A program made the translations under genes and the position numbers. Positions 1-64,000 of a stretch of 64,000 nt of DNA are shown piece after piece (position 1 is the first letter of the stretch; each line of letters starts with the position of its first letter). Below the pieces are notes generated by a model. It had not been told where the DNA came from, searched no databases, and was given only the letters and a program-made list of their open reading frames with translations. Source of the DNA: Paramecium tetraurelia. Lineage: Eukaryota > Ciliophora > Oligohymenophorea > Peniculida > Parameciidae. The stretch is from positions 63,153 to 127,152 of the forward strand of contig NW_001799031.1 of assembly GCF_000165425.1 (NCBI RefSeq). Direction: 5' to 3'.

Positions 1-1484
1 TGCAATACTTGGCTTTGGGATTGTTTAGATTTTTTGATAATTATTGGAGACAATTCCTTTTCATCCTGAATCTCATTGCAGTCATAGATCTGGCTGTAGA
101 TCTGAAATACAATTGGGTAGAAATCTATTATTTTTCGAGTCCTTTGACTCAATATTATAGACTCTATAGATTGTGTTTTGCTTTGAGGAGCCTTAGATTG
201 ATCCTCATTTTTTAGGGTTTGATCAACATTCAGAGACTCATGAGAGTTATGGTTTATGCACTCCCATTTTTAGGCAAAATATTCTTCATTCTAATAGACA
301 CAATGTTAGTCTTTGCCTTATTTGGATGTCAACTGTATGGATAGATCGATTCAGGGTAGGTTATGGATGATCAAATCAATTTTCATAACATTGCTTAAGC
401 TATGCTGACTCTATTTAAATGTGCATCAGGTGATGATTGGAGAACCATAATGACTGACACCATGCATCATAATCCTAATTGTTCTACAGATTCAACTTAT
501 TGTGGTTCCACTTATAGTTAAATTTACTTTTTTCTGTTTATGTTGTTGTCCAATTACGTCTTTTTAAATTTGTTTGTCTTGGGATTGATCGAATAATTTG
601 AGTCATTTTTTTAGGTTTAAAATTCAATTATCCAAACTTATGTAGAAAATGAAGATAGAATAAAAACGATATGGTGCAAGTATTATTATTATATTTTATA
701 AGATATTCTCCGGAAACTCAAGGCAAGGCTATGCATTATAAGTTTCTTTGTAGATTCCTATTGGATCTTGGATCTCCTTTGGGAAGAGGAAAGGAGGAGA
801 ATCTTTGGGATGCTGCCAAACAAGCCTCTGCGTTCAAATTGAAGTGGTAAAAAATCAATTACTATTATGTAGTGATCATCATGGGTACATTCAATATAAT
901 TAATTGATTTATGAATTGTTTAGGACATGCTTTTATAATGATGTTTTCAAGACTGGGAGTAAAAATGCCATAAAATAGATTAAATAATATAACAAGGAGA
1001 TGCAAATGAAATTAATGAATTATCGGAGGAATCTATTCATTAAGCGAGCCAATATTTGTTTAGTCGACCTAAGAACAAATTTTAACATTCTTCACGATTA
1101 CTTGAATGTTCTCATTGCTTTTAAGGCATGGGAATCCCATTCCAGAAGTCTGATCAAGAAGGTCAATAGGAGAAGCAAAGAATACACCGAAAATACTGAA
1201 TCAGACGAACAAATCCCGGAGGAGTATTATTATGATTCTAATTTTATGAAAGGCTTCAACAGAGTGGACATTCTTTCTTAAATGAGATAAGCATTTTCAG
1301 AGGGTCGGCTTAGATTAGTGACACCGATAGATTCCAACCAGTGATCACAGATGATAACCAAAACAAACATCTCTTAACATTTCAAAGTTAGGACATGCTC
1401 CTAAATTCAGAACTACCATAATATGATCAGTAATTGCAGAATCATTCGAAGAATACTTTGTTTATCTATCATCCGGAAAAGTGA
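1..1484 (+). CDS. Voltage-gated Ca2+ channel alpha-1 subunit, C-terminal part (5' truncated)
   Basis: Only the last ~468 residues are in the window; the gene starts upstream. Visible in order: S1-S4 helices with a voltage sensor whose arginines are spaced every three to four residues (near 160-210), S5, a P-loop reading FKCASGDDW (near 415-440), S6, then a post-S6 segment KYSPETQGK followed by LLDLGSPLG, matching the conserved stretch that follows IVS6 in Cav channels. This indicates the fourth repeat and C-terminal tail. The selectivity position carries Asp where metazoan Cav repeats usually carry Glu. Three short introns restore the frame: 680-702 (23 nt), 847-872 (26 nt) and 1224-1252 (29 nt). 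The tail beyond the Cav-like region is Gln/Asn-rich. Paramecium Cav channels are known to act in the ciliary membrane during the backward-swimming action potential; that this copy does so is inferred. The TGA stop is 41 bp before the next ATG. Confidence 0.82.
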
Positions 1485-1525
1485 ACTAAGTTTTGATAAA
1501 TATTTATTTTTTGTAATTAGTTATA

Positions 1526-3259
1526 ATGTATCATTCGCCCAAACTTCATAGTCTTTGTTACCATTCTTAATAGTAGTATTATTTTATCAATTTATGTTAT
1601 ACAAGCAATGTTATTAATTAGATAATCAAAATGATTAGTTTGCTGAATTCATCAGTACATGATGACTAATATCATTCAAATCACAAACTCAAAAAAAAAT
1701 ATTAGGTTCACAGACAATACAAAATTCCTGATTTTGACAATACTAGCAGATTCAACATTTTAAGAGGTTCTCCTAATTCCAGCAGAAAATACATTACTAT
1801 TGAACCGAGTAAATAATCATTAGATTGTGGCTCAGCATTTCAGGGATTTCAAATTAGAGTCCTCAAACCGCAGGAAAGGTATGAAACTCAAAAAGAAGAA
1901 AAATACATTCCAATCACTAAAAGTGCATAACTTAAAAGAAGAAAGGAAAAGAAAGAAGACAACATCAATCAAACTCAAGACGATTTACTACTACCTAAAT
2001 TTTATTCACCTATTCAAACCCCAAGGAAGCTTGCTTTAACAAAAATGAAGGAATCAATCTACAAGCCCTTTTTTAGTAAGTCTGAAAATGTCGACCACAT
2101 AATTACTATTAATTCAAGATCTCAAATATACGATCAATTAAATAAAGGGATGAATTTGAAATGTTTGTATTTCTCCTAAAGATAAGAGACTATCGATAAA
2201 ATTATTGTTATCAACTTTGATAGTATTATATGAAATGAATTTATAGATTTAATTTTGGGAAAAAGGAAGTCATTTTGGGAATAATCGAGTGAAATCAAAT
2301 TATGTTCTAAGCTATTTGCCTCATAATGTGATAATTCCTTTTGTTCATGTGTCCTACAAAAAGATCTTAAATCAACACTGCAATTGTATATATAACATGA
2401 CTAACATCAAGATTGTCGAAACATTTTTATGTGATCTTCATTTTCGAATGCGGATTAAGAGGATCCACCTGGTCATCATACTTAATTGATTGTGGTTTTG
2501 TTATTGATGCCATCTATTGCATTTAGAAATCTAAATTATGTGGAGGAGGAGGAGGACTTAAAATGAAATAAATTATTTCTCATTTTGGCAAATCTCAAAT
2601 TAGGGAACTGATCTACTTTGGATTGATAGACACTGATCTCTATTCTGACAATTTGCCCATCGAGTAGTTCTACTATTAAATTCCAATTGTATAGTAGTAA
2701 GTTTCGGTTCAAATCTTTTTGATGCAGTTATAAAAGTCCAAATCCATCGATTCTAAATTGCTTTATGAAATCAGCATGCTTCATTGCAATCAGAAGGACT
2801 CCTTCAATTACAAAAAATGGTTAAATGTTATAAAATTAAATTTGCAACCAATTATTTCTTAGATGATTTAAATGGAATAAGAGGATGAAATTTCAAATTC
2901 TATATTTAAAAATCTGTATAATCATTTCATTTATTCATAGTAATTTAGATCACTCTTAAAGAAACATTTCGGATGAAGAAGAAGATAAAAACAGTTTATT
3001 ACAGTGGTTATATCAAACCAAGAGATTGCTATTGGATTACTTTAAAAGTATTAATAGTGAAGAATAAAATTAAAATCCTATTACTTTGATTGGAGATTTC
3101 TTAAGAAGAAATTCTTCTATTGAGATGAATTTTCTTACTCAAGATTATGTAAAATAAGCTAAGCGTTTCAATTTGTATAATGAATTAAAAGCTTCTACTA
3201 CAGCACAGGCAACTTTTCGGAAATAAAGTAAAATGGAATGCTTTGTTATTTAAGATTGA
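1526..3259 (+). CDS. Unrecognised protein, ~553 aa
   Basis: I do not recognise this gene. It opens with ATG at 1526 and closes with TGA at 3257-3259 after removal of three introns: 2223-2246 (24 nt), 2386-2411 (26 nt) and 2940-2961 (22 nt). The first ~170 residues are basic, low-complexity and Gln/Ser/Asn-rich, so probably disordered. From ~2150 a more ordered part begins, with a Cys-rich patch (CDNSFCSC) and a stretch ending in five glycines (near 2545), followed by a helical C-terminal region of about 230 residues. No catalytic motif, signal peptide or membrane helix stands out. It lies tandem to the calcium channel and converges with the next gene, 89 bp separating their stop codons. The reading frame is well supported because all three introns are canonical and join long Gln-codon-rich frames. 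Confidence 0.6.
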
Positions 3260-3348
3260 TTCTTATGTTTGCTCTATTTATATTAGATCTAAAATATTAA
3301 TGACTTAAATATCGATAGAATAAATAAATAAGGTGACAGAATAAATGA

Positions 3349-5289
3349 TCAAAATTTTTTCTAAGAAGTTTTAATAATAGAACGAAGTTCTTATTTTTAT
3401 TAATTCTACTAATTTTGTTTAGCCAGTTGTTTCAACATTTATTGTATCATTAATCCCTTTATATTTTTTGAAATTGATTCCTATTTTTCACTGTGAAGTC
3501 TTCTAAAATGCTGTGTTTGAGGTGAACTATGGTTATTGTTACTGTGAAAATTTAATAAAGGAGATTCTTTATCGTGTCTTTCTGTCAGGCATCCTAAGTC
3601 TGGTATAGATAACTTATTGTATAAGGCTTTTCCATCTGACTTATTCTTTTTGTGCTATTTTTTATCACTGTTTTCATTTAATTATTGTTGAGAATTGCAA
3701 TTAATTTTCAATTTATCGAATTGATTTAGATTTTGACTAGAACTCTACTTAATATGATTAATTGGTTTAGACTTTTTGGAATTCAAGACTTTTTTGAATA
3801 GAGTCTTAGCCAACTGACCAAATTATTATGATTATTAAGAGGAATTGATTGATTTTCCTTTCTTTTACTCTGGTTTAGAATTTTGGAGATTCGATTTCTT
3901 ATAATTAATAGATGGACTATTTCTATTAGAATAGGAGGTAAATAATGTATTGGTTCCTGATAATGGTCGATGAGTGATAGCACCTTGTTTTAGTTTATTG
4001 TGTTGATGGTCATGATAAGTATCTTCGATTAGCAACTTAGCCAGAGAATTCAACTTGAGATTGTTATTCGATTGGATAACTTATGGTTATTGTGTTTTTA
4101 GATGGCTAGAACTGATAGAAACTTTATGCAAGGAGGGAGTGGGTGTATTGTTTTGATTGACATCACGTATGATCTTATTGATTTTTAATTGATTCTTAAC
4201 CACAGTTGTTTTAGATTTGTTTTTAATTTGCTCTTATGGTTTAGTATCTAATTTTGTGAGACTTTCAATTATGTCAGTGGATGCTTGTCTGTTCGATTTT
4301 TTCGATAAATTATTACATTGATCTTTGACGAAGTTTATCTTCTTCTCAGTTGAACCTATGCTGTATTTGGTATCATTCTTTTTGTGTAGACTATAACTAG
4401 GCAATCCCTTCTAATGCATTTTGGCCTTTTGTTTTTGAATTAAATCCTGGATTTTTTGTTCCTGAGAGTGTTTGGGATTGGGGGATGTTTTCTATTTTTT
4501 GTTCATTTTGGTCCCAACGTAAAGTAAGAAATTATCCAAAGTAATCTTTTCTTTCTTAGGAATAGGAGCAATTGAGAATGAAGACAGGTCTGCAGAGTAT
4601 TCGAGATGGTTAAGTATGTGATTAATTGTTTATGAGGCATCCTTGTTTTAGGGCTTTTAGTTCTAAGCATATTATAGTTAATAATTTTATACTTTTAACC
4701 AACTTATTTCTTTCAGAACTTAAGTGTGCACAACTTCATTTTCACCTTCCTCTTGTTCTTGAGGCAGGGATTCTTATGAATTTGCTGGAGATGGCCTTTC
4801 ACCTACTATGCCTTTAGGTGGTTTTTAAGGATTTAGTTTATTCTCTTCTTCGATGATTTTAGCTATCCGAAAATAATCATACTTTCGTTTCTTATCATAA
4901 TATTTATTTAAAACAGTGCACACTGGCTCTTAAAATATTCTAGCAATATCTGCATGGAACTATTTCAATCGAATACCATACTTTGTAATACTCTGTAAGT
5001 AATGCAATTTTTTATGGATATTCCTCCAACTTATAATACCGCTTGAAGTATTCATCCTATTGTTAAGCATTAATTAAGGTACTTCTTCATCCATAGTCAG
5101 CCAATCTTTGAAGTGTATAACATGTTTTGTTGATGCATCACTTAATATTTCATTAATTTCTCTTATGTAATAATAATTTTATGAATGCTGGTATTTCTTA
5201 TACAAGTTAAGATTCATAACAGCCATTGGCTTTCTAACTATCAGTGGTAAAGTTTTGGATTCCTCCAAGATTTTAAATTTCTAACTCAT
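3349..5289 (-). CDS. Unrecognised protein, ~636 aa
   Basis: A continuous minus-strand frame from ATG at 5287-5289 to TGA at 3349-3351, needing only one canonical 30-nt intron (4663-4692, GTA...TAG). The first ~200 residues look folded and helical (a motif YYYIREINEILSD, then HFKDWLTMDEE). The remaining two thirds are basic, Ser/Asn/Gln/Lys-rich and probably disordered, ending in a Gln-rich tail. No known domain is recognised. It might be a cytoskeletal or basal-body-type ciliate protein, but nothing in the sequence proves it. Upstream, 194 bp separate it from the stop of the next minus-strand gene. Confidence 0.6.
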
Positions 5290-5483
5290 ATTGTTAATTA
5301 ATTTTAATTATATAAATTCTCTACGAATGTGCATTTACAAATATTTTTAACTTATTGAAACACTCAAATCATCCACTAGTCATTTTAATTATCTCCCTTT
5401 ATATTAGTATTAAAAAGCAATTTATCTATATTTATTGACTTTCATGAATATTGATTTATATAAAAATATATAAAGTATATCAC

Positions 5484-6288
5484 TCATTTTGTGAAATCTG
5501 CCTTGATTTGGTTGATTAGAATATTAAATTATTCCTCTATGTCTGCTTTCTTAGCTTTATCTTACTTTTGGTAATGGGGCAGTAAAGATTTTTAAATTGA
5601 TTGTATTTATAAAACTATAGTTGACAATTCCTTAGGTAATTTCTTAGAGGATGAATTGAATTATGACTTTTTACTGCTAGATAACCCATTATTTGACAAT
5701 TTGAGATTTTCCTTAGCTGACTTTTTAGTTCCTGAAAAGGCATCACTTTCTAAGTTGATTTAATATATATTTCTACTTGATAGAGCCCCAACATAGAGAG
5801 AACTTGTCTTCTTGTGAGATGAATTTTATAGGTTAGTGGATGGTAATTTGGATGTTGATTAGTTGATATCAAATAACTATCTGGGTTTTATCACTATTTC
5901 CTCAGGTTTCAGTGGACTCACTTCTCTGGTTTCTGGTATTTCCTCTAAGATTTAGGGTTAGATGTAGATGTACCTATGACGAAGCTTTCATTTTTCTGTG
6001 TAGTAGAATGATAATGAAATGATTGCGACACTTGGGTTGGAGTGCTTTGGGTAATCGATTTATGCCTTTGCCAAAGATCTATAAGTTGCTCCACGTTCTC
6101 ATTTGCTTACTTTAGTTTGACTGCGAGAATAATTTTATGAAACATTTACCCCTATCCACAGAGAGTGCCTTGGAACTTTATCTAGACTGGTTTAAATTGA
6201 GAACCAAAGGTTGTGAATTTATCTTATGATCTGTTCTTAAATAGTGGGTATTGAAAATTTGAGGACTTTAAACTTATTGATTTTTCAT
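5484..6288 (-). CDS. Unrecognised Ser/Gln-rich protein, ~248 aa
   Basis: ATG at 6286-6288, TGA at 5484-5486. Two 29-nt introns near 6128-6156 and 5936-5964 are needed, and after splicing a single frame runs through the whole gene (for example the junction giving SFVIEEIPETREVS). The product is polar and low in aromatic residues, with many Ser/Lys/Gln and a short helical C-terminus beginning KKADIEEQF. No domain is recognised. Probably a disordered cytoplasmic protein. It is separated from the upstream minus-strand gene by about 140 bp. Confidence 0.55.
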
Positions 6289-6425
6289 AACAGCTACAAA
6301 ATTAAAATTAATTATATCAACATAAAAAGCATCCTTAAACTTAGAAAAATTAAATTTAAATAGAACAAATGATAATGCAAAAATGAAAATATCATCTAAC
6401 CATATATATATATAATAGTTAAATA

Positions 6426-7571
6426 TCATTATTATTTCTTTTTATAATTTGGAGTTCCCTAATGCGATTTTATTAATTGCTTAGGGGTCTTGTGTCGAAT
6501 GGTTAAACTTTTAATTTCTTCTATATTCTTGACATTGAATTGTAACGTAGTTCTGCCTTTAACAAAAAAATTATTAGTTTATTGAGGAGTGGGTTTCTTC
6601 TTGGTTATCAAATTATTAGTGATCGCAATTTTGGTTGAGAAAACTTTCTTTGCTAGTTCTAATAGTAATTCATTTTATTGGGGATTGTTCCTGACAGTAG
6701 TTTAACAAGACTTAGTTAATTCAATGTTCCCTAAGGATGCTTATCTTGATTTTAATTAGGGAGGTCGTTTCGTTGTGTGATTCTCAATTTTAATCTTAGT
6801 ATTGGAAGATTGTCTAGACAATTAAGGAGATCTTAGATTGCGTTCAGTTTGAGGTGGGGATCTGACAATTCTAGTTTTATTTTCTTTATTTCTATTTGTT
6901 TCTATTTATTTACACTAAAGTTTTTAGGCTTCAACGAGAGGATTGATTTGTTTTTGAATGATTTTGTTGTAATTGAGTATTTGGAAAGGTTGATGTTTCT
7001 GTGCATCATTTCCAATCATTTTAACAAGATCTTTTAAAATGGTGGTATTATTAGAGATGTCTGTTTGAGTGGATTCAATTTTTAAATCCTTCAATAAGTT
7101 CTTCATTTAACTAACAGATTGATCCTCAGAGGTATCTTTGACTTTTCGTGGAGAGTCCTACTTGATATCCTTATGATTTTGAGCAAGACCCAATTCTTAC
7201 TTAATTTTACCATATTAGAGCTCCCTATTTCTGTCCATTCTCTTCTTAATGATTGTTGAGCAGAAATTCCTTGGAATATTGATGTGATATTTATAGTATT
7301 CAAGTAGGGCCGGCAGTCGATCTTCACTTTCGAGAAAACGATAGTATCTAGATCAGTTGGTTGAGGGTATATACCTCCGCATGTACTCATTTTGATCACT
7401 GAGATGCAATTGATCTCTATAACGGATGTTGCATTTCACACATCGATCTTCGATTATGTCGTTTATGTCTTTTTCGTAAAAGAAGTTTTGTGATTGAGAG
7501 TACTTGCAATACAAGGCTCTCTTGAGTATGAGGTGAAAAGATCCATCGTTTCGCAGTTTTTCGCAAAACAT
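6426..7571 (-). CDS. Conserved ciliate-type protein with MCEKLRNDGS-like N-terminus, ~372 aa
   Basis: Runs from ATG at 7569-7571 to TGA at 6426-6428 with one 27-nt intron (7348-7374) whose removal gives YMRRYYRFLESEDRLPAL. The N-terminal ~110 residues look like a compact conserved module: start MFCEKLRNDGSFHLILKR, a YCKYS stretch, a Cys pair (RCVKCN), and YYKYHINIPRNF at its end. From memory this resembles a family widespread in ciliates and of unknown function; I cannot verify this here. The rest is Lys/Gln/Thr-rich and probably disordered, with a coiled segment MKNLLKDLKIEST. The paired cysteines could bind a metal, but a complete zinc-finger pattern is not evident. It is divergent from the PP2C gene, with 99 bp between start codons. 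Confidence 0.6.
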
Positions 7572-7670
7572 GCACTTGCTTTAATTAACTAACATTTATT
7601 AATTTTAATGAGTCAAGAAACAGAAAAAAAGAGATGCATTATTAAATATCTTGAATATATAATTATATTT
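7572..7670. promoter_or_regulatory. Shared 5' region of two divergent genes
   Basis: This AT-rich 99-bp gap lies between the start codons of the minus-strand protein (7571) and the PP2C gene (7671), so it must hold both transcription starts. No specific box was recognised. If PP2C instead used the in-frame ATG at 7608, the gap would shrink to 36 bp. Confidence 0.4.
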
Positions 7671-8848
7671 ATGCAACCAAATTCAATTAGTTCTCCAAAA
7701 TTCAAAGTGAGTCGTTTCAATCCTCATAGAGAACATTTGAAAACGTAAATTGCACACACTTCTTTGCTTACTCTAAAACCTAGGGCATCTTTGCCTAAAA
7801 TCTAAAAAAACACCTCTCAGATTTCTCAGAGAAGTGAAATACCATTGTTAAAAATGCAATCAATGGGGTCTCCTGTAAATCAGAATTATCTCTTGGAAAT
7901 GGAGAAAGTGTATTGTGTATGGCATAGTGAAACTGGTATAGTGGGGGGAGAATAGAAAGTATTTAATCCTTAGCATGTTAGAAACATAATTAAGATGCTA
8001 TTATAGTTTAAAACCTGAACAATTATTAGTTGTTTGTCGTTTGCGATGGTCATGGATCTTCAGGCCATTTGGTGTCTAACTATGTCTTGAATACCCTAAT
8101 TCAATAGATAGAATAAGGAATGCAGAGAAATCAATACATGCTCTAATACAACACTTAATTGCACAAAACAGTTATCAAAGGAGCATTTGCCAAAACATCC
8201 AGTCTCTTGGAATAGAGTTCTCTCCCCATCATTAGAAGTGGATGCACGTGTAATATGGTGATGTTGCTCTAACAAAATATAGTGCCAGCAGATTTGGGGG
8301 ATTTTTAATAGGAATTTCAAAAGGAATCAGTAGTGTACTGTGCCAATGTTGGAGACAGCAGAGCCATGATGGTAAGCAAGGGAGTCAGAGGAGGGTTGAT
8401 TACTAATTAATTGAGCATGGATCATAGATTGGATGTGGTGGAGGAGAGGAATAGAATCAAACAGAAGGGAGGAACTATAGCCTAATTATAACACAACGGA
8501 CAATCAGTGGGTCCATTTAGAGTATGGTTGGATGAGATGCAGGGATCAGGATTGGCAATGTCCAGAAGTTTTGGAGATACCCAGATGCGATCTGTGGGAG
8601 TCACATCAGAACCTACCATTTATGAGTCGAAGGTAAGACAACAGGATTTGTTTATGGTGATTGCTTCAGATGGTGTGTGGGAGTATATGACAAATTAACA
8701 AGTGGCTAAGTTGGTTTATGAGAAATATGAGTAATAGGATCAGGCAGCTTAGTACTTAATTTAATAGGCTCAGCAATAATGGAAGGAAAATGATGTAGTT
8801 GTAGATGATATTAGTTGTATTGTTGTGTTTTTTAATTAATCATTATGA
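7671..8848 (+). CDS. PP2C-family (PPM) Ser/Thr protein phosphatase
   Basis: Metal-dependent protein phosphatase of about 384 residues. After a ~90-residue basic leader, a 23-nt intron (7959-7981) joins GEQK to KHNQDA, recreating the PPM metal-site motif NQD. Then follow FVVCDGHGSSGH (metal-binding DGHG), YCANVGDSRA, MDHRLD, GLAMSRSFGD, and LFMVIASDGVWEYM (DG metal ligand); near the C-terminus VVDDISCIVVFF supplies the final D of the DN/DD motif. All canonical acidic residues appear present, so an active enzyme is expected. It removes phosphate from Ser/Thr and needs Mn/Mg. Start chosen at 7671; an in-frame ATG at 7608 would add 21 residues of AT-biased composition. The stop lies 23 bp from the stop of the convergent SUMO-protease gene. 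Confidence 0.9.
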
Positions 8849-8871
8849 TAATAATAAAGATACAATTACAC

Positions 8872-10373
8872 TCATTATTCATAATAATTTTATTGCGGAT
8901 TCATGTAAAAGTCCAGTAACATAGATCTTTACTAATCACTGTTCACACTTATGGAACTCTTTTGATTCAGGAACTCTTTGAACAAATCCTAGTCTATTTT
9001 ATCGTATTCATCTTCATTTGTATCTAATATTAGGATACATTCATAATTTACAGCAACTTTCAATTATTTCCTATCTTCTTTATTTGTAATTGACCAGAGC
9101 CTACTCCTTGCCTAGTTCGACCAATTCAATCAACAATTGCTTCATTAGAAATCTCTTTTTGTTAACAAGTGTCCTAGGGAAGAGTTTCAATTTGTAAATG
9201 CCTTCTGGGGATTCGAAATCTGATAAGAGATAATTTGGATTGGACAGGAATGATTCTGCATACTCTAGAAGGAAAGCCCCACAATCCACATAGTTAACTT
9301 GTCTTGGCACTAAGAGTTAATAGGCTGGGATTTGCTTGATTGGAGAATCATTATAATTGACATCAGATTGTATTTTATCACATTGCATTTTATGTAGATA
9401 CCTTAAGAATATATGAATAGACATACATCTTTATTATTGTAACTAACTTTTAATCTATAATTCCAAAGCTGTCTAAGTATATAATGATGGAATCTTAAAA
9501 AGATTTGCTTTGTTTATGAGCGATCAGGAGAGACCAATGCTCAGGTAAATTGATGGGAAATAGTAAATACTCTTTTTCAGTCAAATCTTCTTTGACCCAT
9601 CTCTTTATATGCTCATAGGATTGCTTGAAAAGCTCATTTATTCTATGATTGTCATTCTATTAGATTGTCTGCAATTTGTCAAAGGGACATAGTTTCTCCA
9701 CAAAATAAGTGTTAAAAATGTATGTTTTTGGATCTCAAGGATTCATCGAGTAATTCGAACTCGATAAAATTTTAAATAAAAGTTTATAATTCCATCATTC
9801 AAATAATTGGGTGGATTTAATTTTAAAACATCGTGATATTTGATTTAAATTGTCTTTTTTTGAGTGCCACTTGAAAATTAGAAGTTGTATTCATAATCCT
9901 CTTTCAATTAAGTGTCTAATTCTAGTATTCTCTCCAAGATTTCTTAATCTTAAAACTTCGCGAATCGCTCTTTCTGCTGCAACTTGATTTGATCCCACAT
10001 TTATTGATGCTTCATCTAAGTCTACCTTTTAGTCCTATCATTTGACTCGAAATTTAAACTAATTATTGATAATTGTACTATTTTGGATCACTATATAATG
10101 GTGTTACTAATTATAATTAACAAATTAATTTATCAATATTCTCAAGCGCTCTTTTTGTATCTGCTTGTGAAATGAATTTAGGTTCTATCGGTTGTTTTTA
10201 ATCTTCAATCTAACGAATTGGTTTACAGATATTACCTATTTTGGAATCTTTTGCTTCACTTCCTCTTCTGGCAATTCAAAATCTACCTCTTCCAATATTT
10301 TGAAAGCATTCTGAATGCCTTATTTGTATTGCTAGAAGTAATTGATAATATTTGGCTGCTTTTATTCAGACAT
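8872..10373 (-). CDS. Ulp1/SENP-type cysteine protease (peptidase C48), with two apparent frameshifts
   Basis: Deconjugating protease of the SUMO (Ulp1/SENP) family. The catalytic triad can be read: His in PEHWSLLIA (codon 9537-9539), Asp in IYLDSF (9471-9473) and Cys in VNYVDCGAFLLEY (9281-9283), with the Gln of PRQVN filling the oxyanion-hole position. Upstream is YLNDGIINFYLK, equivalent to the family's W-L-N-D-E motif, then a coiled-coil region. The N-terminus starts at ATG 10371-10373 and joins through introns of 26 nt (GTAATATCT...GTTAG) and 20 nt (GTACAATTA...TTAG); later introns are 25 and 34 nt. Between the LND motif and the His, the frame changes twice without any usable intron: one surplus base in the T-run at 9766-9769 and another at 9714-9718. 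This may be base-call error, a decaying gene or +1 frameshifting. The first residues, QPNIINYF, resemble a PCNA-binding PIP box. Confidence 0.82.
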
Positions 10374-10414
10374 TTTAATTTAATAATAATAATTTGTTTT
10401 TAATATATATTTTA

Positions 10415-13400
10415 TCATTAGCTTCTCTTTTTTTGCTATTGCGATAGCGCCATTAAAAATTGATCAATTCTTGGATATTCCATTCTCTTCTGCTCCAACT
10501 ACTCCAATTTCCTTGGATCCTTCGAAGTCAGAAATTCCCTCAAGATTGCCTTCTCCTACTCATTCATCATGGCAATCAACTCCGCCAATTCATTCGGTTA
10601 TTGTTGTTATTATGGTTATGGCTATTACTACTAAATCGGAGGCTACTAAACGGGATGCTGAGCGTGTATGTGCATCATTGGCTATTGCAGAACTGGTTGT
10701 TGTGGAGGAACTTACTACTGAGGCTAGGCTTATTGCATAGCTGGTGCCATCTAACTGGGCAATTGGCTGCCCATTTGATTAGACATCTAGGGCTTTGCTA
10801 TTAGATATATTTGAATACCATAAACATGGGCATTTAAGAAATTGGATAAGGTTAATGAAGGTTTTGTTGCATAGCCTATTGTTATTACAATTGCTATTAT
10901 TATTGCTATTACTAAATGCCGCTCTATTGTTAAATCGATTACATTGGATGCATATTATACTCTTGTCTTCTTTAGAGTCTTGGGTCTTCCAATTGGTGGA
11001 ATGTAACAGGAGGAGCTATCGAATCCAACTATTTAACATCTCAAATATATTTACTAAATTGTAGTTGCTACTTGCATTCTAAGGCCTTATCGGAATGACA
11101 GGTGTGCTATTGATGGGATTTTGATGAGGTTGCACATTCGGTTACTACAATGGGAACATCATCTCTGGTTTGTAAAGAGGAGGGGGAGCGTCGACTGTTG
11201 GTGTCCTTATAGGAATAGGAACAGCAGGTCTTATTGGTTCTAGAGTAGGTTGGACTGTTGATATCTTTGCAAAGCCTATCCTGTCTTTGGAGATCATGGG
11301 TTGTCTAATCTATAATGACATTATGTCATTTATGAGTGTTTTTGGATAGGTTGGTATTTCCAAGGGAACTAATTTAAAGATTTGATCTTTATATAGCACT
11401 TCTGGGTAGACGAATGTGCTTGGTTGTGTTGGCACTTCTTTTTTCAATTCTTTAAATGCCAACTTCCATGGTGTTACCTCACTTACTGTTAAAGATTAAT
11501 ATTTCAACATTTTATCGCCCTCCAGAACAGTCTATTTGAAAAAGGAACTCAAGACTTATTGTTGTTTTCCCTTGGATTGCTATTGTAAAATCTTTTCTTG
11601 TATGAGTTAAAAGACAACTTAATGTGAACGTGGTTCGCTGGGCAAGGTGACATTTTGATCCTTGATTTCTTTGTTGTTGGATTCGATTTATTTCAATAGG
11701 TATTAGAGCAATTTAACATGTTTAATAAAGTAGGGGATGTTAGTGAGTTAATTGGATAGATTAGTAATGAAGTCGATAATGTTTTCTTGTTTATTGAACA
11801 TGAGTGTTTGAATGGCTCTTTTTCTTACATCTCCTGGATGAATGACATTGTTGGGTATAGATACAAATAATCTGAAGAGTAAACTAATGAACTATTCAAT
11901 AATTGATGTGTAGACTGATTAAAATGGTAAGTTATTGTAATTTTATATGGATTGTTGAACCAACTCTATGATGCTGTAGAGTTAGAAAATTGGTTTAGCC
12001 TTGTAGGGATTTTGTGTATAGTCTGAGTAGAGAAGAATATTTTGACCAACAATATTCTTTGAAGTACATTCCAAGATCTCAATGATTAATTTAGATGATA
12101 TCAAATTTAGATGGTAGTATTCTTTGGAATCATCTGTGTATTCAATATGCTTAACTAAATTCTTAGCCAAACTCTTAAGTAAATCTTATAAGTATGTGAT
12201 ATGAGGAATGTCTTCAATTAAATACTAGTAGGATTGAGATTCCGATTATAAGAATTGGCTAACACCACATTCATGATCCACAGCCTTTTTAAAGATCTGT
12301 AGAATTTGATTACGCAATGTTGCAATCAGTAATTTGTAGGCCTTCTCAGTAGGTTAATTATCGCAGTAATCATTTTCAGCATCTATCAATTTGTATATTT
12401 TGATCATGTCTTCATTCAAATGTTCATAATTAAATATGTACATAAATCCACAGTTGCAGAGACAGATGTCTATGGCTTGGGTTAAGAACAATCCCAAAAG
12501 CACCCAATCTTACCTGTATTTCAAATAGAGTTATTGATCTTCTTTCTTAGCTAAGGCCTTAATTTTATTGGAATAATTCTTGAGTTGATCTTCGATTATT
12601 TTGAACAGATGTTACGAGATGTTATGATCATACAATTCCAATAGATTCCTTAAGACTTTGAACATTTCATTTTGCAAAGCTGAATCAAATGTTCTTAAGG
12701 AAGATTACATCAGATTCTATAGACATTTCTAGTCTCCCATGGTATCAATAAGAAATCCAAGGTCTCCATTCTTTGTGTAATTTTCAAATTCATCATCGTT
12801 TTTGCGCATAGGTTTAAACAGCACATTGAATAGGTTATTGCTGAATTAAGGTTTATTTTAATTATCTTTAATCAAGTATTGCATCAAATTAAGAATGTAC
12901 TTTTACTCTTCTTAATTTCTGAATGCTGACAAATACAAAGATTAAAATAAAGTCTAAATCTCTTAACTTCCTTATTGGGCATGCAATTTCAATTAATCGT
13001 TGTCCTCATCTTAAAATGAATTCAGTGTAATAACATAATTGAAGCAATTCCTTAGGATGTTCAATAGATTTTCGACCTTCTATTTGCATCCTCTGAGTCC
13101 ATTTGGCTATACCTTTTATAGAGAGACCCATAAGTCGATGAGGATCTTGCATAAATCATTGGAGTGGAATGAACTCTCACATCCCAATTGTACTCTGAAT
13201 TTCAATCGTTCCTAGATCAACTCTATAGTGTTGAAGGTAAGATCGAAATAATGTCTTAAGATCTATTATTGATTTGGTAGTTTGATCAACATATATTCAG
13301 TCTGTATATTTTTCGAAGTCATGGCTGTAAACAAGTTAATTAATTTGCCAGCAAAACACTCTACTCCAGCTATGACTTCATGTTCAAAGAATGGAATGAA

Positions 13401-16095
13401 ATAAAACTTATTGCAACTACACAACCATTTAAATATTTTGATTGCTCCATCTAAAAACTGTAAACTTTAATAAGGTTAATCGAATGTTCCCAAAAGTCTA
13501 AATTCAGTTTTCAATTCCTCATGAATTCCTTTCTTGTGTTCTCCCACTCCAAAATATTCCTTCAACTTATTTTTATCAGGATCTTGATTGATGGCAACGA
13601 ATTTCAACTTAGCGTGAAATGATTCCCTAATAGCTTTAGTTGTATCTTTGGCCAAAAACAATTCATATGGTTCTAATACACCTGATAAGAGTATTTGAGA
13701 TAACCGGAAATCTGCACTGAATCTGGATTTCTCAGTGTTGACATATTTGATAAAGCGAGCATTGGGTGCTATAAGACGATCAGCCAAAAAGAGTCCTATA
13801 TTTGTATCGCTGTATCTTAGAACTATGATTATTTTCAAAATTTACTATTGATAAAGATGTGGGACATAATTGTGATTTCTACTTCGTGTTCAATTATGTC
13901 ATCCAATTTAGTTACTGACATGATATACAATAAGGCTTCACTGAAGAATTCATTATTCATCAAATGAGTAACAGCTGCACAATTCTGAGTTATTTCATCT
14001 TATTCTTCAGTGTATTATTACAATTAACCTAACAATGATATCAATTCATAATCATAATCAGAACCTAATAGTTTAATGTAAATTTAATCCATTAAATTGA
14101 TCAAAACTAATGATGATTTTATTAAATTTAATAATTATATATCATTGTTTTTGGTTAAGACTCTTATTATCAACTTTAGGGCTGTAGTCTCCTGACAAAT
14201 GACTACAATGCCCCCCTTAATTTATAAGATGCGATAAATCAATTAACAACACTAACTATAATTCTAATTAAGCACCATCATAGCAGCAATGTACTTCATA
14301 AATTACATCTACTTAAACCACATTGCATTTGCATATGTTATACATAAGTCCTTCATCTGCAATATCTCCTTAACCAACTTAAAATTGGCAGTCTTCGTCT
14401 TCTCTGCATCAAACAAACAATACATCAATTCCCTCTGCCTATCACAATAAAAGTCCTTCTAAACAGCGAACAAAAACAAATCCAATCCCACAAGATTCTC
14501 GAATTCCCACTGATATGGTAGATTATTCATTAAGAACTCCATGGTCCCATCCTCAATAAATGCCAATTTCCCCTAATAAACCAAATCAATCATATTCTTC
14601 AACTTCCTGAATCTCACATAAATCTACAATCTGTTCAAAGCCACATGACATGCTTAAACGATCTTCTCATCTTCACTTTTCGATGCCGTATAAGCCAACA
14701 ACTGAAATCCATTAAAATTGCTCACTTACTCGTTAGTAAATTGCTGCTACTCCTGAGTCACTGACTTGCTCTTACTCCTACTCCTGCTTCTACTCTTCTT
14801 CTTATTCTTCTTCTTCTTGCCCTCCTTGTTCTCCTTCTTCTTCTTCTCTTTATCCTTCTTCACTTTCTTCTTCTTCTTCGGTGATTTCTCAGAATCTTGT
14901 GTTTTGATTTCCACGTTTCGAGTTATCAACTCATTGCAGAATTCTACATGATTCATACAATTGTACAAAGTCTCAATCACCTTCAATTTAAAGTAACTAG
15001 GCGATTGTTGTACCTCTATCAGAAACTCCAATAACTTATTTAGGCCTCCCTTATCCAAAAATAGTAAGGCATGATATTTAGAACTGAGTAATTAAATGAT
15101 AATTGGAAATGCTCTAATTGCTGAAGAATAGGATGCATGGATTGCAAAGATCACAGAATCCACAAGTGAAGTAGGTAGCAATTTGTAAATACGATCAACA
15201 TCATTGAAATGTGCAGCTGAATGGATATCTGCCTTTGAATGTTTTAAATGTTTGGTTAAGACTCTATGCATTTATTCCAATTTCTCATGATACAATGACA
15301 CCAATTGTTTATCTACAAAATCATAGTCTTAATCTATTGATTTCAATTCCTTGGCCAAGATTTCAATTTATTTTTATGACTCCTGTTAATTGAATTGTTT
15401 ATCTTCAAGTAATAATTGTGGTTGAATATTATCAACACATAAATGGTAATTCTCTTGGTTGTAAATGTGATCCAAAACCTAATTTTTCTACTTAATGATT
15501 TGCTAATAGATTTTATTATTCAACTGGTTGATTGATTGAGCGTACTCTTTAAATTCTGGCATCGATTACATCATTCAACTCCTGTAACCCAATATTCTTA
15601 CCATAAGTAGGATTGTAACTTTGGATCGATTGTCCTGACATGATTTCACCATACATGCAAATTGTCAGTCGTTTATATTGTCCTCTGAACACTATAAAAT
15701 CGGTGATGTACTATTATTACAATAGATAAATATAATACTGGCTATTCAAGTGTGATAAGGATATCACAATTGTTGGAAGAGATTTCAGGACTTCCAAAGA
15801 GAAGTTGATATCTTGATTATGGTTTGTTGGACTAATAAGATTTAGCAAAAATCTCCAAATTTCGTATTGGCTCTTCACTTTGAGTAATTGTAATCAATTT
15901 TTTGAGATTCTGATGCACATTATAACCGGGTTTGACAATTCTGATCAACTAGACCTTGACAAGTGATTGGAATATGATTTCATCACAGACTTTTCCTTCT
16001 TTGACTTTCTATCTTGTTTGGTTCTGCCCGCTTTCCAGATGCTCCAAGTTATCGAAGTATAACAATTATACAAAGTGATCTATGGAATAACTCAT
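10415..16095 (-). CDS. Virilizer/VIRMA-like giant protein, ~1,850 aa
   Basis: The N-terminus (from ATG 16093-16095) resembles the Virilizer N-terminal domain: LLYFDNLEH, then IRIVKPGYNVHQNL (compare the R-V-IPPGVRAHSSL region of VIRMA), SEEPIRNLEIF, and VFRGQYKRLTICMYG (compare LRGWYNCLTLAIYG) near 15652-15698. A very long alpha-helical, HEAT/ARM-like body follows, interrupted by a Lys-rich then SR/SK tract at about 14762-14880. The C-terminus is Pro/Gln-rich with poly-Gln runs and closes with a short helix before TGA at 10415-10417. VIRMA itself is about 1,800 residues, so length agrees. Introns read include 22 nt near 15509 and two of 26 nt in the Gln-rich tail. One spot near 15811-15835 needs a single-base adjustment that no intron explains. 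In animals and plants Virilizer scaffolds the METTL3/WTAP mRNA m6A writer; the same role here is inferred from this N-terminal likeness only. Confidence 0.6.
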
Positions 16096-16125
16096 TATCA
16101 AAAGATTTTTAATTAAAATAAATAA
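16096..16125. promoter_or_regulatory. 30-bp gap between divergent start codons
   Basis: Only 30 bp, almost entirely A/T, separate the ATG of the Virilizer-like gene (minus) from that of the TPR gene (plus). Both 5' UTRs and any core promoter must sit in this gap or overlap the opposite coding region. Confidence 0.5.
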
Positions 16126-18218
16126 ATGTCTTCCTTTAATTAGAAGTAACAAAAGAAGCTTAACGAACACAAGGAGTTGGCTTAGAAATAGAAGGATGCG
16201 AACGAGCGTTTCCAAGAAGGCAAGAAGATTATGTTGAAAGAGAACAAGACAGCCAATGATTTTGATCGTGCAATCTAACTGTTTTCTGAAGCAATCACAT
16301 TGTTATAAGTCATTAAAATATATAATAGTTTTAGAATTCAAGTCAAACAGAACCGCAATACGCCAAGTTTTATGCTGCCCGAGGTAACGCCTACATGCAG
16401 ACTGGCCAATATTAGAGAGCTCTCTTTGACTTTTCAACTGCTGTGAGATTCGAGGAAAACAATGCAGAACATTATGGGGCAAGAGGAAACTGTTTTCTGC
16501 AATTGGGAGAAGTCAATGATGCCCTGAAGGAATATGACAAAGCCATTCAAATCAAATCCACAGACGGTTTCCTCTTTTTAAATAGAGCACTTGTCTATGC
16601 CAGATTGGATAATTATAAAAAGGCCATCGATGATTACTAACAAGCTCTCAAGTATTTGAAGGACTCCAATGCGCAATTCAAAGCACACTTTCACATGGGA
16701 AATTGTTATAGACAAATCAAAATGTACGACCAATCAATTGAGCATTTGCAAAAGGCTTGTGATATCAAGAAGGATGAAGCCCCAGCACACAACAATTTGG
16801 GATTGTCCTACTTCGAGAATCAATAATATGAATTGGCATTAGAGAGATTTACTAGGGCCATCGAATAAGATGAGTCTAAAGCAACCTATTACAATAATAA
16901 GGCATTGGCATTGTATCATCTGGGGGATTTGAAGGGCAGTCTGATAGAATTCAATAAGGCTCTTAGCATAGATGATCAAGATGCCCGAGCATTATACAAT
17001 AGGGGAAATACTCATTTGGCCTTAGGTAAGAGAACAGAAGCACATGCAGATTATGACAAGGCAATCAAACTGATGCCCAAAAATTCAAAATTCTATCATT
17101 CCAAAGGATTGGCCTATTAGGATTCCGAGGAATATGAAATGGCTATAAAAATGTTCGAAGAGGCTTTGAATATCACTCCGAATCACATGCCATCCATTTT
17201 CCATTTAGGTCTCATGTATCACAAGAATGATAATCTAAAGGAGGCTTTGTCATTGTTCACTTAAGTCTTGAATGCTGAAGGCAAGGATCGATTGGTCTAC
17301 TCTTCAAGAGGTTTGGTGTATATGGATATGAAAAATTATGAATTGGCCATCCAAGACTTCAATGCAGCCATTGAAATGGAACCTACATATCCTGAGACCT
17401 ATTACAACAGAGGATTGGCAAGAATTGAAATGCACGAACTCAATGATGCCATCAAGGATTTCGAGTAAGCTCTTGAACTCAACTCCAACAACCCTGGCAT
17501 TTACTCAGGTTTAGGTTAAGCATACAGATTAAAGAAGAACTATGAGAAGGCCTTGTTCTACTTGGACAAGGCTTTAAAGGAGTCTCCTCATAATCAAGAG
17601 TTCTTGGTTTAACGAAGCAATATCTTTATTGACAAGAAAGAGTATCCAAAAGCCATAATAGATTTGACAAGTGCGTTGGATAGGAAACCTAATGATGCAC
17701 AGATCTATTACAGGAGAGGACTGGCATATTATAAAAATTAGGAATTCAAGAAAAGCATAGCTGATCTCTACAAAGCATTTGAAAACAAGCCATTTCAAAG
17801 TTATGTGCCTGACATACATTATCATTTGGGAATATCCTTTGCCAATTTGGAGATGTTTGACAAGGCCATCGAGCCTCTTACTAATGCTATAGATTTACAG
17901 AAATACGAGCCTGCTTATATTCATGAAAGAGCGAAGTGTTTTCTGTTGGTGGGTGAAAATCAATTGGCTTTGGAAGACTTCGATAAGGTGATTGAAATGC
18001 AAGTATTATTGAGTGTAATATGATAGCCACACAATTCTCATGCGTACTTTGGAAGAGCTTTTGCTCATAAAGCCTTATAGTCATACGGGAAGGCAGCAGA
18101 AGATTTTGGGAGAGCAAAAGATTTGGATCCGATGAATCCCAAATTGATTGTGAACTTCAAGTAGATTTATTATGTGAAATATATCAAATTGTGCAATCCT
18201 GGAGAAGAATAGAGATGA
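16126..18218 (+). CDS. Tetratricopeptide-repeat (TPR) protein, ~680 aa
   Basis: After a ~35-residue charged helical leader (KKLNEHKELAQKQKDANERF), essentially the whole protein is TPR helices. Repeats are easy to follow by their Y/N-R-G...A...A motif: ARGNAYMQTGQY, YYNNKALALYHLGD, LYNRGNTHLALGKR, YSSRGLVYMDMKNYE, YYNRGLARIEMHE, YYRRGLAYYKN and HERAKCFLLVGEN; roughly 16 units fit. Two introns are needed, 26 nt near 16309-16334 and 24 nt (GTATTATTG...GATAG) near 18002-18025. The protein ends MNPKLIVNFKQIYY and a short polar tail, TGA at 18216-18218. It should act as a protein-interaction scaffold. Human TTC-type ciliary or chaperone-linked proteins are possible relatives, but repeat-only sequences cannot be assigned further by eye. 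Confidence 0.85.
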
Positions 18219-18290
18219 TATTATATTCCAAACTAATAATTAAATATCTGAAATTTTGTAAAGAAAATAATATTTAAAATAATTTGAGCG

Positions 18291-21200
18291 ATGTTTCTAT
18301 TACTCATGATATCGATAGGCTTTGCCTGCACTCCGAAATCTTAGCATCTGCAATTCTTATACCCCACTTAAGATGAGAACTACAAATTGGATATGAGTGA
18401 GTTATTTGATGGTGCAGATTTAATTTATGTTTGTACGATTGGGGAAGGTAATACTTTTAGAGATAGGGACGTAAGGAGATGTAATGTGTCATAAGATGGC
18501 ATCGATATGAAAAATGCGCTTGAAGTAGAAAAATATACGATTAATCATGATAGACTTCTAAAAAACATTAACAGTGTTTCAGGATACTTCAATTATACTT
18601 CTGTTATTGAGAATTATACAAATTTAACCATTTATGAAGTAGATTACGATAACCACATAATTACAGAATTAGTTAGCTCGAGAATTAAAGTAAATTTGGA
18701 TTGCAAGAGCTTTAGTTCTGCCTTTGCTTAATCAAACAATATAATAACTGATTGCTATTACAATACTGATTTTTAATTAATTTTATTTAGTCAAGGCTAA
18801 CAAATAGTTATTTATGAATTATTTTAAAGCGGGTTTGATATTAATTTGATTGAATATACCGATTTAGTTTACAGCAACAATTACATCATCTATGGGATAT
18901 ACCTAAGCAATAGTGATTCTTATTTACATACATACTATTACAATGAAACAGCCCAATAAGCTAAATTTATAACCAGGTTTAACAGAAACACTTTTACAGA
19001 TTTTTCATTGATGGCTGATGGCAAGTCTGTAGCTATTTTAAATCTTACAAACTGCATTTACATTTCATTGATAGATGACTTAAATCAGATTACCGCATTA
19101 CAACCCTTCAATAAAATCTCGAACAACTAATAATTTTTAGCCATCTAGGCATTCCCCTCATAGTTTTATGGCTAATTAACGACTTCCTTTTATGTTGTCA
19201 CTGACAATTACTTTGATAATATCATTGAATTTCATTATGATGGATAAAACCTCTCCGTAGTACAAATTTATGAGTCCTATTAATAATACACATTTAATCA
19301 TGCACAAAGAATTTTAATCTATTTGAGTACAAGCTTTTTGGTCATCTTTCAAAATGATATTCAAAGTTATTTCTATATTGGAAAATATTCCAATTCTCAT
19401 GAAGAGCAAACGGTCGCCCCAATATATCAAAATAAAGATTTTGAAGATTATGTCTAATTTTATCTAAATTATGAAGGTAACAATTTTTTGAAATTTTCTC
19501 GAAAGATCACTTGGTATCATTTATAACAACCCAAATTAGTCATAAATATCAACGACTAGAATCAAAGTGGTGTAATCCACATTTTTGCTTATGAAAATCC
19601 AGAATTGCATTATGAGTTTGATATTTTTGGATGCAATCTTACTCTTACCTATTAATTGTTAAATTAAAGCAATCAAGACATCTATAGTACTACAAATATA
19701 AGTAAACTCTCAACCGTCTAAGATCTTTCAGAGACCTTCCGTTTGAATGATCATTTCACAGGCCCTTTATTGCAATTAAGCCTAATAGATGACTCATAGA
19801 ATGATTCAAACATTAGTATTTCTATTCCTCAGAGTACAGCCTTTTAAAATTTGAAAACTAACCTTCCAGGATTGTTTTAAAATTATTCTCAATTGTTTTT
19901 TGTTGAAAATTATAAAATGTTATTTTATGCGTGGACAGAAATGAATAATTCTACTAATCTCTACTACACTATCTGTCGAATAGGCAAAAACTAAATTTTG
20001 AATTGTTTACTTAATAAAAGTATAAATTGTGATGTCTCTCAATTGACTACTATATAAATGACTCAATCTAACCCTACAGAGCTAATCTTAGCATTTGATT
20101 AAGGACCTTAAATTATATAGGTTTATTCCTTCTAATTCAGCATTAATCTATCAAATTATTCACAGGGGGTCAATATTTCTGAACCATCACTATATTTATA
20201 CAACATAGGTTACTAGTAATCAATAAATTAATTTTAAATTCTGTATAACAAATTGATAGTACTCAACAACTAGTTTGAGATCATTGTTGTTAGTTATCAA
20301 ACTAATGCAAAATATTACATAAATCAAACTACAATTGATCAAGCCGAAGGATAGAATTACGATATTGTATTCCAACCTATTTAAATTTCAATAAATTAAT
20401 AATTGTATTAATCTACCTTGTTTATTAACAATCAAAATGGTGTCATCACTTTGGAATTATATAACTAACCTATCTAGAACACTATTTGTTTTACTATTTT
20501 ATCTTATCTTAAGTCAAATTAGGATATTTCTTAAATTTTTGTCAGCCAGATGTTTATGGTTCTTGCAAGCAGCACAAACTCACCTCCTTATACAGTATCG
20601 TTTTCCGTATATGATATATCCGATATATCTCACCCCAAATTTTCTAAACCATTACCAAATTGTACGATTCAACCTGGTACGTAAATTCTAGCAGACAATT
20701 ACTTTTTCTATGTAAGATAATTGAATGGTGGTGTAACCATTTACAGTATAGATTTGCCCTATCACAGTTCATAATACTTTTACTTACCGTTGAGTTAAAA
20801 CGAGAGCATCAGCAGTACTAATACAAAGTAATAATCAATTCTGTCGTATAAAAACAACTTATGGGCTAGTTTCTAAAACAATCCCTATAGCTTTAAAGTA
20901 TATTAGGTTACATAAGAATATAAGATGCACACCCTTGCTAATCTTTCCGTTAGCATTTCAAATCCATGGGGGAACAAAAGCATGAACTACGATTTAATTG
21001 TAGTGAATACATACCTATAAATCTCTATGAATTATTCCTAATTTAAGAACAATTCAAATATTAGAAATCTTACGTTTTATGCTAAAGCCAACAGTAACAA
21101 CCAAGTTCTGATACCTCTAAATATGACAAATGTTTCAATGGGTCAAGTATTGGTATATCATCTACTCGCTTATGATAAACAGGTTCTCCAATTTAACAAG

Positions 21201-22700
21201 TCTTTCAATATAACGAATCAATTTATAAACGAAAGTTAATACTTCACATAGGAGATTGTGAACATTACACAAATGGTCAGCTTCTGTACTTCTTTATTCT
21301 ATTAGAATACTTCAGGACTCTATCAAAGTAGTTATGTAATCTTTGATGGATTACAACTAATGAACTACAATTTCACCGAATGTCTTTCTTTGAGTGTAAC
21401 TATTAATGGACCTACCATTTATATGAATTCGATTTGTAAATCTGGCGATGTTGTTACTGTATATTCATTATTTCCTAATTGCGCTTTTAATAATTCCACC
21501 ACATGCAATTCATCTCAGCCTTGGAATTACTAAAAGAATACAAGCATTATTTACTCACCTCCTTTTACCTCAATATTAAAGAGTTCGCAACTAAATCAGT
21601 ATCTGTTCATCTTAGGGAAAATTGGCTAAAACCCTAATTCATAAAAGATTTTTATCTACAATCTTAATTAAAATGCATCTTCAAATTCAACTCCCAATTC
21701 AATTTAATATAAACCATCAAGAACAATCTAATGCAGAGGAGGCATAATCGATTATAATTTTACTGTCTTGTAGAACAAGTCCCTTATCAATAATACGTAT
21801 AGTGGAAGAGGAGTCATCTTTTATTTGTGTCAAAATCCCAGTGAACTAAAATATGTGAGTTTCAATATCACCAATACAACCTTACTCTTTTTTTCAAAAG
21901 TTTCAAATCGAGTCTCAGATGTAATAACTTAATATGTCAACAAATCTAATTCTTAGTTCTTGTAAATCTTTATTTACCTTGTCAAATATGATTAGATCAT
22001 CCTTGTTCTCACTTCAAATAACGTCTACAACTTAGTTATTATTATGAGTTATAGTCCTCTAAGTTTCGCTGAAACTTCACTTCAATTTGAAGATGTCATC
22101 GCCTACATTCCCCCTTATGGTAACTACACCCAAATTCCCCTGGGAGTCCTACAAAATTCATATTTGGCATTGCTATTTAGTCCGCCCATAGAGCAAGGAG
22201 GTAGGAATATTATTGCAATGTATAATATGGAGAAGATCAACTAAACATACAATCTAGCCAACGAATTAAGCTACAATGGCACCATTTAAATGGATGCAGG
22301 TTATCAAGTTGATCAAAAGCGAAACATTCTTCAAATTGCCTTAATCTCTCAACCTTACAATAAGGGTTAATTTTTGCTAATGCTAACAAATGATGGCGAG
22401 AACCTAAATAAAACAAATGTCACCTTATTAGTGTTCAACTTATCCATATATTTTAATTGCACTAATGTAGGTGATTTATCTCCAAGCTATGAATATTACT
22501 TAGTGGCTTCAAATTCGTTTTACAGTTATAACATGACAATATCTATTACAGCCTTACAGCTAAGTAGTTCCATTTGGGCATGGATTTTATTGTTTCTAAC
22601 AATTTTAATATGTGGATTCTTAGTAAGCTAATTTTGGACTAAAATCAAGATGCAAAATTTAGAAAATAAATCAGCTGAACTCTTGGAAATAGAAATGTGA
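18291..22700 (+). CDS. Large secreted / type I membrane protein, ~1,460 aa
   Basis: Starts MFLLLMISIGFACT, a clear cleavable signal peptide, and ends with a single hydrophobic helix (WAWILLFLTILICGFLV) followed by a short charged cytoplasmic tail with KIKMQNLENK, TGA at 22698-22700. The ~1,400-residue lumenal part is rich in Asn, Ser, Thr, Tyr and Gln, beta-strand-like, with dozens of Asn-X-Ser/Thr sites and scattered cysteines (for example CRGGIIDYNF and SICKSGDVV). No named domain is recognised. The frame is open over long stretches, so introns are few. It fits the family of large surface or trichocyst/secretory-compartment proteins of Paramecium, but is not the Cys-periodic GPI-linked surface antigen type. 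The 72-bp gap before it follows the TPR gene in the same direction. Confidence 0.72.
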
Positions 22701-23232
22701 TAATTAAAATCATTATTAAATACAAATTATTTATATATGTCGTGTTTAATTCTAATTATAATCAATATTTCAAGAAAATTAGGTATTTCTACCTTTTTAG
22801 TAGTTAATATTGATAAGGATCTATTTATTTTCCAAATTATTATTTATCCTTATTAATACTTTAAAAATTTAGATTGACTGAATATTTCATATACTTATAA
22901 ATTTATATTTGAAAATTTAACCAAATTGTGTGAAACAAATAGGATTTATATGTTACGAAATTAATTCAATATTTAAGTAATGGCAATTAAAAATTAATAT
23001 TTAAAATATTAATAATGAAGATTATTGGATAATATTAATAGATTAATGATTAATCTAGCTACAAACAGAATGAATGTATATTGCTAACCTAGTAAAATCG
23101 TAGATGTTGTATCTTAAAAATTATGAAAATAATAAGCCTTAGACTTAATAAATGAATCTTTAGAGTTTAGCCCCTTGTATTTCTGATAATAAAAAGTAAT
23201 AATTTAATAATTTTTTAATAGAAAAAGGGAAA
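22701..23232. other. AT-rich intergenic stretch
   Basis: About 530 bp of very AT-rich DNA with frequent TGA and poly-A/T in all frames. No gene, RNA or repeat could be supported. It presumably holds the 3' end of the membrane protein gene and the promoter of the WD40 gene. Confidence 0.5.
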
Positions 23233-24531
23233 ATGTCAATATAAGTGTTAAATAGATAGTTAGAATGTAATTTCACAGAAACGGAGAAACAATTAGATGT
23301 ATTTTTTGATTATTCTAATTCTTTTAGTAATCTTTTGATAATATCAATAATTTAATTGATTAAGTCTTTACTCTGGATTCTCCAATTTCTAATTTAAGCA
23401 ATCTAAATTTAGAATTATCTTTCCCAATAGTTCCTTAAATCCATTTAATTGATTAATCCTACTTATCATCAAACATTTTTTAAGAAGTGAAACCATTAAT
23501 CATTTAGAGAACCAAATAATCAGATTAACAATATTAATAATCATCATTATTATCATCATAATTATATCAATATCAAACTTAATTTAAGCCGTTCTTTTAT
23601 TATTTATAATTCTATTGAATAAAAGGAAAGTTGTTTTTCAATTGCTTTAAATAAAGATTGTTCATACATAGCACTTGGGTGTGAAGACCTAATAAAGATA
23701 TATGAATATAAAAAAGCAAACTTGAAATAAATTCAAGTTTTATATAACCACCAAAATATTGTAACTACTATAACTTTCATGAAAAAGTCCAATTAGTTTA
23801 TATCTGGAGACGCAGGGGGATCTATTTTCATTTGGTCACATGATCAGGAAAATGAGTGGTATTAAACTTAAAAAATTAAAGCGCATAATTATAATATTTA
23901 TTGTTTAATTTTGAATAATAATGAAGATTTATTTATATCGGGTAGTGGAGATCAAACTATTAAATTTTGGGTTAAATAAAATGAGTGGATCTGTTAATAA
24001 ATTATCAAAGATCATGAATAAAGTGTTGATTAATTAAGTTTAAATGATGAAGAAAACAAAGTTCTTGCTTGTGGATGCGATATATTTTTAATTGAATATT
24101 CTAAATAACAGAAAAAGTGGATTGTTGGTTAAAATATTAAAACTGAATTTTAAGCATATAGCATATGCTTTATCAACAACTATTAATTCACATACAGACC
24201 TATTTATGGCAATTTGATGTATATCTATGAAATGAGTAATATAAATTAATAGTTCACTAAAACTAAAGTTATTACTTTTAATAAAGTTGGTGGAACTAAT
24301 TGTGGGATATTTTAATAACAATTTAATAAAAATAAATAAATTTTAATGTGTAATCATTGGGATAATGTCAATTTAATCAGAAAAACAGAAAATAATCAAT
24401 TTAAAGTTGAGTAAACTATTCAATTTGACAGCTCTAGGCTATTTGGATAAATGAGTGATGATGGAAAATATTTGATTACATGGGATTCTACATCTAACGA
24501 ACTATAAATCAGGAAATATAAAGAATAGTGA
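23233..24531 (+). CDS. WD40-repeat protein of the ciliate-expanded type, ~410 aa
   Basis: Begins MSIQVLNRQLECNFTETEKQLD; a 29-nt intron (GTATTTTTT...TTTAG) then joins a Gln/Ser-rich linker, and a probable 37-nt intron leads into a run of WD repeats. Repeat signatures include FISGDAGGSIFIWSHD, KIKAHNYNIYCLIL, LFISGSGDQTIKFWVK and, near the end, GQMSDDGKYLITWD. It stops at TGA 24529-24531. Blades predict one beta-propeller, a protein-binding platform. It shares its closing motif (R-L/I-F-G...YLI-W) with the WD40 gene at 46289-47260, so the two are paralogues of one family. The gap before the propeller has no GT...AG pair of usual length, hence the unusually long intron, which lowers certainty there. 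Confidence 0.7.
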
Positions 24532-25529
24532 GAATATTAATATTTGGATCTATATTTAAATAAATTGGTTTTATTTTTATAATTCTATCCAGATTTAAAA
24601 CAAGAAATGGTAAATGATGAAATACTTATTTACTCATTAAGCTTTCATCTTCAAATTAATTTGAAATTCACCCAATCTTTTCTTAATCTTAAATTCCCTT
24701 TTTTGATATAGAATTTTTGTATTGATTTGAGGCATTTAAATTTGAATTACATAAAATTTGAAACCAATTATGTCATGAAATTTATGCAACAATACAGATT
24801 TTAAATCTCAATTTAAGTCATATAATTGAAAAAACAAAGTTTGGAAACCTTGAGCTATTAGATGGAGATTCTTAAAATTGAGTCAGTACTAAAAGTATAT
24901 TGAAAATTTTATAATCGTCTAAAAAATAATACAAATCTATATTGGATGTTGCTTATTAATTTTCAGTGTATCGATATTTACACTACAATTAAATGTTAAA
25001 TTCTAGGCTAAATTTTTAAAACTATTTCAATAAGTATTATCTATTTTCATCATTATTTCCATTTTTATAACTTCTAAAATTCTAATTGGAGATTTTGATT
25101 ATATTACATATAGTTATAACATATTAAATTAATTATGTAATATTAATGAGTTTAGATTTTAAAAATTATGGAGTATATGATAGAATTGAATAAGATAAAT
25201 TAAGTATGATATAACATAAAATTCTCTAGATTTATTCATTAAAACATTCTAATAGGGTCTAATTTAAAGAACAATTTGATTTGATTACCCATAAAATTAA
25301 TAATATATAGATATTACGATCCTTGTTCTTTATTAATACTTGAGTATGAAGAAAAACGGTGTATATTTGAGAACAAATTCGGTTTGGAAAAATATAATTA
25401 AAATTAATATATAATCATCATTTAATTCTGGAGTATGATGTAATAATGTATAACAATATTCTTGATATTATATTGTATATATTCACTATCTAATAATATT
25501 AGAAGTAAAAAATGGTATAATTGATATGA
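24532..25529. other. ~1 kb gene-poor AT-rich stretch
   Basis: No frame on either strand stays open for more than a few dozen codons, and no intron pattern rescues one. There are scattered short windows that look weakly protein-like, so a decayed gene is possible, but nothing identifiable remains. Confidence 0.4.
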
Positions 25530-26373
25530 TCATACAAATAATCTCATAGGTTAATTTTATTGTAACATGGATATTGTCTTATCATAATCTTCTAAAAGAT
25601 AATTTTTGTAATTTTAGCGCAGTTACAATTTGTTAGATATAGGATTGATTACAGGAGTGTCTCTCTCCATAATTGGCGGTAGTTTTAAAGGCTTGTTCAT
25701 GTAATCATACTTTGGTTGTTGGGGTTCACTTACTCTGCTTTCGAAAACCTAGTGTTAAGGAGTAGGTTAGATAGAGTATGATTTAATCCTTTGTGGTTGT
25801 TTTTCAATTTCAGATTAATAATCTACGTTGGTCTCCAATTGGGATAGATAGAGTGCCTTGTTATTTTGTGCTCTTAAGTGTTCTCTCTCTTGTCTCATCT
25901 TTTATGCTTTTTCTTGATTTCTCACCACCTTGCTTGTGTGTGTCCCTGGAATGGCTCCTTCTATATCATTAGTTGCCAACAATCTGTCCCCTTATAGATT
26001 TCCTGATATTATATATTAATACTTTGGTTAATCATAGTAATTCTCCAGGGCTCGATATTATTTGATTTCTCCTAAGTGCAAGTTGTAATGTTTTTTGTGT
26101 GAACCATCGAAATAGTTCTCTCCTTAAGGAACACAACTATTGCAGAAATGATGAAAATCATGCTAATACCTCCTACGACCATATTGGGGATCCTGTTTAG
26201 GGATTGTATATCTAGAAAAAGTTAGTGTATAAGATTAACTGCAATTTTATGTTATTTGCTTAGCGAATATCTTGAGGAAGGATCTTGTCTAAGTAAGAAC
26301 TCTTCTATTTTGGTTGAGCACCCACGATATCAACAGTCAACAATGACCTATCAAATTATTGCACATTATTCAT
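25530..26373 (-). CDS. Unrecognised protein with NDIEGA-P motif, ~271 aa
   Basis: ATG at 26371-26373, TGA at 25530-25532, one 28-nt intron (GTTAATCTT...TCTAG) after NIKLQ. The middle carries RYQHDFHHFCNSC, a possible metal-binding Cys/His patch, then HYNLHLGEIKQYRALENYYDQP and the motif TNDIEGAIPGTHTSK, followed by a strongly charged helix (EKAQKMRQEREHLRAQNNK). I recall DIEGA-x-P peptides from other protist proteins, without a function. The C-terminal part is Pro/Gln-rich. No membrane helix or signal peptide. The gene lies 68 bp downstream of the stop of the first TmcB-like copy. Confidence 0.6.
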
Positions 26374-26441
26374 TTTAATAATATTTATTGATATTTTATT
26401 ATTCAGACATTAGTTACTCATCAAGAACACAAAATATATCA

Positions 26442-29400
26442 TCAAGTTTCTAATTCCTTTGTGTGCAAGAAATCCTTTATAAATTGTTTTATGGATCTTA
26501 TTTTTTGAATAACTCTCAGAGGAATCATCATTATCATCGATCTCGTTCTCCAAACATCTCTCGTCATCTTTATGACTAGAGGCAACCACAAAATAAAATA
26601 AATCACAAATAGCAACACTTCAAACACTATGAACAATGCCAATCTCTATGTTTTAGCGTCATCAATATCTATTGATATTCCAACTTACAGTTTTTCCATC
26701 AAATATCTAAATGTGCCTAAATTTAGAATTCATATGTACCTTTATTATAGACCTCCTGAATTACTCTGGCTTCCTTAGACTAATTGAAATTAACTAAATT
26801 GAGAATATAATTGCTAATATTATCAGAGTTTTTTGTAATGTTCTTAAAAGTAGTAAACCCTCTTGCTATAGTAGTAAAATTGGCTTTCGAGTTGTTCCAA
26901 AATTAATCATATATCGTCATAGTATATCTCAAATTCTCAAAGTATCTTGCCAATCCTACAGCCATACCCTAATAAATAGCACCATCAGCTAAAACTTAAC
27001 AATCTGTCTCTTTAATTTCCTCCAAATAGGAGGCAAGGATTGTACATGGTTAAAGCATAAATACCTCTTTGAAGGCTGTTTAATATATTGAATTTGTAAT
27101 ATCAGTATTAAGGGAATGCTCTTGATGAATAGAGGAATCAAGAGCATAAAGTTTATCTATGTTCTATTTTACTTTTGTGTAAGAGTCTTCATTTTCGATT
27201 GTGATATTTCTATTAATATATAAAGAACTTTAAGCATTATCTGAAAATCTATAAAAACCTTCAGCTCTACTTGTAGCATTAATTTCTGGAACTAATTAAG
27301 CTAAATTGCTAAGCAATGTATCACTCATGAAAAAATTAAAAATAAAGTAAGCCTATAGAATAAGAATTACAAAAGCGAATGCAAAAATGTAGTTTCTTTA
27401 ATCTTTGTTTGTATTTTTGAATTTTTTCTTCTTTCTCTTGCTTTTTAGAGTTTTGTTTAATTCCTCCTACTCTTCCTTCTCTAATTCTTCTAATTCTGAT
27501 AAGACATCATCGTCCTCACCTAATTAGAGGTTAGATATAAAATTTTCACTTTTGTTGTATAAATACTTAACCGTTTTATCTGGAATATCCAAGAACATTG
27601 AAAGAATTTCTTCTTATATTTTATTGACTGAGAGTGTTATGATCGTCAACATCAACAATCCTAGACCTAAGGCTCCTGCTGATATTCCTAAAATTATTTG
27701 AAATGTCTCCTTTTTTTCTTTAGTTTTAACTATCATTCCTTCTGCATATAGATTGCTTGAATTTCTCATTTAAAACACTAAATCATTGAGCAAATTGTAA
27801 ATAATAAACTGAACATCAGCATCTTCATATACAATCTAAGATAGCGATTTATCCCTTATGTTTAATGCCTTACTAACTATTTATTAAGTAGCTTCCATTA
27901 AATCGTAATTTTGATATTGTTCTCCAAATTTCATCTTAACGACATTCTCACTCTGCAATTCTTTTAATTGATCACTTATGTATATATTTGATAACATTAA
28001 GTTTTTATTCAATTAAGAAACTAATTAGATCGAATTATTAAGCTTTGTCTTTTGAACTGTTTCAAATGCTGTTCTTGCTTCTGTTGTGTTGATTTAAAAA
28101 ATATTTAAATTTAACATTTATAGATTCTGCACTGAAGTTAATATTGAATGTAATTCAGCTGTTCTTAAATTAGTGTATTCAACCAACTCCAAAGTTGAAT
28201 AAATTTCATTATATTGAGCCTAACATACAAAAAAATCTGAAAAACTAAGTGCTACTAAAAGTAATATAATAAAATTTGCTGTCCAAGTTAATTTTTTTAT
28301 TACTTAAGGTGTGATTTAATTATCGACAACCGTAGAAAGATTTTTTCTTGATTTAAATATGTTATTAAAATCCTACATTTATCCTTCCTAATCATTGTCC
28401 ACATCTTGCTATCTCTAAAATACACTTCTTCCTTGTTAATCTTCTTCTTCAGATATTTAATCATCTCTATCATCGATCTCTTAAACTCTATTTTCAAAGA
28501 GTCTCACTATTTTTATGCCTTCTGCATAATTTATTTTCGATACTATTAAGACATTACCATCTTCTGACTTTTCTGACTTAATTTGAGATTTGATTAAGTC
28601 AGCGCCTGGCTATACTGATGAAATCATTGAAGACTGATCATTTTATTCCCATAGAATAGTTTAATCCACCCTTTGAGAATTGGTATCGCTTACGTATTCC
28701 CCTTAATATAAGAACTTCGATGGGTTGAATTTAAATTGCATAGTATTTGTCAGTACTTTTTAATGGGGTATATTAATTTCTAAATTCATACTCATCTCCT
28801 AGATCTATTATTCCAATTTCACAATATAGCCTACCACCTGATCTCCATGTTCATTGAATATTTCAGAGGTAAAACATTAAAATTAGATTGTCTCACCCTT
28901 TTTCTCTGCTTCTTCAAACTCCTAAGATGCACTGACAGCAGATGAAGTGTTCAAATTGAACAATATTTGACCGCCTATTTTGGATAGGAATAACTATTTT
29001 TGTTATTGGTAATTTGGAAATAATTCGGAGATAGAGGTTTTCTTATGAGATATCTACTTAGAGTCGAGATTTAATAAGGGGATACAAGTTGATGAAATTG
29101 AATCTATTATTTCTTCATTGTCTAATATAAGATAGCAAGTTGGTTTAAAGCTTTTGAGCACTCTAAACTAGGCAGCTAAGGACACATTCTCATCTAATGA
29201 TTAAATGATTTTCAAATAAATATAGCAGGGCATAATATAATTAGATTTCATTTTAATATAAATTAATCTGTCTTTATAAATGTTCTTATTATCGTTAGAT
29301 TGCAGGAAATTCTCAACGTAAGCATCATGAAATTTAGAATATAAATTAGGCATAAAAATATTGATCTTCCTATTGATCATTTCAGATTTATTGTACCCAA

Positions 29401-31408
29401 ATAGATTACAAGCACCCAAATTTAAATTGGTTATTTAAGCAAATTTCTCTTAAGATGCTGATACCAATAAAATTGGTTGAGATTCATATCCAATCTCTTC
29501 GCTAGTGAAGATGGAAATGGTTTATTTATTTTTCATTTTATTGTTTTATGTTTAAAGTGACTTAGATTTTTCTAATAATTATTCTCCAAAATCTTTATCT
29601 TAAAGTACTTCAATGATGAATTTAGCATATAATCTCATAGCTTTGGGTAGATTTTGAGTCATTTTCTACATTCTATTCCATAATTCTTCAACTTAAAGAA
29701 TAGCTTGATTGATTTTGGATCCAATTTCATTCATTTTGCCCAAATCAGGGGACTCCTCTTATAGTTAAGACCAGAAGTCCATATGCATCAATGTTGCTCT
29801 CTCTATTTTATTTTAAAATTATCTCATATTATTCTAAAATGCTATTTCTGTTGCAACATCTAGGTTTCCAAAGGTTTCATTTTGTGCTGTATTCATTTCT
29901 TCCTCAATGATTTTCTTGTATCTAAAAATAATGAAATCATTATCAAGACTTGGACTCAGTGTTTCAGCTTAGATGAGCTCATTGATGGCTTATTGTCTTT
30001 ATTTCATATTGTCCAATAAGAAAAAGGCATAACGTATTCTGAGGTTGATTTCATTGGGAAACTTCTTAATTTAGTTAAAGTAGATCTAGGCCATGACCAT
30101 GAGGAGATCCAGGTCTCTTTCAATAATAGTGCCTTCTTTAAAGAGTGGTTTCTACTATCTTTGGTTAATCATTTTTTTCTGTTTAAGATAGCAATCCTCT
30201 CTTGTGCATGTTGCTTTATGAATTTCCAAGAAGCCGTCAATCAACAAAGAGCTGTTGGAATTCAATGAACTTTTGTAAAGGAGTTTGAGGAGATGATTGG
30301 TCAGTTGCACAATTTGATCAGGGTCTTGGACTTTGTTTAGATTTAATAGAAGTAAATCGTAATGCAATTTTTCACTTTTGATGATGGCAGCTATCATGAG
30401 AGGTACTCCAGCAATCCAAGCATAGACTGTACCGATGAATAAGACTCCTTCAAGAAATTTGGCAAAGCAAATGAGAATCACTCCCCATAGATTTAATGCA
30501 ACTAGCATAGACCATGCCTTCTGGATGTACAGGTTGTTAAATGGTTGCTCGATGTGTATTTTCCAGAAGACTATAAAGCTGCCTATGAGCATAATCAGAA
30601 TCATCAAGTAATCGTAATTCTTGCCAGTCATGAAAGTATAGCAAATAACCATAACTAATTGGTAAGTAAGCAAAACAGCATTTGCTCTTCCGCTCTTTTT
30701 AGAGGAAGCTTCAGGAGGTTGGTATCTGGGTTCGAAGTAAAGTAATGAGAAGAGTAAGCAAAGAATATAGAATAAAATAACTCCGAAAATGGCTACGACG
30801 GAATGGACAATATGTATATTTACCCAACATTCAACATCAAAGAGTTGGTGCTGGAGTACGCCTGCTGCATTATCGGCACACGACAACATTGAAAAAAGCA
30901 AATCGACGATGGGCATATATAGCACCTATAAAAATAGGGACATTAAGAATCTGAGCAACATGATTGGCCAAGTAAATGAAGATTTAGATTTACTGACACT
31001 GTAGCTCAGCAAAAACATCAGCATCAAAGCAAACAGAAGCAATCCCAGACACACATACATCATAGCCACGAATCCCTAAAAACTAACCATTTCAAAGTAT
31101 GGGGTCAATAGGACATACCTATAAAATTAAATGATCATTTTGTACCCAAAGATTTTGTTCAGTTGTTTTGTTATGATCTCATTTTGCCACACCTTCCAAA
31201 TCTGCCGATTAAAGAGGATATAAGTAATTTGCATATACTGTATCGCGATACCAATGCATGTGAAGGGAATCGACTACTCCTCATCTTTCAACATTAGTTG
31301 GATAACCCGAAAAAAGACTCCTTTCATCTCCACTTGCAATTTCTCAAGTACAGATCGATCTGCCTCCAAGGAACTTTTAGAAGTACCAAAGTTTGACTTA
31401 AGTTCCAT
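26442..31408 (-). CDS. TmcB-like multi-membrane PAS-domain protein, copy 1 (~1,640 aa)
   Basis: First of three tandem paralogues. Starts MELKSNFGTSKSS; a 27-nt intron lies after NKIFG. The N-terminal third has about ten membrane helices (for example VVAIFGVILFYILCLLFSLLYF, shortened to its core IFGVILFYILCLLF) and the motif FAKFLEGVLFIGTVYAW. Next is a cytoplasmic helical region (KIERATLMHMDFWSQL) and a PAS-type sensor module, LGACNLFGYNKSEMI followed by NRKINIFMPNLYSKFHDAY. The C-terminal third holds several more membrane helices around an extracytoplasmic domain, and ends RDVWRTRSMIMMIPLRVIQ. This architecture matches the Dictyostelium 'tiny macrocysts' TmcB-type family, greatly expanded in ciliates. 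A sensory or signalling role is inferred. TGA at 26442-26444. Confidence 0.72.
29495..29865 (-). repeat. Near-identical block shared with the other TmcB-like copies (copy 1)
   Basis: This coding segment differs at roughly 15 of ~370 positions from the equivalent piece of copy 2 (34440-34810), including third codon positions. It encodes the cytoplasmic helical region just before the PAS module. Sequence on both sides is far more divergent. Confidence 0.75.
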
Positions 31409-31430
31409 TTTAATTATTAATTATTATATC
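31409..31430. promoter_or_regulatory. 22-bp spacer between tandem TmcB-like copies 1 and 2
   Basis: Only 22 bp of A/T lie between the stop of copy 2 (31431-31433) and the start codon of copy 1 (31406-31408). Copy 1 must therefore be transcribed from within or just after the end of copy 2. No promoter motif is visible. Confidence 0.5.
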
Positions 31431-34400
31431 TCACTAATCTTAGCTGTGAATCAAAACGCCAATGAAAGATTTTATCATTTTAATCTTCTAAATCACACGC
31501 AATGGAATCATCAAGATCAACCCCTTCGTTCTCCAAATATCTCTCGTCATTTTCATCTCAGCCGGTAACCAAATAATGAAATACACAAAAAATATCAGCA
31601 CTTCAAAAACAATGAATATAGCCAATAACTAAGTTTGAGTTACCTCAATGTCGTATTTCAAAGCAGCCAAGTATTAATCGAGTAAAAATTCAAAAGCAGC
31701 TAAACAAATATTTCAAATTCTCATACCTCTTATAAATTTATTCTGCATAATCCGTGATTCTGTGGTCTGTTTGAAATTATTCAAATTATAGACATAATTA
31801 GTCACATTGTCAGAGTCATTAGTGATATTTCGAAATTGTCCCCAACCTCTCGCAACCACACTGAAATTTGCCTCAGGATGCCCATAAAACATGTCATAAA
31901 TTGTCATTATGTACCTTATGTTCTCAAAATATCTAGCTATTGCTACAGCCATCCCTTAAGAAATCGACCCATCTGCAAATGTTTCACAATACTCAACTGT
32001 TGTATACCCCTCCTTTTCAAATATGTCGCAAGGACTCAACATAAAAATGGATTAGAAAGTGTCATAATAATCTTAATTCACGATTTCAGAGTTCTTTGCA
32101 TGTTCTTAATGCAATTCAGAGTCCACTTCATAATTTAATTGTATGTTGTTCATTACTATAGAGTATGAGTCCTTCCCAAGGATGGGTTCTTCACGATTCA
32201 AAAATAGTTGCCTTTCACAATTATCGACAAATCTATAATATGACCCAGATCTGGCTGTAACGTTTAATTCTGGTATTTACTACCTCAAATTATTATTAAT
32301 AACTTGATTTAGAAAATAACTCAATATGAAATATCCTTAAAAAGTGCAAAGAATAAAGGTAATTATAAGAATTTGAGTTCTGTGTGATGAATTTGTATTC
32401 TTGAACATCTTCTTCTTCCTCTTTGATTTAAGAGTTCTACTCAACTCTTTATTTTCATCCTATTACTCATCATCACTGAAATCAGAAGATAATTCTTCTT
32501 CTTCCCCTACCTATAAGTTCGAGATAAAATTTTCGCTTTTGTTATACAAATATTTTACTGTTTTTTCTGGTATCTCCATAAACAATTGCAATATTTGTTC
32601 CTGTATTAAATTGATCTTTATTATTAGAATTACAATCATTACCAATAATATAAAAAAAGAGCTTGCAGACACTACCATAAAAATGAAAAAGATTTTAACA
32701 TTATTCTCTGACAAATCCCGAATTCCATAAGAATATTAGCTTGTCTCATTACGATATTCAATTATAATTCCATTGTGCATGTTATAATTAATAAAAGCCA
32801 CATCTTCATCATCCAATGTCAAATTTTATAATGGTTTATCTCTAACTATTAGAGCTTTGCTAATTATTTGCTAAGTAGCTTCGATTAAGTCATAATTAGA
32901 AAATCTACTTTTTGAGATTCTGACATTTACAACACTCTTTGAATATAATTCTTCAATTTGTTCATTGATGTAAAGCTCATTTAACATCAATTTTTTATTG
33001 GCTTCTACTAATCCATATATGGATTTATTCAATTCATTTCTTTACTCCTCTTCATACGCAATAGCCTCAGTTTCTGTGAAATTCCATATTCCAATCCTCA
33101 GCATTTCTAAATTCTAAATGTTCATCACAATTTGGATAGATTCTTAATTTCTCAAACTTGCATATGAAATTAAATTTAATGAATTTTGAATATTCTCAAA
33201 TAAATACAATCCTAAGAAATAAGATGTAAATGACAGGGTTAGCACAGCCACCATTAAAATATTGATGATGCTACTCAAATAAATGATTACTTTTGGTCTT
33301 TATTAATCATTAATTGTTGAACTTAATACTTTTCTATTTCTAAATACATTATTCTTTTGGCCTTTCTCAAACTCATCTGGGTTATCTGAATTCGATTAAA
33401 ATACACTTGAATGTTGGACGTCATCTGAATCTGTAAAGCTCATTCTAATATCTTCAATTTCTTAAATTCTATTATCAAATAATTTTAACGTTCTTATCCC
33501 TTCTGCATAATTTATTCTTTCTATCTTCACCACTTCAACCTTTTCCTTCTTTTCAACTTGAGTTTCTTCGCTCATTCTAGATGACTACTCCCAAATAACT
33601 GTTTGATCAACTCTAGCTGAGTTTCCTTCCTCCTGGTTTTCTCCTAAATATAAAGCCTTTGCAGCAAAATATTTAAATTAAAAATTGCTCATGGTTGAAT
33701 TTTGTACAATTAATTATTACTGCATATCAGGACCATAGATTTAACTCTAATCATTTAGCACTTTCTCTAATTTTATGACATATCCAACAACCTAATCTTA
33801 ATATTAATTAGAAATTTCAGTAATTTAAATTTAAAATAATATTTAAGTCTGATCTTGCTAAATCATTAATATAGTATTAAAGATAATTTGAGTTCTAAAC
33901 AACATTAGATTACAAATTCAAACTAATTACGCAACCAGTCTTATTTAAGTAATCATTTCTATTATAATTTGTGAATAGCTCATGAAAGTAGATCTTTTTA
34001 TGACTAATCATCTTTGAATCAATAAACAAGTAACAAATACAAGATGACGAGACGGACTCAATGGCATCATCATGATCAAGAATTAGATAGCATCCTCCTT
34101 TGAAGGTACGCAATGTTCTAAACTAAGCTGCAATTACAACATCTTCATCTAGTTATGATAACGCTTTCATGCATATATAGCAAGGCATAATGTAGCCTGA
34201 CTTTAATTTTATATAGATTAATCTTTCCTTCACAATCTGTTATAAATCATTACTCTAAAATAACATTTCTATATGTTTATCATGAAACTTAGTATAAATT
34301 TATGGAATCAACAAATTTATTTTTCTATTCATCAATTCTGTCTTATGGTATCCAAACAAATTACAAGCACTTAAATTTAAATTAGAAATCTAAGCAAATT

Positions 34401-36333
34401 TACTTGACATTGTAGATATTAATAAAGTTGGTAATGGTTCAAAATTAATCTCTTCGCTAGTGAAGATGGAAATGGTTTATTTGTTTTTCATTTTATTGTT
34501 TTATGTTTAAAGTGACTTAGACTTTTCTAATAATTATTCTCCAAAATCTTTATCTTAAAGTACTTCAATAATAAATTTAGCATATAATCTCATAGCTTTA
34601 GGTAGATTTTGAGTCATTTTCTACATTCTATTCCACAGTTCTTCAACTTAAAGAATAGATAGATTGATTTTGGATCCAATTTCATTCATTTTACCTAAAT
34701 CAGGAGAATCCTCTTATAACTAAGACCAGAAGTCCATATGCATTAAAGTGGCTCTCTCTATTTTATTTTAAAATTATCTCATATTATTCTAAAATGCTAT
34801 TTCTGTTGCAATATCTAGATTACCACTTAGAGCTTCATTTTATGATATGTTCATTTCATCTTCAATTATCCTTTTATATCTAAAAATAGTAAACTCATAA
34901 TCTATGCTGGGTGATAATAATTCTATTTAATTAAATTCATTTAAAGATTATTACTTTTATTTCAAAAAATCAAGTAGATAAAAGGCATAATTAATTCTTA
35001 ATCTTACATTGTTTTAATGTCTTCTAATGTATCCTTGATATATCTCTCCAATTAGTAAATGTATTTAGTAATCTCTCTCAGTGATATTTGCATCCTTTAG
35101 TTTTAATAATCTTTAGTTTAATTGTTTTTTTATTCTAAATACGCAATCCTCCTTTTAGCAAGTTTTTATGTGTACTTCAATAAGTGCATCCAACATAATG
35201 TGAAAATGTTAGTTAGCATGATATCTTGATAGTAATTTTTAAATATAATTAGTTAATAGTATGATTTGATTAGGATCCTCTGTTTTATTGATATTCATTA
35301 ATAATAGATCATAAAGATACTTCTCTTTTTTATATATAGCAAATATAATAAGAGGGATACCAACTAGCCAGGCATAGATAGTTCCATGAAATATCGTGTT
35401 TTCCAGATAATTTGAAAAACACATCATTATGGCACTCCATAACATTAGAGCAGCATACATAGATGAGATTTTCTGTATAAATACATTATTGAATGGTTAT
35501 TCTATATGAAATTAATAGAATGTGATTACTGCTCCAATCATAAGGATGTAAATAGCGACATAATCAAATTTAAATAAATCAATGAATGTAAACGAAATTT
35601 CTAATAAGAGAAAGATAAAACATTTAAGAGTTTTTGCCCTTCCAGATGTTTTGGATAATTGATCTTTGTGATTATATTTTGGTTCAAAGTAAAGCAAATT
35701 AAAAGTCATCGTAATCATGATAAAGATTATGATTCCAAGAATGGCTACAATAGCGTGAATGACATGGGAACCTTACCAACATATGGTATCAAATACAACG
35801 TTGATGAGTTGATTTTTATCATCATAGTGGCAATTGAGCATTTGAAATAAAAGATCAAGTATTGGTAAATAAAGTATAGTAGTAAAGAGGATGAAAATCT
35901 ATTTGAGGATATAAATTGGCCAAGTATATGAAGTGTTGAGTCTAGTAATATTTGTGTATCCAATTAGTAATAACAACATGATGGATATAAGGATTATACC
36001 TATTAATGCATACATCATTGATGCGAAACTCGAAAAGTTGAGTTGTTCAAAATATGGGGTTAGCATGAAATATCCAAAGAATTTATAAAATTGATATGAC
36101 ACTTTCTAGTTCTTCCATACTAAATATAGTTGTCGATGAAAAATGAATGTGAGATATTAAAAAAAGGACATCACTTACAGAAAGATTTGAATTGCAATCG
36201 ACTATTCTTTATCCTTTAGAATCAAGAAGAAAACTCTGAAAATGATCGATTTGAGTTCTGTCTGCAAACGTGTTAAGATATTATCATTCTCAACTGAATT
36301 CTTAGTGGATCCATAATTGGACTTTACCTCCAT
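31431..36333 (-). CDS. TmcB-like multi-membrane PAS-domain protein, copy 2 (~1,620 aa)
   Basis: Second tandem paralogue, start MEVKSNYGSTKNS at 36331-36333, TGA at 31431-31433. It has the same order of parts as copy 1: N-terminal membrane helices (CFSNYLENTIFHGTIYAWLVG), helical cytoplasmic region, PAS-like module, a central pair of membrane segments with the motif VKYLYNKSENFISNL between them, an extracytoplasmic domain beginning near ELNVTARSGS, and the closing membrane helix with RDIWRTKGLILMIPLRVIQ. Protein similarity to copy 1 is moderate in most regions but almost complete in the block at 34440-34810. Short introns are needed at many points and were not all placed. Frame integrity was checked only in parts. 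Confidence 0.68.
34440..34810 (-). repeat. Near-identical block shared with the other TmcB-like copies (copy 2)
   Basis: About 96% identical to 29495-29865 in copy 1. A run of ~175 bp inside it (about 34625-34800) appears to match the segment around 39585-39760 of copy 3 with almost no differences. Confidence 0.75.
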
Positions 36334-36371
36334 TTAATTTAATTAATTGATAATTAATATAGATAAAGAAA

Positions 36372-39300
36372 TCAAACTTCTACATCATTGATCTGAATAT
36401 TCATTTTTATATATGACTTAATAGACTTAATACTTTGTATGACGCTGAGTGGAATCATTAGTAGCATTGATCTTGTTCTCCATATGTCTTTAGTAAACTT
36501 GGCAACCAGAGGCAGCCATAAGAAAAAGTATACTATAAAGATCAACCCTTCAAAAACAATAAAGAATCCTAGCATTTAAGTTTTATGACCTTCCATATCC
36601 TGACTAATCCCTTGGATCATTTAGGAAACGAGAAATCTAAAAGCTCCTCTGTTGTATCTATCTTACATTTCCCTGGTCTCTATCGTTTAATTGAAATTAT
36701 TTAGATTTAGGATATAATTTCTTACATTATCACTGTCTTTGGTGATATTCCTAAATTTACCAAATCCTCTAGCTAAGTAAGTGAAGTTCGCATTTGGATT
36801 TCCCCAAAATTAATCATAAATTGTCATTACGTACCTTAGATTCTCAAAATACCTTGCAATTCCAACAGCCATTCCTTAATAGACTGCTCCATCACAAAAT
36901 AATTAGCATTCTTATTCAGTAATTTCATTTTAGAAATTTGAAATTATTGTACATGGTTGTTCCATAAAAATCTATTTATAAGAATCTAAGTATGTTTGAC
37001 TTGTGATTTCCACATTTTATGAATGTTCCTGATGTATGGACGAATCTAGACTATACAATCCATTGATATTGTTCTTGACAATTTCATAAGCATCTTAATT
37101 CATGATTGTTTGATTGCGATTGAGAAATAAGGATCTTTCACTTATATCTACAAATCTATAGAAGCTCTCAGCCCTAGCAGTTGCATTAAATTCAGGTATC
37201 ATCTAACTTAGATCTGTTAAAAATGATTTACTCTGTAGATAATTTAATATAAAATATCCTTAAGCAAGTAGAATAATTATTAAAATTCCAAGGGTAAAAT
37301 TACGTTGTTCTTTGTTTGAATTTTTAAACTTCTTTCTCTTTCTTTTTGCTCTCAATGATTTATTCAACTCATTTTGGTTTTCTTTTTCTATATCATCCAT
37401 TTCCGAGACCAATTCATCATCCTCACCCATTTGTAAATTTGATAGAAAACTTTCAGCTCTATTAAATAAATATTTAATTATTTTATCTGGGATATCTATA
37501 AAAATTACCAACATTTCCTCAACAGTTTTATTTACTGACACTATGGCCATTATCATAATAAATAACCCAACCCCAAGAGCAGCAGCTGAAATACTTAATA
37601 TCAACAAAAATGTATCTTTGTTATTTTCTGATTTAATTCTCAGTTCATTTGCATATAATGTAGAAAAAGTTCTTAATTAGTATACCAAACTATTTAGAGA
37701 ATTAAACAACACAAAATTGACATCTATATCATCTAATTTAATATCAGATATTGGTTTGTCTCTTATAATCAATGATTTACTCAATAACTATTAAATGGCT
37801 TCTGATAAATCAAACAATTCTGAAATACCCTCACTTGATTTCATACTCACAACATCCGAATTCATCATATTTATTATCACATCACTTAAACTCACTTCTG
37901 TTAGCATTAACTCCTTATTCAAACTATCTACATTACTTATTGACTAATTGAGTTTATTCTTCCACAATAATTCATATGCTTCTTACTCCTTTTCACTTTA
38001 AAATTCCCAAACACCCATATTCAACATCAATAAGTTCTAAATGCTTGTAGTTAGTGTTTGTAGCTCCGCATTTCTTTAATTTTGATTTCTTACCAAAACT
38101 ATGGTGTTATAAATATCATCATATTGTTCATAAATGATGAAAAAATCAGTAAATGACAACACGACTAATATTATAGTTAAGATATTTGCAGTCCAATTGA
38201 CTTTTGTAATCACCTTAGGAATCTAATAATTATTGATTATTTATGATAATTGTTTTCTTGATCTAAATATATTATTCTTCTCATTCAATTCTTCTTATCC
38301 TAATCCATTAAAGTCTTCATTCTAACTTCTCTGAAACACACTTACCCTATCCTCATTCTCTTCATCTGATATGATTTCTGGATCATTTATTTCCTAAATT
38401 CTGTTCTCAAATAGTCTCACCATTATGATTCCCTCTCCATAATCTATCTAACCTTTTTTTTAATTAATATCATCATCAACACTCATTAAATTCTTTTAAT
38501 TGACATTAATATTTATTTCAGGTTGATTAGATGAAATCATAGATGATAGATCACCCTAATCCCAAATTATGGTTTAATCCACTCTTTAAGAGTTCAACTC
38601 AGCCAGAAATTCTCCACAATAACTATTCGCACGAGGATTGAATTTAAATTGTAAACTTAAAACCCCTTGAAAATGATGATGTACATTCAGTTCCTAATTC
38701 ATACTCTTTTCATTTCCATTTATTTCTAATCTAACCACATATCCAATTAATTCTCCATTAGTATTGTTAACTAATTCATTCATATAACATATAAATTGAA
38801 TTTCACAATCGGCATTTTCATCCTTGCTACTTTTATTATTCAGTTATTATTCACTCTTTTTAAAGTGTAAAGTGCCACCACTTTTAGTTAAATACAATTG
38901 CTTTGACTAATCGAAATTTGGAAAGATGTCGGTTAACTTTAGTCTTCCATTTGATATCGATTTATAGTCAATATTCAAAAAAGCAATGCATGATGCGGAT
39001 ATAGAATCTATTACTTCATTAGCATCTACTATCAAGTAGCATGTAGGTTTGAATTATTTTAACGGCCGAAATTAAGCCCCTAATTATAAACTATCATCAA
39101 GCGACTAAATTAATTTAAGAGTCAAAAAACAAGGGAGGATGTAATTAGATTTTTATTTTATGAAAACCAATCTCTCTCTATTGATTAATTTGTTATCATT
39201 TGTTTACATAAACCGATCAAAATATGCATCATGAAATTTAGAATATATGCTAGGCATAAATATATTAATCTTGCGATTTATCATCTCAGATTTCACAAAT

Positions 39301-41295
39301 CCAAATAAATTACAACAAGATAGATTTATATTCATAATTTATGCGAATTTCTCTGGAGCTGTAGATACAATTATTGTAGCATTTGATTCATAACATAAAT
39401 CATCATTATTCAAAAGCGATAACATTGACTGATTCCTTTATTTTATAATTTGCAATTATAACTTTTTAGATTTTTCTAATAATTATTCTCCAAAATCTTT
39501 ATCTTGAAGTACTTCAATGATGAATTTAGCATATAACCTTATGGCTTTAGGTAGGTTTTGAGTCATTTTTTAAATTTTATTCCACAGTTCTTCAACTTAA
39601 AGAATAGATAGATTGATTTTGGATCCAATTTCATTCATTTTACCTAAATCAGGAGAATCCTCTTATAACTAAGACCAGAAGTCCATATGCATTAAAGTGG
39701 CTCTCTCTATTTTATTTTAAAATTATCTCATATTATTCTAAAATGCTACTTCTGTTACTACGTCTAGTTTTTCATTAGTATTTTCACTTTGATTTACATT
39801 CATCTCAATTTCAATAATCTATTTATATCTATAAATTATGAATTCATTGTCAAAACTTGGGTATTACAAATCTGCCTAAAGTAACTCATTAAGTGCTTGT
39901 TATCTTTATTTCATTAAATCAAAGAGAAATAAAGAGTACCGTATTCTGAGGGTAATATTATTTGGAAATCTTTTGATTTAATTAAAATACACTTGTCCCA
40001 ACACCATCAAAATGTCCACATCTCTTTCAGATAAAGTTAGATCTTTAAAGAAAGATTTTAAAATCCTTTGATTATTACCCCTTTTTTGCTTGAGATAGCA
40101 ATCTTCTTTGGCACAAGTTGCTCTATGTATTTCTAAAAAACCATCAATCATCAATTAGGAATCTGAATCTTCAGCTTTATACAATTTGATTAAATAGTCT
40201 GTCAAATTAAGGACTTCTTAAGGATCAGATACTTTATTTAAATTAGTCAATAACAATTCATAATTTAATTTATCGGCCTTCAATACTGCAGCTATCATGA
40301 AAGGTAAACCAAATAACCAAGCATAGATTGTTCCATAAAACAATTGCCCTTCTAAGAATTTAGCAAAACATAATATGATGACACCCCACATGTTTACTGC
40401 AGCCAAAACAGACCATGCTTTAGCAACATGCTTATTGTTATGAGGATTCTCAACGTGCATTATCCAAAAGACTAAAAAGCTTCCAATAGCAAGTATAAAA
40501 ATAAATATATAATCATCCTATTTCCCAACCATAAAAGTATAACAAATAACCATGATAAGTTCATAAGTAAGAAAAATAACTAGAAATCTGCCATTCTTTT
40601 TTGATTATGGGTTCTAAGGTAAATAAAGAGGTTCGTAATATATAAGTGCAAATGTAATGCAAAAAAGATAAAACATAATTATTCCAAATATCGAAACAAT
40701 TCCATGTACTATATGTGTTCCTTACCAACACTTTGTTTCAGAAAATAACAAGTGTACAGACTCTCCTTTTTCATTTATAGTACAAGCTAAGATTGAAAAA
40801 AATAAATCCATCATGGGCATATATAAAATTGATAGAAAGAGCTTAATTAATCCTCTCAAAATCTCTGTTAATAATGAGAAGTTTGTTTGTAATCTGTAAT
40901 TAAGCAAAACTACTAGCATATAACCAAATAACACTAAGCCTAAGCAAGTATACATAATTGAAATTAACCCAACAAAGGAAATCATCTCGAAATAGGGAAC
41001 TAATAATGAATATCTTTTTAATATAATAGTATTACCCTAAAATTCTATGTATTTGTCGTGAGACGTCATAAGTCATCCAAACTGACCATATTTAACGATT
41101 AAATAGGATGTATGTCACCTAAAAAAACTACACAATTATGGCAAAATTGCTTAACACTATAGAGGGTTCATCATTCTTCAATAATAACTACGTGACTTAG
41201 AAGCAAATTAATTTGATTTCATTTATAAATTTTTCTGTTCTTGATTTATGAATTTCCAAAGATTATTTGCCACTGAAATTCGATTTTAATTCCAT
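36372..41295 (-). CDS. TmcB-like multi-membrane PAS-domain protein, copy 3 (~1,620 aa)
   Basis: Third tandem paralogue. Start MELKSNFSGKQSLE at 41293-41295; a 22-nt intron (GTAATACTA...AAAAG) after RILG occupies the same place as the first intron of copy 1, so the gene structure is shared. Recognisable landmarks are LGYSLLVPYFEMISF, the helix set with FAKFLEGQLFYGTIYAWLFG, the PAS-like region around 39100-39300, the segment IIKYLFNRAESFLSNL, and the end RDIWRTRSMLLMIPLSVIQ-type helix (here KDIWRTRSMLLMIPL). TGA at 36372-36374. Its start lies 568 bp from the stop of beta-adaptin and its stop 38 bp from the start of copy 2. Confidence 0.68.
39460..39765 (-). repeat. Near-identical block shared with the other TmcB-like copies (copy 3)
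   Basis: The distal part (about 39585-39760) appears identical or nearly so to copy 2, synonymous sites included, whereas neighbouring sequence on both sides is clearly diverged. Confidence 0.75.
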
Positions 41296-41863
41296 TTTAT
41301 TTATTCGGTTTGAAAATAATCTGACAAATTAAATTATTGAATAGGAAGAAAAGGTTAATTCTGAAAATCATTTCTTTATTAATTTTAGATACAAAACTAA
41401 TATAGATAACTAAATTGTATGACTATAAGTTGCAGACAATATTTATAAATCAAATAATTAAAAAATGAATAATTATAATAATAAGGCATTTTTGTCCTAG
41501 TAAAAGAAATTAAATACTTATAAATTTATATTATGGTGTTCACTTTGCAAACAACAAAATTATAAAATATTTCTATTATATCATTATAAATATTGAAAGT
41601 CTTACAAATTAAAAAACAATTTAATTTGAATTTGAAATGAATTAATCAAATTTAGAAAATCAAATATACTTTAATCGAGCATTTATTTAATTAACAAATT
41701 ATAATATTATTAATAGCCAATGTTAATTTAGAAAAAGCACAAACTAAAATAGCATAACTAAAAAAGGATGATTGATGGTTTTATTACATTTGAAAGTTAA
41801 ATTATACAATTATAATACTCTTAGATAAACTTGATGATATTTTATGTTATATATCAATTTAAT
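41296..41863. other. AT-rich intergenic stretch
   Basis: About 570 bp with no open frame or recognised element. It separates the first codon of TmcB-like copy 3 from the end of the beta-adaptin gene and presumably holds the promoter of copy 3. Confidence 0.5.
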
Positions 41864-44841
41864 GTTAAAATAAACCCTATTGCTTAATATAATAATGGCA
41901 TTAATGTGGGATGAGGAACTTATAGTTGCAAATTGATTGCAGTAGGTGTATGGATCACATTTGCTAATAATGACATTCCATTAACTAATGTAGCTGCATA
42001 GGATAGCAATTCAACACCCCTTTCATCCTTTCTCACTCCAATTAAGAAAAAGTAATTGCGTTCCAACTTTTCTCTCATCTAAAATTATGATTTTAATATA
42101 GTACTCTCTATGGATCTATTTAAATCTAAAGAACTTCTTGTTTTCTGGCTTGATTTTATGCTTGGCTCAACTCAATGAATTTTTATTAAGTGATGCTTGC
42201 AGTGCTGCTCTAAAATTATAAGTATTTATAATACAAATAAAACACTTAAGGACATTGGGATCAAGAAATAGAATACATCCAAATTAGTCTTAAAAGCAAC
42301 CTGAATTTTATATGGCATTTAAGGAGGTTCTTCAGATGCAGGGCCGTTAGTATTGATGTATGATTAAGTAACTTATGTTTAACCTGGAAATACAGGTTGA
42401 CTTTATATTTCAATAGCATCAGGTTATAATTTGAATGGATTTTTATTAAATTTAATTCCGAAGTCTGAAAATGTTTTATCTTAGGTTTTGTTTGTGATTC
42501 TTAGATCAAGTACAATTTTATCACCATTCTTTTGGAAGGCAGCTTCGATTGACAATCCTAAAATTTACGATTATGCACCTGGAGTATTAACATATTAAGA
42601 CTTCAGCAAATGGTATTCTAACATTTTAGGTTTAATTGGGTTATTAGATTTATTAAGTAGGTATTTATTATTATTATTATTATTATTATTAGGGTATTTA
42701 TTGTTACTATGGTATTTATTAGGGTATTTATTGCTATTATGGTTCATCTAATTCTAATAAATCAATTTTTTAAGAAACTTATTATATTTATGATTATTAA
42801 ACTTAAGATTAAATCTATGATGAGGTATCATAACTATTTTCATAGACGTTGGATTATCCTGCTTATTAATCACTATAATCTTCAGGTCTTCCTTCCATCA
42901 ATTCTTCTGCATCATAGACCTCATCAATTTTATCAGCAATTTTAGAATTTAACACATCTCTCAATTTCTTAACAAAGCTTTCAGGTTTCTTAGTATATAC
43001 AGAACTCAAGTTTCCAATATTTTCGATTAATTTATCTAAGAGTTCATTTTCAATTGTATAACTGGAATCAGAGATAGTTGGTCTTTCTGTAAAAACTATT
43101 TTTTTGGCTAATTCTGGATCTGTAGATAACATTCTCCAATAAATGTATGCTCTATCTCTAAGATCTGGGTTTTCACATTCAATAGTAGCTGTTTTAAGAA
43201 GATTGTGTATCAATTCCTTTCCATCATTTGGTCTTTATAAAAACAACTTCATGACAGCAACTAGTATTTAATGTTAGACATTTGCAGGTTCATCCTTGAA
43301 AGCTTGGGAGATGTAACGGTAACAACGTGGGACTGAGTATTGGCTACTAGCGTGTCAGCATTTTCGATGGTATCAACGTATTCTCCAATAATCCAAATCA
43401 TGGAGGCTTTGGCTTCTGGATCTTCAAGACTTTTGAGATTTTCACAGAGATCCTTAAGAATCATCTCATACTTTCTAGGGTATTTCCTAAATATATCTCT
43501 AATGACAATAATGCTTTCCATAACAACATAATTGACCTTTGTTTTAAGACATTCCCAAAGAGCTGTAACACACTTTTCAGCTGCTTTTTCTAAATTTGAT
43601 AGCACATCTTCCAATTGTTCTGACTGCTTTTCTCACAAACTCTACATCTACTTCTTGAGTGTATTCTTTTAATTCATGTAAAATTTATTGAATGTTATCA
43701 TTATTGGCTAATTTTGCCAACACTTCTAATTTTTACAATTTGATATAGATTGGATCATTAAAATTACAAAAGAATACTTTGATATCTTTTTCAATGATTA
43801 TTGGTCTCTTTTGAATGATCAAATTAATATTTTTTAATGCAACATATTAAATTTCTGGCTCTTTGCCCAAACTTAAAAGTGAAATCAATGGGGCAGTCAT
43901 TTTCAATGCATTTTGTCTAAGGGTTTCTGGATTTTAAAGATAATCCAAGAATTTCATCATTATTTTACACGCTGATAACACTACTCCTGGATTGTTGTGA
44001 TTCAATCTAGGACTGACTCTCTCTAAGATTCTTAAAATACTATTAAATATTACGCTTCTGCTTCTTTTCCATCTTCAGGAACGTACATAGCCAAAGCATC
44101 TAAACAATATATAACACCCCATTCATTGCACTCATTCATAGCTGTCAATATTTTTTAACTTGTGTAAGAATTCAATTATAACATTGTTGTCCCTTTTGAT
44201 TCTTGGACAATCAATAATGCACAAACTGCATTTGCAACAACCATTGCGTTTCCATCATTCAACAAATTGTCAAGAAGCTTCAATAAACCCTATTCTTCAA
44301 TAAGTTCAGGTGACACATCATATAATTTAGAAATACAAATAGCTGCAGTCTTTCTTACGTATGAATCTTCATCCTGATTAAATATTTAGATAAATTACTT
44401 TGATGGATTCTTTTAATGGATCCAATAAATATTCGGTGATTAACTTTACTCTGATACATCCCATTGTTCTGATAGCTAGTGCTCTCAGAAATGGATTTGT
44501 CTTATCTCTTGCATCCTTACGGAAACTGTTGACAGCCATAACAGCAAGATCAGGCATAATTTTTGCATAATTGATGATGTACAAGTACACCAGCTTTTTT
44601 AATTCTAAATTAGAAGTCTCCATATTCTTTGCCACATCTGGAAATAACATACTAACATCTTTGCCTCTTGTCATAGCATCAATAATCTAAGAATTATTAT
44701 TCAAAGTACTTTTCTGATGGCATCTCTTTTAGACTCTATTTTATTCTAATTCAAGGCATCTTGCAATTCCTTGACTTCTTTTCCGTATCTGGATCTTGAA
44801 CTTCTACTGCTGCTTGAAGTTGAAGCTGAAGGACGACTCAT
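41864..44841 (-). CDS. AP-1/AP-2 complex beta-adaptin, ~960 aa
   Basis: Large subunit of a clathrin adaptor complex. After a Ser-rich leader ([12 protein letters not shown]), [26 protein letters not shown] and, across a 23-nt intron, [31 protein letters not shown] and [18 protein letters not shown] match the beta-adaptin trunk closely. The trunk continues to about 42860. The hinge is extremely Gln-rich and carries LLELD (42746-42760), a canonical clathrin box. The ear follows: [37 protein letters not shown] and the C-terminal platform subdomain ending [11 protein letters not shown] before TGA at 41864-41866. Introns include 25 and 26 nt in the ear. It acts at the Golgi/endosome or plasma membrane; a single beta shared between AP-1 and AP-2 is common in protists, and sequence alone does not separate them here. 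Confidence 0.93.
42657..42735 (-). repeat. Trinucleotide run encoding the poly-Gln hinge of beta-adaptin
   Basis: On the plus strand this is a run of TTA units interleaved with GGG TAT TTA. Read on the coding strand it is TAA TAA ... with ATA CCC, i.e. Gln runs broken by Ile-Pro. With a standard code every one of these would be a stop, so the tract is also direct evidence for the ciliate code. Confidence 0.8.
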
Positions 44842-46288
44842 GCAATTTAATTTTAATTTAAAAATATCTTGATATTTTCTTCATCTAGTGAAAAAGTTCA
44901 CTTTATTATTTCAAAAATGTTTGGATATTGAATGATATTCATTTGTAATATATGGTACTTTGAATGAACTCATAATAATTCTACTATTTATCCTATTCAT
45001 TAGTAAACAATTCTTTAGCATCGAGAACCACTTTGAATTATCTAATTATTATTTTAATAGATTTCTATTTTCAAAAAAAGATATTGCTTTCTAAACATTG
45101 AATAATCTGGTTGTTTTTTGTAAATGAATTTTGAATTCACTATCTAAGAACAAAATTTATTTGAATTGTCTCAAAATTGTATTCTTTTTATTGAATTATA
45201 TGTAAGGATTTAAATAGTATTTTAATTATTCTTGTATAGGTTCATTTGAAAACCTTTTGTTGCGATTTGTAAATGTTATAAATTTTGGGTAATAAATAAG
45301 GATTATTTAGCTTTCTCAATCAAATTTTTGATTATTTTTCTAACTTCTATGAATATTTGCTATAAATCATTTTATATTTTCATTAATAATAGATAGAATC
45401 AAGATCAATCATTCATTTGAAATTATTAAAAAATATTAAATTTATAAATGTTGTTAATATTTAAGATACACTATTTTGATTTGAATTCACTAATTATAAT
45501 TGAATCATTAATAAAGATACTATTTATCAAGAATCAATAATTTTTGGAGCAGAATATAGATTACACAGATTTATTGGTAAAAATAAATTGAAAATTCAGT
45601 AAACTACTTAATGTTAACAAGACCTGGTTTTCTTTCTAATAATTTGGTTAATAATGCAAATAATTTAATCATTCATTTAACTTAGGATAAATAGCAGAAT
45701 TACAACCCAACAAATTTAAAAAAAAAACTCATACCAAATATTGTATTAATACTTTCTTATATGTTACAATATAACTGATCAATAGTATTACATATAAGAA
45801 TATTATTCAAAGATGCGCTTTACCATCATTGAAATTATTGCTTCATTATCATAAAATACTGAAAATAAAATTGATTGGATAAAATAATTTTTATAATATT
45901 ATTTGATTTTCTTCAATATTTTTGTTAATAGAATTTAAAGCACATTTTTTCTTATTTATTCACTAAATAGAGAAAAAGATCTTTCTGTAAATATAGGTTA
46001 TAAAACTAAATGAAAGAAATCATCAGCATCATATTAACTTACATTATCGGCTTAATCTATATGTTATTTTCATCTTATTTAATTGATAAATAATTTTCGA
46101 TTACATTATTAATATTGATTAGGATCTTGCTATATTCTAATAAACTTGATGTAATAGAAATAAGTAAATCCTTAGACTGATGGATAAGTGTCATTATTTC
46201 CCATTTCCAAAATTTACCTTCTTAAAACTCCTCTTTAAATTCATCTGTTATAAGTAAAATATTCAAATTACAAAATATTTTTAATAAA
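44842..46288. other. ~1.45 kb gene-poor AT-rich stretch
   Basis: All six frames are broken by TGA at short intervals, and splitting by short introns does not give a protein. It includes the 5' region of beta-adaptin on its left. No RNA gene or repeat was recognised. Confidence 0.45.
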
Positions 46289-47260
46289 TCATATTTATTT
46301 AATTTCATATCCCTTAGCCTTCTTATTCCAAATAATAAGATAATCAAAATTTGGAGTCACAGCCCCAAATATTCTTTCATCTGAAAATTCACAAGTTTTA
46401 ACAATCTAATATTGACTATCTTATTCTCTCTTGATAACAAATAGTTTCTTATTCAATTTCATAGTAAATAATGCTTTTTGTTTATTCCATTACACTGGAA
46501 AGAAGGATTTGTCTTCTTAAGCAACTCCAAGATTCAAGGTATATTTTTACTTTTGGATAACCTTAGTATTTTTTAAATATTTATAAAATTCTGTACTTCC
46601 TGATTCCAAAGGCTAAAAGACAATTTCATCATCACTAATGAAACTAGCTCGAAATCCATTTCCATTGAGTTAAATCTATGCAGCTTCTTTCCAAACTCTA
46701 CCATCTTATGTATAAACCTTAATTTTCTTGTCCCAACCTAGTGTTAAAAGTGAATCCTAGGAATCATTCAGACTTATACTATAAATCTGACCTTAGTGGG
46801 CTTGTATTTCTTTTTATAATTAATAGTCATTTCCATTTTTATCAAATATTAATAAATTACCATTCCATAGTCCAACAATAAGTTATGAGTCATCCTGTTT
46901 CAATAATGAAGATATAGGCCAGGACTAGGTCTTAATCTCTTGTTGTTTCTAAAACTAATTGTTTGCATTCAAAGTCCAGATTTTAATTGAATTATCATCA
47001 CTTCCCGAAACAAACATATTCTATTATTTACTATAAGTCAACGTGTTAATATCCTTCTAATGAGCCTTAATGAGATATTTCTTTTTGTCATAAGTCAAGT
47101 TCCCTCCTTGAAGTTTCCAAACTTTGATTAATTTTCCTGAACCACTAATCATAATATTGCCTTCTTTATTATAAACAACTGAATAACACCATTGATCCTG
47201 ACTCATAGGCTGAGCATCATTGATTTCAAGCCAATTGTCATCTTCTTCATTGACATACAT
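46289..47260 (-). CDS. WD40-repeat protein, ~323 aa
   Basis: An intron-free frame from ATG 47258-47260 to TGA 46289-46291. WD blades are clear: IMISGSGKLIKVWKLQGG, KAHQKDINTLTY, MFVSGSDDNSIKIWTLNA, LIVGLWNGNLLIFDKNG, IQAHQGQIYSISL and SLLTLGWDKKIKVYTQDG. It closes ERIFGAVTPNFDYLIIW, the same ending style as the WD40 gene at 23233-24531. Its N-terminal leader (MYVNEEDDNWLEINDAQ) is much shorter than in that paralogue. Expected to fold as one propeller and serve as an interaction platform. Only 27 bp separate its start from the stop of the EF-hand gene upstream. Confidence 0.78.
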
Positions 47261-47287
47261 AATTCTATTAAATATTAATTTTAATAA

Positions 47288-48312
47288 TCAAATATAATTA
47301 TAAAACATTAGTCTAATGAATTCCTTAAAAATTTCAGGGATTTCTTTATTGTATATTTTGCAAAACATTTCAAAATTAATAATATTCCCTTAAAATTATT
47401 TGATTTTATATTTGTTCCTTGGTGAGTTCTTCATTGTAGTAATTAACATGGGTCTGGGCTTTTCCTTAAACTCACATAGGTATATCCTTTTCAGTTTTTT
47501 CTCTCTCTCATTTTCAATGGGAACATTTTTGTAAATAAAGTCGACATCCTTCTAAATTGCTCCATTTGACGTAAACATTTTGAATAGATCAGATGATGAA
47601 ATGAATCCTTTGCAATCAAGATCAAATGTTTAAAATATACATGATTGAATCTCTATATTACATTATTTATACCAATTTATTGCATATCTTGAATTTAATA
47701 AATCAATTGTTTAAACGAAGGTAAAGTTATTTTGGAAGGGCAGTTTAATAACTGTAATAGTTTGCTAACGTAATCCAATGAGCCAATATATTAGGTTAAA
47801 TATAGCGTTAACTAATTTAGATGTCATATAATTACTTAGAATTTTGTGAATTCTGCATTTAATTTAGAGAGTAATTTCTTATAATTTAAAGTTATTTGTT
47901 AATTGTTAATTTCAAGACCTAAGAACCCTTTCCTTTGATTTTTACTTGCCTTTGTGGAAAATGATCTGTATCTATCGTATCTTTTGGTGGTTGGACAATC
48001 TGATTCGTTAATATTTTAATTATCAAAGAAGTTTCTGTGGATAGCATCTAACTAGATGTGGGGTAATTAGACATCATTAATAGATTTCTATCTAATTTTA
48101 CTATGAGAGTATTCAAGTTCTGTGTCTATCTGAAGATCACATGAGGGATGAGACTTTTTGGACATAAAATTGGATCGATTTTTTTAGGGGAGATCAATGA
48201 CTTGGGAACCAGAAGTGAGCAAGGGCTTGTGGGCTCTTGTTTTCACTTTTACAACATTCAAGATATTTTCTTGGAAACACTTTGCAAGAGCATAATTAAG
48301 TAATTCATTCAT
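47288..48312 (-). CDS. EF-hand protein, ~326 aa
   Basis: ATG at 48310-48312, TGA at 47288-47290, introns of 24 nt (GTAATTATA...TTAG) and 20 nt (GTATAAATA...ATAG). A convincing EF-hand reads FQTFDLDCKGFISSSDLFKMF, with Asp, Asp, Lys, Phe-Ile and Ser/Asp at loop positions; a second, degenerate one may follow at KDVDFIYKNV. The N-terminal half is basic and Ser-rich. Probably a calcium-responsive protein, although loop position 12 is Asp rather than Glu and the 7-9 positions are atypical. Its start codon overlaps the stop of the gene before it. Confidence 0.65.
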
Positions 48313-48935
48313 TATTTTAATTATTTAGTCTTTATGCAAAATATTTATTACTTTCCCTATATACGACTCAAAATCTGGTCTTGTTGTTTCTTTAATCTTT
48401 TAATCTCTTTTATCACTTGAGATTTATCATAATATTCATATCCAAATTTATTTTTCAATGCTATTCCAATCTTGAGACTGAAATTGCGATTGTCACTGAA
48501 GACATGCGATCCAAAGGTTTCTTCGATGATATGAATCTCTTCATTTGATATGAATTGACCCAAAATTCGAAATCTATTTCTTGCTGCATTAAGTTTCTTA
48601 GCATATACCTTGATTATAGTTCTTCTCTTAGCACGTTTCATCCTAAACACCTCTGACTTCTTTTTCCTCGTCATATCTGTAGTTTGACTCTGAAAATGAA
48701 TGTCCCTTCTCTTGTGTTTACTTTCTAGTAATAATTCAAATTGTCGTATCACATCCATTTCAGACTATGTGAAATGGTGAGCCTCCTTGAAATGCAGGAT
48801 TTACTCTTGTAACTATCTAATCACATCCTTCTTGCTTGTAATAGATTCATTACCAATCATGAATTGTTCTGATTCCAATTGTGGATCAGCAAGAGTTTTA
48901 ATAAAAGAAGTTAGGGGAGGACGAAAGAAATTCAT
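48309..48935 (-). CDS. Unrecognised basic coiled-coil protein, ~208 aa
   Basis: Intron-free, ATG at 48933-48935, TGA at 48309-48311. Starts MNFFRPPLTSFIKTLADP, then a helical segment and a very basic stretch (RKKKSEVFRMKRAKRRTI) that resembles a nuclear-localisation or nucleic-acid-binding region. The C-terminal half contains HIIEETFGSHVFSDNRNFSLKIG (split here: HIIEETFGSHVF, SDNRNFSLKIGIAL) and a final charged helix KEIKRLKKQQDQ. No family recognised. Its last bases overlap the start of the EF-hand gene as ATGA, and its start lies 12 bp from the divergent CCDC42-like gene. Confidence 0.6.
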
Positions 48936-48947
48936 TTTTAATAATTT
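48936..48947. promoter_or_regulatory. 12-bp gap between divergent start codons
   Basis: The minus-strand ATG (48933-48935) and plus-strand ATG (48948-48950) are 12 bp apart. An alternative downstream start for the plus gene exists at the Met in KRRKMYEIHEAYE, but the conserved block FDAASPATKLLEKRR before it favours the upstream one. Confidence 0.5.
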
Positions 48948-50048
48948 ATGTAAAAAAAAGTTATTAAAAAGTCTTCTACAGTCAAACAATTTGATGCAGC
49001 CTCTCCAGCCACCAAACTACTAGAAAAGAGAAGAAAGATGTATGAGATACATGAAGCATATGAACATCAATAAGATGAATATAAGAAGTATGTATATTGC
49101 TTAAGACTTACTCAGACAGGAGGAAGAATTCAAGAAATAAGAGGAATAAATTCGAGAGAAAGACAAGTAGATTTAGGAAGAATTGATTAAGTTTTGTAAT
49201 TTCTTGTAGGAGAATGAGGCAAAGAAAAAGAGAGCTTTGGTTCGGTTTCAAGAGGAGAAATCCTATAAGGAATAGAAAGAGAAGGAAATTTAAGATTTAA
49301 CAGCCTAGTGGACTGATTTGTAGAGACATCAATAGAGATTGGAAAAGAAAGGTAAGCAATTTGAGTTCTTATGTCTTAAGTTACATCTTTAAAGAAGTAC
49401 GAGGATTATTTGGATAGCATCATAAAGCAATATCCAGAGTAGTATCATGATTTGTAATCCATTTTGGATAGATATGCCACATTGACCAATTCCAATTCTA
49501 AGTTGGTTGAAGAACATTAGAATATGGAGAAGGAATTCGAGAAACTTAAATATGAGTCAACTTAGTATGAGAAGGAGAAGAATCATGAGATTCTTTAATT
49601 AAATAATGATATAAAGGATTTGTAGAAGAAATTGGAAGAGAAGGCATCTGAGAGAAATCAAATCTAAAGTGTTTATGAAGCAACTACTAATGATGCTTCA
49701 TCCAAAAGCTTAAGTTTGGGTAGAATTTTGATGGCTGTTGACAATCTCTTTACGCGATGTTAGGAAGGAACTTAGAGAATGAAGTAAGATTTCGAAGAGT
49801 ACAAGTAGGATAAACAAAATAAGGAGAAGGTGAAGGATAAAATTACAAATAATAAAATTCAAAATTAAGACTTATAATTTAATGACGAAGACAATTATGA
49901 ATTAAAAAGTTAATGATTATTCTTAATTTTAGGTCAACAAGCTGCTTGGAAATTGAAACAAATTGTACAATTTATGTCGGATTTCAAAAAGATTATTGAT
50001 AATTGCAAAGGAGAATTGGGAAAAGCGAAAGAATAAAAAATAAAATGA
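48948..50048 (+). CDS. CCDC42/CFAP73-type axonemal coiled-coil protein, copy A (~339 aa)
   Basis: Member of the DUF4200 (CCDC42/CFAP73/MIA2-like) family. After SPATKLLEKRRKMYEIHEAYE come long coiled coils with family hallmarks: KKQEEEFKKQEEQIREKDKQIQEELIKF (read in parts: KQEEEFKKQEEQIREKDKQ), CNFLQENEAKKKRA, SLKKYEDYLDSIIKQYPEQY and ILDRYATLTNSN. The C-terminal half has SLSLGRILMAVDNLF. Introns of 28, 29 and 24 nt restore the frame. In Chlamydomonas the homologue (MIA2/CFAP73) belongs to the modifier-of-inner-arms complex between dynein f/I1 and the doublet; in mouse CCDC42 is needed for sperm tails. An axonemal role is therefore likely. Copy B follows 29 bp after its TGA. Confidence 0.85.
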
Positions 50049-50077
50049 TATTAGATATATATATATATATAATATTA

Positions 50078-51143
50078 ATGAATAAATAAGAGAAAAGAAA
50101 GTTACCTAATCACTTATAATATGATACTGTAAGTCCTGCCACTAAATTACTTGAGAAGAGAAGAAAAATGTACGAGGTGCATGAGGCATTTGAAGCACAA
50201 AGAGAGGAATTCAAAAAGTAAATCAATAAGCAAATTTTAGATAGGAAGATAAGTTTAAGTTGGAGGAGGAAAAGATTAGATAAAAGGATATGGAAATTTA
50301 GGAGTCTTTAATTAAATTTTGCAAATTTCTATAGGATAATGAAGCAAAGAAGAAGAGAGCTGAAGGGAGATTAGAGGAGGAACGAAGATAAAAATTATAG
50401 AAAGAGAAAGAAATCTAGGATTTGAATGGGTAGTTGTAGGAGCTGGAAAAGAAATAATAAAAACTCGAGAAGAAGGGTATATTTAGGTTATTATCAAAAC
50501 AGTTACTTCAATGAAAAAATATGAAGAATATTTAGATAGCGTTGCAAAGCAATACCCAGAATAGTATCATGATATGGCATCAATTTTAGAGAGACATAGC
50601 ACATTATCGAGTTAGAATTAAAAATTGGTTGAAGAGCATTAATTAATGGAAAAAACTTATGAAACAGAAAAATATGTGTCAACCCAAACTGAGAAGGATA
50701 AGAATCACGAAATTCTATAATTCAATAATGATATTAAAGAACTTCAAAAAAAATTAGAAGAAAAGATAGTCGAGAGAAATTAATTGCAATAATTGGTTGA
50801 GGCATCAGCGAATGAAGCTTCATCTAAGAATTTGAGTTTGGGAAGAATTCTAATGGCTATTGATAATTTATTTAATAGGTGTTAGGAGGGAACCTAGAAG
50901 ATCAAACATGAATTGGAAGAAGCTAAATAGGATAACAACAAAAAGGATGATAAAAAAACAAAGAAAGATGATAGTAAGAAGTAATAGAATAAGGATGAAT
51001 ATAAGGTAGAAGAGGAGGACAATTATGAAGTTAAAAGTTAATAGGCTATGTAGAAATTAAAAATTATATCTTTGTACTTGAATGATTTTAAAAAGATTAT
51101 TTAAGGATGCAAAGAAGACTATAAAAAAGCATAAAATAAATGA
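50078..51143 (+). CDS. CCDC42/CFAP73-type axonemal coiled-coil protein, copy B (~338 aa)
   Basis: Tandem paralogue of copy A, nearly the same length. Starts MNKQEKRKLPNHLQYDTVSPATKLLEKRR in two pieces (MNKQEKRKLPNHLQ, then YDTVSPATKLLEKRRKMYE), followed by SLIKFCKFLQDNEAKKKRA, SMKKYEEYLDSVAKQYPEQY and SLGRILMAIDNLFNRCQEG. Introns of 23 and 26 nt lie at the same places as the first two of copy A; the third intron of copy A is absent, its site being contiguous here. A Lys/Asp-rich insert (DDKKTKKDDSKK) marks the C-terminal third. TGA at 51141-51143. The pair probably arose by local duplication. Confidence 0.85.
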
Positions 51144-51175
51144 TTTTAATTATATATATAAATAAATAAACTAGA

Positions 51176-51995
51176 TCATTCCAACTTTTTGGTAACAGCA
51201 GCTAAGAAATATTTTTTTTATGTTTATGACATGGGGAATCTCCTTGAAGAACGAGCTGTTTCTACTAGATTAATCATTTTATTTGGTGACATTACTTGCT
51301 TTTGAGGGGTTTCATAATCACAGCAATCATCGAATTGTACATTTTTAGATGTCATTAATTCATTGAAATCCTTGAGTAATATTTGCATAATACTTCGCAT
51401 TTTTGCTAAGTATTTTTATTTTTTTTATTTTATCTTTTGTTTTTCCTCCTATACTTATTCTGCTGCTTTGCTATAATGTTTGTGTATTTTAGGAGCTTCT
51501 TAATAAAATTTAACTAATGAATTGAGTTCAGTTTAATTTAAAATATGCAAATCATTTCTGATTGTAGATTTGAATGGTTCAAGTTCATTATTCATATTTA
51601 ATTGATATTAAGTGCAATTATCTGATATTTTAATCATATCACTATCTATTTGCCCTTTGAGATCCCCTTTAATCGAATTGAATTTTTATTTAATGCAATC
51701 CATACAGCTGTCTAATTCTGTGTCAATTTACTTCTCCAAATCCTTCTGAGGTGAATTAGAGGCTTGTTGAAATTCAACTGAGTTGATTTGTTAAATGGAA
51801 TCATTTACGAAATCTTTGAATTAAGTAGTTGTTTTTCTAATATGAGTGATGTGATCATCAAGAAAACAATCAGCACATCCTAAAATTAAAATATGCAATA
51901 CCTATTTTTTTGGGAATAGAGCATTAGGGATCAACACAAACATATTTGATGCGTTGAGAATCGTGATTTGGATGTTAGCAATTAGTGATTTCCAT
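51176..51995 (-). CDS. B-box-like zinc-binding coiled-coil protein, ~265 aa
   Basis: ATG at 51993-51995, TGA at 51176-51178, one 22-nt intron (GTATTGCAT...TTTAG). The first 45 residues carry a Cys/His set, NCQHPNHDSQRIKYVC, then DPQC, then GCADCFLDDHITH, spaced like a B-box zinc finger. The rest is coiled-coil and helical (DFVNDSIQQINSVEFQQ, EPFKSTIRNDLHIL). B-box plus coiled coil is TRIM-like, but there is no RING. A family with this N-terminus is common in ciliates as far as I recall. It converges with CCDC42-like copy B, 32 bp between stops. Confidence 0.62.
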
Positions 51996-52012
51996 AAAAT
52001 TTAATATATATT

Positions 52013-52247
52013 TCAGCCGCCAATATATTCCCGGTTATTAAATTCAAATTTAGAAGAATTTGCCCAATCAAATACAGCAAACTGTTTTGAATATATTCTA
52101 TTCTGGTTTATTAATGCAACATAGTCCTATATGTCGAAGTTCTCAAACTATGGATAATTATTCTATTCGCAAGCGTTTTACCAAATATAAATATATATAT
52201 TATAATATATATTTATAATTCTTTTAAGTTAATTAAATCAAAATCAT
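52013..52247 (-). CDS. Possible small protein, ~70 aa
   Basis: An open minus-strand frame ends at TGA 52013-52015 with a protein-like sequence YPQFENFDIQDYVALINQN followed by QFAVFDWANSSKFEFNN. The start is unsure: ATG at 52245-52247 joined by a 19-nt intron works, but its leader is AT-biased. Codon use (in-frame TAG for Gln, no TGA) argues it is real. It might instead be the 3' end of something mis-assembled or the 5' exon of the B-box gene. No family recognised. Confidence 0.35.
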
Positions 52248-52266
52248 AAATAACAAAATAGATAAA

Positions 52267-53474
52267 TCATTTTTAGGCATATTAAAATGTACTTTACACT
52301 CTATTATGATCAGATCTAAATTTTTTATTATTTGCAAAATCCTCTTCCTCTTTTTCAGATCCATTGCTCTATTAATCATCTAATTGTTAACTTGATCTCC
52401 TAATGTTGAGAACCTAAAAAAGAAAAAATATAGGATGGAATGATACATTTGGATTTTTAGTTGGTATACCCATCATGGGATCCTATTTGTTAGGAACTTT
52501 TATGGACTTTTTGAAATTGAATTGATTTAACACTTTTAACTTGGTTACAAATGCAAAGAATTCTTAAAGAAGTGTATTATTGATTTAACACTAAGGAGGA
52601 GGCTATGTTATAGATTAAGTAAATTAATGAAATTGATTCAGATGTTCATAATGTCTCTAACTTTCACAATAAATCTCATAAAGACTTAAAGTATCGCTAT
52701 TAGGAAGAGTAGCGTATTAATCAATGATTTTTTCAATTTCAGTACAAATAAACTTTTGAAATCTCCAAACATCAAAATACAATGCTACTTATATATCTAT
52801 TAAATTTGGATTAAATTAAATCAATATCGATCCTGAGTTTATCAGATTTTGTATTTTATAATGCCATAAGAATATAAGTTTTGCTTCAATATAATCTTTT
52901 TCTGTTATATAAGGGTAATTTAATTTGATAACTGACCTATAAAGATCTACATTTGCAGCCAACTTTTATAAATAGACGTAACACAATTAAGCGTAGATTC
53001 TAGCTGGTTAAGCTTTATCCTCAAATTCAGTCAAAATCTTTTAAGTTTACTAATTCTTCTATTAGTCAGGCTCTGTTTATGTAGAATACCATTCCTGTTT
53101 TTCTAATTACACCCAAGACATTTTTGTTTCTCTTAACTTGATTGCCACTTCTTAAATTAATTCATTATATTAAAATTGTTAATGTATAGCTGCCAATAAG
53201 TTTACTACTTGAACACCTGAAAGATCTTTAGACCTAGTTTCTAAGAATTAAAAGAGAAATTCAATATGTTCTCCAACTAAATTAATTATCATTTACCATC
53301 TCTATCTAGTAAAAATTATGCCAAGACTTGGCCCTTTTGCTTCAGATCCAACTTGCCATTAGAATTAATTATTTAAGTCAATATCTCTTGTAATTGTTGG
53401 TTAATAGGAGTGCTTGATGCTTGCGTTGTTTGACTTGAACTAAAAATGGATGTAAATCTAGATAATAATGACAT
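52267..53474 (-). CDS. Unrecognised helical protein, ~384 aa
   Basis: ATG at 53472-53474, TGA at 52267-52269. Two introns are clear: 20 nt (GTAAATGAT...TTTAG) and 33 nt (GTATCATTCC...TTTAG) near the end. The protein starts MSLLSRFTSIFSSSQTTQ and is almost entirely helical (HIEFLFQFLETRSKDL, RIYAQLCYVYLQKLAANVDLY, LIFLWHYKIQNLIN), with a basic/acidic tail (SNGSEKEEEDFAN). The helix pattern recalls ANTH or VHS-type adaptor folds, but no diagnostic motif is present, so this is only a suggestion. Confidence 0.6.
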
Positions 53475-53635
53475 TATATAATAATTATTTTAAGAACACA
53501 TGCTTTGATGAAATATTTTGATGTTTACAACTTTAATAGATTTACAGTATGAATAGTTAAGATGTATATGGGATTATGATATAATAGACAAACATAAACT
53601 GCTTTTATATGTATTTAATGTAATATTGTATTGTA

Positions 53636-54270
53636 TCAATAGACATTTCCTTCGAAGGTTTATTTGAACCATTCTACTGCTTCTTTTTTAGTTACTCTTT
53701 ATTATGTGCCTAATTTTGAGTTTCTTGACTTTCTTTGAGCAACTCTGAGTCCTGGTCTAGACAAGACTACGTAGAAATCCATACCGAAGATACCTATTGG
53801 TTGTATATAAATAGAATACCTGTGTATGGATCATATTTTAATCCCAAATCGATGTGTTCTTGAATACCAAATCCGAAGTTTCCTGAATCAGAGAAGTTTC
53901 TCTTCTTCAATTCCATTTCCTTAACTCTCAATCCTCTTACAAGGATATCTCTTGCTTAATCGCCTCTGATGGTGCAAAAGACGGAGATCTTCTCATTTCT
54001 TCTGATACCAAATGATCTCACGGTATATCTTGCTTTGCCAAAAACAGGCTTTTATCCTGTAAGGTCTTCCAAGACTTTAGCAGCCTTAGTCAATTTATCG
54101 CCTGATTCACCAGCACAAATATGAACCATCAATTTTTCAATTCTAACTTTTCTCATCACATTCTCTTTAGTTTCTTATGGTTTAGCAACTTTTGCTTATG
54201 CTGCTGGCTATTATTTAGCATCTGTTTTAGGTTATGCTGCTTTTCCACCCTTTTAAGCTTATTAAGACAT
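53636..54270 (-). CDS. RPL11: Large-subunit ribosomal protein uL5 (RPL11)
   Basis: Component of the 60S central protuberance that contacts 5S rRNA. Clear uL5 blocks: [54 protein letters not shown] and [19 protein letters not shown] 26-nt intron (GTATTCTAT...CAATAG) follows DPYTG and leads into [19 protein letters not shown]. About 202 residues, against 178 in human, because of an Ala/Gln/Lys-rich N-terminal extension of about 25 residues (MSQQAQKGGKAAQPKTD). Start ATG at 54268-54270, TGA at 53636-53638. It lies next to eS1, in the same direction, 126 bp apart. Confidence 0.95.
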
Positions 54271-54396
54271 CCTATTTCCTCAAATTAAAATAAAAAAAAA
54301 ATCTTTATATTTGAAATATAATCAGAACGAAGATATTAAATATAATAAATAATTTCTTAATATTATATATGTACTATTCTTTATACTGGAATAGTA

Positions 54397-55295
54397 TCAT
54401 TCTTGTTAGACTTAATATTATTCTTTGTCGACTTCTTCCTTGCTTAATAAGATTAAGAGCAGTTTAATCTTCAGCTTAACCTTTTCTTCTGACTTAGGCT
54501 GTCTTTGTTCTGTTGGAATCATCATAAAATTCTCTCAATTTTTAAGCTAGAGTTTATTAATTAAACATATATACCATCAACCTTGGGTCTCTTGACTAAC
54601 TTGACTTTTCTCAATGTAATGTTTTACAATGGGAAAATGGTTCTGGTGGCCTTTCCAATTTCCTTGGCAAGAGACTCTTGATTGAAGAAACCAAGCAATT
54701 AGGTAATTGATTTTTTGGAGACTTCCTTAAGGACGATTTCGACGATCTTCTTTCTGATGTCTTTGATTTGGCTTCTTTGAGCATATGTTGTTTTTCTTTA
54801 TTGGTTTTTGATTGACTTTGTAAATGCAATAACAAAGATTCTGAGGATGTATCCATCTTGAGATCTGGCTTCAACTTAAGTCTAAAGAATGAGATACTAA
54901 AATACTTCAATCAAAGTTTATCGCTTTTTAATCATACCGAAGATCTTGTCCTTTGTTGAATCAAGACCATAGAAGGATGTTCTGCATCTTGTGCCTTCGA
55001 CGTCGTCAATAATCAATTTCACTTTTCTCCATGCCATCTAATCTGATTGTCCTTGAAGGTCAGCCAAAGATGCTTCGACGACTCTTCCTTTAATGGCTTC
55101 GGTGGCCACAACTAAAAACTTTAATTATAATCAGGTACCTGTTCCTGCAGATTTATTAATGCAAGTATAGCCAAATCCACCAGCAGCGAAGGGTACTGGT
55201 GCTGTTAATTCAAACCACTCCTTTCTAGCTAATGGGTCGATTGTCTTCTTTTATCCCTTCTTCTTTCCTAATTTCTTATTCTTTCCTTGAGTCAT
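54397..55295 (-). CDS. RPS3A: Small-subunit ribosomal protein eS1 (RPS3A)
   Basis: Blocks characteristic of eS1: MTQGKNKKLGKKKGQKK, DPLARKEWFELTAPVPF, GRVVEASLADLQGQSDQMAWRK (read as GRVVEASLADLQG then AWRKVKLIIDDVEG), TSFYGLDSTKDKIFGMIKK, EARSQDGYILRIFVIAFTK, TYAQRSQIKDIRKKIVEI and GKATRTIFPLQKHY. Introns: 27 nt after AGT, 24 nt (GTATTTTAG...TTTAG) after TLIE, and 28 nt (GTATATATG...CTCTAG) after KVD. The start ATG is at 55293-55295. The last ~35 residues are uncertain because two frames are open after FYDDSNRTKTAQ; the end given assumes one more ~19-nt intron. Acts on the platform/head side of the 40S near the mRNA exit. Confidence 0.92.
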
Positions 55296-58281
55296 GCAAA
55301 AAGATTTTGATTTTTTTTAATTTTTTCAAAAAATTTATTATCTCTCTCATCTGAGTCCTTAAATAAATATAAATTATTTATATATTATCAAACAAGATAG
55401 TCCTCCACTCAGATTAGCATTACTTAATTCCATAAAATATGAAATACCCAAAAGATAGATGGCTTTTTATGGAAACTTAATAATAATGAGCTAATTTATC
55501 TCAAATTTCTATTCAAAACTGAAGAAAAGAAAAGAAAAATATTTATATCAAGTAATTTGAAAAAGGTATAAATTTTCAGAGAACAGAGTTATTAAATTTT
55601 CTTAACTTTAAGGAACAATAATCATCAAATCTATAAATAAATAGGTCGTTAGATAATTCTAGATGTACTAAGGATTCAAAATTTAGTAAATCAAACTAAT
55701 AAATTCATTTATATTCAAAATTTTAGTCCATCTATTTTTTTTTAAATTCTTAAACTTTAGTCTGGCTAGTATAGGCCTCAAATCTATATCACTAAGTTGA
55801 GTAATGTTGCATAATTGATATCATTGCTAAGATCTTAACTTAATAGCTAGAAAACAGTCAAATGTTGAAAACTAATCATAATATAAAGCTGAAATAAACA
55901 ACTTTAGGAGAAATTTAGTTATAAAAATAGAACCACATATTTTAACCTAACTTGTTACATTAAAAATGACATAAATTTAAAATTTTATGAAACTAGTGAT
56001 ATACAACCTTACAATAAACTTATAAAAGGTTGTTTAGGGATAGAACTACTCAAACTCTCAAAATTCTTATATCCTAATCATTGCTAAATTATTAATAAGG
56101 ATATGAAATATCAAATGCTCCATAAATTAGTTAAATAGAAAAGAGGTACAACTAAAGGGAGAAATAAATACATAGAAATGCTTAAAGAAAAATAGACCAT
56201 TAATAAATATAACAATAAACAAATAAATGTAATGTAGTTGTAAAGTTTATATCTAAATAAATTAATCATTTTTTTGAGCTTATTATATTTATTTAACTCT
56301 TTAGATAAATGTATCTATCAAAAATAACAAAAAGAATTGACGTTTATCATTAACAATTTCAAAAATATCCAAGTTAATTTATAGTTTTTAGTTCAATTGC
56401 CATTAATTCGAAGTATAATTTACTTCATTTTATCTATTTTAAATTACGGGCTTCCAAATAGTTCTTTTTAATATTTATTATTTGATAGTTTTTAAATCTT
56501 AAAAAATCATAATTATTTTATTTTATCCAATATTTAAAAATAGTATAATCTTATTAATACATCCATATCAATAGTATTGTATCGAGTAATGGCAATTAAT
56601 TAAACTTATTTTACTCATTAAATTAATTCAAGTTTAGCTGTAGATCATAAAGGATCTTATTGGATAGTATTCCATTTGAAATAAGGATACTGAAAAACCT
56701 TTTAGAAATTCAGATTACAGTTTCCTTCAAAGTCATCAAAATTATTGAAATATTGTGAAAATTACAGACAACAGATTAGCTTAGAGTTATAATAGATGGA
56801 TTAGGTACTTTTCGTACTCTAGGGTGTGACAATTAATAATAGAAGCCAAATTGATTACATAGAACACCAAGAAACAAATTAAAGGTCCCATATAATAACA
56901 AGTTGATTAATGACATTATATTAAAAATAATCAATATATTTTATTAATAATGATGAATGTTTTACATGCATGAACCATGATTGCAAAATATTACAATGAT
57001 AGGCCTGATATTATTCTATTGACTTTTTATTCAATATTGTTAAATGTGAAACTAAGTCAAACTCATTTTTGTCAACATAATAGTCCTAAAGAGAGAAACC
57101 TCCACAATAGTGAATTATGCTACTATTACATTAATTTGCTATTGATAATTGAATTTTGCAGCCCAGAATATATATGTTACCTAAAAAAAGTATTATTTAG
57201 ATTAATCATAACTTCAAACCATAATATTTTAATAATATAAATCAATAATTGCGAAAGAAGACCATTTCAAATGATCTATGCAAACAAAATGCTAATAAAT
57301 TAATTATCCTGTTACTAGTTCGAATTGTGAAGAGAATCGCTACCTTAAATAAAAGAATATTGATTGGATAATAATTTTAAAATGTATACAAAAAGGCCAA
57401 ATTTTTATGAATATAAATCAGATATAAAATACTTTATGATAATTTGTATAAAATTTTATCATTATTCATTAATAAACAGTTCTATAATTTTTACATTATT
57501 CTCCACTTTCCTTACTGTGATTGAAATTTTTACTTATTGGGTTTTTATCCAATTTTCTATTGCAAAATCAGTGATGAATTTTTATAGATTATAATAAATG
57601 TCAAAGATTAGGAACTTTCATGATTTAATTCAACAATAGTTTTTTACATTCTAAAAACAGGAAAAACTATTATTCAGAAGATAAAACAATATTTATAGTA
57701 ATTAGGAAAGAGCACAGTTAGTTGGAGCATATTTGGAGCATTTTCTGAGTCTTAGATAATTATCTGCCTTCTTACCATAATATTTGGTTCAGAGTAATTG
57801 ATAGATACTTGTTCAATAAATGTTTAACAAATACACTTATATTGTATAATCACATAAGTGTGACTGATATTGTAGATAATAATAAATGTCGAAAGAATAT
57901 AGATTGATTCTAAAACCATTAAGAAACCTAATCTAAAAATCCTAATGAAAACAAGACATCAATGTTATGGTTTGTCACTTGATTAATTTAGATAATCTTT
58001 TGATAGGCTCTGTTATTTTTATTACATTCAGTTCAATTTAGAGGTAGTGCTGAGATGAAGAAAACGATTTTCTAAAATTTTTATCATTTCAAGTGAATTT
58101 TTTATCATAAAATAATAAGAGCAATCTACAAAACAATTGTATTATTGATTTAGGAAATATTTAAACTAAAAATAAATCTTATGAATAACTTGATTTGTTT
58201 TCTATTTTAAATATTTAAGTATTATGACTATTTATTGAATTTATCAATTATTTTAGATTTTATTTTATTAATAATTAATTT
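55296..58281. other. ~3 kb stretch without a recognisable gene
   Basis: The largest gene-free region in the window. Short frames at 56977-57240 and 57364-57594 open without using TAA/TAG for Gln and encode AT-biased Ile/Tyr/Phe-rich peptides, so they look accidental. A few islands (about 55440-55700 and 56640-56800) have slightly higher GC and could be gene remnants. No terminal repeats, tRNA or homology to neighbours was noticed. It includes the 5' sides of both eS1 and MetAP2. Confidence 0.5.
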
Positions 58282-59773
<1,492 letters not shown>

Positions 59774-59891
59774 ATTAATATTTATCTATGTTAAATATAA
59801 CAAATGTCTATCAATTTATCAAATGATTCTTGCACTCTTCAGGGAGAATACTATGCAAATATTAATATCATTTAATTATAACATATATGAA

Positions 59892-61746
59892 TCACAAATC
59901 TTCCTTCTTTACAAAACTGCTGTTCTCTTCTATAAACTTAGCTAAGGCTTCAGCAGTTCTTGCTGATTAATACTTTATTTGTTCTGGTTTATCTTGTCCT
60001 TTCTTAAAGAATATCAATGTAGGGAATCCCTTGATTTCAACAGCACTAGTTTAGTGAGCAGTCCAATCCATTTCAGCAATAAGTACATTCTAATTATCTT
60101 TCAAATTTTATGCAAGTTCTTTGTAAGATTCTGCCATAGCCTTGCAATGTCCACACCAAGGAGCAAAGAACTTTACTAATACATCTTGTTTGCTATTCAA
60201 AACTACATGATCAAAATTTTCATTTGTCAATTAAATAACTGTACCCTCATTCTTTATTTCACTGAATTAAGGCTACTGCTTTTCGGCACTCTCAACTTTA
60301 CCCAAATTTCTTTCTAAGAAAGACTTCATTCCTTAGTATGACCTATCTCCCTCATACTCTTTTCTTGTCTTAGTGTCACCTTCTTATTTGAATAGATATA
60401 AAGTAGGATATCCTTCAATAGGAATGTCATCAAATTGATTTGCTGTGTGATCTACTTCAGCGATTACAATATCATCTCTATTTAACTCTTAAGCCAATTT
60501 CTCAAAGGTGGGTGCCAATGATTAACAATGGCCACACCATGGAGCATAGAATTTAACAAATACGTGTCTATGATTATCAAATACTTATTCTTTGAAATTC
60601 TCTGTTGTCAACTTATGCACTTAACCGTCACCTTTTATTAATTTAGCTAGTCTCTCTGCTTCTCTTTTTGGTGCTGTTACTTCCTCTATTAATGATTCAA
60701 CAGCCTTCTTTAATACCCCAACTGAATTATCATTAAATGTTGTTGTAGTTGTTTTCTTTGTTCTACATGATAACATAATAGATTTACTCGTAATCATAGT
60801 AATAGATAGTATTCTCAGCAACTGGACTTTATTTAATCAAATATTCAAATCTTCTGTTACTTAACTCTAGTGATGGGTCTATTATCACAAATCTAGTTGA
60901 ATTAACATATGATTCAGCAAGGTATTTAAATCTTTTGTGAAGAACTCCATTTTTCTATCCTGCAATACCAACCAAAGGAATCTTATCATTTTCTACCTTC
61001 ATGAATTCCTCCTCATTCAAAGAGAATACAAGGGGATATCCTTTAGTTGAAATGAATTCTGATAACCCATCAATGTCACCATTATAATGAATTGGCTTCT
61101 CAATATCTTTATTTATCAATGTGTATTTATGAGGGTAATTTTATCGTAATTCATTATTCTCTACTATTCCAAATTTGACTTAAATATGATCCAAACTCAC
61201 ATTTGATAATTCATCTTAATCATTTACATATTTAAGAACTGCAATATTTGATCTTTTCAAGAACAAATCAATCTAAGTTAATAGTAAATTTCTGAAGATA
61301 CCTCTTCTTAAGTATATAATTTTGTAATTGGTCCATACGCATGTTATAGAGCAAATTCAAATAAAATTTCCAAAGAATCAGAAGAATTTGGAAAATCATA
61401 TGAGACTCCATTTCTAAACAGTTTCAATGTTGGATAAGCCTTAGCATCATGTTTAGCTGCCAATGATTTACTTTCTTGAGCATTGACTTCTCCTAATACA
61501 AATCCATATTCCTTCAATCTTTAAGCCAATTGAATGAATACAGGCTTCATTTTTTAGCTTAAGTTCAATTGATATTCAATACCAGTATCCACAAGAATCA
61601 ATATAAAATTTGACCAATAATCTAGGATGCTCATCCAAAGCCTATTAGAAGTTTCTACGACTTAATTGTAATATTCCATCAACTTCTGGAATTTGTTCTG
61701 TTGAAATAATGGCGAATGTCAGAGCTAGTAGTAAGATGAATTTCAT
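59892..61746 (-). CDS. Protein disulfide isomerase with three thioredoxin active sites and KEDL
   Basis: Starts MKFILLLALTFAIIST, a signal peptide, and ends KKEDL, a KDEL-type ER retrieval signal, so an ER-lumen oxidoreductase. The first thioredoxin domain carries CGYC in FYIDSCGYC; the site is rebuilt across a 25-nt intron (GTATTGAAT...CTTAAG). A redox-inactive-looking middle part follows, then two standard modules, VFVKFYAPWCGHCQSLAP and VLVKFFAPWCGHCKAMAE. The a-b-a'-a'' order recalls ERp72-like PDIs. It catalyses formation and shuffling of disulfides in secretory proteins such as the large membrane protein in this window (inference). Start ATG 61744-61746, TGA 59892-59894. Confidence 0.9.
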
Positions 61747-63525
61747 GATTATTTTTTTAAATAGAAATCTCTTGCGTGTATTTTGCAGTTAAAATGAAGA
61801 ATTTTCTAGATTTCTTTATAAAATTTATAAATAATTTTTATATTTATTAAATACAAAATTATCCTAATTTATTCAAATTTTGAATTAGAGTGATCCTTTA
61901 TTATCGACATTCTATTTTTATTTTTGCTCCTCTTAATCTATTAAATAGAACAGAATTAGATACTTCTTTTTAATTTTGGCTGAATTTGATACATTTTAAT
62001 TTGATGACTATGAGGAACATCATCCTCTTCATTAACATTGTATTCATTTTCTTCTAGGATGCATTCTTATTTTTTAATTTTTAATGATTAACTCTATTAT
62101 CTTGAAGTAGACGTAAGTTAATCTTCTTTTTATTGATCAGTTGTATTCGACTTGCTCCTCATTTAAGGTGTAACACTTAGAGGTGTGGAAGTGATAGATT
62201 AATTTAACTCTTATCCCATTAATGGTGTTTTGGCATACAGTTCAGAGTTCTTTTTGTGTTTAGGGTATGTGTCAGCTCTTCAAAATATAAGCATAATTTA
62301 CAAGATTAATTTATGATCTCCTTACTTTTAAAACCATGGATGTTGGAGAGCAAGTTCAGAACTGATTCTCAAATCTGGATTCTTTTCGAGCAATGAAGTC
62401 AAGAGATGAACAGCCTCTTCACTTAGGGGTTGATTTTTAATTAAACTGAATTCGATCTAACAATGATAGTTTTTCATCACTATTTCATCATATGACTAGG
62501 CTTTGAATGGAGATTGACCAGTCAACATGATGAACATCAGCACTCCTGCACTAAAGATATCTATCTTATAATCATAGATTTTATCCTAAAGCAATTCAGG
62601 AGCTACATAACCAGGAGTTCCGCAACGCTTAAACATATAATCTCCTTCTTAATTATAGAAATCAGCAAGACCAAAATCTGCAATCACCACATCAGCCATG
62701 TCTCTTTTTGATCTGAGTATCAAATTCTCTGGCTAGATAATTATCACTTTTCTTAACCTTTATGTCTCTATGCAGAACACCAACTGAGTGGATGTAATCA
62801 ATAGATTGCAAAATTCTAAACATTATATGAGCAACAGTTTTCTCATCATACGCTTTCCCTTTCATTTGATTAAACAATTCCCCTCCCTCAAGCAATTCAC
62901 ATACCATAAATATATAATTGTCATTCTCAAACACTTCACACAATTTTATTACACCCACAAATTCCATCTTTCTCATTATTGATAATTCCTTAATCAAAGC
63001 AGGCTACAATTATAAAATGAATCTACCTTGTCAATTCTAATATCTTAAAATTTTAGCTTATCGAAGGCCTTTACAGCATACGTCGAGTGATCACTCTTTT
63101 TGGATGCACTGTACACCTTGACTTATTCGATAATGCTTTACCTTTGCAAAATTCCCCTTCCCAATCAATTTATTTATTGAGTATACATTATTGAACCCTC
63201 TCTAAATGCAATACTGTTTAAGTTACTTATACCACATTCCTTGAGCCTCTTCATTATGAGTAAGCAACTCAACCGATTTACGATTCTTTGTCAATTTAAA
63301 TCCTATATCTTTTATCTTCTCCAAAGTAGCATTCTATAGATCTATATATTTATGTTAACAAGCTAGTTTTCCATCCTAAAGAAAATAGTTGCTTTCTTTT
63401 TAAATTCCTAATTTAGAATTTTTGATCAGTGTTCCACTAATTTTTGGATCTGATGCCTAAATTACTTCTTTAATCCATAAATTTGATTTTGGATCATCAA
63501 AAAATGAACCTTTTGGTAAATTCAT
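61743..63525 (-). CDS. PH-domain CAMK-type Ser/Thr protein kinase
   Basis: N-terminal PH domain: SGTLIKNSKLGIQKESNYF, YIDLQNATLEKIKDIGFKL and, at its end, GMWYKQLKQYCIQRGF. The kinase domain follows: LIGKGNFAKVYSASKK (Gly loop), TYAVKAFDK (Lys), MVCELLEGGELF, VGVLHRDIKPENL across a 25-nt intron, VIADFGLADFY (DFG), CGTPGYVAPELL, and GVLMFIMLTGQSPF. All catalytic residues are present, so it should be active; lipid binding through the PH domain is likely. Introns of 25 (GTAAAGCAT...TCAAG), 23 and 25 nt were read, plus a probable 24-nt one after HPWF. The Ser/Gln-rich tail is sure to about 61890; beyond that the only in-frame TGA overlaps the PDI start codon, so a missed intron is likely and the true end lies between 61743 and 61890. 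Start taken at 63523-63525; an ATG at about 63612 would require another intron. Confidence 0.85.
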
Positions 63526-63911
63526 TAATTCTTTTTTTAATTTTGTGAAATCAATTTATTGATTACATAATTGAGTCTAATAATAATAAAATCTTCTTAA
63601 ATACTCATTTAATTTCTCCTTTTAATCAATTAATTTTTAAATTCACCTAAAACTGATTAAAAAAAAAAATATTAAACTTCAAATTTTTGTGAAAACTCTA
63701 TAAACAGCTAAAAATTAAATTACAAATAAATTAAGAAAAAATTGAAAAAAAAATATGATAGCTCAATCTTAGTATATTAAATAATTATAAATAAGCATTA
63801 TTAGCTCATCAATGGTTTATAAGACTATGATAATATTATTGGTAAGTTTTGAAAGTAATCATTATTATTTGTCATTAATTTAATTTACAATCTAAAGGAC
63901 AAATCTTAAAA
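63526..63911. other. AT-rich 5' region between two divergent genes
   Basis: Poly-A/T-rich. There is an ATG with a short frame at about 63751 that uses TAG and TAA as Gln, and it may be a first exon of the gene at the right edge. A clean splice to 63912 was not found. Confidence 0.35.
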
Positions 63912-64000
63912 ATGAAATATCCTCATATTAGGTATAAAGTTTAAATTGGAATACCATTTAAATTGATTAAAGTTAGTGATTCATTTACATAAAGTTCAAT
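63912..64000 (+). CDS. Possible gene start or internal exon, cut by the window edge
   Basis: From the ATG at 63912 the frame MKYPHIRYKVQIGIPFKLI is open to the last base. The frame is also open upstream (GQILK), so this could be an internal exon. Too short to identify. Confidence 0.35.

Follow-up and report, generated by a model that had tools for sequence, protein, structure and literature searches.

A probable Virilizer/VIRMA orthologue, in two constrained copies, in a Paramecium genome that also encodes METTL3, METTL14 and an AMT1/MTA1-type enzyme

In the structure described for human VIRMA, ARM-like repeats form a horse-shaped stack that a WTAP homodimer clamps; in the human complex, RNA crosslinks to the N- and C-terminal parts of VIRMA and also to METTL3, methylation is almost lost when VIRMA lacks its C-terminus (construct 1-1586), and the N-terminal SUN domain is described as the HAKAI-interacting region (PMC9652331). 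Yeast Vir1 (Ygl036w), a VIRMA-type subunit of the yeast m6A complex, has diverged beyond the reach of standard BLAST and is described as lacking 'the VIRMA domain', which is thought to bridge HAKAI (PMC10393049); we take this domain to be VIR_N, which the Paramecium protein studied here possesses, unlike its yeast counterpart. Closer to Paramecium, the Toxoplasma protein TGGT1_226660 was recognised as a VIRMA through VIR_N (HHpred), was pulled down with WTAP and is termed divergent, while the Plasmodium protein PF3D7_1366300 is cited in the same paper as a VIRMA that co-purified with METTL3; both organisms are alveolates too, but apicomplexans, and we liken their proteins to the Paramecium one by published description (PMC8354455). 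In Tetrahymena thermophila, a putative VIRMA (printed THERM_00046740, presumably TTHERM_00046740) carries VIR_N (PF15912), shows sequence similarity to human VIRMA, and was found with the linker histone Mlh1 in starved cells only; likened again by description, it shares with the Paramecium protein both the ciliate host and the VIR_N domain (PMC6957481). More broadly, across 231 eukaryotic genomes and transcriptomes, the six MT-A70 families all occur in most supergroups, and the RNA and DNA enzymes evolve largely decoupled (PMC12695648). The novelty implied by an earlier note on this DNA is reduced, a Tetrahymena VIR_N protein and apicomplexan VIRMAs being already in print (PMC6957481, PMC8354455); in the literature searched that names Paramecium, judged by title and opening of the abstract, there was no paper on Virilizer in Paramecium.

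The window, that is, the whole stretch of DNA analysed, is a 64 kb piece of contig C78 (63153-127152), in a genome that was searched as 69.07 Mb in 231 contigs. Translation followed genetic code table 6, under which the long frames of the window are open, TGA being the sole stop and TAA and TAG being read as Gln. On the minus strand, an ATG at 16095 opens a gene whose TGA stop, after removal of five introns, ends at 10415. The features of the gene, with the basis of each in brackets, are the following:

10415 to 16095, minus strand: probable Virilizer/VIRMA gene from start to stop codon, six exons, about 1,844 aa (table 6)
15739 to 16095, minus strand: exon 1, 119 aa, first part of VIR_N (gene model)
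15606 to 15993, minus strand: VIR_N match, residues 35-154, across intron 1 (Pfam)
15711 to 15738, minus strand: intron 1, 28 nt, GTA..TAG, 27 nt in the paralogue (gene model and paralogue)
15546 to 15710, minus strand: exon 2, 55 aa, end of VIR_N (VFRGQYKRLTICMYGE) (gene model)
15503 to 15545, minus strand: intron 2, uncertain, 43 nt, GTA..TAG, 42 nt in the paralogue, both copies in frame (paralogue fit)
13846 to 15502, minus strand: exon 3, about 552 aa, start of the body and K/SR tract (gene model)
14762 to 14890, minus strand: Lys-rich then SR/SK tract, 43 aa (paralogue comparison)
13823 to 13845, minus strand: intron 3, 23 nt, GTA..TAG, same sequence in the paralogue (gene model and paralogue)
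11055 to 13822, minus strand: exon 4, about 922 aa, main body (gene model)
11029 to 11054, minus strand: intron 4, 26 nt, GTA..TAG (gene model)
10819 to 11028, minus strand: exon 5, Gln/Pro-rich tail (gene model)
10793 to 10818, minus strand: intron 5, uncertain, 26 nt, AAAG end, fits both copies (paralogue fit)
10415 to 10792, minus strand: exon 6, Gln-rich tail and conserved C-terminal stretch (NELAELIAMMNEQEKAILREFLTSKDPRKLEQ..) (gene model)

The earlier note had placed a Virilizer/VIRMA-like protein at 14762..16095; its start codon was right, but this span covers only the N-terminal part as far as the K/SR tract and not the whole gene. Its estimate of about 1,850 aa agrees with our models, which run from 1,844 aa (the model that also fits the paralogue) to 1,849 aa (a model for the window copy only), and the motifs that it had listed, LYFDNLEH, PGYNVHQNL, EEPIRNLEIF and VFRGQYKRLTICMYG, are indeed present on the minus strand once the 28-nt intron at 15738-15711 is removed. 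Upstream, the gene is divergent from a plus-strand TPR-repeat gene (ATG at 16126), the two start codons lying 30 bp apart.

When the N-terminal 385 aa served as protein query, a second Virilizer copy was found in this genome, on contig C75, and this copy guided the choice between intron models. All introns are short, at 22-43 nt across the models. Intron 2 taken as 22 nt with a CAG end (15524-15545, 45% GC) breaks the frame of the paralogue, and intron 5 taken as 32 nt with a TAG end fits the window copy only; the 43-nt and 26-nt versions were preferred because the shorter intron 2 and the longer intron 5 suit the window copy alone. For such a ciliate, a length of 43 nt and an acceptor AAAG are both out of the ordinary, so the two introns remain uncertain; both lie outside the VIR_N match. 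At 15503-15545, where the two copies differ in length by one base, there are three readings: an intron longer than usual, a GC-rich intron of 22 nt confined to one copy, and a frameshift. The last of these would make the window copy a decaying duplicate, with a one-base insertion near 15520, the work being done by the C75 copy: if intron 2 were absent, the window copy would indeed be shifted by +1 relative to a paralogue that is open there. We consider such decay very improbable, as the 43/42-nt intron with its TAG end removes the shift in both copies, no internal stop occurs within the 1,648 compared codons of exons 1-4, and dN/dS is low in every one of these exons (0.028, 0.040, 0.042 and 0.038 for exons 1 to 4). 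Over the same codons, the copies are 96.0% identical, with a dS of 0.51, a dN of 0.0206 and a ratio of 0.040. A ratio of this order between copies so similar means that both are constrained, and both Virilizer copies are under strong purifying selection.

The duplication extends beyond this gene. When 14 frames of the window were used as queries against C75 60-108 kb, rows below 50% identity being dropped, nine had a match, and eight of these lay in the same order on C75: 3352-, 6429-, the PP2C gene 7931+, Virilizer, 25533-, 33820-, 36375- and the adaptin gene. Identity was 84% for the membrane gene 33820- and 77% for 36375-, while frame 26702- matched at 52-57%, at the places of its two sister genes. 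No match in C75 60-108 kb was obtained for the other five (589+, TPR 16290+, membrane 18288+, WD 23491+ and WD 46292-), and the counterparts of 589+ and 46292- may lie outside the C75 stretch that was fetched. A collinear block of this kind is what a whole-genome duplication followed by some losses would be expected to leave; together with the genetic code and the short introns, it points to the genus Paramecium. Several features of this neighbourhood were noted in passing. Beside the C75 Virilizer copy, only a remnant similar to the beginning of the TPR gene was seen by eye. The region 26702-41072 holds a tandem array of three related genes, large and of the multi-span membrane type, which have long stretches in common; two of these genes have collinear relatives on C75. 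At 18288-22697, a 1,470-aa open frame shows, by eye, N-glycosylation-like sites and a C-terminal membrane span; it matched no Pfam family at E<=0.001 and nothing in C75 60-108 kb.

Assignment to the Virilizer family was supported by the N-terminal domain. In the first 174 aa, Pfam (hmmscan) recognised VIR_N with an E-value of 6.5e-7 and 29.5 bits, above the curated cut-off of 27.7, as the sole family at E<=10, and the paralogue N-terminus gave nearly the same result (29.4 bits, E 6.8e-7). With a longer N-terminal piece of 378 aa, VIR_N scored 27.5 bits, slightly below the cut-off (E 2.6e-6), and was the best of three families, the other two (E 0.028 and 0.036) being far below their own cut-offs; the complete protein of 1,849 aa gave no Pfam family at E<=10, an empty scan that we attribute to the effect of the HMMER filters on a long, biased sequence. 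A six-frame search of the whole genome for VIR_N had no match, nor had any of 14 control genomes, and this search is uninformative because intron 1 splits the domain; the protein query recovered both copies. Independently of Pfam, a phmmer search of 177,635 distinct PDB sequences, queried with the N-terminal 385 aa, ranked human VIRMA (7vf2_A) first (E 0.0019, query 6-142 aligned to chain 4-128), and the sole other match up to E 10 had an E-value of 0.91. The local alignment to residues 4-128 of human VIRMA scored 106, against a mean of 26.8 (sd 4.5, maximum 63) for 2,000 shuffles, none of which reached 106. The identity proposed in the earlier note is thereby borne out, with a significant VIR_N match and no better match to an unrelated HEAT family. 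That a ciliate protein of no kinship to VIRMA, rich in K, Q and N, merely imitates the motifs might be imagined from the K/SR tract, the Gln-rich tail and the empty full-length scan; however, the match (residues 35-154) overlaps neither K/SR nor Gln-rich tracts, VIRMA came first in the PDB, the shuffles stayed well below the observed score and the paralogue keeps the domain. At the domain level a chance match is already refuted, and we regard this explanation as almost certainly wrong.

The remainder of the protein gave a different picture. For the body encoded by exons 3 and 4 (about 1,470 residues), two-sequence profiles run against the PDB retrieved no VIRMA chain at E<=10: the exon 4 profile matched two sequences, the best with an E-value of 1.4, and the exon 3 profile four, the best being PsaE (E 0.029), partly across the K-rich tract. 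Pfam returned four families altogether for these two exons, none above its own cut-off and none of HEAT or ARM type; the best was RNA_pol_Rpc4 (E 0.0054, below cut-off), over the K-rich part. Relatives of the body were also sought in viral and prokaryotic collections, where pattern matches occurred in 3 and 126 stretches, respectively, none of which tblastn confirmed. Compared with human VIRMA, the Paramecium protein aligns over the domain and is of similar size (about 1,844 aa against 1,812; PMC9652331), but it carries a K/SR tract and a Gln-rich tail, and body similarity is undetectable by sequence. The K-rich and SR/SK tracts reported in the earlier note are present, as 43 aa that are the same in both copies (43/43 residues, with 3 of 129 nucleotides differing). 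This tract could be a putative nuclear localisation signal or an RNA contact.

A VIR_N-like N-terminal domain might sit on an unrelated body and serve another purpose, for instance in chromatin or with linker histone, the protein not being an m6A scaffold at all. The absence of a detectable VIRMA match in the body would fit this, as would the Tetrahymena VIR_N protein, which was reported as a starvation-specific partner of the linker histone Mlh1 (PMC6957481). By contrast, the N-terminal domain, the large size and the presence of METTL3 and METTL14 all fit VIRMA; the Toxoplasma protein, likewise called divergent, was nonetheless purified with WTAP (PMC8354455), and yeast Vir1, which standard BLAST misses, has VIRMA as its top structural match (PMC10393049). 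We hold this reading to be unlikely, and orthology to Virilizer/VIRMA to be the better account.

The genomic company of the gene points the same way. Sixteen MT-A70 family matches were found on 11 contigs of the same genome, and one gene on each of four contigs was typed against the PDB, the genes L010 and L009 by a fragment only. The METTL3 and METTL14 homologues that the earlier note had proposed to search for were both found, in two copies each. L001 (C190) is METTL3, with an E-value of 3.1e-106 and an alignment starting at chain residue 247, against 2.3e-32 for the best non-METTL3 chain, the ciliate MTA1; this alignment takes in the METTL3 zinc-finger region. L003 (C77) is METTL14 (E 1.6e-61, against 2.8e-28 for METTL3). 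The second copies lie on C180 for METTL3 and on C49 for METTL14. Both METTL14 copies (L003, L004) keep a DPPW motif; the animal METTL14 motif is EPPL. METTL3 and METTL14 (L001-L004) are present, like Virilizer, in two copies each, which suggests that the writer subunits were retained together after genome duplication. L010 (C173) is AMT1/MTA1-like, with an E-value of 2.7e-52 to 7f4r against 2.6e-19 for METTL3, 7F4R being an entry of the MTA1c study that solved Tetrahymena MTA1 (PMC9174199). L009 (C186) is related more distantly, its best match being again 7f4r (E 1.6e-19). The cysteine-rich C-terminus of L009 and similar copies may point to AMT2/5; by eye, the AMT-like L042, L043, L008 and L009 are followed in neighbouring frames by cysteine-rich, ZZ-like C-termini. 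Since METTL3, METTL14 and a separate AMT1/MTA1-type enzyme (L010) are encoded in one genome, RNA and DNA writers coexist in this ciliate, as the earlier note had anticipated. Candidate readers are present as well: YTH gave 21 matches in the genome, some of them two adjacent pieces on one contig, and of the eight loci inspected (L019-L026), L019-L022 looked canonical by eye.

The accessory subunits gave less. The Pfam family Wtap, run on the genome without a positive control, produced two matches, both below threshold (E 0.32 and 0.36); they lie in frames of low complexity which, by eye, adjoin a MORN-like repeat gene, and were rejected as WTAP. The human WTAP core used as query, again without a positive control, had no match in the genome. 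For HAKAI, zf_Hakai gave five matches (E 0.12-0.79), all below cut-off, and these were also rejected, as no RING finger was visible by eye in their frames and four of the five are copies of one C2H2 and coiled-coil family. This four-copy family (L034-L037) combines a C2H2 zinc finger, a coiled coil and a KKKNRRTSQEIEKSF(V/I)CPYEKCNKQYGSDVSLNLHIKLKHDGGNKTDREK block.

Taken together, we estimate a probability of about 0.9 that the gene encodes a ciliate orthologue of Virilizer/VIRMA. Against this identity stand the body, which matched no VIRMA chain, the direct VIRMA partner WTAP, which neither Pfam Wtap nor the human WTAP core detected, and the empty full-length Pfam scan. In its favour, the family is confirmed by the N-terminal domain, the very large size (1,844-1,849 aa against 1,812 residues in human VIRMA) and the genomic company; the body is not among these supports. 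If the protein acts like its counterparts in animals, plants and apicomplexans, it would serve as a scaffold in the nucleus. Its VIR_N (SUN-like) domain and long body would keep the accessory half of this mRNA m6A writer together and would offer RNA to the heterodimer of METTL3 and METTL14, both encoded in this genome, and YTH proteins would read the resulting marks. The VIR_N domain, purifying selection on two copies and co-occurrence with METTL3, METTL14 and YTH are observed; what we infer from the analogy is that the protein belongs to the complex, resides in the nucleus, touches RNA by way of its K/SR tract and affects m6A, a role like that of human VIRMA being the simplest reading. A bolder proposal, which we hold to be highly doubtful, is that Virilizer with its conserved K/SR tract acts in an accessory complex in which neither WTAP nor HAKAI is recognisable, and that it connects the RNA m6A writer with chromatin, the site of DNA methylation by the separate AMT1; if true, Virilizer would be a contact point between two N6-adenine systems.

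A Virilizer gene in Paramecium was to be expected from the published ciliate and apicomplexan homologues. The present analysis adds a gene model for the m6A scaffold of a Paramecium-like ciliate, along with a duplicate that is also constrained. METTL3, METTL14 and Virilizer each have two copies in this genome, which encodes an AMT1/MTA1-type DNA enzyme as well; ciliates of this kind are therefore well suited to the question of how RNA and DNA adenine methylation are kept separate within one cell.
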